In this document: positions 1-44,537 of the stretch, piece by piece
Numbering within the stretch: the first letter of the stretch is position 1
Layout: each line of letters starts with the position of its first letter
From: a virus
Virus record (IMG/VR): IMGVR_UViG_3300037184_000123
Coordinates: 1-44,537 of that record
Strand: one strand, 5' to 3'
Length of the DNA stretch: 44,537 nucleotides
Translations under genes and position numbers: made by a program
Notes under the pieces: generated by a model
Seen by the model: only the letters and a program-made list of their open reading frames with translations
The model's database searches: none
Told to the model about the DNA's origin: nothing

Positions 1-25
1 CCAAATAACCACCAATGGTTATAAC

Positions 26-580
26 ATGTCAAAAGGAATGTACAGTGATGAGGATTTAAAAAATGATATTTGTAATCCCGTAGTCGTTAAGGATGTTGAA
101 TGTAAAAATGAATACTCTAATTTCTCATTAAGTGAGGAAGAACTAGAATTAGCAAATCAGACTATAATAAGAAGAACTAATTATTCTGTCGGTAGTCGTT
201 TATATGATAATGCAGTGCAAAACACCAAAGGAACAATAGTAGCTGCCAAGTATTTAAATCTGAATGTAAAAGAATGTCTAAAACAAGGGAAAGGTTTTTC
301 TGTCAATGATCATCAAGTTGATATTCAAACCACAACGTATGACAATGGCGACATTTTCTTACAATATAGATGCCTCGAAGAATTTAAAGATGTATCTATC
401 TTAACTCGTAATAAAGGAGATATATTTATTCAGCTTGGTTGGATCGATTATCAGAGATTTAAAATAAAAAATAAAATACGAAATCTTCGAGAAGACAATA
501 TGTTGTCTGTTTCCATAGATCAATTAGAACCAATGTCCACTCTACCTGCTTACTTAAGCAAACCTAAGTATTCCGATTGA
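26..580 (+). CDS. Hypothetical protein, possibly restriction-endonuclease-like fold
   Basis: This 184-residue soluble protein has no signal peptide or membrane segment. I do not recognise it with confidence. The central part (about residues 68-145) alternates short beta-like stretches with Asp-containing turns (VDIQTTTYDNGDIFLQYRC, then KGDIFIQLGWIDYQRFKI). That pattern resembles small phage proteins with a PD-(D/E)XK nuclease-like core, but I cannot point to a complete catalytic set, so this is only a suggestion. The ATG at 26 is the first in frame and another lies four codons later. A strong terminator hairpin follows the stop, so the gene closes a transcription unit that begins left of the window. 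Confidence 0.5.
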   Translation: MSKGMYSDEDLKNDICNPVVVKDVECKNEYSNFSLSEEELELANQTIIRRTNYSVGSRLYDNAVQNTKGTIVAAKYLNLNVKECLKQGKGFSVNDHQVDIQTTTYDNGDIFLQYRCLEEFKDVSILTRNKGDIFIQLGWIDYQRFKIKNKIRNLREDNMLSVSIDQLEPMSTLPAYLSKPKYSD

Positions 581-609
581 TTTGTTTAGCCTTGTATGCT
601 ATCATAATT

Positions 610-663
610 AATTCCGTTCGCAAGGATGCCCGTCGTATGACACACCTTGCGAACGGAATTTTT
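610..663 (+). terminator. Rho-independent terminator with 16-bp perfect stem
   Basis: The arms AATTCCGTTCGCAAGG (610-625) and CCTTGCGAACGGAATT (645-660) are perfectly complementary. They enclose a 19-base loop and are followed by a T run (659-663). It ends transcription after the gene at 26-580. Confidence 0.9.
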
Positions 664-667
664 GTTC

Positions 668-693
668 TTGACTTTTGATAAATCGATTATAAT
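668..693 (+). promoter_or_regulatory. Putative promoter with TTGACT and TATAAT
   Basis: TTGACT at 668-673 and TATAAT at 688-693 lie directly after the terminator and before the next gene run. The 14-base spacer is short for a sigma70 promoter. The nine-base string gttcttgac recurs before the genes at 1481 and 8806. The TATAAT overlaps the possible ATG at 692, so transcription would start about 700, which favours the ATG at 704 as the translated start. Confidence 0.45.
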
Positions 694-1006
694 GTCAGGT
701 TCCATGATAGCAACAGTATCCGATCAGGAAAGGATTCTTCTTCTGGAACGAAGACATAATGACATTGTTCGTTGGCTGGAGTTGCAGGTTGAGGAAACGG
801 AGAAGAATAGGAAACGTGAACCACATCCTTTGGATTTTGGGTTGATGACGGATGAAGAAGAGAAACAGGTTAAGGAACGGGCTTTGATTGATAAAGTGAC
901 TACGGATGTTACCTTGGATACGCTAAAAGAAATTTTGGGTATTATTGCCGGTCGAACAAAGTCGATGGAAGCTAAACTTTATCCTTGTAATGACTTTATA
1001 ATTTAA
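692..1006 (+). CDS. Small hypothetical protein, helical
   Basis: This 104-residue charged protein is rich in Glu, Lys and Arg and is probably mostly helical. About residues 10-60 (QERILLLERRHNDIVRWLEL onward) have a coiled-coil look. I do not recognise a family. An open frame extends upstream to 647, but that start would lie inside the terminator hairpin, so it is rejected. ATG 692 and ATG 704 both remain possible, and 704 suits the putative promoter better. The stop at 1004-1006 is followed after six bases by the next ATG, in a junction identical to the next one downstream. The gene opens a run of small, apparently co-transcribed genes. Confidence 0.6.
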   Translation: MSGSMIATVSDQERILLLERRHNDIVRWLELQVEETEKNRKREPHPLDFGLMTDEEEKQVKERALIDKVTTDVTLDTLKEILGIIAGRTKSMEAKLYPCNDFII

Positions 1007-1012
1007 ACATTT

Positions 1013-1237
1013 ATGCACTCCGAATATTACGTTGTTAGATCCCATTCTCATACCGACCGGCAAATGTTGTGGAAGGTTATTACTCGCCCCATGCGTAATA
1101 GATTTGATGCAGAAAATTGGAGAGACTTTGAAGAGATCGTGTATAAGAAGAAGCATCCAAAAGGAAGACATACTTTTTTCGTTGTAGAGATGACAACAGA
1201 AAATGAGAAGAAATTGCCTGATATAACAACCACTTAA
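1013..1237 (+). CDS. Small hypothetical protein
   Basis: This 74-residue basic, soluble protein has no recognised domain. Its composition (several His, Arg and aromatic residues in the first half) would allow a nucleic-acid-binding role, but nothing specific supports that. The spacing from the previous stop is the junction TAA-ACATTT-ATG, and exactly the same twelve bases separate this gene from the next one. The pattern suggests a shared translation signal or a small duplication of the junction. Antisense open frames over this region are judged shadows, because three consecutive + strand genes fit together neatly here. Confidence 0.6.
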   Translation: MHSEYYVVRSHSHTDRQMLWKVITRPMRNRFDAENWRDFEEIVYKKKHPKGRHTFFVVEMTTENEKKLPDITTT

Positions 1238-1243
1238 ACATTT

Positions 1244-1441
1244 ATGTATACCACCGATAAAAAAGATCCTCCCAAACAGAAAGCTGTTACCGTTAAGGAA
1301 ATCAATGGTGCTTGTATTGATACCATTCCGGTTGGGACTGAATTTCTCGTCACTCGTAATTTGGCCCCTGACCTTCCTTACTCTCTTTGTGAAGGACTTT
1401 GTGTTAATGCCGTCTGGAATGACGAGTATAAACTCATTTAG
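1244..1441 (+). CDS. Small hypothetical protein
   Basis: This 65-residue soluble protein has Lys-rich beginnings and a hydrophobic, probably beta-rich middle (VPVGTEFLV-like pattern around residues 27-35). No family is recognised. It is the third of three closely spaced genes, reached through the repeated TAAACATTTATG junction. The stop TAG at 1439-1441 is followed at once by gttcttgac, a possible promoter box for the next gene, so the transcription unit may be topped up here. Confidence 0.55.
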   Translation: MYTTDKKDPPKQKAVTVKEINGACIDTIPVGTEFLVTRNLAPDLPYSLCEGLCVNAVWNDEYKLI

Positions 1442-1444
1442 TTC

Positions 1445-1450
1445 TTGACT
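1445..1450 (+). promoter_or_regulatory. TTGACT box, putative promoter element
   Basis: The string gttcttgact at 1441-1450 matches the sequence before the gene at 692, and the following bases (ttggataaa against tttgataaa) are also alike. No good -10 hexamer is visible at standard spacing, so only the upstream box is supported. Confidence 0.35.
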
Positions 1451-1480
1451 TTGGATAAAACCTCTGATCTGCTTCAACCA

Positions 1481-1969
1481 ATGAATGAACTAGTTATATC
1501 TGAGCCGACTGAATTCGGTGACAATGTTCGTGTTAAGCGTGGCAAAAATGATTGTGAATTCCTCGCCATTAGCCTGAGACCAAGGAAGTCAGGAAAGACG
1601 TGGGAAGTGATGTTCTATCGTTATTGTGTTCCCGGTCGATGCGATCTTTATTCATTTCAATGGAACATGTCGGATGATATTGGAGTACATCACTTAACAT
1701 ACTTTTCCGACTTTAATATTCCTATGGCTAAGGCAATCAAAATGGCTGAAGACGACTTCAATCGTCCGTATGTGATTGAAATGTGTCTGGAAGCTTTTAG
1801 TGCCGAGCGTGTGGTTATTAGGTATCATCGAGATTTTCTACGGTTGCTTGGTCTTGTTGCTCCGAAATCAAAGACCTATCGAAAAGTGGCAGAGTTATGT
1901 GAGAAGACACTGGAAGAACGACGGATTCGGCTTGAAAAGGAATATACGTCGAAACATTATTCAAAATAA
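1481..1969 (+). CDS. Hypothetical protein
   Basis: This 162-residue soluble protein is not recognised. The first two thirds look like an alpha/beta fold (VRVKRGKNDCEFLAISLRP, then WEVMFYRYCVPGRCDLYSFQW). The last third is basic and helical (KTLEERRIRLEKEY). The open frame can be read from a TTG at 1445, but that lies in the TTGAC promoter-like box; ATG 1481 is the more natural start. It precedes the cluster of small membrane proteins and ends ten bases before it. Confidence 0.6.
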   Translation: MNELVISEPTEFGDNVRVKRGKNDCEFLAISLRPRKSGKTWEVMFYRYCVPGRCDLYSFQWNMSDDIGVHHLTYFSDFNIPMAKAIKMAEDDFNRPYVIEMCLEAFSAERVVIRYHRDFLRLLGLVAPKSKTYRKVAELCEKTLEERRIRLEKEYTSKHYSK

Positions 1970-1978
1970 ATTTAAATT

Positions 1979-2200
1979 ATGAAAGAACTTATATTTTTTA
2001 TTTTTGTAATGTGGATCATACTTGGAACAATGATCTACGCAGAGATCTATGATAACCTGAAACCCAAGTTCCTACAAAGGGTCGTAGCTACATTCTTCGG
2101 GGGTCCATTGGTTTGGATTGCTAAGATACTCCGTATACTGGTAATATATGTTTTTAGACCCATTATTAAATGGCTAACTGTGGACGGGTATACGTCATGA
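1979..2200 (+). CDS. Small two-helix membrane protein, paralogue 1 of 5
   Basis: This 73-residue protein has a hydrophobic N-terminal helix (residues 3-22), a short polar stretch with acidic and basic residues (residues 23-36), and a second hydrophobic helix after the family signature FFGGPLVWI (about 39-47). It belongs to a family of five neighbouring paralogues (with 2197, 2409, 3602 and 3864), all with the order helix, charged loop, hydrophobic stretch, (C/G)(G/D)P(L/F)xW, helix. The cellular site is inferred to be the inner membrane. Function is unknown; modification of the host envelope during infection is only a guess. Its stop overlaps the next start (ATGA). Confidence 0.75.
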   Translation: MKELIFFIFVMWIILGTMIYAEIYDNLKPKFLQRVVATFFGGPLVWIAKILRILVIYVFRPIIKWLTVDGYTS

Positions 2201-2400
2201 GCATTCCAGCAAGCACGTGCCTCTTACTGTGGTCGGTTGTCGGGATCATGGTATTCATTAATATCTGTGACGATGTAAGGGATAGACTCCCACAGAAAAT
2301 AGCATTCTGTTTAATGTGTGGGCCGTTGGCTTGGATCGTAGCACTCGTAATTATTTTCATTAAATCGCTTAATCCCGTTTGGAATTGGATGTTTGACTAA
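2197..2400 (+). CDS. Small two-helix membrane protein, paralogue 2 of 5
   Basis: This 67-residue protein starts at the ATG that overlaps the previous stop (ATGA, 2197-2200). A longer reading from 2170 would overlap the neighbour by 31 bases and is less likely. It has a first hydrophobic helix (about residues 6-21), the loop NICDDVRDRLPQK, then the family signature CLMCGPLAWI and a second helix. It is a clear paralogue of the flanking membrane proteins at 1979 and 2409. Translational coupling through the ATGA overlap suggests the copies are made together. Confidence 0.75.
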   Translation: MSIPASTCLLLWSVVGIMVFINICDDVRDRLPQKIAFCLMCGPLAWIVALVIIFIKSLNPVWNWMFD

Positions 2401-2408
2401 TTTTCTTT

Positions 2409-2654
2409 ATGAATGAATTTATTTCTACATGTATTGGTGTTGTCATCGTTGCGTGGACACTTGGAGGAGTAGTAATTTTCGTTGAGAACGTTGACCGGAT
2501 AAAAAGAAGGTTCTGGCAATACGTTGTTCTCGCAATTATTTGTGGACCGCTCGGATGGTTCTTCGGATTTGTTTTTCTTATTGGACATGTATTTAGCCGA
2601 GTATGTCATTCACCTATAGAGTCTTTTCGTGATTGGTTTTACAAAGAATATTAG
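2409..2654 (+). CDS. Small two-helix membrane protein, paralogue 3 of 5
   Basis: This 81-residue protein has helix 1 at about residues 6-25, the loop ENVDRIKRRFWQ, then AIICGPLGWFFGFVF as the signature and start of helix 2, and a polar, basic C-terminal tail ending in a short aromatic-rich segment. It shares its signature with the four other copies. It lies eight bases after paralogue 2 and ten bases before a DUF1737-like gene. A membrane location is well supported by hydrophobicity; the role is unknown. Confidence 0.75.
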   Translation: MNEFISTCIGVVIVAWTLGGVVIFVENVDRIKRRFWQYVVLAIICGPLGWFFGFVFLIGHVFSRVCHSPIESFRDWFYKEY

Positions 2655-2663
2655 AATTAATAT

Positions 2664-2870
2664 ATGCAACGCTACGCTGTTATCGAAAATTCAAATTTAG
2701 ATAAATTGGTTGAGGAAGTAAACACCAAGACCAAACTTGGTTGGATTGCTCAAGGAGGAATTATGTATCTTCATGCCGGGTCTCCAATGGATAGTGATTT
2801 CTCACCACGCTATTTACAAGCAATGATTTTGAATTTCTTGTCTGTCGATGAAGTTCTTGGAAAATATTGA
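2664..2870 (+). CDS. DUF1737-like small protein, copy 1
   Basis: This 68-residue protein has the pattern of the DUF1737 family: an N-terminal strand (QRYAVIENSN), a helix pairing with other subunits (LVEEVNTKTKLGW), the signature GWIAQGG followed by a strand, and a terminal YLQAMIL segment. Members of this family are small soluble proteins of unknown function that are common in phages and bacteria. A second, diverged copy lies at 3420-3605, and each copy borders a member of the membrane paralogue family. Assignment rests on the GW-QGG and QAM motifs only. Confidence 0.65.
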   Translation: MQRYAVIENSNLDKLVEEVNTKTKLGWIAQGGIMYLHAGSPMDSDFSPRYLQAMILNFLSVDEVLGKY

Positions 2871-2875
2871 TAACT

Positions 2876-3415
2876 ATGACTTCTAATTCATGTCCTATAT
2901 GTTCGACCGCTCCTGTTGGAATGGTTAATACAAAATACCTCTGGCAATTTCCATTGATTGATGGTAAAGTGCTCAATCTATATTCCGACTCACCGGGAAA
3001 AAACCCTTTACAGGAAGCAATTGATCAAGCCGTAGCTGATGTAGTATCAAAACAATACCACGACGCAATGGTGGAGGCTGTTAAGAATATTATTCGTCAT
3101 AAAGCTTCCGGTACGACCAAGGCCGAGCTTATTTCTCTTATGGGAGATCCGACTACCTTCACTAAGAAGGAAAAGCTTGGGATCATTAAAGAAATCCGTG
3201 AATGGAAGAAGTCTCGTAAGAAGCGTATTAAAAAGATAACTCCGGAAGTATATTTTAGAACATATGTGAAAGCTTATTCCGAAAGGACCAAAGACGGTCC
3301 AATGGTGAAAAAATTAAATGAGATGTGGAATAGTGATTATTTCACAGACAGTCAAATAAACAAAATGTATCCAAGATTTACAAAATTCTGGAAAGAGTAC
3401 ATTGGAAATAAATAA
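2876..3415 (+). CDS. Hypothetical protein with N-terminal CxxC
   Basis: This 179-residue protein is not recognised. It begins with a single CPIC motif (about residues 6-9), which alone would not make a zinc finger. A long charged helical region follows, very rich in Lys and Arg (KEIREWKKSRKKRIKKIT, about residues 100-117), suggesting contact with nucleic acid. The frame can be read from TTG 2867, but ATG 2876 clears the previous stop and is preferred. It is sandwiched between the two DUF1737-like genes. The next ATG, at 3420, comes four bases after its stop. Confidence 0.6.
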   Translation: MTSNSCPICSTAPVGMVNTKYLWQFPLIDGKVLNLYSDSPGKNPLQEAIDQAVADVVSKQYHDAMVEAVKNIIRHKASGTTKAELISLMGDPTTFTKKEKLGIIKEIREWKKSRKKRIKKITPEVYFRTYVKAYSERTKDGPMVKKLNEMWNSDYFTDSQINKMYPRFTKFWKEYIGNK

Positions 3416-3419
3416 AATT

Positions 3420-3605
3420 ATGGAATATATAATAATTCATGGGCGGGACGATATAGATATGGAAAATAGTATAAATGATCACTTGAAACGTGGATGGAAG
3501 TTGCAAGGTGGAGTGAGTATTACTACTGTTTCGGCTTATAACTACTCTGGAATAAAAACAAATTCTATTAGTTTCGCTCAGGCCATGATTAAGGAGGAAC
3601 CATGA
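3420..3605 (+). CDS. DUF1737-like small protein, copy 2
   Basis: This 61-residue protein is a diverged relative of the gene at 2664. It has an N-terminal strand (EYIIIHGRDD), a helix, the signature GWKLQGGVS, and SFAQAMIKEE at the C terminus. This copy matches the DUF1737 pattern better than copy 1. ATG 3420 is preferred to the in-frame ATG at 3402, which lies inside the previous gene. The C-terminal codons contain AAGGAGG, which serves as the Shine-Dalgarno site for the next gene, whose ATG at 3602 overlaps this stop. The two genes are therefore translationally coupled. Confidence 0.7.
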   Translation: MEYIIIHGRDDIDMENSINDHLKRGWKLQGGVSITTVSAYNYSGIKTNSISFAQAMIKEEP

Positions 3606-3859
3606 TAATTCACGGTGTATTAGATTTAGTTATGTTCCTTGTAATATACGCTTCCATCACTGGTTGGTGCGTGATTGGAGGTATACAATGTGCATGTTAC
3701 ATTTACAAGGTCAAGAAACGGTTTCTACATAGATTTCTTTTTATTCTGATTTGCGATCCTCTTGCGTGGTTTGGAGTATTCCTGTTTATTATAGCAGAAC
3801 TTATTACACCACTCATTGAACGATTTTGTAAATTTGCTAGAGGCTTCTTTTTTGAATAA
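3602..3859 (+). CDS. Small two-helix membrane protein, paralogue 4 of 5
   Basis: This 85-residue protein has a first hydrophobic helix (about residues 7-30), the basic loop YKVKKRFLHR, then the family signature LICDPLAWFGVFLFII, here with Asp in place of the usual Gly after Cys. It ends in an amphipathic tail with a terminal Phe run. It has one of the few strong ribosome binding sites in the window (AAGGAGG, seven bases before the ATG, within the previous gene). It follows the second DUF1737-like gene, just as paralogue 3 sits next to the first one. Confidence 0.75.
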   Translation: MIIHGVLDLVMFLVIYASITGWCVIGGIQCACYIYKVKKRFLHRFLFILICDPLAWFGVFLFIIAELITPLIERFCKFARGFFFE

Positions 3860-3863
3860 ACTT

Positions 3864-4118
3864 ATGAACATATTAACTATACTTTTAATTGTTATATTTT
3901 CTATATGGATGATATCTGGAGGAATTTTTTTTACTGAAAATTATCACCGAGTAGTAGATAAGTTTTTACCCAAGTTATTTTTTTACTTCATATGCGGACC
4001 TTTCGGATGGTTTCTTTCGATTATAGGATTTATCGTTTATGCAATTCAATACATTTATATTCATTTACAAATTGAAAAATGGATGTTTAAGCCAAATACT
4101 AAGCCTGATAATGACTGA
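3864..4118 (+). CDS. Small two-helix membrane protein, paralogue 5 of 5
   Basis: This 84-residue protein has helix 1 at about residues 3-22, the loop ENYHRVVDKFLPK, then the signature FYFICGPFGWFLSII leading into helix 2, and a hydrophilic C-terminal tail (KPNTKPDND). ATG 3864 is chosen because the longer frame from 3816 would overlap the previous gene by 44 bases. It is the last of the five paralogues and is closest in sequence to paralogues 3 and 4. Function is unknown; small phage membrane proteins can act in lysis timing or exclusion of other phages, but nothing here distinguishes these. Confidence 0.75.
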   Translation: MNILTILLIVIFSIWMISGGIFFTENYHRVVDKFLPKLFFYFICGPFGWFLSIIGFIVYAIQYIYIHLQIEKWMFKPNTKPDND

Positions 4119-4136
4119 AATATCTATGTTGTCTAT

Positions 4137-4343
4137 ATGTATCATCATATGGCACTCAATCTAGAAGAACTCGGAAAGATCGTAAGAGAAATGCAAGCAC
4201 AAAGCACGGCTGACTATAAGAAGGCTAACAATTTCAATGAAGTTGGTGCCGAGATTGTTCAGCTTGGTGTGGATGACAAAATGAAGTCCAAGGGTTGGCC
4301 GGTCGGTACTGTTGCACCGGTTTCTGAGAAAAAAGTATTTTGA
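4137..4343 (+). CDS. Small hypothetical protein
   Basis: This 68-residue protein is soluble and mainly helical in its first half (LEELGKIVREMQAQSTADYK). A later turn-rich segment contains KGWPVGTVAPVSEKK. I do not recognise a family. ATG 4137 and ATG 4149 are both possible; neither has a clear ribosome binding site. The stop is followed within a few bases by a TTGACA box, which may serve the next gene. Confidence 0.55.
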   Translation: MYHHMALNLEELGKIVREMQAQSTADYKKANNFNEVGAEIVQLGVDDKMKSKGWPVGTVAPVSEKKVF

Positions 4344-4345
4344 GA

Positions 4346-4351
4346 TTGACA
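4346..4351 (+). promoter_or_regulatory. TTGACA box, putative promoter element
   Basis: TTGACA lies just after the stop at 4343 and 49 bases before the ATG at 4400. At 17-base spacing the -10 position reads TGTGAT with a TG two bases upstream, a weak extended -10 candidate. It is one of six such boxes in short intergenic gaps. Confidence 0.4.
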
Positions 4352-4399
4352 AAAGCAGATTAAACTGTTGTGATGGTAGTCTCTTAAAACAAACTATCT

Positions 4400-4744
4400 A
4401 TGAATATATTCGGATCACTTGTTCTTGGTGTAATTTGCGTGGCACTAGCTGCCTCTATTTACGTCCTCGGTATCGTTTGGGGCGCATGGATCTTAACGGT
4501 GCTATGGGCTTGGTTTATTGTTCCGTTCTTTCATCTTCCGGTATTAGGCATTGTTCATGCTCTTGGAATTATGATCGTGGCTAGATTTTTGACGTATTCG
4601 GTTAGCATGAGCGATCAAAAGATAATGAACGACTTGGATACGGAAGGAAAACTCAAGAAATTCGGTGAGTATTATCTTTCATCTGTATTTCTATTGCCTC
4701 TGGTTTTTCTAGTAATGGGTTGGATCTATCACTTCTTTTTGTAA
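4400..4744 (+). CDS. Membrane protein with about three helices
   Basis: This 114-residue protein has hydrophobic segments at about residues 4-24, 30-62 (long enough to be one or two helices) and 92-112. A charged stretch (MSDQKIMNDLDTEGKLKKF) separates the last two. It does not carry the CGPLxW signature of the five upstream paralogues, so it is a separate family. It is the last gene before a terminator and seems to close the small-gene operon. No function can be assigned. Confidence 0.65.
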   Translation: MNIFGSLVLGVICVALAASIYVLGIVWGAWILTVLWAWFIVPFFHLPVLGIVHALGIMIVARFLTYSVSMSDQKIMNDLDTEGKLKKFGEYYLSSVFLLPLVFLVMGWIYHFFL

Positions 4745-4759
4745 GGTAAGGCTCTCGAA

Positions 4760-4820
4760 GTTTCTAATACTTTACAAAACATTCGCCGTATTAGGAACCC
4801 GTTCCTGACCGGCGTTTTTG
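4760..4820 (+). terminator. Terminator with a competing upstream pairing
   Basis: The terminator is a stem of CGCCG (4784-4788) with CGGCG (4810-4814), containing an inner AGGAAC/GTTCCT hairpin (4793-4806) and followed by TTTTT. Upstream, GTTTCTAATAC (4760-4770) can pair with GTATTAGGAAC (4788-4798) over 11 positions with one G-U pair. That pairing uses bases of the terminator stem, so the two structures exclude each other, as in an attenuator. Confidence 0.75.
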
Positions 4821-4832
4821 TTGGTGTTCACT

Positions 4833-4842
4833 TATATTTATA
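4833..4842 (+). promoter_or_regulatory. Candidate late promoter element TATATTTATA
   Basis: TATATTTATA lies eight bases before the ATG at 4851 and just after a terminator. It matches the TATTTAT(A/T) element seen before many structural genes in this window. Confidence 0.5.
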
Positions 4843-4850
4843 GTTGAATT

Positions 4851-7800
4851 ATGTCACGATCACGTTTACCCATCGATATTCAATTTCTATTAGAGTCTCT
4901 GACTGGAGAACCTATATCCAACTCGGCTGAGTATGAAGACAACCTAAAGAATCCTAATTACGACGATAACGAAGGCGAGTCTGGGAACACTCCTGATATT
5001 TATGGCAATCATAATGATGGATGGGTAAGTCCATATCATAATAATACATTGTTAGATGAAAGTCCAGATGGAGTAAGTTATAAAAAAGATGGTACAGATC
5101 GTTATTTGAATTGGAGTGACGACGACGCTCTTGCGTTTATTACAACCGGTAAAATAAGTCTCATAGGTAAAACGAAACATATGACGATATTAGAGGCTCT
5201 CGTAAATGATTACCGAGAAGGGAAACTTGATCTACCCGAGAATATATATTTTAGAAACCTACATAAGCTAGGAGTTGAAATTTCTAACGAAGATGCACTC
5301 AGAGAAGATTTATTTGGTCCTGTTAGCGGTCCTTTTAGAGATACCGCTATAGAAAATAATGGATGGGTAGGAATTCGTAGAATGAAAGGTGCATTAGTCG
5401 GAAGACTTTGGATCAAACGAGAAGTTATATCTTTTTGGAGTAAACAAGAAGAAGTGGTAGAACGGTGGGATTTTATAGAAAAAATGTTCAGTGATTGGAC
5501 AAGTACGTTGGGAAAATTGAATGATTACAATGTTGATTTCTTGAGATCATATTCTGATACGGAACTTATTCCAGCCAAGAAAGTGTCTTCTACTCGACAG
5601 AAAAGCACCGGATCTACGACTGCGGAGATAATTGCAAAAATATTGGATAAAGTAAGTGATATGAGTTCGTTAAGCGACGAACAGGTAAGAAAAATTCAAG
5701 ATAAAATCCATTTGTTAGATCCACAGGTTAAAGCTGACGTTATGAAGCTTATTCATCCAGACCTACCCAATAAAGCAGGTAAGATAGCAGCGGCGTTAAA
5801 GATGAGCACGGCTGAATTCAATAATTTAATGCATGTTGATGAGTCCACGTTAAACGAAGACCCAGATCGTGTAGAAACTCCACGTGGAAATGGTAAACCA
5901 TTAAATTTGCATTGGCTTAATATTGATGCCTATGCATTTATGGCGGGAGATCTTGTTAGTATAATCGGTAATAAAAAGAAACATGCTAATATGTTCTGGG
6001 CATTGGAGGAATCTTGTAAACAGCCTGATAAGATGATAGAGTTTTTTGAAAAGGCGGATATCGAGGTGTCCAGTGAAGAAGAATTAAAGGATGAGTTGTT
6101 TAAGAAAGTAGGACCATTCGCTAAAATTGCTTCTGGTAAGACTGGTAATGTACGTGAAATGAAAGATATTTTAGAGGGTAGAATATGGCTGAACAGTAAG
6201 GTAATCTCGTTTTGGAATACAAAAGAGACAGTTATAGAACATTGGAATTACATTGAGACTATGTTTCAATTCTTTACTTCTATTTTTGGAAACTTAAATG
6301 AGTACCGCGTGGACTTTATAGAACGAAAACCACAATTGGAGCCTTTGGCTTCTGCCGGGAAGATAAATTCTGTTAAAAGCAGCGATCCAAGTTTGTCAAC
6401 CGCAGAAATACTGGCAAAGATCCTCGATCATACCGGTGAACTTTATCGAATGTCTGATGAACAAATAAAACAGATTCAATCCAAGCTTCACCAACTCGAT
6501 CCTGAGACGAAATCGCAAATCATGAAGATTTTAGGTCCAAGATTGAAAAATAAATCTGGTGAAATGGCTGGCGCTCTTGGTATGAGTGCGGCAGAATTCA
6601 ATGATATGTGGCACGTGGATGAAAATGAATTAGATGAGAGTCCAGATTACGTTGGTGGAATACAACAGTTGAATAAACAAGATGACAGAGAATATTTAAA
6701 TTGGTGGAACGGACAGAACTGTGCGTTCTTTGCTTTTAAGAAATTTAGTTTTATCGGAGAAAAGAAAACTCACTTCGAGGTATTTACAGCTGTAAGAAAA
6801 ACAAGAGAAAACGGAGAACGTTCACTTCTTTGGTTTCGTGATCAAGGCGTAATGTTCTTTGGTGATCAGGAAGCTTTCTATAAAGATTTATATGAAGAGG
6901 GTGGAATATTATACGGCTATTTTGCGGCAAAAATAACACCTAGATATCATGATGATTATCCCGGAATGATATTGGGAAGAGCTTGGGTAGATAGGAACAT
7001 AATATCCTTCTGGGATACCCAGAAATTCGTTATATCTCACTGGGACCATGTGGTTGAAATGTTTCATGATGCCCGGTTTCTCGGAGACTTGGATAAGTAC
7101 AATATTGATTGGATAGAACGAGGATGTGATAAACCTTTCTCTACAGCTGAAAAAGTTTCTTCAAGTATTAAGTCTGTGTCACCGACTAGAGAGAATTATG
7201 TTGAGCGTGTTATTGAGATGCTAGAAAAAACATGTCTTCTCGATGTACTCACCGATGAACAGATAAAGAAAATAAGAGAAGTAATTCATATACTGGACCC
7301 ACAGGTTAAAGCAGAAATAATGAAGGATATGGGAGAGACCTTGAGTAATAAATCATCTGAGATTGCTGATAAACTTCATATGAGCGTGGCTGAATTCAAC
7401 AGTCTATGGCATATGGATGAAAGTAAATTGGATGAATCACCCGACACCATTGCTCCAGATAAATACGTCAAAGCCTCTGATAAAGCCGAGAAGCACGGTA
7501 TAAAAATTGGACATACTACATCGGACTGGAGAGACAATGATGCCGTTCCGTTTATTATTGATCGACAGAATAAGATGACAATGATCTCCCCGGATTTATG
7601 CAGTGCCCATGGAAAACTTGTTCATCCAGAGATGGGCGCACAAATCGTGGCATATAATCATGACCCAAACATATTCAATAAGTTTAAAGCCAGTAAATAT
7701 CCCGGATGGGGATTTGATCTAATGAAGGGACAGGAATTATATGGAGATGAAAGCGGTAAAGAAGTCGTTACAGGAGCAATTATTGTATTACAAGCGAAGT

Positions 7801-8588
7801 CTATAATCGAATTATGTAAATATCTAAAAAAGGTTCATTATGAAATTCCATTACATGGAGATATTCCACGAGATGACAAGAATTTCATATTAGGGAGAGT
7901 TTGGACAGATTCTAAAACTATTAGCTTCTGGGAGAAAAGGAAGGAAGTATTAGAATATTTCAATATAGTGGAAGAGCTGCTATTGGCGTTGAAATTGGAT
8001 AAGGCTCACATGCTTTATGATTTTATCGATGAAGATGAACTTCTTACATACGACGAGTTGACAACCAAAAAGTTTTCGAGTAAAGACCAAGAAGAGATCA
8101 AGCGGTTGATGGCAATCCAACATCTTGATCCAGAAGCCAAGAAGAAGCTTAATATGATGCTCGGAAATATACAACAAAAAGGTAATGATGGATTCGATTT
8201 TCAAGCTCAACGTGATGCAGAGATGCCCGCATTACAGGAAATAGTACGTGCAATTAACAAAGATCCCAAAGATAAGGCTATTAATTTATTCTGGAAATTA
8301 GCGCCGGATGAATCTCATTGGTCAATGGATATTTCAAGTGGTGCGGTTCACCGGTCAGATGCTATTCAGTTGTATAGTTTTCACGTCGATAAAGAATTTA
8401 GAGGAAAAGGTCTCGGTGAAAGAATCCTAACTATACTTTGTAAAGCCGCCGATAGATTTTGCGTTCCTATTGAGCTGGAGCCCGGTGGGAAAGATAGTGA
8501 AGCATATCGACTCGTTCCGTGGTATGAACGACATGGATTCAAATGGAAAAGCGGTTTTATGCGGCGGGAGCCTAATACTTCCATGTAA
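4851..8588 (+). CDS. 1245-residue tandem-repeat protein with C-terminal GNAT domain
   Basis: The protein contains four diverged repeats of about 260-300 residues. Each has a DESPD-like entry, a WxxxDAxxF segment, the signature GRxWxxxxxISFW (near residues 185, 443, 709 and 1015) and a following helix with VxxxW. The first three end in a helical module with DEQxxKI, LDPxxK and MSxAEFN (about residues 275-340, 533-598 and 800-865); the fourth keeps only a shortened form. Residues about 1134-1245 form a GNAT N-acetyltransferase domain with the acetyl-CoA loop RGKGLG (about 1184-1189) and a C-terminal WYERHGFKW. Similar single ESPD/GRxW/ISFW domains occur, to my knowledge, in uncharacterised large-phage proteins. 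The substrate is unknown. It stands alone between a terminator and a 217-base gap. Confidence 0.8.
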   Translation: MSRSRLPIDIQFLLESLTGEPISNSAEYEDNLKNPNYDDNEGESGNTPDIYGNHNDGWVSPYHNNTLLDESPDGVSYKKDGTDRYLNWSDDDALAFITTGKISLIGKTKHMTILEALVNDYREGKLDLPENIYFRNLHKLGVEISNEDALREDLFGPVSGPFRDTAIENNGWVGIRRMKGALVGRLWIKREVISFWSKQEEVVERWDFIEKMFSDWTSTLGKLNDYNVDFLRSYSDTELIPAKKVSSTRQKSTGSTTAEIIAKILDKVSDMSSLSDEQVRKIQDKIHLLDPQVKADVMKLIHPDLPNKAGKIAAALKMSTAEFNNLMHVDESTLNEDPDRVETPRGNGKPLNLHWLNIDAYAFMAGDLVSIIGNKKKHANMFWALEESCKQPDKMIEFFEKADIEVSSEEELKDELFKKVGPFAKIASGKTGNVREMKDILEGRIWLNSKVISFWNTKETVIEHWNYIETMFQFFTSIFGNLNEYRVDFIERKPQLEPLASAGKINSVKSSDPSLSTAEILAKILDHTGELYRMSDEQIKQIQSKLHQLDPETKSQIMKILGPRLKNKSGEMAGALGMSAAEFNDMWHVDENELDESPDYVGGIQQLNKQDDREYLNWWNGQNCAFFAFKKFSFIGEKKTHFEVFTAVRKTRENGERSLLWFRDQGVMFFGDQEAFYKDLYEEGGILYGYFAAKITPRYHDDYPGMILGRAWVDRNIISFWDTQKFVISHWDHVVEMFHDARFLGDLDKYNIDWIERGCDKPFSTAEKVSSSIKSVSPTRENYVERVIEMLEKTCLLDVLTDEQIKKIREVIHILDPQVKAEIMKDMGETLSNKSSEIADKLHMSVAEFNSLWHMDESKLDESPDTIAPDKYVKASDKAEKHGIKIGHTTSDWRDNDAVPFIIDRQNKMTMISPDLCSAHGKLVHPEMGAQIVAYNHDPNIFNKFKASKYPGWGFDLMKGQELYGDESGKEVVTGAIIVLQAKSIIELCKYLKKVHYEIPLHGDIPRDDKNFILGRVWTDSKTISFWEKRKEVLEYFNIVEELLLALKLDKAHMLYDFIDEDELLTYDELTTKKFSSKDQEEIKRLMAIQHLDPEAKKKLNMMLGNIQQKGNDGFDFQAQRDAEMPALQEIVRAINKDPKDKAINLFWKLAPDESHWSMDISSGAVHRSDAIQLYSFHVDKEFRGKGLGERILTILCKAADRFCVPIELEPGGKDSEAYRLVPWYERHGFKWKSGFMRREPNTSM

Positions 8589-8727
8589 TAAACGTTCGTA
8601 CCAGTCCTTTTAGGAAAAATAATGTATTCCCGTCCATTTCTATTATAGAATGAGTCATGCATAAGAAATGCATATACCCATGTTTAATCCGATCTTTGTT
8701 TGAAAACGAGTTTTTATACATAGTGAT

Positions 8728-8735
8728 TATAAATA
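8728..8735 (+). promoter_or_regulatory. TATAAATA, exact T4-type late promoter octamer
   Basis: TATAAATA lies in the 217-base gap between genes, 70 bases before the ATG at 8806. It is identical to the T4 late promoter consensus, but the other candidate elements in this window have the reverse-complement form on the coding strand. It may therefore be chance in AT-rich DNA. Confidence 0.35.
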
Positions 8736-8768
8736 CTTACAAAATAATTCAAGATAGTGAAATAGTTC

Positions 8769-8774
8769 TTGACA
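8769..8774 (+). promoter_or_regulatory. TTGACA box, putative promoter element
   Basis: The string gttcttgaca at 8765-8774 shares nine bases with those before the genes at 692 and 1481. The ATG of the next gene is 31 bases downstream. No convincing -10 hexamer is present. The rest of the 8589-8805 gap shows only a small ATGCAT inverted repeat (8657-8673) and no gene. Confidence 0.4.
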
Positions 8775-8805
8775 TTTCATATTCTCTGTATCAAAGTGTT
8801 GCCCG

Positions 8806-9009
8806 ATGAAAAAAATCAAATCTAAGAAAACAATCATTGAGAATCAGAAGGAACATATTCCTTCATCCACAGAAAATTCAAATCTCGATGAAGATAATGA
8901 ATCAGGCGCAACTCGCGGAATCGCTGGGTTGTTTCATCCAAGTCAGTCAGATATAATGGATGAATTATCTAGGCTTGACAGTTATCAATACGGCAAGTAT
9001 AATAGCTGA
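8806..9009 (+). CDS. Small hypothetical protein, polar
   Basis: This 67-residue protein has a Lys-rich first dozen residues, an acidic and Ser-rich middle, and a C-terminal segment IMDELSRLDSYQYGKYNS. It is probably disordered in its first half. No family is recognised. The stop TGA is adjacent to the next ATG at 9010, so the two genes are likely coupled. Confidence 0.55.
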   Translation: MKKIKSKKTIIENQKEHIPSSTENSNLDEDNESGATRGIAGLFHPSQSDIMDELSRLDSYQYGKYNS

Positions 9010-9582
9010 ATGAAATCGAATTATATTCAGATCATTGAGTCTGAGCTACCGAAGCTCACCGAGGATCAACTTTACAAAATATTGGTTTTGATAAAGAATA
9101 CCATAGGGGATGTAAAACGTCCGTCATGGATTAACCGTCCCCTTTATCCAGAAGGAGGGATTAAGGTAATAGATAATAATTCATTCAGTATATGGACACC
9201 CGAATCTATTATTGAAACGGAAAAGCATATCGTACAAGAAGGTGCGGAAATTCGTGAAAAGTTGTTTGTACTTCAATTTTATGATTGCTACGGAATATTC
9301 GGTACTTTAGGAAAATCCACGGTCAAAGAGACTGTTGGTGATATATCAAACTTTATAATGTTTGCTAAAGAAAATGAATTTGATGGATGTATAGAGATAT
9401 ACAAAACAGTGGTAAATCCTACAGAAACGTGTACTAGATATGCTATTTCAATAAGAACCGTGAGCAATGATAAATATAATGGAACAATTGGTAAACATGA
9501 ATGGACCAACAGATTGGGTCTATACAAACATTTGGAATCGATGGCTAAAGTAATAAAACATAAACCTAATTATCATGAATGA
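9010..9582 (+). CDS. Hypothetical protein
   Basis: This 190-residue soluble alpha/beta protein is not recognised. An N-terminal helical region (residues 1-35) precedes a Pro- and Trp-containing stretch (RPSWINRPLYPEGG), then beta-strand rich sequence around FVLQFYDCYGIFGT and CIEIYKTVV. No catalytic motif stands out. It begins directly after the previous stop and overlaps the next gene by eight bases. The minus-strand frames over it look like shadows, because this frame continues the run of close junctions. Confidence 0.55.
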   Translation: MKSNYIQIIESELPKLTEDQLYKILVLIKNTIGDVKRPSWINRPLYPEGGIKVIDNNSFSIWTPESIIETEKHIVQEGAEIREKLFVLQFYDCYGIFGTLGKSTVKETVGDISNFIMFAKENEFDGCIEIYKTVVNPTETCTRYAISIRTVSNDKYNGTIGKHEWTNRLGLYKHLESMAKVIKHKPNYHE

Positions 9583-9754
9583 AATAAACGACGGCGTTTT
9601 ATACGCAGTGTTCAGAAACGGAGTTCGGGTTTCCGACTCAGAGTATCCAGATCCTTTTTTTGCACAGGATGAATTAAAAAGATGGAAGGATATCTTAAAA
9701 AAATACCCAGATGGTTCCAAAATTGAAGTTCTAACAATAGATAATAACCAATAA
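9575..9754 (+). CDS. Small hypothetical protein of 59 residues
   Basis: The frame begins at ATG 9575, overlapping the end of the previous gene by eight bases, and stops at TAA 9752-9754. The product starts MNEINDGVLYAVFRNG and has a likely strand (LYAVFRNGVRVS), a helix (FAQDELKRWKDILKKYP) and a final strand (KIEVLTI). This is a compact beta-alpha-beta layout typical of a real small protein. It fills an otherwise empty interval between genes at 9582 and 9761, which supports it. No family is recognised. Confidence 0.6.
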   Translation: MNEINDGVLYAVFRNGVRVSDSEYPDPFFAQDELKRWKDILKKYPDGSKIEVLTIDNNQ

Positions 9755-9760
9755 TATATA

Positions 9761-10012
9761 ATGAATATACCAAGTCTAAAAACACGTATTCGTAGCGCAA
9801 CATCTGAAGAAGATGTTCAAAAATTGCTTGAGGAAGGAAAGACTTATCAATTTGCTTCCGTAGGAGCAACACGCCGATGGAAATTGGCTGCTCAACAAAA
9901 ATTAAGTGGTTTGGGTAAGGCTCCAGCAGTCGAGACCAAACCGGTAGAATCCGAAGAGTCTGTAGCCGTGGAAACGGCACCTAGACCAAAGCGACGTAAG
10001 AAGAAAGAATAA
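9761..10012 (+). CDS. Small hypothetical protein with basic tail
   Basis: This 83-residue protein has a helical first part (SLKTRIRSATSEEDVQKLLE, residues 5-24, continuing through ATRRWKLAAQQKL). An acidic Pro/Val/Glu-rich linker (about residues 52-74) follows, then a basic tail RPKRRKKKE. The layout suggests a small helical domain with a disordered, nucleic-acid-contacting tail. It resembles Ala/Glu/Lys-tailed phage proteins only in composition. A clear terminator begins 14 bases after the stop. Confidence 0.6.
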   Translation: MNIPSLKTRIRSATSEEDVQKLLEEGKTYQFASVGATRRWKLAAQQKLSGLGKAPAVETKPVESEESVAVETAPRPKRRKKKE

Positions 10013-10026
10013 TAACTTTGTACGAT

Positions 10027-10059
10027 AAAAGGAGAGGCCGACAATGCCTCTCCTTTTTT
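10027..10059 (+). terminator. Rho-independent terminator
   Basis: The stem AAAAGGAGAGGC (10027-10038) pairs with GCCTCTCCTTTT (10046-10057) around a seven-base loop and ends in a run of six T. It closes the unit running from about 8806. Confidence 0.9.
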
Positions 10060-10066
10060 GTTGTGC

Positions 10067-10074
10067 TATTTATA
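10067..10074 (+). promoter_or_regulatory. Candidate late promoter element TATTTATA
   Basis: TATTTATA lies directly after the terminator and only three bases before the ATG at 10078. If it acts as a -10 element the transcript would be almost leaderless. Confidence 0.5.
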
Positions 10075-10077
10075 GAT

Positions 10078-10281
10078 ATGCACATAGAGATATCCGATGC
10101 TGAATTATTGACTAGAGCAAGAACAGGTCTTGTTCATATATGTTTCATGTGCAGAGACATAAATAAGAAAAATATGATGATAAAATACGAAATCATCACG
10201 GGTCGTTCTGGAGTAATCACAGGACTTTGTGGGAACTGTCAGAAGTTGGTTGGACATTGTACACAATGTCGGAAGACGTAA
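10078..10281 (+). CDS. Small zinc-ribbon protein
   Basis: This 67-residue protein carries three Cys pairs: CFMC near residue 22, LCGNC near residue 51 and HCTQC near residue 61. That arrangement can bind one or two zinc ions. The start is ATG 10078, after the terminator; the longer frame from 10018 runs through the terminator and is rejected. The 3' end overlaps the tail of the convergent minus-strand gene by 65 bases. A role in protein or nucleic-acid binding is plausible but not shown. Confidence 0.65.
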   Translation: MHIEISDAELLTRARTGLVHICFMCRDINKKNMMIKYEIITGRSGVITGLCGNCQKLVGHCTQCRKT

Positions 10282-10534
10282 TATTCAACCAACGAGGCGG
10301 TTGATCCGGACATTTCGAACTTGGAATATATAGCTTTGCAACGCTACATCCACATAGTTTACATGCACCCATTCCGCCATATCCGTCTTTATTCCAAAAG
10401 TCACATTTGTCACAAAATTGTTTCCTATGATAAAATATTTCCGTGGGTACTCTAGAGAAACCATCTTTGACGGCCCACGATACCATTGCACCACTTAAAT
10501 TTTTTGCTTTGTCTATTATATTGGGTTCTTCCAT
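10217..10534 (-). CDS. Phage zinc-binding protein with two Cys clusters
   Basis: This 105-residue protein is the only credible minus-strand gene in the window. An N-terminal helix (NIIDKAKNLSGAMVSWA) leads to CDKCDFWNKDG, then GACKLCGCSVAKLYIP and SSKCP. The C-x2-C and C-x2-C-x-C pattern followed by KCP is typical of small zinc-binding proteins of unknown function that recur in T4-like and other phages. Residues after KCP (about 26) are not typical and overlap the convergent gene. It is divergent from the GTG start at 10549, with only 14 bases between the two starts. Confidence 0.7.
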   Translation of the reverse strand: MEEPNIIDKAKNLSGAMVSWAVKDGFSRVPTEIFYHRKQFCDKCDFWNKDGYGGMGACKLCGCSVAKLYIPSSKCPDQPPRWLNITSSDIVYNVQPTSDSSHKVL

Positions 10535-10536
10535 TA

Positions 10537-10545
10537 TACTTATAG
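10537..10545. promoter_or_regulatory. Divergent intergenic AT element TACTTATAG
   Basis: Between divergent starts at 10534 and 10549 lies TACTTATAG, a variant of the TATTTATA element, three bases before the GTG. On the other strand it reads CTATAAGTA just before the minus-strand ATG. It is the only place for promoters of both genes. Confidence 0.35.
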
Positions 10546-10548
10546 ATA

Positions 10549-10923
10549 GTGGTTAACGATCCAAAAAAATTCAGAATTCCATCAGAATTTACCTTATTCG
10601 GACACCGCTATACTGTCAGCATCGAAGAAGACCTTTTTGAGAAGGAAAAATGTTATGGTATGACAGACGACGATCTAAAGATTGTTCGTCTACAGAGAAA
10701 AAAGACTGTAACAAAACAGAATGTGGATGAAACAACTAAAGAAACAACCAGTGTAACATTTGATTTGACAGATGAAGTTATTATAGAAACATTTTATCAC
10801 GAACTTACCCATCTTATTTTAGATGCATTGGGAGAATCGGAATTTTCAGAAAATGAAGCGTTGGTTAATATGATCGGAAAAGCATCACTTGAAATATACT
10901 TATCCTCGATATATGGAGAATAA
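10549..10923 (+). CDS. Putative HExxH zinc metallopeptidase
   Basis: This 124-residue protein has an N-terminal beta-rich half (FTLFGHRYTVSIEEDLF) and a C-terminal helical half with FYHELTHLILDAL (about residues 83-95). HELTH gives the HExxH zinc-binding and catalytic motif. A downstream Glu in SENEALVNMIGK may be the third ligand. Small phage and ICE proteins with this layout belong to the broad SprT/ImmA-like gluzincin-like group; the exact family is not certain. The start is GTG 10549, with no upstream ATG available because the divergent gene begins 15 bases away. Its 3' end overlaps the next gene by 11 bases. Confidence 0.65.
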   Translation: MVNDPKKFRIPSEFTLFGHRYTVSIEEDLFEKEKCYGMTDDDLKIVRLQRKKTVTKQNVDETTKETTSVTFDLTDEVIIETFYHELTHLILDALGESEFSENEALVNMIGKASLEIYLSSIYGE

Positions 10924-11272
10924 CGATACAGTAAAGTTAAAGAGATCTAAAAAATCTCCGGTAGTAATAGAGCTACCTACCGGATCGTTGGCTATGGAGC
11001 ATTATTTAAACAAATATCGAAGAGATATAAATGACACCTTAATTGATTCATTTGATTATGCTATCAAGAAAAGATTTAATGGAATAGAATTATTTTGTTT
11101 TGAGAATTCGAATTATATAATCATAGTTAACGATAAAGATTTTAGAGATAACATTCAAAATATATTCGATTACAGTCTAAAGAATGAAGATTACGATATT
11201 TGTACGAGAGCAAAAAAGGTTATGGAGCTTCTTGATAGACAAAAGTTTGTCATAAGCTTTAAAAAAAAATAA
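10913..11272 (+). CDS. Hypothetical protein
   Basis: This 119-residue soluble protein is not recognised. A basic N terminus (LKRSKKSPVVIELPTG) precedes a helical segment (HYLNKYRRDINDTLIDSF). A possible strand pair around IELFCFENSNYIIIVNDKDF and further helices follow. It starts inside the end of the metallopeptidase gene (ATG 10913 against stop at 10923), so it is probably translated by coupling. An in-frame ATG at 10889 would deepen the overlap and is less likely. Confidence 0.55.
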   Translation: MENNDTVKLKRSKKSPVVIELPTGSLAMEHYLNKYRRDINDTLIDSFDYAIKKRFNGIELFCFENSNYIIIVNDKDFRDNIQNIFDYSLKNEDYDICTRAKKVMELLDRQKFVISFKKK

Positions 11273-11284
11273 ACCAAATAATAC

Positions 11285-12058
11285 ATGACAAGAAAAGCAC
11301 GCCTGAAACAGAGTCGAAACGACGCGGCCACAACAAATAATAAGGATCATAGTCCGATAGTACCACAGAAATCCAAGTTACAAAATCCGATTAGCATTAT
11401 TCGGAGAGAACTAACACCGAAACAAGAACAGTTTATGGAAATTGCTCTTGATAAGAACACAAAAATGATGTTAGTATCAGGCCCGGCAGGAACAACCAAA
11501 ACATATCTATCAATTCTAGCAGCATTGACATTGATAGATGAAAAACGAGTCAGTGATCTTATCTACGTTCGGAGTGTTGTTGAAAGTGCAGACGTAAAAA
11601 TGGGAACACTTCCCGGAGAAGCCGATGATAAACTATCTCCATATACTCGACCTTTGGTTGATAAACTTGATGAGCTTCTTCCTAAGAATGATATAAAATA
11701 TCTACTTAACGAAAAACGCATCGAAGGGATTCCTATAGGATATCTTCGTGGATTAAATTGGAATGCTAAAGTCATAGTAGGTGATGAAATGCAAAACTGT
11801 ACAAGAAAAGAATTAATAACTCTTATGACCCGAGCTGGAGAATTTAGTAAGATATTTTTAGTAGGAGATCCAACACAATCAGATATTAATTCTCGTTCCG
11901 GTTTTAATGACATGTTCAACTTATTCAACGACGAATCTAGTAGACAAAATGGAATCCATTCGTTCGAATTTACGGAAGAAGATATATTGCGTAGTGCATT
12001 AGTTAGATTTATAGTTGGAAAGTTGAAGACTCTTCCCCCGGCAGTCCATACGCACTAG
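11285..12058 (+). CDS. phoH: PhoH-like P-loop ATPase
   Basis: This 257-residue protein has the PhoH family core. Walker A is GPAGTTKT (residues 66-73), Walker B is VIVGDE (163-168), and the following GDPTQ (194-198) is the sensor-like motif found in PhoH and superfamily 1 helicase-like ATPases. The first 40 residues are basic and probably disordered. PhoH-like genes are widespread in T4-like phages; the E. coli gene belongs to the phosphate regulon, but the role in phages is unsettled and may concern RNA or nucleotide metabolism. It ends before the adhesin cassette, without an obvious terminator. Confidence 0.9.
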   Translation: MTRKARLKQSRNDAATTNNKDHSPIVPQKSKLQNPISIIRRELTPKQEQFMEIALDKNTKMMLVSGPAGTTKTYLSILAALTLIDEKRVSDLIYVRSVVESADVKMGTLPGEADDKLSPYTRPLVDKLDELLPKNDIKYLLNEKRIEGIPIGYLRGLNWNAKVIVGDEMQNCTRKELITLMTRAGEFSKIFLVGDPTQSDINSRSGFNDMFNLFNDESSRQNGIHSFEFTEEDILRSALVRFIVGKLKTLPPAVHTH

Positions 12059-12104
12059 ACATTTTATAGTTGAGTAATATTGGTATATTTCTCTCGGGGA
12101 AGAA

Positions 12105-12114
12105 TACTTATATA
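12105..12114 (+). promoter_or_regulatory. Candidate variant promoter element TACTTATATA
   Basis: TACTTATATA lies 10 bases before ATG 12125, the start of the first adhesin gene. It differs by one base from the TATTTATA core used elsewhere. Confidence 0.35.
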
Positions 12115-12124
12115 CAAACTAGCT

Positions 12125-13897
12125 ATGTCTAATCAAAGAATATCACAACTTCAGTATTTACCGTCTGCCAGTTTGGATGTACAGGATATTTTATCCGTAT
12201 TGGACGTGAGTTCCATGACCTCCCCAGCAGGGGAAGCCAAGACAACGACGATTGATGAATTCTGCAATTATATAAATTCCGCTGGATTAGTTAGAATGAA
12301 AAAGAACTATTTGGCATATCAATCGGCCAACGGACTTGTGTTTGATCCTTCGTGGATAGGACATACAGATAACGATAGGTGCTATGCTAAAACAGGTTCG
12401 TCGTTAGGAGTTAGTTTTTCTATCTTTCTTTGTGGATACGTTCCGCCTAGCTCTCCTATCGTAAACAGTGAACGAATATTATTCGGTGTTGGACCAAACA
12501 ATACCCCGGCTGAAAATGCTAATTCTGCTTATTTCGGAATGGATGGGTCTGATCTTATTGCATATGTTCAAGGAAATGGGTTAACTTCTACTCGAATGGT
12601 TATATCTGATTTCTTTCCAAATTTAAGTGGAAGAGTATTCTATCTCGCCTTGACCAGAGACTCCTCTGGAAATATAAATCTTTATAGCTACGGAAATCTA
12701 TACAGCAGTTCATCCGGTCCTACAGATCCTGTAGAAAATACTACAATCGTGATGGGAAACGGTGTAAATGGTGGACCAAATATTGGATGTACGATTTTCG
12801 AAGCACATATTTTTAACCGTGATATGAGTACGGCTGAAGTCGGTAAGATATTCTGGAGCGGTGTTGATTCATTCAACGGTAGTTTGATAAATTCTTATAT
12901 ACCAGCCAATCTCAATCCCGGTCCTACACAATGGCTTGATCGAGTAGGTGGATGTCACCTATTACTTCCAACCGGAGGAGCCAAGGCATCTGCTCCAGAT
13001 AATAGATTCTTATTGAATTTCTATGTAACTAGCAGTGGATATTTGGGTAATGGTTCTAATAGAGATATTCTGCCTGCTGGATACATACTTAAGTCGTGTA
13101 TTATTGAGTCGTCAACTCAACCAACAATGTCGATTGGAACGTCTGTTTTACAAACAGACAGTCGCGTCTGGTTAATGTCTTCCTCATATGATGTCAGTTC
13201 GCTCCATTTATTGTATAAGGGTAATGCAATGCCCGACCGAACTATATTTGCACAATTCCATGGATCTGGAGTTCCTTGTGCTATAACACTCGACGGATAT
13301 GTTATAAACAAATTCAATTTTAGTATACCTCCCATTCCTACTATAACACCTACTCCATCACCGACACCAACTCCTACCACCACACCGTCATATCCGGCAT
13401 TTACACCGACTCCAAGTACGACGACAACTGCAACTCCTACGCCAACCTCTACTCCTACGCCAACACCAACAACTGGTTTAACTCCAACCCCTACATCTAC
13501 GCCGACTTCTACACCAACTCCAACCCCTACTCCGACGCCAACCCCTACCCAGACGCCAACACCATCTGCACCACCATATGTTCCAATGGTTGTTCATATA
13601 GGTGATACACTGTCTTTCAGCGGACCAATTGATTATGCCATTTATAGCAGTCCCTTTGATATAACAGTTGACGGAGGTACTCCACCCTATTCTTTTGCGA
13701 TGACCCCTGTAGTAACATCTCCACATTTTGGATCAATATTTATTTCTTCAAGTGGAAGGACGGGTTCATTTAGATTCAATGGAGGATATGGATTCGCAGG
13801 ATCATATACAGCCGTCTATAAAGGACAGGTTTATGATAGTCTGGCCAATACAGCGACTTCCTCAAATACTATGACTGCCACAATGAATTTATCGTAA
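12125..13897 (+). CDS. Tail-fibre-like adhesin with LamG-type domain and Thr/Pro linker
   Basis: This 590-residue protein begins with a short conserved entry ([20 protein letters not shown]) shared with the gene at 13917. A beta-rich region (about residues 55-395) follows, with the look of a concanavalin A-like/LamG domain ([19 protein letters not shown] is the typical closing segment). Residues about 406-482 are a Thr/Pro linker of repeating TP and TPT units. The C-terminal part (about 485-590) is an Ig-like domain with DGGTPPYSF. The frame is open from 12080, but ATG 12125 matches the start of the paralogue. It is likely a virion surface or receptor-binding protein. Confidence 0.75.
13337..13572 (+). 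repeat. Degenerate tandem repeat encoding the Thr/Pro linker
   Basis: The stretch is made of diverged copies of a six-base unit of the type CCNACN, giving repeated Thr-Pro codons. Codon third positions vary, so it is not a pure microsatellite. A closely similar tract occurs at 15301-15552. Confidence 0.85.
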
Positions 13898-13905
13898 CAG
13901 AATAA

Positions 13906-13913
13906 TATTTATA
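13906..13913 (+). promoter_or_regulatory. Candidate late promoter element TATTTATA
   Basis: TATTTATA lies three bases before ATG 13917, in a 19-base gap between two adhesin genes. Confidence 0.45.
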
Positions 13914-13916
13914 CAT

Positions 13917-15155
13917 ATGCTCAACGAAAGAAATACCCAATTACGAAGACTCACCGAATTAGAACTAGTACCCGGAGATCTGATTCCTGTGGTAGATAAA
14001 AATTCTCCCACCAGTCCTACGGGAGAGACTAAGTATATAACCGCCCTTGATCTTGCAAATTACATCATTGAGAATGATTTAATAAATCTTAGTACGGGTG
14101 ATCGTGGACTACAAACCGCGAATGGGTTGTCATTTGATGAAGGACATATAGCTATTACAAATAATGATCGTTGCTACGGAGGTATGATCAATCTTGGACG
14201 TACTTATTCATTATTTGTGAAGGGATATATTTCTCCGGACATGGCGAATGTAACAAATGATCTCCGAGTTTTATTTGGAGTTGGCGATAGTCCGTCAATG
14301 GCAAATTCCTCTAATTCAGCGTATATTGGTATTCAACTTAACGGTGGAGTAAACGACTTGGTTGTCTATGTACAGGGAAGTGTTGTTATAACTTACCCCG
14401 GCTACTTTTCCAATTCTTCAGTGAATTACCGAGCATTCTATCTAGGTCTGACAAAGGATTTATCTGGATTGGTAACATTATACATTAATGGAGAAGCTTA
14501 CGCTTCGGCGGCGGCACCAACCACTCCAATAAATAGTTCATACGTTACAATGGGCAATGGAAGAACCAATGACTACAACGTAAAAACAGTAATATACGAA
14601 GGTCACGTATACAATTATGCATTGAATGCTAACCAAGTCGATGATTTGTTCTATAGAGGTGTTGATACAAACGATACCGGGCTTGTTGCCTCATATAATT
14701 CAGTAACTCTTAATGCGGGACCATCACAGTGGTTGGACTCTATCGGTTCTAACCATTTATTACTTCCTACTACTGGTGCTTTGGCTACTGGACCAAGTAA
14801 ACGATTTGTTCTAAGTTTTTATGCGGCTGCTAGTGGATATCTTGGTGATGGATCGGTTAGAGATATTCTTCCTGAGAGATATGTCTTGACTTCATGTGTT
14901 TTGGAGTCTTCTGGAAAACCACTTGTTTCGATTGGATCTTCTCCTACCCCATCATATCCCGGTAGTAGTGGAACGGGATCTTTTTGGGACAATCGTGTTT
15001 CTATCGTTAGTGCTTCTTACGGAGTGAATCCCTTGAAATTGGTTCCGCTTGGTATTGCTCATAAAGATAGAACGATCTATGTGGAGTTTTATTCAGGAGC
15101 AGCTCCATGCTCAATTACATTTGATGGATATATCAGAGATTCATACGACTTGTAA
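13917..15155 (+). CDS. LamG-type adhesin, paralogue of the N-terminal part of the preceding gene
   Basis: This 412-residue protein aligns by eye along its whole length with residues 1 to about 400 of the previous gene. It has the same entry ([20 protein letters not shown]), the same LamG-like core, [20 protein letters not shown] as the closing segment, and a matching last strand ([10 protein letters not shown] against [10 protein letters not shown]). It stops exactly where the other protein enters its Thr/Pro linker. The linker and a C-terminal domain follow in a separate gene four bases downstream. It is probably a tail surface protein that binds a host glycan or protein. Confidence 0.75.
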
Positions 15156-15159
15156 TAAC

Positions 15160-15735
15160 ATGTTTAATACTATTCCAGATCATGGTTTACCAGAAGGAGA
15201 AGCGTTCGGAATATCAGGATCTATCTTTAGATCAGATGTTGACGGTAGAACTTTCAGAAAGAATACTGATGATACAACAAATCGTGGATGGGTCGAAATT
15301 GACCCAACACCAACTACGACTGCTACACCTACGCCAACCGCGACGTTGATTATTCCATCTGCTACTCCAAGACCTACCCCGACACCGACACCGACACCAA
15401 CTCCTACTACTACCCCGACACCTACTCCGACACCAAGTGTAACACCTACGCCATCACCAACTCCGGGATTAACTCCAACAGCTACACCTACGCCCTCGCC
15501 AACATCGGTTACACCTACACCTACATTAACTCCAGCTCCAACTCCCTCGCCACTCTGTGGTAATTATCATCTTACTGGGAATCCTACGATTTATGTGACA
15601 TGGGTAAATTGTAATGGTTTACCTAACTATCTAAATCAAACTACGGCTGGTCCATGGGACGCTGGTATAATTTGTGCAAATATCGGAAGCGTTGAAGTGC
15701 ATGTTGGAAATGCTGTGATGGTTGGTTCGTGTTAA
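15160..15735 (+). CDS. Fibre-like protein with neck motif, Thr/Pro linker and C-terminal domain
   Basis: This 191-residue protein starts four bases after the previous stop. Residues 1-50 contain [15 protein letters not shown] and NRGWVEI, a neck-like motif seen in phage fibre proteins and again in the gene at 43870. Residues about 50-130 are Thr/Pro repeats. The last 60 residues (from LCGNYHLTG) are a small beta-rich domain with four Cys. Together with the gene at 13917 it reproduces the architecture of the gene at 12125, in two pieces. An open frame extends back to 15049 but would overlap the previous gene by 107 bases, so ATG 15160 is preferred. Confidence 0.7.
15301..15552 (+). repeat. Degenerate tandem repeat encoding the second Thr/Pro linker
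   Basis: The tract uses the same CCNACN-type six-base unit as 13337-13572, with many identical stretches such as CCTACTCCGACACC-like runs. The two tracts lie about 1.7 kb apart in direct orientation and could recombine. Confidence 0.85.
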
Positions 15736-15785
15736 ATTTCCAAAGTCGTTCATATATATGATAGTAACAACATTCATATATACCC

Positions 15786-17087
15786 ATGAAAAAGGATAAA
15801 ATTTTCATCCAGATCGCGGCATATCGTGATCCTCAGTTAGTAATAACAGTTAAAGATTGTATAGCACGCGCCAAACATCCTGAAAACCTCGTGTTTTGTA
15901 TCGCATGGCAACATGCCGAAAATGAAAGTATTGATGATATCAAATATTTTCCTAATGTAAAGATTATAGATATTCCATACTTACAAAGTCGTGGAGCATG
16001 TTGGGCGAGAAATCAGATTCAACAACGATTTGATGAAGAAGAATATACTCTTCAACTTGATTCTCATCATAGATTCGTTCAAGATTGGGATGAGATTGTT
16101 ATAGGAATGTATAATCAGTTGAAGACATTAGGATACGCTAAACCTCTTCTAACCGGATATATGCCTTCATTCGACCCAGAAAACGATCCAGCTGGCCGAG
16201 TTCAAACTCCATGGAAAATGGACTTCGATAGGTTTATTCCAGAAGGCGCTGTATTCTTTTTACCTGCTTCTATCGATGATTGGAAAACTCGTGATTGTCC
16301 GGTTCCATCACGCTTTTATTCAGCTCACTTTTGTTTTACAAGTGGACAATTTGTGAAGGAAGTTCCTCATGATCCAGAATATTATTTTCATGGAGAGGAG
16401 ATCTCCGTTGGCGTTCGTGCTTTCACACATGGATATGACTTATTTCATCCTCACCGTTTGGTAGTGTGGCATGAGTACACTCGTAAAGGCCGTAATAAAC
16501 ATTGGGACGATCACACCGGCCAGAAGAAGCGAGAATTGATAGATGGGAAAGATTGGGGTCAACGTAATGCTGAATGTCACAGACGCAATCGGTGCTTGTT
16601 CTCGATGGACGGAGAATCTTATGATTCGATCAATTGGGGTCCATATGGATTCGGAACAAAACGAACACTACGAGATTATGAAAAGTATTCTGGATTGAAT
16701 TTCGGTAGACGTGCTGTACAGAAACATACCACCGATAGGAAATATCCACCTAATCCGTGGTGGGAATATAAGACTGAACAGGAGTGGAATGAATCGTTTC
16801 TGGCGGTATTTAAACACTGTATTGATCTACAAGTAAGTCAATTTCCGGAAAACGATTATCAGTTCTGGTGTGTCTCGTTTGAAAAGGTAGATGGAACGGT
16901 TGTTTTCCGCAAAGACGTGGACGAGAAAGAATCTGCCAATCTATTGGCTTCTGCAAGGAACCCTAATGGAGATAAATACATTAAACTATGGAGAGAGTTT
17001 AATTGTGAGGGAAAACCCCATCACTGGGTAGTTTGGCCTTATAGTAAATCAAAAGGTTGGGGAGAGCGAATTGTTGGAAACCTATGA
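15786..17087 (+). CDS. Glycosyltransferase, GlcNAc-transferase (PF11397-like) family
   Basis: This 433-residue enzyme starts with IFIQIAAYRDPQL (residues 6-18), the hallmark of the family that includes the Skp1 hydroxyproline GlcNAc-transferase of Dictyostelium. It is followed by SRGACWARNQIQQ (68-80) and LQLDSHHRF, whose D92-S-H94 is the DxD-like metal and sugar-nucleotide site. The GT-A fold continues to about residue 270. The last 90 residues are a separate tail. The acceptor is unknown; the neighbouring Thr/Pro-rich adhesins are obvious candidates. Its stop overlaps the next start (ATGA at 17084). Confidence 0.85.
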   Translation: MKKDKIFIQIAAYRDPQLVITVKDCIARAKHPENLVFCIAWQHAENESIDDIKYFPNVKIIDIPYLQSRGACWARNQIQQRFDEEEYTLQLDSHHRFVQDWDEIVIGMYNQLKTLGYAKPLLTGYMPSFDPENDPAGRVQTPWKMDFDRFIPEGAVFFLPASIDDWKTRDCPVPSRFYSAHFCFTSGQFVKEVPHDPEYYFHGEEISVGVRAFTHGYDLFHPHRLVVWHEYTRKGRNKHWDDHTGQKKRELIDGKDWGQRNAECHRRNRCLFSMDGESYDSINWGPYGFGTKRTLRDYEKYSGLNFGRRAVQKHTTDRKYPPNPWWEYKTEQEWNESFLAVFKHCIDLQVSQFPENDYQFWCVSFEKVDGTVVFRKDVDEKESANLLASARNPNGDKYIKLWREFNCEGKPHHWVVWPYSKSKGWGERIVGNL

Positions 17088-17797
17088 AGTTCTGTTTTGC
17101 TACTTTCGTCTTTGGGGAAAAATACTATCCGGTAGTTAATCGTTTTATAGATGATATATCTAAATCCGAATTCAAGCCTACGCTAGTTGTCGTTACTGAT
17201 AAACTGGATATGATTCGTTTAGAGAGATTCGTCAAAGTTTTCGATATCAGATCACTCAATCCAAAGTATGTCGATTATGCGACTAATTACTATGGATTTG
17301 ATTTCTCCGTAGAGAGATATGCTATCCACGCTGCTCGTAAACTTGGTTATGAATGGATAGTATTAACTAATGCAGAAATGCGAGTTGATAGGGACTTCAA
17401 TGAAAGTTCAATTACAAACTGCTTCAAGGAAAATTCTATTCTTAGCCCGTCAGTGTTCAATTTCGAAGAACAAGTAACGTCTCCCAGTAAACTTGGACTG
17501 CGCTTGCTCGAATATGAAAAATACTTCGGTGTTCAAGTCGATAAGAAAAAATTGACTAATATGCCGGAAGACTGTATAGAATTTTTTCATATGTCTCCAT
17601 CTAGATACGATGCATTTCTTGTTGACTGGGATCGATGTATTTGTTATAAATATAGTAAACCGCTCTCCAACGTTCCTATAGGAAATATAGATGAGATATG
17701 TTTCTGCGCAGTGAAAAATGGAATAGACATCGGAAATAACGTTGACAAGTCTTGTAGAGTTATTCATGCTCAACATGATAGATGGTACGCGAAATAA
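17084..17797 (+). CDS. Putative GT-A type glycosyltransferase
   Basis: This 237-residue protein starts at the ATG overlapping the previous stop. Its first residues (FCFATFVFGEKYYPVVNRFI) and a following VVVTDKLD fit the nucleotide-binding start of GT-A enzymes. YEWIVLTNAEMRVDRDF (about residues 87-103) sits where the DxD region is expected, although no clear DxD is present. Its position between two better-supported glycosyltransferases strengthens the call. The gene ends two bases before the next start, so the three genes form one operon. The donor and acceptor cannot be told. Confidence 0.6.
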   Translation: MKFCFATFVFGEKYYPVVNRFIDDISKSEFKPTLVVVTDKLDMIRLERFVKVFDIRSLNPKYVDYATNYYGFDFSVERYAIHAARKLGYEWIVLTNAEMRVDRDFNESSITNCFKENSILSPSVFNFEEQVTSPSKLGLRLLEYEKYFGVQVDKKKLTNMPEDCIEFFHMSPSRYDAFLVDWDRCICYKYSKPLSNVPIGNIDEICFCAVKNGIDIGNNVDKSCRVIHAQHDRWYAK

Positions 17798-17798
17798 T

Positions 17799-19496
17799 AT
17801 GAGTACAACACTAGTAACAGCTCTTTTTGATTTAAAACGAGGGGAAATGAACACCAGTTTTAATAGACCGTTTTCTATCTACATAGACAATTTTGAAAAA
17901 TTACTGTCGGCATGCAAATCCATTCCTATGCTTGTTTATATAGAGTCTTACCTCGAACAAACGGTAAAGGACGCAAGAAGAGGATCTGTAGGGACCGATA
18001 TCAGAATTAGAGGAAAAGAGGACATTCTTACGTGGTTTCCATTTTATGATGATGTTAAAAAAATAAGAACTAATCCGAAGTGGTTCGGTCAAGCCGGATG
18101 GCTTTCTGATTCTACACAAGCTAAATTGGATATGTACAATCCTCTTGTAATGAGCAAGATGTTTATGTTACATGATGCGATATGTTATAATCCATTTGAT
18201 ACCGAGAATTATTGTTGGATTGATGCAGGACTGACTCAAACAGTTCATCCCGGTTACTTTAGTCACGACATGGTAATAGAAAAAATGGAACCATTGCTCA
18301 AGAAACTTCTTTTTGTATGTTATCCGTATATTGGAGCCAATGAAATTCATGGATTTGTGCGGGATGAGATGCATCGACTGGCTGGAGTAAAGTATGTTGA
18401 TCGAGTCGCTCGCGGAGGATTCTTTGGTGGCAATAAAGATATTATCAAAGAAGTGAATGGAACGTATTATGGTCTTCTTCAAGATACATTAAGTCGTGGT
18501 TTCATGGGGACCGAAGAAAGTATATTTACTTTATTGACTTATCAGATGGCAGAAAAGATAAATGTTGAAATGATCGATGGTAATGGCCTAATGAGCACAT
18601 TTTTTGAACGAGTAAAGAAGATGCCTATACCAAAGAACGAGACGATCATATTAAAAGATAGTGTGTCAGCGAACGTAGAGTATTATCAATCTGAGGAAGA
18701 AGTCGAGATGAATAAGAAGGGGACGGGAACAAATTTATACGTTGTGACGTTTAATTCGCCTCCCCAACTCCAACTACTGTTTGATTCGGTAGAAGCGTCC
18801 AATCCAGAATTACTGAAGGTAAAGGGAAGATTTTTGATCGATAATAGCACCGATACATCGACTATTCCTGATTATGATGCAATAGCTTCCAAATACGGGT
18901 TTAAAGTGATTAGAATGGGTAATGTGGGCATCTGTGGAGCAAGACAGTGGGCTGCACAACATTTCCATGAAAGCGATTCCAAATATATTGTGTGGTTCGA
19001 GGATGATATGTTGATGGTAAAAGATAAATCGGAGCATTGTAAAAATGGATTAAATATGCACGTTGATAATTGGTTGGACAAGTGTATCAAGATCGTAGAA
19101 AAGGAAAAACTTGATTTTTTGAAAATTTCTTTCTCCGAATTTTTTGGTGATCATCATAAGCAATGGGCATGGCATAACGTGCCGGAAAATATAAGAAAGA
19201 AATATTTTCCGGATGGAACGTGTAGAATGAAGTGGAAAGAGTCAGGATGTATCGATGGACTTAGTTATCTGATCGGAGAAGTCTATTATTCAAATTGGCC
19301 TAGTGTTATGACAAAGGCCGGAAATTATAAAGTATTTTTAGAAACTAAATTCGCTTCTCCGTTTGAACAAACTATCATGAGTCAAGCATTCCAAACAATG
19401 AAAAAAGGTAGGCTTCGGAGTGGGGTATTGATGTCATCGCTCGTGAATCATAATAGAGTCTATCACTACAAAAGAGAGATTCGTAAAGAGTGTTGA
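17799..19496 (+). CDS. Two-domain glycosyltransferase: HtrL/YibB-like plus GT2-like
   Basis: This 565-residue protein is a fusion. Residues 1 to about 290 match the HtrL/YibB family pattern: TLVTALFDLKRGE at the start, YNPLVMSKMFMLHDA and CWIDAGL (near residue 139), then FFGGNKDII (near 207) and a later EES. Residues about 310-565 look like a GT-A/GT2 transferase: LYVVTFNSPPQLQLLF, RFLIDNST, NVGICGARQWA and WFEDDM with the metal-binding acidic cluster near residue 400. ATG 17799 is used because the longer frame from 17742 overlaps the previous gene. A two-active-site enzyme could add two sugars in succession. Confidence 0.75.
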   Translation: MSTTLVTALFDLKRGEMNTSFNRPFSIYIDNFEKLLSACKSIPMLVYIESYLEQTVKDARRGSVGTDIRIRGKEDILTWFPFYDDVKKIRTNPKWFGQAGWLSDSTQAKLDMYNPLVMSKMFMLHDAICYNPFDTENYCWIDAGLTQTVHPGYFSHDMVIEKMEPLLKKLLFVCYPYIGANEIHGFVRDEMHRLAGVKYVDRVARGGFFGGNKDIIKEVNGTYYGLLQDTLSRGFMGTEESIFTLLTYQMAEKINVEMIDGNGLMSTFFERVKKMPIPKNETIILKDSVSANVEYYQSEEEVEMNKKGTGTNLYVVTFNSPPQLQLLFDSVEASNPELLKVKGRFLIDNSTDTSTIPDYDAIASKYGFKVIRMGNVGICGARQWAAQHFHESDSKYIVWFEDDMLMVKDKSEHCKNGLNMHVDNWLDKCIKIVEKEKLDFLKISFSEFFGDHHKQWAWHNVPENIRKKYFPDGTCRMKWKESGCIDGLSYLIGEVYYSNWPSVMTKAGNYKVFLETKFASPFEQTIMSQAFQTMKKGRLRSGVLMSSLVNHNRVYHYKREIRKEC

Positions 19497-19504
19497 TTTT
19501 GTGG

Positions 19505-19510
19505 TTGACA
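19505..19510 (+). promoter_or_regulatory. TTGACA box, putative promoter element
   Basis: TTGACA in the 43-base gap after the glycosyltransferase operon lies 29 bases before ATG 19540. At 17-base spacing the -10 position reads TAGCGT, a weak match. Confidence 0.4.
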
Positions 19511-19539
19511 AAATTAGCTTCTCGCCGTAGCGTGTGAGA

Positions 19540-19989
19540 ATGCAAGATCTATTACCAAGCGAATTGAAGTACCGGCTACCGGAGGCCGTTCGAGAAGAAA
19601 TACAAGGATTAGCGGATATTGGGTGGACATTTACAAAGGATTACTGGGAATCTGGTCATAATGGAGATCCATATAATGACGTGAAATTTCAAAGTCCAGC
19701 AATGTCAAAAGCTGCTTCGATTGGGGAATATGATTGGAATACACGTATTACTAAGAAGGAGTTATTAGAGAGAGAAGCGGAATCGGTTGCATGTAGCTGG
19801 TTGGTATTATTGAAGCATGACTTGGATGTTTTTAGTCCAGCTACTAAAAAATTAAAATCTTATTTTTTGAAAAGAAAAAGTTGTGACTTTAAAGAATTGA
19901 AGAATAGTCAACCTACTGTGATTGTCAAAATATCTCCGAAGATAAAAAGTAAACCAAACAAGGTAAGAGTAACCGTTGAAATATTGTAA
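19540..19989 (+). CDS. Hypothetical protein
   Basis: This 149-residue protein is not recognised. The N-terminal part is acidic and helical. A central stretch has several Trp residues (GWTFTKDYW, YDWNT), and the C-terminal third is basic (KKLKSYFLKRKSCDFK, then a Lys- and Val-rich end). ATG 19540 is preferred; a GTG two codons earlier at 19534 is also possible. It follows a TTGACA box and lies three bases before the HD-domain gene, so the two may be one unit. An RNA- or DNA-binding role is possible from charge only. Confidence 0.55.
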   Translation: MQDLLPSELKYRLPEAVREEIQGLADIGWTFTKDYWESGHNGDPYNDVKFQSPAMSKAASIGEYDWNTRITKKELLEREAESVACSWLVLLKHDLDVFSPATKKLKSYFLKRKSCDFKELKNSQPTVIVKISPKIKSKPNKVRVTVEIL

Positions 19990-19992
19990 TTT

Positions 19993-20667
19993 ATGGAAAA
20001 AACACAAAAACTAAATACTGGTGCAAATATGACCGAGGTTCAGCTTCGGGAAAACTATGATTATTTCATAGATTTCTTGAGAAAGAACTTTAAGGGGGAG
20101 CGTTTGGAAAAACTTCTAAACTTATATTCCGAAAATCGGTATGGAATCCAACTAACCACAGCTCCCGCTAGTGGTAAAGCAAGTTTTCATTATGCTTTTC
20201 CGGGTGGTTATCTATTACATGTTATGAACGTTGAAAAGGTAAGTCGTGGTATTCAGAAAGTATTTCAGGTTTGTGAAGGCACGGTCGATTACACTGAAGA
20301 AGAACGTATCTTTGCTGCATTAAATCATGATCTCGGAAAATTGGGAGATGAAGAATTTGGTCCTTATTATCTTCCACAAACAGATGAATGGCGACAACGA
20401 AAACTTGGTGAAATATATGCTCATAATAATGATTCTCCACCATGGGACGTTACTGACCGGGCACTTTACATTCTACAGAAAGAAGGTATTCTTCTGACAT
20501 GGAAGGAAACGCTCGCAATTAAATTATCAGATGGAATGTTTGAAGAAAAAAACATAAAATATTACAAGGCTTTCGATGGACTTAAAACTCGTCTTCCAGA
20601 AATGATTCATTGGGCCGATTGGATGTCAGCTAGAATAGAGAAAAGTCAATGGGAAAAGTTGCAATAA
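19993..20667 (+). CDS. HD-domain phosphohydrolase
   Basis: This 224-residue protein has the metal-binding pattern of HD hydrolases: His in GGYLLHV (H76), the HD pair in NHDLGKLGD (H112-D113), a further His around residue 144 (YAHNNDSPP) and the closing Asp in HWADWMS (near residue 209). Such enzymes cleave phosphate esters or nucleotides; the substrate is not visible here. The gene has no strong ribosome binding site and is followed by a leader-like region with several hairpins and a terminator. Confidence 0.8.
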   Translation: MEKTQKLNTGANMTEVQLRENYDYFIDFLRKNFKGERLEKLLNLYSENRYGIQLTTAPASGKASFHYAFPGGYLLHVMNVEKVSRGIQKVFQVCEGTVDYTEEERIFAALNHDLGKLGDEEFGPYYLPQTDEWRQRKLGEIYAHNNDSPPWDVTDRALYILQKEGILLTWKETLAIKLSDGMFEEKNIKYYKAFDGLKTRLPEMIHWADWMSARIEKSQWEKLQ

Positions 20668-20675
20668 TTTAGGTT

Positions 20676-20752
20676 CGTCTCCTGAGAAAGACGATGGTGG
20701 AGGGTTGCATTCGTTCCACCCCTAAGCAACCCCGAGCAATCGGGGTTGTTTT
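20676..20752 (+). terminator. Terminator with GCAA tetraloop and competing upstream hairpins
   Basis: The terminator stem CAACCCCGA (20727-20735) pairs with TCGGGGTTG (20740-20748) around a GCAA loop and is followed by TTTT. Upstream, CGTCT/AGACG (20676-20693) and GGTGGA/TCCACC (20696-20720) can form hairpins. GGGTTGC (20702-20708) can pair with GCAACCC (20726-20732), which would break the terminator. The gene at 19993 ends before it. Confidence 0.75.
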
Positions 20753-20767
20753 ATTGTATGGAGCTGA

Positions 20768-20775
20768 TATTTATA
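20768..20775 (+). promoter_or_regulatory. Candidate late promoter element TATTTATA
   Basis: TATTTATA lies after the terminator and five bases before ATG 20781. Confidence 0.5.
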
Positions 20776-20780
20776 AAGAC

Positions 20781-21377
20781 ATGAAGTTAAAGGATATAAT
20801 AACAGAGATAACTGGCCAACCATCTAATACGTTCCAGATGTATCGTGGTGGACAACGTTGGACACGAATACCAACGGAGATAATTGGTAGTAAAAAAGGT
20901 AGGTATGAGGCAGGTATCGGAATTTATACAACAAATAGCTATAATACAGCACGTCGTTACGCAGGAGGTTCTAGAGTTGTTCAGCTTGTAACAGTAGATA
21001 ATAATTTTAAAGATTTAAATAAAGTGGATATATCAGTTACGGAACTAATTGATTTCGTTAAAAAGACATCTAGAATGAGAAACAAAAACTGTATTATAGA
21101 TGATATAATGAATTATTCTAATAGGGTGAAGAAATCTATTATTCCACTTGAAACACTGAATAACTTAATCGTTAACTATGAAGCAGGAGCCGGGAGTGTG
21201 GGTGTTGATGTGTCTAATTTTTTTGTAAGTAAAGGAGTGGATGCTAATATTGTGCAACAATATGGCCAAGAATTTTGGTTAGTTGTATTCAATCCAAAGA
21301 TCATAAGGGCAGTATCCGTCGTTGATCCGAAAAAGGTTGACAGTGATTTTGAATTCGTGTTACCCCAGATAAAATAA
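20781..21377 (+). CDS. Putative ADP-ribosyltransferase-like protein
   Basis: This 198-residue protein has features seen in ADP-ribosyltransferase folds: an early Arg in MYRGGQRW (residues 19-26), then GIGIYTTNSYNTARRYAGG (about 44-62), which has the strand-turn-helix shape of the second ART motif, and VVQLVTVDN after it. A third conserved acidic residue would be expected near the C terminus; candidates such as YGQEFWLVVF (about residue 160) exist but I cannot prove it. The frame can be read from 20694, but that runs through the terminator. If real, it would modify a host protein, as phage Alt and Mod do. Confidence 0.4.
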   Translation: MKLKDIITEITGQPSNTFQMYRGGQRWTRIPTEIIGSKKGRYEAGIGIYTTNSYNTARRYAGGSRVVQLVTVDNNFKDLNKVDISVTELIDFVKKTSRMRNKNCIIDDIMNYSNRVKKSIIPLETLNNLIVNYEAGAGSVGVDVSNFFVSKGVDANIVQQYGQEFWLVVFNPKIIRAVSVVDPKKVDSDFEFVLPQIK

Positions 21378-21436
21378 AGTTTTGATATTTGTGATTTTTC
21401 AGACGTTTTTTCTAAGACGGCTATATGTATTGTATT

Positions 21437-21580
21437 ATGGGAAGAAAATTAACATACATTACACCGGAGGAACAGAAGAATGCAAGAAAACTTAGAAACA
21501 AGCGATTCTATGACAAACATAGAGATGAACTCAACAGGAAGTCTATGCAACGATATTGGAAAAAAATTAGAAAAAAATAA
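21437..21580 (+). pseudogene. N-terminal fragment of a homing endonuclease, in a different frame
   Basis: The 47-residue frame starts at ATG 21437 (MGRKLTYITPEEQKNARK) and is highly basic (RNKRFYDKHRDELNRK, MQRYWKKIRKK). It stops in a run of seven A just before the GIY-YIG domain opens in another frame. Removing one A from 21571-21577 would join it to NNISTGIIYKAI, giving a protein with a basic N-terminal region and a GIY-YIG domain. It may be a true separate small gene, a frameshifted start, or an assembly error in a homopolymer. Confidence 0.45.
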
Positions 21581-22394
21581 TATAAGTACTGGAATTATTT
21601 ACAAAGCTATCTGTTTGGTAAATAATAAAATTTATATTGGTGTTACATCTCGAAAATTGAATGTGCGAATCAATGAACATGTTAAATCGTCGAAAAAAGA
21701 TCCAAAATTCTTGTTTAATAGAGCTATAAAAAAATATGGAAAAGAAAAATTTATATTTAGTGAAATTGATGCATATAATACAATAGAGGAGAGAGACAAC
21801 AAAGAAATAGAATACATAGCAGAATATAATTCATTTTATTTAACTGGACATGGGTATAATATGACGTTAGGTGGAGATGGGAGCACTGGCCACGTAAAAT
21901 CTCCAGAAGCTATAGAGAAAATTAGGCAGGCAAGAGCCAAACAAATATTTAGTCCAGAAACACGAGCACTCTGGTCAAAAAATAGAACAGGAAGAAAACT
22001 AACGATAGAACAACGTAAGTATATGTCGAAAAGGATGATTGAAACTGGATGTCATAAAAAAACCGATGAACACAAACAGAAGCTGCGAAAAGCCAGTTCG
22101 GGTAGAATATATTCCCCGGAAACATGTTTAAAAAAATCACGGAGTATGATGGGAAAAAACAAGAAAGTAATTTCCCAAGATAATATGGATTTGATACAAT
22201 GTTTATATAGAGATATGGGACTACATAAAGTTCGTTCAGAATTAGTCAATAGAGGTATATTTATAAGTCCGGGTAGAATAAAAAGAAATTTACAGTCAAT
22301 TAACATGTATAGAACTCCAATCGAAGCAAAATTAAGAATGATTTCATCGATGACTGGACGAAAAAGAGGAAAGTATAAAAAACATGCTACTTAA
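21480..22394 (+). CDS. GIY-YIG homing endonuclease with NUMOD3-like tail
   Basis: The 304-residue reading contains the GIY-YIG nuclease core: GIIYKA (residues 38-43), KIYIGVTSRKL (50-60), an Arg-containing INEH segment and the catalytic Glu around residues 109-111 (NKEIEYIAEYN), then YNMTLGGDG. The tail has repeated NUMOD3-like units (SPEAIEKIRQAR, SPETRALWSKNRTGRK, SPETCLKKSRSMMGKN) and a helix-turn-helix-like end (HKVRSELVNRGIFISPGRIK). The first 36 residues overlap the basic fragment in another frame and are probably not native. It lies between unrelated genes and its last codons overlap the next start, typical for a mobile free-standing endonuclease. Confidence 0.85.
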   Translation: MQENLETSDSMTNIEMNSTGSLCNDIGKKLEKNNISTGIIYKAICLVNNKIYIGVTSRKLNVRINEHVKSSKKDPKFLFNRAIKKYGKEKFIFSEIDAYNTIEERDNKEIEYIAEYNSFYLTGHGYNMTLGGDGSTGHVKSPEAIEKIRQARAKQIFSPETRALWSKNRTGRKLTIEQRKYMSKRMIETGCHKKTDEHKQKLRKASSGRIYSPETCLKKSRSMMGKNKKVISQDNMDLIQCLYRDMGLHKVRSELVNRGIFISPGRIKRNLQSINMYRTPIEAKLRMISSMTGRKRGKYKKHAT

Positions 22395-23694
22395 GTATAT
22401 ATTAAACGAAATAAGTAAGGATGCAATTGCATTAGAATATCTATCTGATCTAGTTAAATCTGGTCCATTTAAAAATAAGGCATTTCTTGCTGGAGGTAGC
22501 CCGCGTGATATGCAGCTTGGTCTCTCGCCTCACGACTTGGATGTAGTAATAAAAGGAGATATAAACGCAGGTATAGATTTTGCTAAATGGGCAACTGAAG
22601 AAATCGGAAGAAGAACAGGAAAGAAAATCCATGCGCCTGTTATTTTTCCAACCTTTGGAACCGCGAAATTTACTTTGAGTGGAGTGAATTATAAAGGATA
22701 CGATTTAAGTGATGTAGACATCGAGTGTGTGGCTCCGAGAAAAGAAAAATATACTTCTGGAAATAGAAAACCAGAAGTATCTTCCGGTGAACTGAAAGAT
22801 GACGTTTTTCGAAGAGATTTTTTGGTTAACAGTCTTCTCTACGATCTTACATCGGGGGAGACACTTGATCTAACCGGCATGGGAAAGGATGATATTAAAA
22901 AGGGAATAATAAGAACCCCATTAGATCCCAATATTACATTTAAAGAAGATCCACTGAGAATATTAAGATGTATGAGATTTTCGGCTAAATACAATTGGAA
23001 GCTCCCAATGTTTATGATTAGAGCGGTGAAAAAGAATGCTCCTCAACTGAAGAATATTTCCCGAGAACGCATCCAAGTAGAAATCGATAAAATTCTGTTA
23101 ACTGATAGAGCCACTCAATCAATTAGACTCATGAAGATATTAGGTTTAATTCCTTATGTATTTTCAGATCTAGTAGATAAACCGAAAGAAGAATATACAT
23201 TACTCAAGTTCCTTCCTAAAGACATTCCGCTCCGTTTAGCTGGCATTTTTTCCGAAGTTGGGTCCGATATTGCAGAAAAGGATCTACGAGAAACCAAATA
23301 TGATTTGGACACCATAAAAACCGTATCAATGATTCTTGACCATTTTCATAAGTTATTAGATAATAACGCTTCTTCTGATGAATCCGTAAGAGATGAAATA
23401 GATATTTTGGGGAAGGATAAGTACAATGTGGTTCTTAGTTTTGCAAAAGGATATGCTTCTTACAAGGGAGTGAACTTAGCTGCTGATGAATTGTCATTGA
23501 AATCGACAGAGCAATCCCAATATATGAAACAACACCCACTTCCAATTGATGGTCAATGCCTTATAGATCTGGGTATAAAACCCGGCCCGGTGTTCAAAAC
23601 TCTACTTGACTTAGTACGGAGAGTGTATATCAAGAATCCAGAAACACCTAAAGAAACATATCTCTCTGTTATAAAAAAGAATATGCAAAAGTAA
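22384..23694 (+). CDS. cca: tRNA nucleotidyltransferase / poly(A) polymerase family
   Basis: This 436-residue protein is of the class II nucleotidyltransferase family. AGGSPRD (36-42) is the helical turn that binds the NTP, DLDVV (51-55) carries the two catalytic acids, RRDFLVNSL (about 146-154) is the flexible-loop and body signature, and DPLRILRCMRFSAKY (near 189-203) is the neck helix. Enzymes of this family add CCA to tRNA 3' ends or A tails to RNA; which one applies cannot be told by eye. The start overlaps the homing endonuclease stop by 11 bases. Confidence 0.85.
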   Translation: MLLKYILNEISKDAIALEYLSDLVKSGPFKNKAFLAGGSPRDMQLGLSPHDLDVVIKGDINAGIDFAKWATEEIGRRTGKKIHAPVIFPTFGTAKFTLSGVNYKGYDLSDVDIECVAPRKEKYTSGNRKPEVSSGELKDDVFRRDFLVNSLLYDLTSGETLDLTGMGKDDIKKGIIRTPLDPNITFKEDPLRILRCMRFSAKYNWKLPMFMIRAVKKNAPQLKNISRERIQVEIDKILLTDRATQSIRLMKILGLIPYVFSDLVDKPKEEYTLLKFLPKDIPLRLAGIFSEVGSDIAEKDLRETKYDLDTIKTVSMILDHFHKLLDNNASSDESVRDEIDILGKDKYNVVLSFAKGYASYKGVNLAADELSLKSTEQSQYMKQHPLPIDGQCLIDLGIKPGPVFKTLLDLVRRVYIKNPETPKETYLSVIKKNMQK

Positions 23695-23714
23695 CATATT
23701 TATGTTTTTATAAC

Positions 23715-23720
23715 TTGACA
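23715..23720 (+). promoter_or_regulatory. TTGACA box, putative promoter element
   Basis: TTGACA lies in the 73-base gap before peptide deformylase, 47 bases before its ATG. No good -10 is present at 16-18 bases, although TATACC and TAAGAT occur closer and further away. Confidence 0.4.
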
Positions 23721-23741
23721 AAATCTAGAATGTATACCATT

Positions 23742-23765
23742 GTAAGATAGTTGGATATATCTTAC
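23742..23765 (+). promoter_or_regulatory. Inverted repeat directly before the peptide deformylase start
   Basis: GTAAGATA (23742-23749) and TATCTTAC (23758-23765) form an eight-base inverted repeat with an eight-base loop, two bases before ATG 23768. It could be an operator or an mRNA hairpin that blocks ribosome access; it has no T run and does not look like a terminator. Confidence 0.45.
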
Positions 23766-23767
23766 AT

Positions 23768-24382
23768 ATGAAATACAAGATCGTTAGGGATAGAGATTAC
23801 TTACATAAAAAGTCTAAACCGGTGGCGTCGGTTGAAGAAGGACAAAAAATTGCCGATGAATTAATTTCGGTTCTAGATGAATTGAAATTCGGAATAGGAC
23901 TGTCCGCTATACAAATTGGTATACCAAAAAGTGTATCGGTAGTAAGAGCGAAAAAAGACTCTCCTCCAATCGTATTGATGAATCCTGTTGTCAAGGAATT
24001 TGGCACGGATAAGATTATCTACGTTGAAGGGTGTTTAAGCATTCCCGGAAAGGCTATACCAACAGTGAGAAGTTATAAGGTTACGGTAGAGACGTTAAAT
24101 CATGCAAATCCATTGACCTATGCTCCTGACGTAGACCCTATCACGAAGGAATCGATTCCAACTGATTATGGTCTATTAGAGGCTATCTGTGTACAACACG
24201 AGATAGATCATTGTAATGGAGTTCTTATTACTGATCCGGGTATTAGATTCGTCCCACCAGTCACTAAAACCATAAAACATGGAAGAAATGATAAGGTTGT
24301 AGTAGAAAAAAATGGAGAGACACAATATATAAAGTACAAGAAGGCGTTGGATCTTGTGTCTGACGGGTGGAAAATCATATGA
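23768..24382 (+). CDS. def: Peptide deformylase
   Basis: This 204-residue metalloenzyme removes the formyl group from new protein N termini. All three motifs are present: GIGLSAIQIG (residues 42-51; consensus GxGLAAxQ), EGCLS (87-91) with the metal-binding Cys, and QHEIDH (143-148) with the two His ligands and catalytic Glu. Phage deformylases are found in cyanophages and large phages and are usually shorter than host ones. This one has a 50-residue C-terminal extension beyond HEIDH, ending in a YIKYKKALDLVSDGWKI segment. Its stop overlaps the next ATG (ATGA). Confidence 0.95.
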   Translation: MKYKIVRDRDYLHKKSKPVASVEEGQKIADELISVLDELKFGIGLSAIQIGIPKSVSVVRAKKDSPPIVLMNPVVKEFGTDKIIYVEGCLSIPGKAIPTVRSYKVTVETLNHANPLTYAPDVDPITKESIPTDYGLLEAICVQHEIDHCNGVLITDPGIRFVPPVTKTIKHGRNDKVVVEKNGETQYIKYKKALDLVSDGWKII

Positions 24383-24573
24383 GAAAAAACAAAAATGTGG
24401 ACGAAATAGAAGCCGATTCAGTGGAAGAAGCCCGAGAAGTTATTAGATTTGCATTAGAAGATCGTAACTGGCTCCAAGTTGAAGAAGCTCTTGAAATACT
24501 AAACGATATCCTTGGCTACGAAGTAGAGAATGACGCAGACGAGGAAGATAAACGAAATCATCTGGAGGAATAA
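24379..24573 (+). CDS. Small acidic helical protein
   Basis: This 64-residue protein is very acidic, with a helical hairpin look (SVEEAREVIRFALEDRNWLQ, then VEEALEILNDIL) and an acidic tail (EVENDADEEDKRNHLEE). ATG 24379 overlaps the stop of peptide deformylase. The longer frame from 24367 is less likely. No family is recognised. Confidence 0.6.
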   Translation: MRKNKNVDEIEADSVEEAREVIRFALEDRNWLQVEEALEILNDILGYEVENDADEEDKRNHLEE

Positions 24574-24576
24574 ATC

Positions 24577-24843
24577 ATGTTTTGGCTATTATTCTGGTTA
24601 ATATTTGGATTGATTATTGCTTTACTGTCTGCTGGCGCTTTGGCGTATGCCTGTTATAATCTTGTAAAGAAAATAGAGGTTTACGAAGAATGGGTTAGTT
24701 ATTTTAGAAGTGAGATAGAGACAGTAAACACCAGATTAAAAGAGGTGGATGACAAGCAACTCTTTGTTCCTGATGATGACGTTGGATTTGTTTTTAGTGA
24801 GATAGTTAGGATAATAAAGGAATTTAACGATAAAGTAAAATAA
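24577..24843 (+). CDS. Small membrane-anchored coiled-coil protein
   Basis: This 88-residue protein has an N-terminal hydrophobic helix (about residues 2-28). A heptad-like region (KKIEVYEEWVSYFRSEIETV, continuing to about residue 62) and an acidic C-terminal part (FVPDDDVGFVFSEIVRIIKE) follow. The layout is that of a type II or N-anchored protein with its bulk in the cytoplasm or periplasm. Proteins of this shape occur next to structural genes in T4-like cyanophages, but I cannot name it. The ATG is three bases after the previous stop. Confidence 0.6.
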   Translation: MFWLLFWLIFGLIIALLSAGALAYACYNLVKKIEVYEEWVSYFRSEIETVNTRLKEVDDKQLFVPDDDVGFVFSEIVRIIKEFNDKVK

Positions 24844-24862
24844 TGTATATGGAAAATCTAGG

Positions 24863-24967
24863 ATGAAAATATCTAAATCGTTATCGGGTATTAAAATAGG
24901 TCCGTTGTCAGAAGAACGTCGTATGAGAAAATCTCAATCGATGTTAGGTAAGAAACAAAAATTATGA
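24863..24967 (+). CDS. 34-residue ORF resembling two NUMOD3 motifs
   Basis: The short frame encodes a basic peptide with ISKSLSGIK and SEERRMRKSQSMLGKK. These match the NUMOD3 pattern (S-x-E/E-T-R-x-K-x-S-x-S-x-x-G-K) that forms the DNA-binding tail of many homing endonucleases, including the one at 21480. It is therefore probably the remnant of a lost endonuclease, or a small DNA-binding protein derived from one. Its stop overlaps the sigma gene start (ATGA at 24964), so it sits inside that operon. Confidence 0.45.
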   Translation: MKISKSLSGIKIGPLSEERRMRKSQSMLGKKQKL

Positions 24968-25830
24968 AGAAGATAAAACGTTCCAAACAGACAAAAAGAA
25001 AGACTAAAGTTAATAAGGTCAAAGTAAAACGTAAAGTTCGAGTGATTAAAACGGGCGTAGTTACAATAAAGAAAATAAAACGTAGAAAGCGTAAAGAGAA
25101 AATTGTTACAGTGTTGGAGATCGGTGATCCCAAACCACCGTCTAATATGTATTTTACGCAAGATACGGAAGACGGAATCGTCGCATATAACAAAGCAACG
25201 GATGCGGCAGAGAAAGACAGAATCTATAATGAGAAGATTCAACATGCATTTGAAAAAATTGCTGAAAATATCTACAATAGATTCAAGTTTAGTTACGCAG
25301 ATGTTCCTCCAATAGAGGTCCAAAAACAAGCTATTTCTCACATGGTTTCTAATATCGACAAGTATGAACCGGGAAAGGGAAAGGCATATAGTTATTTTAG
25401 TATCGTAGCAAAACATTGGTTTATTCTGGATAATAACAACACTTATAGAAGATTTAAACGGCACGTTGAAATATGTGAGCATCCGGGAGACTCAGGTGAA
25501 TTTGTGGTAGAACCAGAACACAGTAAGAAAGATAACGAGACCAGAGAATTTATAAAACTAATGGTAGAATTCTGGGATAAGAATGTCGGAAAATACTTCA
25601 ATAAAGATAGAGATGTAAAGATCGCAAACGCTGTAATTGAAATATTTCGTAATTCAGACCGTATTGATGTGTTTAATAAAAAAGCTCTTTACCTATATAT
25701 TAGAGAAATAGCAGATTGTCAAACCCAACATATTACTAAGGTTATAAATAAAATGAAATTTGCTCAGAAAAATATAACAAACGAATATCAAGAAAAGGGA
25801 ACAGTTACGGGTGATGGTATTTACGTTTAA
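24964..25830 (+). CDS. gp55-like late-transcription sigma factor
   Basis: This 288-residue protein begins with about 45 very basic residues (KKIKRSKQTKRKTKVNK and on). From about residue 58 it follows the T4 gp55 family: YFTQDTEDGIVAYNKATD, IQHAFEKIAENIYNRFKF, ISHMVSNIDKYEPGKGKAY, then SYFSIVAKHWFILDNNNTYR, corresponding to the sigma region 2-like core and following helices. In T4, gp55 directs host RNA polymerase to late promoters with the sliding clamp. Here it stands just before the large structural module. The basic N-terminal extension is longer than in T4 gp55 and may bind DNA. ATG 24964 overlaps the preceding stop. Confidence 0.8.
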   Translation: MKKIKRSKQTKRKTKVNKVKVKRKVRVIKTGVVTIKKIKRRKRKEKIVTVLEIGDPKPPSNMYFTQDTEDGIVAYNKATDAAEKDRIYNEKIQHAFEKIAENIYNRFKFSYADVPPIEVQKQAISHMVSNIDKYEPGKGKAYSYFSIVAKHWFILDNNNTYRRFKRHVEICEHPGDSGEFVVEPEHSKKDNETREFIKLMVEFWDKNVGKYFNKDRDVKIANAVIEIFRNSDRIDVFNKKALYLYIREIADCQTQHITKVINKMKFAQKNITNEYQEKGTVTGDGIYV

Positions 25831-25847
25831 AATAATGGTCTATGGAC

Positions 25848-25855
25848 TATTTATA
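25848..25855 (+). promoter_or_regulatory. Candidate late promoter element TATTTATA
   Basis: TATTTATA lies five bases before ATG 25861, at the head of the baseplate module and directly after the sigma gene. Confidence 0.5.
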
Positions 25856-25860
25856 CAATT

Positions 25861-26253
25861 ATGGATACAAATTTTGAATTATTTGAAGGAAAAACTCTGG
25901 GAGACCTATGTAAAGATATAGTTAAGAACTCAGAAGATAAAAAACAACAGATCGATATATTGATTACAGACCTTCGAGGAATGCTGAAAACTATTGAAGA
26001 CGCAGTTATGATAGTTCCTCTTCTCAAGGATTATTATGATGTAGGTGTACGAAATGACGAGCAGTTGATAAAATTAGGAGCGATTGTCGCCCGAGTTATG
26101 GCTGGAGCGTCCAAGTCAGAAGATGCCGGAAATGCTCTTCTAACTGACGATGATAAGAAACAATTACTCGAAGAAATACAAAAGACGGTAGGTACAATGA
26201 ATGAAAAAGTACCTGAGATAAATAAAGAAAAATTATCAGTCAGTAAGACGTAA
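25861..26253 (+). CDS. Hypothetical helical protein of the baseplate module
   Basis: This 130-residue, mainly helical protein has the segments DIVKNSEDKKQQIDILITDL, IEDAVMIVPLLKDYYDVGVR and NDEQLIKLGAIVARVM, and an acidic C-terminal half. It resembles short proteins found near late genes in large marine phages, but no name is certain. It shares a TAATG junction with the next gene (stop 26251-26253, ATG 26253), so translation is coupled. A role as assembly or scaffold protein is possible. Confidence 0.55.
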   Translation: MDTNFELFEGKTLGDLCKDIVKNSEDKKQQIDILITDLRGMLKTIEDAVMIVPLLKDYYDVGVRNDEQLIKLGAIVARVMAGASKSEDAGNALLTDDDKKQLLEEIQKTVGTMNEKVPEINKEKLSVSKT

Positions 26254-27761
26254 TGGCCTACCAAGAAACAGCTCGTAAACATGAGTTAAATGTCAAACAA
26301 GATGACATGCTGGCCTCCAGACGGTTCGTAACCGAACGGAAACCGGAAACAACTTATTTTTACGAACTAGAAGCAGCGATTGTTTTGGACGTAATCCTTA
26401 ACGATCAACATCCTCTCTTCAAAGATAAACAACTCGATCCAATTGATTGGCCTGTTGATTCTAATGGAACACCGGCAAAAGATGGACAACCTAATTATGG
26501 ATGGATTGGAATGATAAAGTTCCGATTTATTAATAGTCAGGAAGGCACGGATCGTAAAGTATTACATTGGGCCTTGCCGATGGAAAACACCGGAATTACT
26601 GAGCTTCCTTTATTGAATGAGGTCGTTGTGGTTGGAAAATATTTCAACAACTATTTTTATAGCCGAAAACTTAATATCAAGAGCTTAATCAATTCCAATG
26701 CTTCTCTACAATTGGAAAGAGCATATGGGTTCGTTGTACAAAATACAGACGACAATGGAAGCCCCATCCCCGGTCCAAAATCGGTTCTTAACGGAGGAAG
26801 CACGGACCAAACAACCAATCCCAATTATGTCGGGACACTTGGAAACTATTTTAAATTCAATCCGGCTATTAGAGCATTAAAGAGATATGAAGGAGATAGT
26901 ATAGTAGAATCTAGGTTTGGACAATCTATTCGGTTCGGTTCATATGACGACAACCGAGGAAATGATAAAGGTCTAGGAGAATACTCTGACAACGGAGGAA
27001 ATCCTATGATTCTATTACGAAATAGACAGGCATCTATAAAAGGAGCGCCTGAACTATCTAAATTAGTCAATAAAGGATACGTTACAGAATCAATTAATAA
27101 TGATGGATCTTCGATTCATATTACCTCTGGAAACACAATATCTACTTTCTCTCCAACTATAAAGAAAGTGATGTTCCAATCTGGTGTGAAGGAAGAGCAA
27201 CCACGTTTTTCTCCCGAAGGGGCAACCTCATTTAAATATCCGAATCTAAATGGAGATCAGATTATTGTTAATAGTGACAGATTAATATTTTCTTCTAAGG
27301 CGAACGAAACATTTCACTATTCAAAAAAGAGATACTCGGTTGTTACTGATGCCGAATATACCGTCGATGCGTCCGACCAGATAGTATTTACAACAAATAA
27401 ATGGACCGTGTTAAATTCCCCGCAGATTTATCTTGGAGTTTACGGATCTAAATTTGAGCCAGCTCTTCTTGGTTCTACAACCACCGCGTGGCTGTCTAGT
27501 ATGTGTGATTGGATATTATTAAACGTAAATTCACAGATTGCTGTACTTAAAGCTGTAATGGCTCACTTTCATATCGATTCTATTAAAGGTCCAACTACAC
27601 CACCTCAACCACCCGCATTAGTTATGATGCAGACTCAATTGATATCGTTACAAGCATCACAAATAAGTTTATTAGCATTGAAGATGCAATTAGACGCACT
27701 TAAAAGTAATAGAGTTTTTGTTTCGGGTGGAGGTGGAGAACCCGGCGCAGACGGAGGTTAA
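26253..27761 (+). CDS. Putative baseplate hub/spike protein (gp5-like)
   Basis: This 502-residue protein has an N-terminal domain (about residues 30-145) whose beta pattern, with GWIGMIKFRFINSQEG, LPLLNEVVVVGKYFN and YFYSRKLNI, looks like the OB fold of T4 gp5-type hub proteins. Later, PMILLRNRQ and ESINNDGSSIHITSGNT recall the DGSSIYLTS motif of cyanophage gp5-like proteins. The C-terminal 60 residues are a hydrophobic heptad-like helix (QLISLQASQISLLALKMQL) and a Gly-rich tail. It probably forms part of the central baseplate spike; no lysozyme domain is present. Translation is coupled to the previous gene. Confidence 0.6.
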   Translation: MAYQETARKHELNVKQDDMLASRRFVTERKPETTYFYELEAAIVLDVILNDQHPLFKDKQLDPIDWPVDSNGTPAKDGQPNYGWIGMIKFRFINSQEGTDRKVLHWALPMENTGITELPLLNEVVVVGKYFNNYFYSRKLNIKSLINSNASLQLERAYGFVVQNTDDNGSPIPGPKSVLNGGSTDQTTNPNYVGTLGNYFKFNPAIRALKRYEGDSIVESRFGQSIRFGSYDDNRGNDKGLGEYSDNGGNPMILLRNRQASIKGAPELSKLVNKGYVTESINNDGSSIHITSGNTISTFSPTIKKVMFQSGVKEEQPRFSPEGATSFKYPNLNGDQIIVNSDRLIFSSKANETFHYSKKRYSVVTDAEYTVDASDQIVFTTNKWTVLNSPQIYLGVYGSKFEPALLGSTTTAWLSSMCDWILLNVNSQIAVLKAVMAHFHIDSIKGPTTPPQPPALVMMQTQLISLQASQISLLALKMQLDALKSNRVFVSGGGGEPGADGG

Positions 27762-27763
27762 AC

Positions 27764-28630
27764 ATGTCATTGATAAACGCAAATATACCGGTGGCTTCAG
27801 CACCTATATCATCGGTTGTTAAAAACGTTGCTACATCAACCGTTAAATCGTCGGTTTCGGCAGCAGTTCCTAAACTTAGTGCATCAGGTTTATCAACAAG
27901 CATGGCACTTCCTGCACTTCCTACCATGCCGACCTTACCGGCTTTACCATCTCCAGCTTTATCAATACCTAAGATATCACTACCATTTGTTGGATTTGGA
28001 CTTCCACAAATAATAATGAAAGGTGGAGCTATGTTTTCATCTATAGTAATTCCGAAACTTCAACTTATTGTTCCAAAGTTTTCAGCAGGTTTAACTTTTA
28101 ATATGGGATCTATTGGAGGAGCGTTGAGTGTTTTATCAGAAGCAAAAGCAACAATAGCTCAAGTTCAGGGGGCCATTGCAGCAGCAAAAGCAATAATAGA
28201 TCAAGTTCAAGGAGAAATATCAACAGCTAAGAAAGCAGAGGAAGTTATGCAACAAAACCAAGAAGATGTTTATCAAATTCAGGCGGATATCATCTCCGAG
28301 GAAGATTTTATTTCACATATACAAGAAGAAATCTATGATGCTGAACTTTTTGTTTCAGAACTACAAAGTTTAATAGATCAGATGGATGCAATCGTTGCAT
28401 CAATGAATGAAGCGAAAACTGATCTTATAACCATGGAAGGGTCGGGAAGTCAATATTCTTCTTTACAGTCTTCGGGTTCGTCGGTTATAGAGAAGACTGA
28501 AGTATCTGGTTCTACTGTATTTTCGACAAGCTCCTTGATTGTTCCATCTCCTACTCAAAATGTTTCAACTGTTGTGTCTCCTTTAATTGTTAATACTCCA
28601 ATTGTATTAAACGGACCTCGCAATTATTGA
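27764..28630 (+). CDS. Virion structural protein with Pro/Ala-rich start and coiled coil
   Basis: This 288-residue protein has a low-complexity N-terminal half rich in Ala, Ser, Pro and Leu (for example ALPALPTMPTLPALPSPAL). A long helical region (about residues 125-225) follows with heptad-like repeats (QVQGAIAAAKAIIDQVQGEI) and acidic turns, then a Ser/Thr/Val-rich C-terminal tail. It looks like a rod or connector protein of the baseplate. It follows the hub gene by two bases. No homology is recognised. Confidence 0.5.
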   Translation: MSLINANIPVASAPISSVVKNVATSTVKSSVSAAVPKLSASGLSTSMALPALPTMPTLPALPSPALSIPKISLPFVGFGLPQIIMKGGAMFSSIVIPKLQLIVPKFSAGLTFNMGSIGGALSVLSEAKATIAQVQGAIAAAKAIIDQVQGEISTAKKAEEVMQQNQEDVYQIQADIISEEDFISHIQEEIYDAELFVSELQSLIDQMDAIVASMNEAKTDLITMEGSGSQYSSLQSSGSSVIEKTEVSGSTVFSTSSLIVPSPTQNVSTVVSPLIVNTPIVLNGPRNY

Positions 28631-28640
28631 AAATGATGTA

Positions 28641-28648
28641 TATTTATA
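28641..28648 (+). promoter_or_regulatory. Candidate late promoter element TATTTATA
   Basis: TATTTATA, extended upstream as TATATTTATA, lies 13 bases before ATG 28662. Confidence 0.5.
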
Positions 28649-28661
28649 ACAAGATCCACAT

Positions 28662-29084
28662 ATGAAAAAAGAAGAACTCGTCACAATAATACGAAGCATA
28701 GTTAAAGAAGAGGTTGAACGATCTCTCCCTAACGTGCTGGTTGAAATATTAGCTTCGAAAGTCAATGACTCTTCGATGCTGACCGAAACTACTCGTCCAG
28801 TCACACGACCTCCTGTAACTACTCCAGTAACAAAAAGACGATCACCTATGGTAACTTTAGAAGGTGGACTTCCACAAAAAAGATATTCTAGCAATCCCGT
28901 ATTAAATAAAATACTAAATGAAACTTCGGGAGGAGTTCCTACTGAAGAAGAGACTATGAGTGTTTTGGATGCTCCAGAGATGCTTAATGAGAATCAGGCA
29001 TCGGTGGTTGATGTTATTAAGACCAAAGATTTTCGAGCTATTTTACAAGCGGCGAATCAAAAAGCCAGATCCGTTAGACCATAA
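28662..29084 (+). CDS. Hypothetical protein of the baseplate module
   Basis: This 140-residue protein begins with a helix (KEELVTIIRSIVKEEVERSL), continues through a Thr/Pro/Arg-rich linker (TRPVTRPPVTTPVTKRR) and ends with helical, acidic segments (NKILNETSGG, EEETMSVLDAP, VVDVIKTKDFRAILQAANQK). The layout resembles small adaptor or assembly proteins of T4-like baseplates. It lies three bases before the gp25-like gene. A function beyond membership of the module is not supported. Confidence 0.55.
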   Translation: MKKEELVTIIRSIVKEEVERSLPNVLVEILASKVNDSSMLTETTRPVTRPPVTTPVTKRRSPMVTLEGGLPQKRYSSNPVLNKILNETSGGVPTEEETMSVLDAPEMLNENQASVVDVIKTKDFRAILQAANQKARSVRP

Positions 29085-29087
29085 TAT

Positions 29088-29486
29088 ATGTCAACTACTC
29101 CACAACCAATTGGAATAACTTTACCTCTTATAGATGGTAAGTCTGGTTATTTCAATCAAAGTTTCAACATTGTGGATCAGATCAATACGAATATCATTAT
29201 GTTATTTCAGACAAAACCGGGAGAAAGACGAATGAACCCCAGCTTTGGTTCTAGATTATGGACAGCATTATTTGAAATAATAGATGACGATCAAGGGCAG
29301 ATTATACAGAGTATAGTAACACAAGATTTAGCTAAATGGATTCCATATGTCAATGTTAAACAGGTGAATATTACTAACAATCCCGATGGAAATATTGTTG
29401 GCGTCTCTGTTATCTATACGGCTAATAGTGCAGGAATAACTTCTCCACAGTCGGTTACTATTCCGGTACAACAACAATCTCTATGA
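29088..29486 (+). CDS. gp25-like baseplate wedge protein
   Basis: This 132-residue protein carries the gp25/GpW domain. It has LIDGKSGYFNQSFNIVDQIN, then the signature FQTKPGERRMNPSFGSRLW followed by a helix, and a strand pair (VKQVNITNNPDGNIVGVSV). T4 gp25 joins the inner wedge of the baseplate and nucleates the sheath. Length agrees with the family. The stop overlaps the start of the gp6-like gene (ATGA), the standard order in contractile tails. Confidence 0.9.
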   Translation: MSTTPQPIGITLPLIDGKSGYFNQSFNIVDQINTNIIMLFQTKPGERRMNPSFGSRLWTALFEIIDDDQGQIIQSIVTQDLAKWIPYVNVKQVNITNNPDGNIVGVSVIYTANSAGITSPQSVTIPVQQQSL

Positions 29487-31441
29487 TATTAAATACACCC
29501 ACTACAACTCGAACCGGTCGAAGAAATATCCAATATCTTAATCGAGATTTTGGACAATTAAGACAGGCTTTAATTGATATGTCCAAAGTGTATTATCCAA
29601 ACACTTATAAAGATTTTAGTCCTGCTTCTCCGGGGATGATGTTCATGGAACAAACTGCAATGGTTGGAGATGTAATGTCTTATTACATAGATTATCAGTA
29701 TAATGAATCCGAATTGGTTAACGCTCAGGAACGGAAAAACCTTATCAACGCAGCCAAGTCTCGTGGATATAAAGTGAAAGTAACGACTCCATCGGTTACA
29801 AATCTAGATGTATATCAACTCGTTCCGGCCATTATGAACTCGGACGGAACCATGTCTCCCGACCTTAGCTTCGCACAAGTAATCAAACCCGGAATGTCAA
29901 CTACCAGTGATAGTGGTGTAGGCTTCTTGACAGACGAACCAGTTGATTTTACAGTTGATACACAAAATGATCCACTAACAGTATCAGTTTATCAACGTGA
30001 TGCATCGGGTAATCCTGAATTCTATGTATTAAAAAAGACAGTATCTGCGTCTTCTGGTACGATTGTAACAACACAATTTACCGTTGGATCTCCAGTACCG
30101 TTCTATCAGATACAACTCAGTGAAGACAACGTAATAGGTATCTTGGATATATACGATTCGGACGGAAATCGGTGGTATGAAACAGATTATATGGCTCAAG
30201 ATCTAGTTCCTATTGATGTTACGAACATCTATCAGAACGATACCAGTCTGGCCACATATAGAGACACCACTCCGATGTTAATGAAATTTTTAAGAACGTC
30301 TCGTAGATTCACCTCCAATGTAGATGAAAATGATATTACAACTCTAGAATTTGGGTCGGGTACAAATATCCAAGATGATGAATTAATTATTCCAAGTATA
30401 AATACTATTGCACAAGTAAGTTCTTTAAGTGGAACAGATGTGTCAATCGATCCATCAAATTTTCTATCATCTAAGATATACGGACAGGCTCCTGCAAATA
30501 CAACACTTACTATTCGTTATATCGTTGGAGGAGGGGTAGCCAGCAATGTTAATGCAAATTCAATTACAAGTGTCCAAACAGCTGAATTCTTTGGAGATAT
30601 AACCGAATTATCTCCTTTAGAGCAGAACTTGACAAATATGGTTAGAAGTTCTATTCGAGTCAATAATCCAAAAGCCGCTGTGGGTGGAAGGGATACCGAA
30701 ACCAATGATGAGATAAGAAATAATTCTATGGCGAATTTCGGTGCCCAAAATAGATTGGTTACTCAACAAGATTATCAAGTAAGAGCATATGGGATGCCTG
30801 CAAAATACGGATCAATTGCCAAAGTTTATGCAGTGACTGATTCTCAACTTGACAGTATTATTGTACAGGCGGCTTCAAATGATAATCAAGTGGCCAGTAG
30901 TCAATCTCCACAGAATGTTAATACAGTAACACCATCACAAAACAATCCATTTGCTATAAATTTATATGTTCTGTGTTATGACGGTAAACATAATCTCATT
31001 CCTACCAATCCAGCAATACAGCAGAATTTGGTAAGTTATTTAAATCAATACAGGATGCTCACCGATAGTATTAGAATTATTGATGGGTATATCATAAATA
31101 TCGGTGTAAATTTTAGTATCATAACTTACAAAAATTATAATAAGAGAGATGTACTAGCAAATTGTATAGCTACGGTTCAAAACTATTTTTCAATTGATAA
31201 CATGCAATTCTGTGAACCTATCAGTATTAGTAATCTTAGATTGCAACTTGGTAATATAGACGGCGTACAATCGGTTTCTTCTCTAAATATATCGAATTTG
31301 ACTGCTCGGGACGGTGATTACTCGCCCAATGCGTATGATATCAACGCAGCGACCAGAAACGACATTGTTTATCCATCTGTTGATCCATCTATATTCGAAG
31401 TTAAATACCCAAGTAGTGACATAATCGGAAAAGTTTCTTAA
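29483..31441 (+). CDS. Baseplate wedge protein, gp6/baseplate-J-like
   Basis: This 652-residue protein starts with YLNRDFGQLRQALIDMSKVY, the common entry of gp6-like wedges. It contains GGRDTETNDEIRNNSMANFG and then NRLVTQQDYQVRAYG (about residues 397-425), the baseplate-J core signature. The C-terminal domain (about 520-652) has INIGVNFSIITYK and repeats of beta structure typical of the second gp6 domain. It forms the wedge ring with gp25. The gene starts within the gp25-like stop codon. A 76-base gap with a promoter-like element follows. Confidence 0.85.
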   Translation: MILNTPTTTRTGRRNIQYLNRDFGQLRQALIDMSKVYYPNTYKDFSPASPGMMFMEQTAMVGDVMSYYIDYQYNESELVNAQERKNLINAAKSRGYKVKVTTPSVTNLDVYQLVPAIMNSDGTMSPDLSFAQVIKPGMSTTSDSGVGFLTDEPVDFTVDTQNDPLTVSVYQRDASGNPEFYVLKKTVSASSGTIVTTQFTVGSPVPFYQIQLSEDNVIGILDIYDSDGNRWYETDYMAQDLVPIDVTNIYQNDTSLATYRDTTPMLMKFLRTSRRFTSNVDENDITTLEFGSGTNIQDDELIIPSINTIAQVSSLSGTDVSIDPSNFLSSKIYGQAPANTTLTIRYIVGGGVASNVNANSITSVQTAEFFGDITELSPLEQNLTNMVRSSIRVNNPKAAVGGRDTETNDEIRNNSMANFGAQNRLVTQQDYQVRAYGMPAKYGSIAKVYAVTDSQLDSIIVQAASNDNQVASSQSPQNVNTVTPSQNNPFAINLYVLCYDGKHNLIPTNPAIQQNLVSYLNQYRMLTDSIRIIDGYIINIGVNFSIITYKNYNKRDVLANCIATVQNYFSIDNMQFCEPISISNLRLQLGNIDGVQSVSSLNISNLTARDGDYSPNAYDINAATRNDIVYPSVDPSIFEVKYPSSDIIGKVS

Positions 31442-31503
31442 TTTGCAACGTGTCGTCTGATACGGTAAGACAAAATAAACAACGAAGATTGCATTAAGAT
31501 AGA

Positions 31504-31511
31504 TATTTATT
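31504..31511 (+). promoter_or_regulatory. Candidate late promoter element TATTTATT
   Basis: TATTTATT lies six bases before ATG 31518, in the only sizeable gap between the wedge gene and the next structural gene. Confidence 0.45.
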
Positions 31512-31517
31512 CGTAGT

Positions 31518-32639
31518 ATGCATTACTTTTTATATCCGACACAAGATACTTTCATCACCAATGACCCAGACTTAATCCTTAAAAATACGGGATTGGACGA
31601 AATTTTACAAGTTGATAAAACACTCACCGATGTTACATTTAGCAGTAGTTATATTGTCAGCGGAAGCAATAGTGGAAGTTGGAGCGGAAGCTATATTTCC
31701 ACGTCGGTAAGTTCAAGAGCGCTTTTACAATTCGATCTATCTGACGTTTCTGCATCATTGGCATCAGGAGAAATATCTAGTTCAGCAACATTTTATTTGA
31801 ATCTCAAGATTGCCCAATCGATTCAGGTTCCTATCAATTATACTTTAATGGCATACCCAATATCTTCGAGCTGGGTTATGGGAACCGGATATGTTAACGA
31901 TGGGAACCAGACAGCAGATGGAGCAAATTGGAAATTTACCGATGGAGTGATTGTCCCTTGGTTTCCAGACGAAACACGAACAGGAAAAGATGGTGGGGGT
32001 GCGTGGTTAACGTCATCTATGGGTATTCAACATTTCACATATCAGACATCAGATGTAAGAATGGATGTAACAGATATAGTAAATGAATGGATTTCTGGTT
32101 CTATTCAGAACAACGGACTCATCGTTATGCACAGTAATGAATCTGATAACGAGAATTATGGAAAACTCAGATTCTTCTCAAAAGAAACTAATACTATATA
32201 TTCACCATATCTGGAGATTGTATGGGATGACTCAATTTATAATCCAACGGCCAGTATTGATACAATTTATCTAACCGAAGCCGTGGTATCTATTAAGAAT
32301 ATGGTGCCAACGTACCGTCGTGGGTCTATAATAAAGTTTAACGTCACTCCTAGATACCGTTATCCACTCAAGACGTTTACCAACATGCTGTCAAGTTATC
32401 TTTACCCATATTATCTTCCTGCTGAAAGCTTTTATTCAATTAAAGACGCCGAAAGTGCTGAAACAATTGTTCCGTATGATGAAGGAACAAAAATAAGTGC
32501 AGATTCACGGGGAAATCATTTCTATCTGGATATGTCTGGTTTATGTGAGGAACGATACTACAAGATAGAAATAAAATCAGAACAAAGTGGTTCGGTCGTA
32601 ACCTTTGATATCCCTACCACATTTAAGATAATTCGATGA
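31518..32639 (+). CDS. Baseplate-associated protein with DNRLRE/CBM-like domain
   Basis: This 373-residue protein has the pattern of DNRLRE (CBM96-like) beta-sandwiches. It opens with YPTQDTFITN, continues with SRALLQFDLSDV, then strands in pairs (ATFYLNLKIAQ), DVTDIVNEWISGS and KLRFFSKETN, and YSPYLEIVW at the end of the first domain (about residue 240). The rest is a second beta-rich domain. In large phages such proteins are virion components and the domain can bind sugars. It is followed by an ATGA overlap with the next gene. Confidence 0.6.
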   Translation: MHYFLYPTQDTFITNDPDLILKNTGLDEILQVDKTLTDVTFSSSYIVSGSNSGSWSGSYISTSVSSRALLQFDLSDVSASLASGEISSSATFYLNLKIAQSIQVPINYTLMAYPISSSWVMGTGYVNDGNQTADGANWKFTDGVIVPWFPDETRTGKDGGGAWLTSSMGIQHFTYQTSDVRMDVTDIVNEWISGSIQNNGLIVMHSNESDNENYGKLRFFSKETNTIYSPYLEIVWDDSIYNPTASIDTIYLTEAVVSIKNMVPTYRRGSIIKFNVTPRYRYPLKTFTNMLSSYLYPYYLPAESFYSIKDAESAETIVPYDEGTKISADSRGNHFYLDMSGLCEERYYKIEIKSEQSGSVVTFDIPTTFKIIR

Positions 32640-32857
32640 ATTCAAATCCATATCTAGTAATTTATTCTCAGAAAGAGGTAACATCACTTATTAGTTCTGG
32701 GTCTATAATTCCAAACATAGACTCAAACTCTAATCTGGTTATTGAACTGATCGCTGGTTCTCTATACTCGTCTTCAATAACAATTCCTTTACAAAACATT
32801 CCTGTTGATCCCGTGAAAGTTCAAACCAACTATGATATCAGTTTTAGCGAACTATGA
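32636..32857 (+). CDS. Small structural-module protein
   Basis: This 73-residue protein is beta-rich (NPYLVIYSQKEVTSLI, IELIAGSLYSSSITIPL) and has no recognised family. It is coupled on both sides by ATGA overlaps (32636-32639 and 32854-32857) to a DNRLRE-like protein and to a 1539-residue protein. This suggests one assembly unit made in defined proportion. Confidence 0.55.
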   Translation: MNSNPYLVIYSQKEVTSLISSGSIIPNIDSNSNLVIELIAGSLYSSSITIPLQNIPVDPVKVQTNYDISFSEL

Positions 32858-35800
32858 TTTACACCGATTTACAACAAGTTCTGATGTCAACGTCTTCACT
32901 AACGTATGCATCATATTTCTCTCCCGAGGATCAAGAGTATTTACAGAGCAACTACACTTTATTGGACTTTCCTTTTGGGCAATCTAAAAAAGATTACATT
33001 GAAGTATCGGTATTTGCAATGGACGGAACCCCTATTTCGACCTCTTATTTCATTCCCACAGGATCGTATACTAATTACAGTAAGTCATACTACGATGTAA
33101 ATAATACATATGTCACTTATTCATACTCTGATTTTCAGAGTGATCTAGTGGTTGTGGGGTCACAAACCCAATCAGTATTCTTGGACGTAGCACAGCAGAT
33201 AAATGTTATGGGAATCCGAGAAGGTTCTTATAAGGTAGGAATTCAACTCATTCGTGATATTGTAGGAAGCAGTCAGGATAGTAAGCAGAGATTGTTTTTA
33301 AAGACCATTTCTCCGTCAAGGACCGAAATTACAGTCGTTCCAACAACATTACGTTCCGATACAAGTAACATTACGAATGAAGAATTCTATTCGTTCTCTA
33401 ATAATAAGGTAATCTTTAAAGATGTTTCCGATCAGATATTGTCTGGTATCGGAAACCCGAACATATACAATATTTATATAGATGCGGTCAGTTCCGATCC
33501 TACCGGTTCGAGTAATCTATTTTCTGGATATGGATTTAAAACAGGTGTAGATGTAGTAAATTTCTTGATTGATACTTACTACGGTGTAAATAAAGGTTCC
33601 CGGCAGAGTAGTGGTAAAATATCACAGAACAGAATCCTAGGGATTTTTGATCAGTTCTCGAATTGGATGGATCAGAATTTGAATGAATATGCTACTTTCC
33701 AAGATATTAGAGATCAGTATTATTCACTATGTAGCTTCATTATAGATAAAAACCTCAATGGTATAAATGGAATTAACCCGGTATCTTACGGATCTATAAT
33801 AAATTTCCTACAAAGCATTTACTATACCATGATATTCTACCCGACCATAACTCAGGTAGAAGCTTCATACGTTGATTATATCACTGGTTATTTCAAGAAC
33901 TATTTGAATTTCGGAGATGACCGGTTGTTTCCGATAATGAACATGAAGGTAATTCCTTCAGCTGATCCAACTCAACACGACCAATTGGCAATAAAGTTAA
34001 AAGATGCTCTTCCTAATGACTTAGTTATTAGTAACACCTTATGGATAGAGAATATATTTGCGTCTGCTCCTATTCTACAAAATATTTACTATTTCTCAAA
34101 TCCAGTAATTGCCATAAACAAACTTCGTGGACCAAATTTCAATGTAAAATTTCAGAATGAAGGAAATAGTACGGAAACTCTGTCACTTGAATCATTGATA
34201 GGAGAAACGGGTAGTTTATATAACGAGATTCTGACGAAGCTTAATTCACATACAAGTTCGTTGGTCCTTAATACAGTAGATTATAGATACTTTGAAAAGT
34301 TTGTAAACTTCTCGACTGCTGATTTAAGACTAAAAGCGTACACGGTAAAACTCAATTCGATTTATCAATATAATCAAGATGTCGCTACAGCCAGTGGACA
34401 TCTGATCGAAAATCCTAATGATCAGTTTTACCAGAATGATCTAGAACAAGCCAATACCAGTTTGAATGCAGTCATTGCATCATTCGATGGTTACGAAAAA
34501 TTCTTGTATAGAAACCCAACTTGGTATTCAATACATACATCGGTTGGTTCTGGAGGAATAACATCGGCTTCATTATATGACCGAAACAATCGTAATAGTC
34601 TTATTAACGGTCTGCCCGCAATAATAGTGGAAGATCCACGAAATAGCGATTATGTTAAATTCGTTGGAATGGTCGGTCATTTCTTCGATAATATTTCTAT
34701 ATACATCGACCAATTCACTCAAAAACTTGATTCGGCTGCTTCACCTAATCGTGGAATATCCATGGATTTAGTTCATAATGAACTAGTATCGCTTGGATGG
34801 GAACCCGAAATATCTCGGGAGAATCTTCCACTAATTCTATCATCATTCTCCAAGTCGGATTTCGACACCGGATCGGTTTTATATAATGATCTGGGTGCTA
34901 TCTCTGAGAATGATCGGAATAAGTTAATTTGGAAACGTATTTTGAGTAATTTGCCGTTCATATATAAGACAAAAGGAACAGCGGCGTCCATCAATGCATT
35001 GATCTCCTGTTTCGGTATTCCCAAAAACCTCATAAAGATAAAGGAATATGGAAGCATTGATTACAATCCAAATACAGATGATGCTGGATGGTTCATCTTC
35101 GAAGAGAATAAATATCTGCCATATTTCAGTGGCAGTGGAGAATATTTCCAAACTCCGTGGACAGGAAGTATTAACTCAGTCGAGTTCGATGTCAACTTTG
35201 ATACTGACCACACCAATAATGAAGGAGATATTTTATATCTAGTAAATAACAAGAATAATTGGACTCTTGGGGCCGTTAAAGATTCTGGAACAATCTGGGG
35301 AAGACTGTTCTTTACCATCAGTAATGGAACGGGTAGTCTATCAACATTAGTGGGGCCTCCGGTCCCATTGTTCGACGGCACCACTTATACGGTGATGCTA
35401 AGGAAAGACTATGTAGGAAATTCAATCGACTATCCAACAGAGTATGAAATGCTAGTGAGAAAGTCCGATGGAGGAAGAATTGTTTTTTCAACGGGATCTA
35501 GTTTTGTATTGAGCGGAAGCTGTAATAATATCTATGAATCAGGTTCAAGTATTTGTTTTGGAAATTATCGAAGTTCGTCGTTGGAATCCGGTCGCGGTGA
35601 GTTTTGGGGAAACATTGATGAAATAAAACTTTGGGAGATTCCGATTGATAATAATACATTCGAAGAGCATGCGCTCTATCGTGGAGGATTCAATTATAGT
35701 GATCCACAAACCATGGTGGACAAACTTCTGTTCAGAATGTCCTTCAATCAACCTATTGATCTATATATCACCTCTTCACTTCCAAATGTTTCGTTCAGAG

Positions 35801-37473
35801 CAGATTTTCCTACTTTTTCCGCTGTAAATTTCGCTCCAGTAACTGGTTTAGATCCGAATTATCCAGAGTGTAATATACCTGATTCTTCTCCGATTTGGCC
35901 GTATCAATTCACGGTTGAAGAGTATGTTATTCAGTCCGCTAAAGTGTCCTCGTATGGATCGGCAACTCTCAGGAGTAATAAGATCGCATATTTCGACCAA
36001 ACATTGACAGCCGGATTGTCATCTACAGCTCGTTCAACACAACAATCCATCCACAATGGAACAGTAGACTCTAATAAAATAGGAATATTTTTCTCTCCAA
36101 TTGATATAGAAAATGAAGGTATACTGAAATTTTTCGGTGCATATGATTTTGGGGATCTTATCGGAGATCCTAGCGACACGTATGAAAAAACTTACCGTAG
36201 ATTTGAACAGTTCCGTCAAATTTATTACGATAACGGGCATGGAATAATCGATTATCAAACATTTATGAATTTGATAAAAGCTTATTTCGATAAAGCTATG
36301 TTTAAATACATGCAATCGATTGTTCCTGCTAGAAGCAACCTCGTTGAAGGACTGTTGATCGAACCTACGTTGTTAGAACGTCCAAAGATTCAAATGAAAT
36401 CGGTTGGTGTAGAAAACATTACTCAATTCACGTGTAGTGTTAAATTAAATGAAAAAGTATCTGCCAAATCTACAGAAGTCGTTACTGGTTATATACCAAT
36501 TGAAATCGGTGGAACATCCATTCTTAACGATGTCAACCAGACATTCTATAAAGATGCTCCGGATGATCACGGATTTGGTCTGTATGCAATAAATGGGACT
36601 TTGTTTTACAAGAATGATTATTATCGCATCGATGTAATGGAGTATGAAAAGTCATACCAAACTCAGAGGAAATACTCCGCTCCCACAGACAAATTAAATT
36701 TTTCTAGTAAGAGTATTGATTTAAATGGAACAGTGCAGACAGTATCTAATTCCTACTATAAATTAAATCTGATTCGTCTTCCAATCGTTTCAGAATATGA
36801 AATAACCGCCTCATACGCTCCGGATTCATCAATTCATTTCAATGGGTATATTGATATTCCACTGTCCAGTTCAGCTGGATTGGTAAATTCGGTTATAACT
36901 ATACCACATACTATAAACGGAACAGTTTCCGGTGATATAGCCGGATTCAGGCTTAACGACCCTGTTATATGGCATTACGGAACACTTTATTCAGAGACTC
37001 CTGTATCCGCATCATTTAACATAGGATCGTCCGTGCTCTATAGCGGTTACTTTAATATTGTTAATAACCAATGGTTCTTTGCAGGATATATTACAATTAA
37101 TCCGGGAGCGACATATGATATGGAATTTAGTACCGGACACACTACGCAGTCCATCTATGATTATCTGCGGGTAAATTCTACAGGTGAATTATTTACTAGT
37201 ACCGATCAAGTTAGATACAGATTAGAGAAGTCTCTGGAGATCACTCCAAATAATTCGCGTAGATTGAATGGATATTTTCAGACTCACTATAAACACAAGC
37301 GAAGAGTGTTCTCACAAAAAGAATTAAATGTTTTCACCAATACCTACGATCAATCTGGCAACCCAATTAATGGTCCCTCGAAATGGAAACGAGGCAGTCA
37401 GACTAGAAAAAGTACGGTTGATGCTTCAACCGGAAACTTGGATAATTCCGATCCAATACAAATAACAGCATAA
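32854..37473 (+). CDS. Large baseplate/tail structural protein with LamG-type domain
   Basis: This 1539-residue protein is the largest in the window. A segment RILSNLPFIYKTKGTAASIN with a following CFGIPKNLIKIKEYG (about residues 695-735) matches a motif of large structural proteins in marine jumbo and T4-like phages. About residues 760-930 look like a LamG/concanavalin A-like domain (VNNKNNWTLGAVKDSG, FFTISNGTG, then GEFWGNIDEIKLWEIP). The N-terminal part (1-400) and C-terminal part are beta-rich and lack known motifs. It may correspond in role to T4 gp7, but that is inferred only from size and neighbourhood. Its start overlaps the previous stop. Confidence 0.65.
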   Translation: MIYTDLQQVLMSTSSLTYASYFSPEDQEYLQSNYTLLDFPFGQSKKDYIEVSVFAMDGTPISTSYFIPTGSYTNYSKSYYDVNNTYVTYSYSDFQSDLVVVGSQTQSVFLDVAQQINVMGIREGSYKVGIQLIRDIVGSSQDSKQRLFLKTISPSRTEITVVPTTLRSDTSNITNEEFYSFSNNKVIFKDVSDQILSGIGNPNIYNIYIDAVSSDPTGSSNLFSGYGFKTGVDVVNFLIDTYYGVNKGSRQSSGKISQNRILGIFDQFSNWMDQNLNEYATFQDIRDQYYSLCSFIIDKNLNGINGINPVSYGSIINFLQSIYYTMIFYPTITQVEASYVDYITGYFKNYLNFGDDRLFPIMNMKVIPSADPTQHDQLAIKLKDALPNDLVISNTLWIENIFASAPILQNIYYFSNPVIAINKLRGPNFNVKFQNEGNSTETLSLESLIGETGSLYNEILTKLNSHTSSLVLNTVDYRYFEKFVNFSTADLRLKAYTVKLNSIYQYNQDVATASGHLIENPNDQFYQNDLEQANTSLNAVIASFDGYEKFLYRNPTWYSIHTSVGSGGITSASLYDRNNRNSLINGLPAIIVEDPRNSDYVKFVGMVGHFFDNISIYIDQFTQKLDSAASPNRGISMDLVHNELVSLGWEPEISRENLPLILSSFSKSDFDTGSVLYNDLGAISENDRNKLIWKRILSNLPFIYKTKGTAASINALISCFGIPKNLIKIKEYGSIDYNPNTDDAGWFIFEENKYLPYFSGSGEYFQTPWTGSINSVEFDVNFDTDHTNNEGDILYLVNNKNNWTLGAVKDSGTIWGRLFFTISNGTGSLSTLVGPPVPLFDGTTYTVMLRKDYVGNSIDYPTEYEMLVRKSDGGRIVFSTGSSFVLSGSCNNIYESGSSICFGNYRSSSLESGRGEFWGNIDEIKLWEIPIDNNTFEEHALYRGGFNYSDPQTMVDKLLFRMSFNQPIDLYITSSLPNVSFRADFPTFSAVNFAPVTGLDPNYPECNIPDSSPIWPYQFTVEEYVIQSAKVSSYGSATLRSNKIAYFDQTLTAGLSSTARSTQQSIHNGTVDSNKIGIFFSPIDIENEGILKFFGAYDFGDLIGDPSDTYEKTYRRFEQFRQIYYDNGHGIIDYQTFMNLIKAYFDKAMFKYMQSIVPARSNLVEGLLIEPTLLERPKIQMKSVGVENITQFTCSVKLNEKVSAKSTEVVTGYIPIEIGGTSILNDVNQTFYKDAPDDHGFGLYAINGTLFYKNDYYRIDVMEYEKSYQTQRKYSAPTDKLNFSSKSIDLNGTVQTVSNSYYKLNLIRLPIVSEYEITASYAPDSSIHFNGYIDIPLSSSAGLVNSVITIPHTINGTVSGDIAGFRLNDPVIWHYGTLYSETPVSASFNIGSSVLYSGYFNIVNNQWFFAGYITINPGATYDMEFSTGHTTQSIYDYLRVNSTGELFTSTDQVRYRLEKSLEITPNNSRRLNGYFQTHYKHKRRVFSQKELNVFTNTYDQSGNPINGPSKWKRGSQTRKSTVDASTGNLDNSDPIQITA

Positions 37474-37497
37474 AAATAGTGAAAAACTTCTCTACGC

Positions 37498-37507
37498 TAT
37501 ATTTATT
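37498..37507 (+). promoter_or_regulatory. Candidate late promoter element TATATTTATT
   Basis: TATATTTATT lies inside the 16-base string ACGCTATATTTATTGT (37494-37509), which is repeated exactly at 39329-39344 before another structural gene. The ATG of the next gene is 15 bases downstream. Confidence 0.55.
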
Positions 37508-37522
37508 GTTAAAGTCACTCAT

Positions 37523-38152
37523 ATGGGATATCTGAATAATCAAGTAATTACCGTGGACGCCGTTCTCACCCAAAAGGGCCGGGAACTGCTGGCTTCCAAT
37601 GGAAGTCTAAATATAACATCATTCGCCCTCTCCGACGATGAGATAGATTATAGACTGTATCAGCCTAATCATCCACAGGGCTCGGCCTATTATGATCTAG
37701 CTATCAGAAACACCCCTGTATTTGAAGCGTTTACTGATGAGACACAGGTGTTGAAATATAAACTGGTCACGCTTCCTGCTGGGGTAACTTCGATTCCAGT
37801 CATTTCACTTGGTCAAAGTTCTATTAACGTTTCTTCGGATTATAAAGGTCAAGTCGTGATTGTTCCGACCACCAATCCAACGTACAACACAACGCTCGGA
37901 TACACGGCCATCTTGGCAAATAGAAATGTTGGAACGATTATTGGTAGTGGACTTTCTGCCAACAACGCAGCTACAATTCCTACTTATATAGGAGACGTAT
38001 CGGCAACTACTGCACAGGTGGCTCTTGGATTGACTTTCCAATTCGTTCCGAATGCAGCATTAACACAGACTATAACAACTTCACTTACGATCATTGGAAA
38101 TGAAAGTGGTGGCTCGGTAACAATTCCGGTGACGATCAACGTGGCTTCTTAA
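37523..38152 (+). CDS. Virion structural protein
   Basis: This 209-residue protein begins QVITVDAVLTQKGRELLASN and continues with FALSDDEIDYRLY. This entry, a short strand-helix with Lys-Gly-Arg and a DD(E)xDY motif, recurs in structural proteins of large marine phages. The rest is beta-rich and ends with strands (SLTIIGNESGGSVTIPVTIN). It probably belongs to the baseplate periphery. A late promoter-like element precedes it. The following gene begins eleven bases after its stop. Confidence 0.6.
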   Translation: MGYLNNQVITVDAVLTQKGRELLASNGSLNITSFALSDDEIDYRLYQPNHPQGSAYYDLAIRNTPVFEAFTDETQVLKYKLVTLPAGVTSIPVISLGQSSINVSSDYKGQVVIVPTTNPTYNTTLGYTAILANRNVGTIIGSGLSANNAATIPTYIGDVSATTAQVALGLTFQFVPNAALTQTITTSLTIIGNESGGSVTIPVTINVAS

Positions 38153-38163
38153 TTCTTACAACT

Positions 38164-39291
38164 ATGATCTTCAGTAAATTCGATCCAACAGATATTGTCG
38201 CAGGCAGAATTCAACCGGTTTCTACTGGTATATGGAGTGACGGAGAACCAGATTGGTCCGTTTTCTTTACAAGCAGTCAACAGACCGTTGTGTCAGCCTC
38301 TGCATTTGAACCATTAAATGGATTGTACTATACTGACGTATATGATGCACCAACAAGTTCTATAGATTCCGATATCTATTTTTCTGTGGCGTATGGAAAT
38401 TACTATGGATCTGGTTCATCAAATTTTGACGAAGATACGACTCAAGGAAGTCTGTTGTTTCCAACACAAATAATTTATAATCAATATCGTAATCTTCTTC
38501 TCACTCCCGGAGATCAATTTTTTAGCTTCGCTTACAATAATAATGTCGGTGGATTGCAATCAGTAACTTCATCCACAGATATTTATGTTATAAACTTTAA
38601 GGGAAGCAAAGTTAAAGACCAACTTGATCCGGGACAATTTGAAATAACTCTATCCGGAGATGGAAATAGTATAACATTAATAGACGATTCTCAGGTAAAT
38701 CCAAACACCGGAATTCAGACAGGTGGACAGTATTACAATCTGATCAAAGGAAGTCTAGCAAGCGGATCTGGAGCAGTATTCGAATATAATGGATTTGGGT
38801 CTGTGTATCCTTCCCTTGGACTTGTTGTTTTAAATCCATCTGCTATCAATGGGGCAATCGGAACAATCAGTGGTATAGCTGCTGTTCCTGTTCAATTAAA
38901 TGATCCAGATCCTTCAAATTGGGGAGGAGATTTCGCCAGAATGCCGAACCTGTTATTCAAAGCAATCTCTGATGGTGCTGCTATTAATTCAATGAAGGCC
39001 AGAGTTACGGAATACGTTCCAGCCAAGCACTTTTTCGTGCGTGTGAAAAATCAAGAATATAATTATTCCAATAATCCATCGTTTGTTATCACGTCCGAAG
39101 ATAGTCCGATAAACGCACAAGATATAGGTAAAATTCGATTCGCCGATTTCTACACCGATCCTAAAGTATATGTTACTTCTGTAGGTCTCTATGACAGTAA
39201 CAACAACTTGGTTGCTGTTGCTAAATTAAGCCAACCTACCCTGAAGGATTTTACTAACGAACTTCTCATACGTGTGAGATTGGATTTTTAA
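38164..39291 (+). CDS. Baseplate structural protein, short form of a shared scaffold
   Basis: This 375-residue protein opens FDPTDIVAGRIQPVSTGIWS and has an N-terminal beta domain with IYVINFKGSKVKDQLDP. The C-terminal 100 residues (HFFVRVKNQEYNYSNNPS, then YVTSVGLYDSNNNLVAVAKL) are shared with the C-terminal part of the next gene, which has EYLVSVSPGEFNFSTNPT and YVTTIGLYDNNELVGVAKL at matching places. The shared pieces identify it as a compact paralogue of the 1070-residue protein, probably with the same place in the baseplate. A 56-base gap with a promoter-like element follows. Confidence 0.65.
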   Translation: MIFSKFDPTDIVAGRIQPVSTGIWSDGEPDWSVFFTSSQQTVVSASAFEPLNGLYYTDVYDAPTSSIDSDIYFSVAYGNYYGSGSSNFDEDTTQGSLLFPTQIIYNQYRNLLLTPGDQFFSFAYNNNVGGLQSVTSSTDIYVINFKGSKVKDQLDPGQFEITLSGDGNSITLIDDSQVNPNTGIQTGGQYYNLIKGSLASGSGAVFEYNGFGSVYPSLGLVVLNPSAINGAIGTISGIAAVPVQLNDPDPSNWGGDFARMPNLLFKAISDGAAINSMKARVTEYVPAKHFFVRVKNQEYNYSNNPSFVITSEDSPINAQDIGKIRFADFYTDPKVYVTSVGLYDSNNNLVAVAKLSQPTLKDFTNELLIRVRLDF

Positions 39292-39332
39292 GATGGTGGG
39301 GAAAAGCATATGATAAATAATGGCGGGGACGC

Positions 39333-39342
39333 TATATTTATT
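39333..39342 (+). promoter_or_regulatory. Candidate late promoter element TATATTTATT
   Basis: TATATTTATT, within the 16-base repeat ACGCTATATTTATTGT (39329-39344), lies five bases before ATG 39348. Confidence 0.55.
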
Positions 39343-39347
39343 GTCAT

Positions 39348-42300
39348 ATGATAAAGCAGTTTTCCTCTGGAGATACAGTAGTTAGACCGTTCAAAACTTT
39401 TAAGCACTGGGAGATCCAGAGCGTTGATATGAATGGCGTCGATCAGTATGGTCGTTCGACCTATTTCTCTAGTTCGTGTGAAGTAAATATTGGAAAAAAT
39501 ATTTCATCAATTTTCTATCCCACTGGGAGTTCTTATTACAATTCGTCAGTTGAACCAGTAAATCCGTCCGGTAAATATTATAGAAACGTTTTCAATTTGA
39601 CTGACTCTATGTTTTATAGATATTCTAATAATCCGATGGAGAAATTTGGAATAGAATATATTGATTCCGATCCAGTAACAGGAAACAAAGAAGTAAGAAA
39701 TATTGGGGATAGAATTGTAACATGCCGTATTAAGGAAAATCTATGGGGAGAAAAGATCGTTCCAAATTCAATAGACATAACTGATAATTCAAATGTAAAT
39801 GAAACATACAGAATTTTGGATGATGGTGCGACGAACCTTTTTGTATCTGGATCTTTGTTCATTCGAGATATTAGATTAGGTGCGGTTTCAAATTATTCTA
39901 GTTTTCTTAAATGGAATCCATTAGCAACCGAGTTCTATATAATTGTTGATAATGTCACTCAATCTATCTCTACACAAAAAGCCAAGTCATTAATGTCAAT
40001 GGGCGTTGAAGTGAGTTATACTGAAGGGTCTGGTTCGTGGGTGTTAGATAATTCTTTTACCCATTCTTTCTTCGATCCAAGTAATGAACGATTTGGTCAA
40101 TCAGTAAGCACGTGGGGAAATTACATACTTGTTGGATCTCCAATGGATAGCATGAATCTGTCTCCAGAAAAACAAGGATATGCTGCAATCTATAAAATTG
40201 AACATAACCATCCTAGACTGTTACGAAGATTTTATTCTATTCAGAGTCAAAATGCATTAACAACAGAGTATGGAAATCTAATTGAATTTAACGGTTCGTT
40301 TTTTGGATTAGAAAGTTCTAGTAGCTTTGATGACAGTTTCGGTTATTCAGTATGCGTTCGAGATAATTTCATGGCAATTGGAGCACCGACCGGATCGGTT
40401 TGTTATGCATCAGCGTCGGAGAATGGGTTTGTATATGTATATGATCGTTTTAAGGGAGGATGCGACAACTGGGGTCAGATTAGTATACTTACGGGAAGTT
40501 CTGTTAATGATCGATTTGGTCACTCAGTATCGTTGAGCAATGATATTCTTGCTGTTGGTGCTCCCGGTGTAAGTGGATCGACTGGAGCCGTTTATATTTT
40601 TCGCCGAAAGCGTTATATGGATTCCACATATCCATGTCAAAATATACAAACAAGTTCTTTATGGCCAGCAACAAATGAATGTGGATTACCCGACTCATCT
40701 TCTCTTTTTTCCACACCATCATTTGTATCTGGAAATTTTACATGGATACCCGAAGCCATTTTAACTTCAAGTGTTGCGTCTACCTCCGATCAATTTGGAT
40801 GGGTATTAGAAGCCAGTGATAATAAAGTATTGGTTGGACATAGGAAAATATCAGGTCCGGGGTTTGCTACGCTGTTCACGTGTAATTATACATCAGCTTC
40901 ATTAAATGAATGTCCAACTGCCTCGTGGTCGGAGAGAACGTTCTATGCAAATGATTCATTGGCAAATCTGATTGATTCTCAGTACAAATATGCAACTCCG
41001 GTCTCACTTAGTTACAATGGATTTGGTTATACTGTTTCTATCAACGGAAATAACATGGCCGTAGGAAGTCACTATGATACCGGGCTTATCCCATATGGAT
41101 TGACATCATCATTGATTTTTGGAGCAGTATATTTCTATAACTATCAGAATGCCGAGTGTGCTTCATCTAGTACAGATATAAATTATTTTGTAGCTCAAGG
41201 AAGTAATACTTCGAGCGTAGATTATGAATTTGTTTTAACACAGAAGATTTTCGGAGAATTAGATCATACTTCATCTAATCGATTCGGTAGAGAAATTTCT
41301 ATAGATGGAAATTTTGTAGCAATTTCTTCAGATCATTCTACGAAGTATCATCAGGTAGATTATATAAGTGGAAGTTTTATATTGGATGGATTAAACTACC
41401 AATCTACAGGTTCTGAAGATTCTGTTTTAGGACGTGTATCAATTTACAATCAACATCCAGATTTATCATGGAATTTGTATCATGAAATTCATAGAAATAA
41501 AGATTCAAACCAACCATATAACATATTTGGTCGGTCTGTTTCGATGGCTTCCGATTTTCTGGCGGTAGGTGCTCCAATATATAATTACGTTGGTCCGAGC
41601 AGTTCATATGATTTAGTAAGTAATCACAGTTTACAAATGTCCGGCAACTTCTCTCCTGCATATTCTGGATCAGTATTCATTTATGAATTAGATGATTTTA
41701 AAACTAATCCTTTGATTGGAAATATATTTTATAAAAATGGTTACGCAGTAATAACTAATACCGAATCGAAGTTCGAATCTATCTTTACGGGGACCGGTAG
41801 TAGAGGATTTGATATAAAATATCAGGGAACTCATACGATATTCGAGCATGAATACCTTGTCTCCGTAAGTCCCGGAGAATTCAATTTTAGTACAAATCCA
41901 ACTGCATTGGTAAAAAACGCATTGCTATTTGATGTCAATAGAGACGGAGTGTTCGATATAAAAGATCTCAATCTAATAATGAGATATATTAACAATCAGA
42001 AATTCTATTCAACTGTAATTTATTATCACCAAGGAATCCCCATGGAAACCAAAGGGTGGTGGAAACACTCTTTGTTAACCGAGGCCGGTGACGTTCTTTT
42101 ACAGGAACAAACTTCAGTATTGTTGGCATCTATGGAATTCACCGTCGATGATTACAATTATATCAAAAACAATTTAGTCGATACTGGTTTGCTTGATATT
42201 GATGGTAATGGAGTAATTGATATGAGAGACGGTGCTATGCTAACACAGTATTATACCGATACTCTTACTCCACAATCATTGCTAACTTTGATCGATGGAA

Positions 42301-42560
42301 AGTCTACGAGACATTATGTGGCAGATATAGAAAAATACATCAGTCAATTTACCGGAGATAATGTATTTAATGTAGATCCGATGTTCTTTGGGTATCAAGC
42401 ATCGTCTTCATTCGATCCAACCGGATCATATCTGGCTCCATATGTAACAACTATAGGACTGTATGATAACAATGAACTTGTTGGAGTGGCTAAGTTAGGC
42501 AGACCAATAAAAAACTTAATTGATTGGCCAATCAATTTTATTGTTCGTTTTGATACCTAA
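39348..42560 (+). CDS. Baseplate protein with seven FG-GAP repeats and dockerin-like calcium loops
   Basis: This 1070-residue protein keeps the scaffold of the previous gene at its ends and carries two added modules. Seven FG-GAP-type units (xxFGxxV) occur near residues 246, 327, 386, 480, 556, 643 and 724, each followed by LAVGAP-like strands, the number needed for a seven-bladed beta-propeller like integrin alpha subunits. After EFNFSTNPT (about 843) comes DVNRDGVFDIKD (about 862) and then DIDGNGVIDMRD (about 949), two EF-hand/dockerin loops with the acidic ligand positions, spaced wider than in classical dockerins. The end, YVTTIGLYDNNELVGVAKL, matches the paralogue. It is likely an exposed tail protein. 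Confidence 0.75.
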   Translation: MIKQFSSGDTVVRPFKTFKHWEIQSVDMNGVDQYGRSTYFSSSCEVNIGKNISSIFYPTGSSYYNSSVEPVNPSGKYYRNVFNLTDSMFYRYSNNPMEKFGIEYIDSDPVTGNKEVRNIGDRIVTCRIKENLWGEKIVPNSIDITDNSNVNETYRILDDGATNLFVSGSLFIRDIRLGAVSNYSSFLKWNPLATEFYIIVDNVTQSISTQKAKSLMSMGVEVSYTEGSGSWVLDNSFTHSFFDPSNERFGQSVSTWGNYILVGSPMDSMNLSPEKQGYAAIYKIEHNHPRLLRRFYSIQSQNALTTEYGNLIEFNGSFFGLESSSSFDDSFGYSVCVRDNFMAIGAPTGSVCYASASENGFVYVYDRFKGGCDNWGQISILTGSSVNDRFGHSVSLSNDILAVGAPGVSGSTGAVYIFRRKRYMDSTYPCQNIQTSSLWPATNECGLPDSSSLFSTPSFVSGNFTWIPEAILTSSVASTSDQFGWVLEASDNKVLVGHRKISGPGFATLFTCNYTSASLNECPTASWSERTFYANDSLANLIDSQYKYATPVSLSYNGFGYTVSINGNNMAVGSHYDTGLIPYGLTSSLIFGAVYFYNYQNAECASSSTDINYFVAQGSNTSSVDYEFVLTQKIFGELDHTSSNRFGREISIDGNFVAISSDHSTKYHQVDYISGSFILDGLNYQSTGSEDSVLGRVSIYNQHPDLSWNLYHEIHRNKDSNQPYNIFGRSVSMASDFLAVGAPIYNYVGPSSSYDLVSNHSLQMSGNFSPAYSGSVFIYELDDFKTNPLIGNIFYKNGYAVITNTESKFESIFTGTGSRGFDIKYQGTHTIFEHEYLVSVSPGEFNFSTNPTALVKNALLFDVNRDGVFDIKDLNLIMRYINNQKFYSTVIYYHQGIPMETKGWWKHSLLTEAGDVLLQEQTSVLLASMEFTVDDYNYIKNNLVDTGLLDIDGNGVIDMRDGAMLTQYYTDTLTPQSLLTLIDGKSTRHYVADIEKYISQFTGDNVFNVDPMFFGYQASSSFDPTGSYLAPYVTTIGLYDNNELVGVAKLGRPIKNLIDWPINFIVRFDT

Positions 42561-42565
42561 CCTCA

Positions 42566-42573
42566 TATTTATA
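42566..42573 (+). promoter_or_regulatory. Candidate late promoter element TATTTATA
   Basis: TATTTATA lies 21 bases before ATG 42595. Here a real Shine-Dalgarno site (AGGAG at 42581-42585) fits between the element and the start, which supports a transcriptional rather than translational role for the element. Confidence 0.5.
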
Positions 42574-42594
42574 AGAACATAGGAGATTACAATT

Positions 42595-42819
42595 ATGCCA
42601 TCCAATCCATTAGCACCCATCGTTAGAGGTTCTCTCACAGAACCGTTAGAGACTATCTATGAAAATAAAAAGACGGGTCAAACACAGGCCGTTTTCCGGG
42701 ATAATCTTAATCAACTATCTCCATTCGATTATTCTAAAGGAGTTCCTACGCAAAAGTCTCTAGCTGATATTTACGCTGCAAGTCCTGATTCAGTTATTTC
42801 TACTCAGAAATATCACTGA
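42595..42819 (+). CDS. Small structural-module protein
   Basis: This 74-residue protein is polar, with Pro- and Thr-rich ends and a central segment ETIYENKKTGQTQAVFRDNL. No family is recognised. It has a clear ribosome binding site (AGGAG) nine bases before the ATG, unusual for this window. A 146-base gap with a structured element follows. Confidence 0.55.
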   Translation: MPSNPLAPIVRGSLTEPLETIYENKKTGQTQAVFRDNLNQLSPFDYSKGVPTQKSLADIYAASPDSVISTQKYH

Positions 42820-42894
42820 TCTTTGGAGTATAAGATACGTTACTATGTTTGGTAAAATAGAATATTAATTTTATATTGCCACGTTTTGATGTTA

Positions 42895-42956
42895 TGGTTG
42901 TCTAGTTATAGATGAAGAGAATTATCAAATAATTCGTCTAGCCAATCCTACAACCA
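42895..42956 (+). other. Structured intergenic element (nested inverted repeats)
   Basis: TGGTTGT (42895-42901) pairs with ACAACCA (42950-42956). Inside lie CTAG/CTAG (42902-42905 and 42938-42941) and a tight hairpin GAATTAT-CAA-ATAATTC (42919-42935). There is no T run after the outer stem, so it is not a terminator. The end ACCACCA looks like a tRNA tail, but no T-arm or anticodon arm is present. Confidence 0.4.
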
Positions 42957-42965
42957 CCAAATAAT

Positions 42966-43265
42966 ATGATAGATATCACTAACGGAACACTCCAAACACT
43001 TATCACGGACGGAACATACAATATATCTTCCATTCAAGTAAACCTTTTTCCAACGGCGTCCAGTCTTGGAGCCACTGCATCATGGGCCGTTGATCTAGTA
43101 ACACAGTCTTTCGCAAGCGGAGATATCGTTGAAAATTTACCCGCTGGAAAAAGACGTGTGACATTCAGCCCATTGGCAGGATATAACTCACCACAGGCAA
43201 TTTCTGTGACTCTTGTAGCCGGTCAATTAACAACGGTAATTCAGGGATACGATCCATCTAAATAA
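42966..43265 (+). CDS. Small beta-rich protein, Ig or PEGA-like
   Basis: This 99-residue protein consists of strands (NISSIQVNLFPTA, KRRVTFSPLAGYNSPQAISV, TLVAGQLTTVIQGYDP). The GKRRVTFSPLAGY segment with a following VTLVAGQ recalls PEGA/carboxypeptidase-regulatory-like beta folds seen in surface proteins. It is probably a virion decoration or tail accessory protein. The family assignment is tentative. ATG 42966 follows ACCAAATAAT without a Shine-Dalgarno site. Confidence 0.5.
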   Translation: MIDITNGTLQTLITDGTYNISSIQVNLFPTASSLGATASWAVDLVTQSFASGDIVENLPAGKRRVTFSPLAGYNSPQAISVTLVAGQLTTVIQGYDPSK

Positions 43266-43291
43266 TCTACGGATTCGGCCATAAGTTCTAT

Positions 43292-43316
43292 TCATGTAAT
43301 AGTTATTGTTACATGA
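43292..43316 (+). promoter_or_regulatory. Inverted repeat before the RuvC-like gene
   Basis: TCATGTAA (43292-43299) and TTACATGA (43309-43316) are perfectly complementary around a nine-base loop, 10 bases before ATG 43327. There is no T run. It may be an operator or an mRNA hairpin. Confidence 0.4.
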
Positions 43317-43326
43317 AAGACTTATT

Positions 43327-43836
43327 ATGAATTTAGGATTTGACGCTTCAACTAATGTGGTCGGATTTGCTTTCGTAGAAAATAAGAATATATTTGACTG
43401 CGGTTTCATTGATATTTCTAAAATTAAAGGAAATCGAGAAAAAGCATGGTTTGTAATTGAATCACTGAAGAGCCACTCTCTACTATCAAAGATTGATTCA
43501 ATCAATTTAGAAGCGTCTCTGAGTGGCTTTGCTGGCCCATCCAGCCGAGCTGTCATTGTTATGCTTGCCAGATGGAATGCTGTGTTCGAATACGTGTTAG
43601 AAGATTATTTTAAAAAAGAAATAAATCTCGTAAATGTGGCCACGGCCAGAAAACAGGCTTTTGGAAAAGCAAAAATAAAAGGGATGAAACCCAAGGAATA
43701 TGTAAAAATGATGATGGATAAGATGTATGACTTGACTCCATGGGAAAAAACCAATAAGCTGGGTAATATAGATAAGAGAATTGAGGATGTTAGGGATGCC
43801 GTGGTTATAGCTTTGTACAATTCTCCTAAAATTTAA
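43327..43836 (+). CDS. RuvC-like Holliday junction resolvase
   Basis: This 169-residue protein has the RNase H fold pattern of RuvC-type nucleases: first strand NLGFDASTNVVGFAFV with Asp 6, second acidic residue in INLEASLSGF (Glu 62), and the C-terminal helix with acidic residues KRIEDVRDAVVIALY (about 150-164). Such enzymes cut branched DNA to resolve recombination intermediates before packaging. The reading frame can start at TTG 43306, but ATG 43327 fits the fold's first strand. It is placed inside the structural module, with no replication genes nearby. Confidence 0.75.
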   Translation: MNLGFDASTNVVGFAFVENKNIFDCGFIDISKIKGNREKAWFVIESLKSHSLLSKIDSINLEASLSGFAGPSSRAVIVMLARWNAVFEYVLEDYFKKEINLVNVATARKQAFGKAKIKGMKPKEYVKMMMDKMYDLTPWEKTNKLGNIDKRIEDVRDAVVIALYNSPKI

Positions 43837-43856
43837 CATGTATCATAAAATTAAGC

Positions 43857-43866
43857 TATATTTATT
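43857..43866 (+). promoter_or_regulatory. Candidate late promoter element TATATTTATT
   Basis: TATATTTATT, preceded by GC as at 37496 and 39331, lies three bases before ATG 43870. Confidence 0.5.
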
Positions 43867-43869
43867 ATT

Positions 43870-44265
43870 ATGAGCAATCCAATAATTACGGTAAATTCAA
43901 ATCCAAATAACGTTGTTACGGCTAATATAGGTAGTCTCTTTTACAGGTTAGGTTCTCAAACATTTCGTATGATTGACGGAACCACCGGAAAGGATGTTGA
44001 GTTGAACGTAAATGCAGCTGCTTTTTTGAGGACCAAGTATAATCCTGTTTTTTATAGAAATTATTCGTTTGAGTTCTCTTCTAAATACGAAACATGGATA
44101 AAAATTAGTGGAGACGGTACTTCAAAGGGGTGGCAATATGTGTCTGCGGATTTACCATATTTTAAAGGAACTTCCCCCGGAGGCCCGCCTGTTATAACTC
44201 AACAACCAGAAGATCAACAGATTAATGTTGGTTCTAATGCAGCATTTTCAATTTCGACAGAATAA
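43870..44265 (+). CDS. Fibre-like protein ending inside an Ig domain
   Basis: This 131-residue protein has an N-terminal segment with GSLFYRLGSQ and GDGTSKGWQYVS. The GS(L/I)FxR...GW pattern is also seen in the neck of the gene at 15160 and in other phage fibres. It then enters an Ig-like domain (PPVITQQPEDQQINVGSNAA) but stops after FSISTE, about a third of the way in. The remaining strands of the same domain begin nine bases later in another frame. The gene is therefore probably the front part of a broken or frameshifted fibre protein. Confidence 0.65.
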   Translation: MSNPIITVNSNPNNVVTANIGSLFYRLGSQTFRMIDGTTGKDVELNVNAAAFLRTKYNPVFYRNYSFEFSSKYETWIKISGDGTSKGWQYVSADLPYFKGTSPGGPPVITQQPEDQQINVGSNAAFSISTE

Positions 44266-44273
44266 TTTCTACT

Positions 44274-44537
44274 ATGACAACTTATCAATGGCAAGAATCT
44301 CAGGACAATGGAATGACATGGTTTGATGTCACAAATACCGGAAGTTTCTCGGGTAGTTATTCCCGCGATTTTACCGTATCTAGTGCAACTGATGGATATG
44401 ATGGAACACTCTATCGATGTATAGTAACTAACGAATTTGGATCGGTTACGAGTAGCGGAGCAGAGTTAAGAATTCGAGGACATTTACGCTCATGTGGAGC
44501 AAATTATGATGGACAGTTAGGAGTTGGTCAATCTATT
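44274..44537 (+). CDS. Partial fibre/adhesin: remainder of an Ig domain, then RCC1-like repeat (runs off the window)
   Basis: The frame is open from ATG 44274 to the window end (88 codons). It begins TTYQWQESQDNGMTWFDV and includes GTLYRCIVTNEFGSVTSSG, the C-terminal strands and cysteine strand of a phage-type Ig-like domain. It then continues with LRSCGANYDGQLGVGQSI, which matches the RCC1 repeat pattern (SCGxNxxGQLGxG). It continues the domain begun in the previous gene with a change of frame. The full protein probably contains an RCC1-type propeller as receptor-binding head. Confidence 0.65.
   Translation, partial: MTTYQWQESQDNGMTWFDVTNTGSFSGSYSRDFTVSSATDGYDGTLYRCIVTNEFGSVTSSGAELRIRGHLRSCGANYDGQLGVGQSI

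Follow-up and report, generated by a model that had tools for sequence, protein, structure and literature searches.

A probable phage-encoded mucin-type O-glycosylation cassette beside Thr/Pro-rich adhesins

Described glycosylation systems closest to the locus

Glycosylation of phage-particle proteins is known from few cases, and the enzymes and sites involved are mostly unmapped. In actinobacterial cellulases, Pro/Thr linkers similar to those described here carry O-glycans and gain protease resistance; unlike the products of a GT60 enzyme, these glycans are made by lipid-linked mannosyltransferases of the cell that secretes the cellulase. In mycobacteriophages, phage-encoded transferases act on structural proteins of the virion (Freeman et al. 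2023, via PMC12619734). There, the targets are the C-termini of capsid and tail tube proteins, whereas the putative target in the present locus is the Thr/Pro stalks of adhesins. Virion glycoproteins have also been reported for Xanthomonas phage XacN1, an isolate (PMC5852040). ORF328 and ORF334 are the only ones that the paper names as glycosyltransferases, and its main text neither names the glycosylated proteins nor ties the transferases to Thr/Pro proteins.

A different precedent is provided by GT60-type enzymes, which in Trypanosoma cruzi attach alpha-GlcNAc directly to mucin Thr (PMC3769586, PMC8724618). Their acceptor is Thr-rich and mucin-like (PMC3769586), the same kind as the putative acceptor considered here. 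The corresponding Pfam family, PF11397, includes the polypeptide alpha-GlcNAc-transferases of T. cruzi and Dictyostelium, which initiate mucin glycans, and also Skp1 Gnt1, a type of enzyme that works without a membrane anchor, as the phage enzyme is proposed to do. A search of mostly non-subscription literature found no link between PF11397 and phages, or between GT60 and Thr/Pro phage proteins or VgrG tails.

Adhesin and transferase genes of the window

The window, meaning the whole stretch of 44,537 nucleotides analysed (IMG/VR virus record IMGVR_UViG_3300037184_000123), represents part of the genome of a large (giant) phage with a contractile tail. It contains all the parts listed in the first-pass annotation, namely two Thr/Pro linkers and three transferase genes, in the order of three adhesin ORFs followed by GT1, GT2 and GT3, all on the (+) strand. 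Adhesin 1 (12125..13897) comprises an N-terminal virion-type leader, a concanavalin-like LamG_3 domain at about 12509-12841 (E 2e-5, just short of the Pfam cut-off), a Thr/Pro linker and a C-terminal domain. Adhesin 2 (13917..15155, 412 aa) is a LamG_3 paralogue, and adhesin 3 (15160..15735) is a short protein with a Thr/Pro linker and a Cys-containing C-terminal domain; its likely start is the ATG at 15160, and the mechanical ORF list has TTG at 15049. Both linkers claimed to lie upstream of the operon are present, but they belong to the first and third ORFs, and none was found in adhesin 2. The position of this linker-free protein between two linker-bearing ones counts against the reading proposed below.

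The two mucin-like linkers are putative O-glycan acceptors. Linker 1 (13313..13591) contains 36 T, 31 P and 8 S in 93 aa, linker 2 (15289..15564) contains 33 T, 30 P and 6 S in 92 aa, and each has 23 TP dipeptides. Their Ser/Thr/Pro-rich runs of 93 and 92 residues far exceed the longest obtained when these proteins were shuffled 300 times (37 and 55, respectively). Both linkers draw on each of the four codons for Thr and the four for Pro, and this mixture of synonymous codons indicates repetition at the protein level, ruling out DNA slippage as the origin. A dense Thr/Ser and Pro domain thus lies beside a candidate initiating enzyme, the arrangement expected of mucin-type O-glycosylation.

That enzyme, GT1 (15786..17087), had been described as a PF11397-like transferase, and it matches the family well above the cut-off (E 4.7e-71, 240.5 bits versus 21); it also belongs to phrog_24687 (E 1e-165). 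Its DSH motif at residues 92-94 (D92-S93-H94), of the DXD/DXH metal-site type, is invariant in 26 relatives. By sequence, neither GT1 nor GT3 gave a meaningful match to solved structures. The predicted fold of GT1 is GT-A (model pLDDT 85), and polypeptide GalNAc-transferases, several of them with mucin peptides bound, fill the first 29 places among the structure entries that match it (Z 18.6-22.8; next Z 17.4). The model therefore has the fold of a polypeptide HexNAc-transferase, as an initiating enzyme would. Animal polypeptide GalNAc-transferases of family GT27, such as GalNAc-T2, act on mucin-type acceptors and are the best structural matches, but their identity to GT1 is only 10-16% and no lectin domain is recognised in GT1. 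Compared with the T. cruzi and Dictyostelium enzymes, GT1 is phage-encoded, continues at its C-terminus for about 120 aa past the Pfam match, and shares an operon with an HtrL/GT2-family fusion.

GT2 (17084..17797, likely start ATG 17084) is a changeable middle gene and a putative elongating enzyme. Its AlphaFold model has a GT-A fold, with alpha-1,3 galactosyl- and GalNAc-transferases of family GT6 as the best Foldseek matches, so that the earlier label of a GT-A type protein was right. The likeness to GT6 is at fold level only, as GT2 has no Pfam match at E 1 and does not match the CAZy GT6 sequence profile. A pattern scan of viral_contigs returned no close relatives of GT2 or of a 1539-aa protein. 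GT3 (17799..19496) is the conserved distal partner of GT1, and the fusion attributed to it is confirmed: an HtrL_YibB domain (PF09612, 42.8 bits versus a cut-off of 24.1) is joined to Glycos_transf_2. HtrL_YibB is a family without known activity, a further point against the main reading.

The ATGA overlap of GT1 and GT2 and the 1-nt spacing of GT2 and GT3 are consistent with an operon. A candidate late-promoter motif, ATATTTAT (13905..13912, +), is located 12 nt before adhesin 2 and is common to the starts of several other window genes; 8 of its 16 plus-strand copies in the window sit 12-30 nt before a gene start, with about 3.7 copies expected in all. No exact copy is present at GT1, which also speaks against the main reading; a one-mismatch AT-rich site was the only candidate there for a shared late promoter and is given no weight. 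Neither sigma-70 promoters nor terminators rose above shuffles.

Joint occurrence of GT1 and Thr/Pro repeats across phages and bacteria

The link between this enzyme family and Thr/Pro repeats was examined in both directions. In 50 viral contigs of at least 20 kb, chosen solely by a (TP)6 DNA pattern, PF11397 was present in 12, compared with 0 of 69 random contigs (Fisher p 1.3e-5); among contigs of at least 80 kb the counts were 7/9 and 0/19. Generic Glycos_transf_2 (PF00535) was weakly enriched (15/50 versus 6/43, p 0.054), which argues that the PF11397 association is specific and not caused by glycosyltransferases in general. Conversely, (TP)4 occurred in 21 of 33 GT1 records and in none of 26 random ones; many of the 12 records lacking this strict pattern are fragments. 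Within the window's own GT1 clade (at least 64% identity), a Thr/Pro repeat lies within about 1 kb of GT1 in 14/14 loci having at least 3 kb of upstream sequence. Much of this close synteny comes from a single clade and is therefore not independent.

In most of the 50 non-redundant loci compared, GT1 and GT3 flank a set of genes that varies, and in Myxococcales their domains are fused in one polypeptide. Among 128 of these middle genes, Pfam detected GT10, GT25, GT34, GT17, GT7 and PLOD-GT, and also FkbM and rhamnosyl methyltransferases and carbamoyl-, sulfo- and pyruvyl-transferases, so that the bracketed set looks like a glycan-assembly locus. XacN1 follows the same plan: GT1 shares 49% identity with its ORF334 and GT3 43% with its ORF330, a carbamoyltransferase and other genes stand in place of the window's GT2, and the phage encodes many Thr/Pro-rich proteins.

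Bacterial homologues of GT1 likewise adjoin Thr/Pro-rich proteins, including VgrG spikes and sheaths of phage-tail-like injection systems. They lie beside Thr/Pro proteins in Vicinamibacterales and Sphingomonas, an Azospirillum injection system with a GT1 homologue has a Thr/Pro sheath, and in Jiulongibacter the sole (TP)4 site of a 4.5-Mb genome coincides in position with the GT1 locus. In Burkholderiales, a Pro-Ser/Thr tandem tail is found in 8/8 GT1-linked VgrGs and in 0/15 other VgrGs of the same genomes. Tandem repetition separates the two groups of tails (6-45 versus 0-2), whereas a Pro/Ser-Thr density score gave no separation (6-20 versus 0-7). The link therefore recurs in Bacteroidota, Alphaproteobacteria, Burkholderiales and Acidobacteriota-type genomes. 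The earlier proposal, in which the Thr/Pro stalks of the phage itself are what the transferases decorate, gains support from the viral co-occurrence, the clade loci and this bacterial recurrence: in many phages, and in some injection machines of bacteria, GT1 travels with such stalks and probably sugar-coats them.

Proposed pathway and competing explanations

We regard it as probable that the phage encodes, in this cassette, a cytosolic machinery for mucin-type O-glycosylation that serves its own Thr/Pro-rich adhesins. The gene identities, operon layout, GT1-GT3 pair, changeable middle, predicted GT1 fold and GT1-Thr/Pro link in phages and bacteria are the observed basis from which we infer acceptor residue, sugars, step order, timing and purpose. 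Late in infection, GT1 would start the chain by linking an N-acetylhexosamine to hydroxyl groups of Thr, and perhaps also of Ser, in the linkers of the first and third adhesins; this sugar would most likely be alpha-GlcNAc or one similar to it, with a UDP-sugar of the host as donor. Further sugars would then be added by GT3, with its two putative transferase domains, and by GT2. Relatives carry other putative elongating or capping enzymes in the middle positions (fucosyl-, galactosyl-, methyl-, carbamoyl-, sulfo- and pyruvyl-transferases), and through this exchange stalks of one kind would bear a different glycan in each phage. Dense glycans may keep the stalks stretched out and protect them against proteases and against recognition, whether by the host or in the environment, and the varying outer sugars look as though an arms race or contacts between sugars and lectins had shaped them.

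Alternatively, the enzymes could remodel the host's O-antigen or capsule against superinfection, the adhesins being near through module clustering. This is the standing proposal for jumbo-phage glycosyltransferase clusters (PMC7824862), and the changeable middle genes do resemble polysaccharide loci. However, phage O-antigen conversion by gtrABC pairs the specific transferase with the flippase GtrA and the bactoprenol transferase GtrB, and no lipid-carrier transferase, flippase, polymerase or GtrA/GtrB was found by Pfam in the three cassette genes, or among the 25 listed of 31 families covering the 128 middle genes. Polysaccharide transferases also rank clearly lower than polypeptide transferases among the structural matches of GT1, and neither the specific Thr/Pro co-occurrence nor the Burkholderiales VgrG association would be expected. 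Host-surface modification is therefore disfavoured, and we consider it improbable.

A comparably small chance is given to glycosylation of other virion proteins, with the linkers acting as bare flexible spacers. Capsid and tail tube subunits are the targets of known phage virion glycosylation (cited in PMC12619734), and PF11397 is absent from 38 of the 50 Thr/Pro contigs, many of which are short fragments or other phage types. This explanation nevertheless leaves the specific PF11397-Thr/Pro association in phages unaccounted for, and the same link exists in T6SS, other injection systems and Bacteroidota, all of which are capsid-free.

Slightly less likely again is a Skp1-like route, suggested by the Skp1 comparison in the first-pass annotation, in which a hydroxylase converts linker Pro to hydroxyproline that GT1 then glycosylates. 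PF11397 does include the Skp1 hydroxyproline GlcNAc-transferase, one third of each linker is Pro, and the genome to which the window belongs is incomplete. A 2-oxoglutarate oxygenase of PF13640, the one oxygenase family searched, occurs in 2/24 GT1-carrying records but is absent from complete XacN1 (385 kb) and RAS14 (320 kb) and from several 230-297-kb contigs with GT1 and Thr/Pro proteins; unlike Skp1 Gnt1, GT1 has no hydroxylase partner in view. The repeat units of bacterial VgrG tails differ, yet Ser/Thr is always kept along with Pro. As most of the GT1 genomes tested lack PF13640 and GT60 enzymes also modify Thr, hydroxyproline seems unneeded, and the route is not supported as a general mechanism. 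Chance, or hitch-hiking in a common hypervariable tail module with no enzymatic relation between adhesins and cassette, is very unlikely: such modules of large phages do collect accessory genes and part of the data is one clade, but the enrichment over random contigs holds in large contigs, generic Glycos_transf_2 is only weakly enriched, and the link recurs across distant bacterial groups.

The mucin-type reading names an initiating enzyme family, a likely acceptor in adhesin Thr/Pro stalks, a conserved partner and a changeable capping set. XacN1, whose reported virion glycoproteins still lack an explanation, makes a direct test possible. A broader generalisation, which we put forward tentatively and at somewhat less than even probability, is that GT60-type enzymes form a widespread prokaryotic mucin-type O-glycosylation system dedicated to the virions of phages and to injection machines derived from phage tails (T6SS spikes and extracellular contractile systems), in which a fixed initiator, often an HtrL/GT2-family partner and an exchangeable capping set cover the Thr/Pro or Pro-Ser/Thr stalks of each particle with a glycan coat of its own. 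If true, mucin-type O-glycosylation would be used by phages and phage-derived injection machines alike, and the HtrL_YibB family would gain a functional setting. The changeable sugar coat suggested for phage adhesins would bear on host encounter and phage recognition.

The cassette and its genomic setting

The window, 44.5 kb long, is part of the genome of a contractile-tailed phage; genes of the baseplate wedge (gp25 and gp6-type) lie at 29088-31441. Its source phage was probably large; relatives with the same cassette are found on contigs and genomes as long as 385 kb. Three adhesin-type genes (12125-13897, 13917-15155 and 15160-15735) followed by three transferase genes occupy 12125-19496, all on the plus strand. 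The first two adhesins are paralogues of the LamG type, and the Thr/Pro linkers of adhesins 1 (93 residues) and 3 (92 residues), encoded by mixed synonymous codons, far exceed shuffled versions of the same proteins. The genes of the first two transferases, GT1 (15786-17087) and GT2 (17084-17797), overlap by ATGA, and that of the third, GT3 (17799-19496), starts 1 nt past GT2. The arrangement described in the first-pass annotation, mucin-like Thr/Pro adhesins beside three glycosyltransferases, is real, and its parts were confirmed in the window sequence.

In Pfam searches, GT1 is an unambiguous PF11397 protein, GT3 joins an HtrL_YibB domain to a GT2 domain, and GT2 has no family match. The AlphaFold model of GT2 (pLDDT 82) has a GT-A fold, with GT6 transferases nearest, which bears out its earlier label as a GT-A type protein. 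The best structural matches of the GT1 model (pLDDT 85) are polypeptide GalNAc-transferases, several of whose structures contain mucin peptides. This family fills the first 29 VIA-align entries (Z 18.6-22.8 over about 259-283 residues; next best Z 17.4). Polypeptide transferases outrank polysaccharide enzymes throughout these matches, although fold likeness is not proof of function. The D92-S93-H94 motif of GT1 is invariant in 26 relatives.

The short motif ATATTTAT lies 12-30 nt before gene starts in 8 of its 16 plus-strand copies (starts 4851, 13917, 28662, 31518, 37523, 39348, 42595 and 43870), with 4 copies in all on the minus strand of the window; this placement makes it a candidate late-promoter element. 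One gene that it precedes (39348-42560) probably encodes a further adhesin; its 1070-aa product contains FG-GAP repeats and weakly matches a dockerin-type domain. Elsewhere, a 1245-aa protein (4851-8588) matches GNAT-type acetyltransferases in its C-terminal part and nothing in PHROG, and the product of 20694-21377 weakly matches ART-PolyVal, an ADP-ribosyltransferase (E 0.11). A CCA-adding-type nucleotidyltransferase gene (22384-23694, PF01743) is flanked by 21480-22394 and 24964-25830, of which at least the former resembles, by eye, a GIY-YIG homing endonuclease.

Association of GT1 with Thr/Pro repeats

The association was tested in both directions. Starting from GT1, 21/33 GT1-relative records contain one or more exact (TP)4 coding patterns, vs 0/26 random viral contigs (>=20 kb). 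The reverse test is the more telling, with contigs drawn solely by a (TP)6 DNA pattern and controls by arbitrary 14-mers: PF11397 is present in 12 of 50 (TP)6 contigs vs 0 of 69 controls (Fisher p 1.3e-5), and in 7/9 vs 0/19 among contigs of at least 80 kb. The generic Glycos_transf_2 family is only weakly enriched (15/50 vs 6/43, p 0.054); both p-values are indicative because the contigs are phylogenetically non-independent. Within the GT1 clade of the window, repeats lie about 1 kb or less from GT1 in all 14 loci, and more distant relatives often have them in other parts of the genome.

Across 50 non-redundant loci, a GT3-type gene nearly always follows GT1 (in a few it precedes), usually with 1 to 7 intervening genes that vary from phage to phage. 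Pfam matches among 128 such genes include transferases (GT10 fucosyltransferases, GT25, GT34, GT17, GT7, PLOD-type and RXYLT1-type) and modifiers (FkbM and rhamnosyl O-methyltransferases, carbamoyltransferases, one sulfotransferase and one pyruvyltransferase). Such an organization, constant at its ends and with interchangeable genes for elongation and capping in between, is that of a glycan-assembly locus. In three Myxococcales loci (L427, L457, L461), GT1 and GT3-type domains are fused into a single protein of roughly 1080-1210 aa, which argues for a shared pathway.

Bacterial relatives and injection systems

The GT1 family is also present in cellular genomes. A Thr/Pro-rich gene directly adjoins GT1 in Jiulongibacter, Saprospiraceae, Vicinamibacterales, Gemmatimonadota and Sphingomonas, and some metagenome-assembled contigs among these relatives may be phage-derived. 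The 4.5-Mb Jiulongibacter genome has its sole (TP)4 site, at 769,946, inside the GT1 locus (759,911-777,149). In Azospirillum (L447, 7995-16899), the homologue lies within a contractile injection system cluster containing Pvc16, a sheath with a Thr/Pro insert, gp19 tail tube and VgrG.

At 12 Burkholderiales loci (within L414-L451), a T6SS VgrG is encoded about 4-6 kb downstream of GT1. Its C-terminal tail consists of tandem copies of a unit that varies between species (PT, PPPTE, PPPSE, PEPST, PDET and others) and always keeps Pro with Ser or Thr; the other VgrGs of eight such genomes (15 readable) do not have this tail. The tails count as one evolutionary case because the GT1-linked VgrGs are orthologues. 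Free change of unit with kept composition would be expected of a glycan acceptor, and this VgrG is possibly a glycosylated T6SS spike.

An RHS-repeat protein follows GT1 in Burkholderiales L423 and L425. In Alphaproteobacteria and an Eremiobacterota MAG (L438, L442, L448, L456, L462), a conserved large protein ends from a few to ~80 bases before the homologue; in L438 and L442 it contains an Rv2525c-like glycoside hydrolase domain as well as Thr/Pro repeats.

The putative acceptor and role of the cassette

Known GT60 activities are the transfer of GlcNAc to hydroxyproline in Skp1 and of alpha-GlcNAc to mucin Thr in T. cruzi (PMC8724618, PMC3769586). The first-pass annotation had suggested that the cassette could glycosylate Thr/Pro stalks or else modify the host surface, and had likened GT1 to the Skp1 hydroxyproline GlcNAc-transferase family. 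The searched oxygenase family, PF13640, occurs in only 2/24 GT1 records and is absent from the two complete genomes among them, XacN1 and RAS14, so direct modification of Thr (or Ser) is the simpler reading; the XacN1 annotation includes an AlkB-type DNA-repair dioxygenase. The putative acceptor residue is best taken to be Thr/Ser, not hydroxyproline.

The closest experimental support comes from the Xanthomonas phage XacN1, which encodes homologues of GT1 (ORF334) and GT3 (ORF330) and, in the parts of the genome read, at least 8 Thr/Pro-rich proteins. ORF325, which is very long and contains a (TP)4 site, immediately follows the genes of the baseplate wedge and is close to the cassette. The authors of the XacN1 paper report at least two virion glycoproteins and suggest phage-encoded enzymes; its main text does not link the glycoproteins to Thr/Pro proteins (PMC5852040).

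As kinds of process, glycosylation of phage virions and mucin initiation by GT60 enzymes are both already known. In the literature searched, we found no description of the two united on Thr/Pro adhesin stalks with a fixed-end, changeable-middle cassette, or of this enzyme family accompanying bacterial injection machines. As a reading of comparative evidence, it is well supported that the cassette would modify the phage's own Thr/Pro adhesin stalks.
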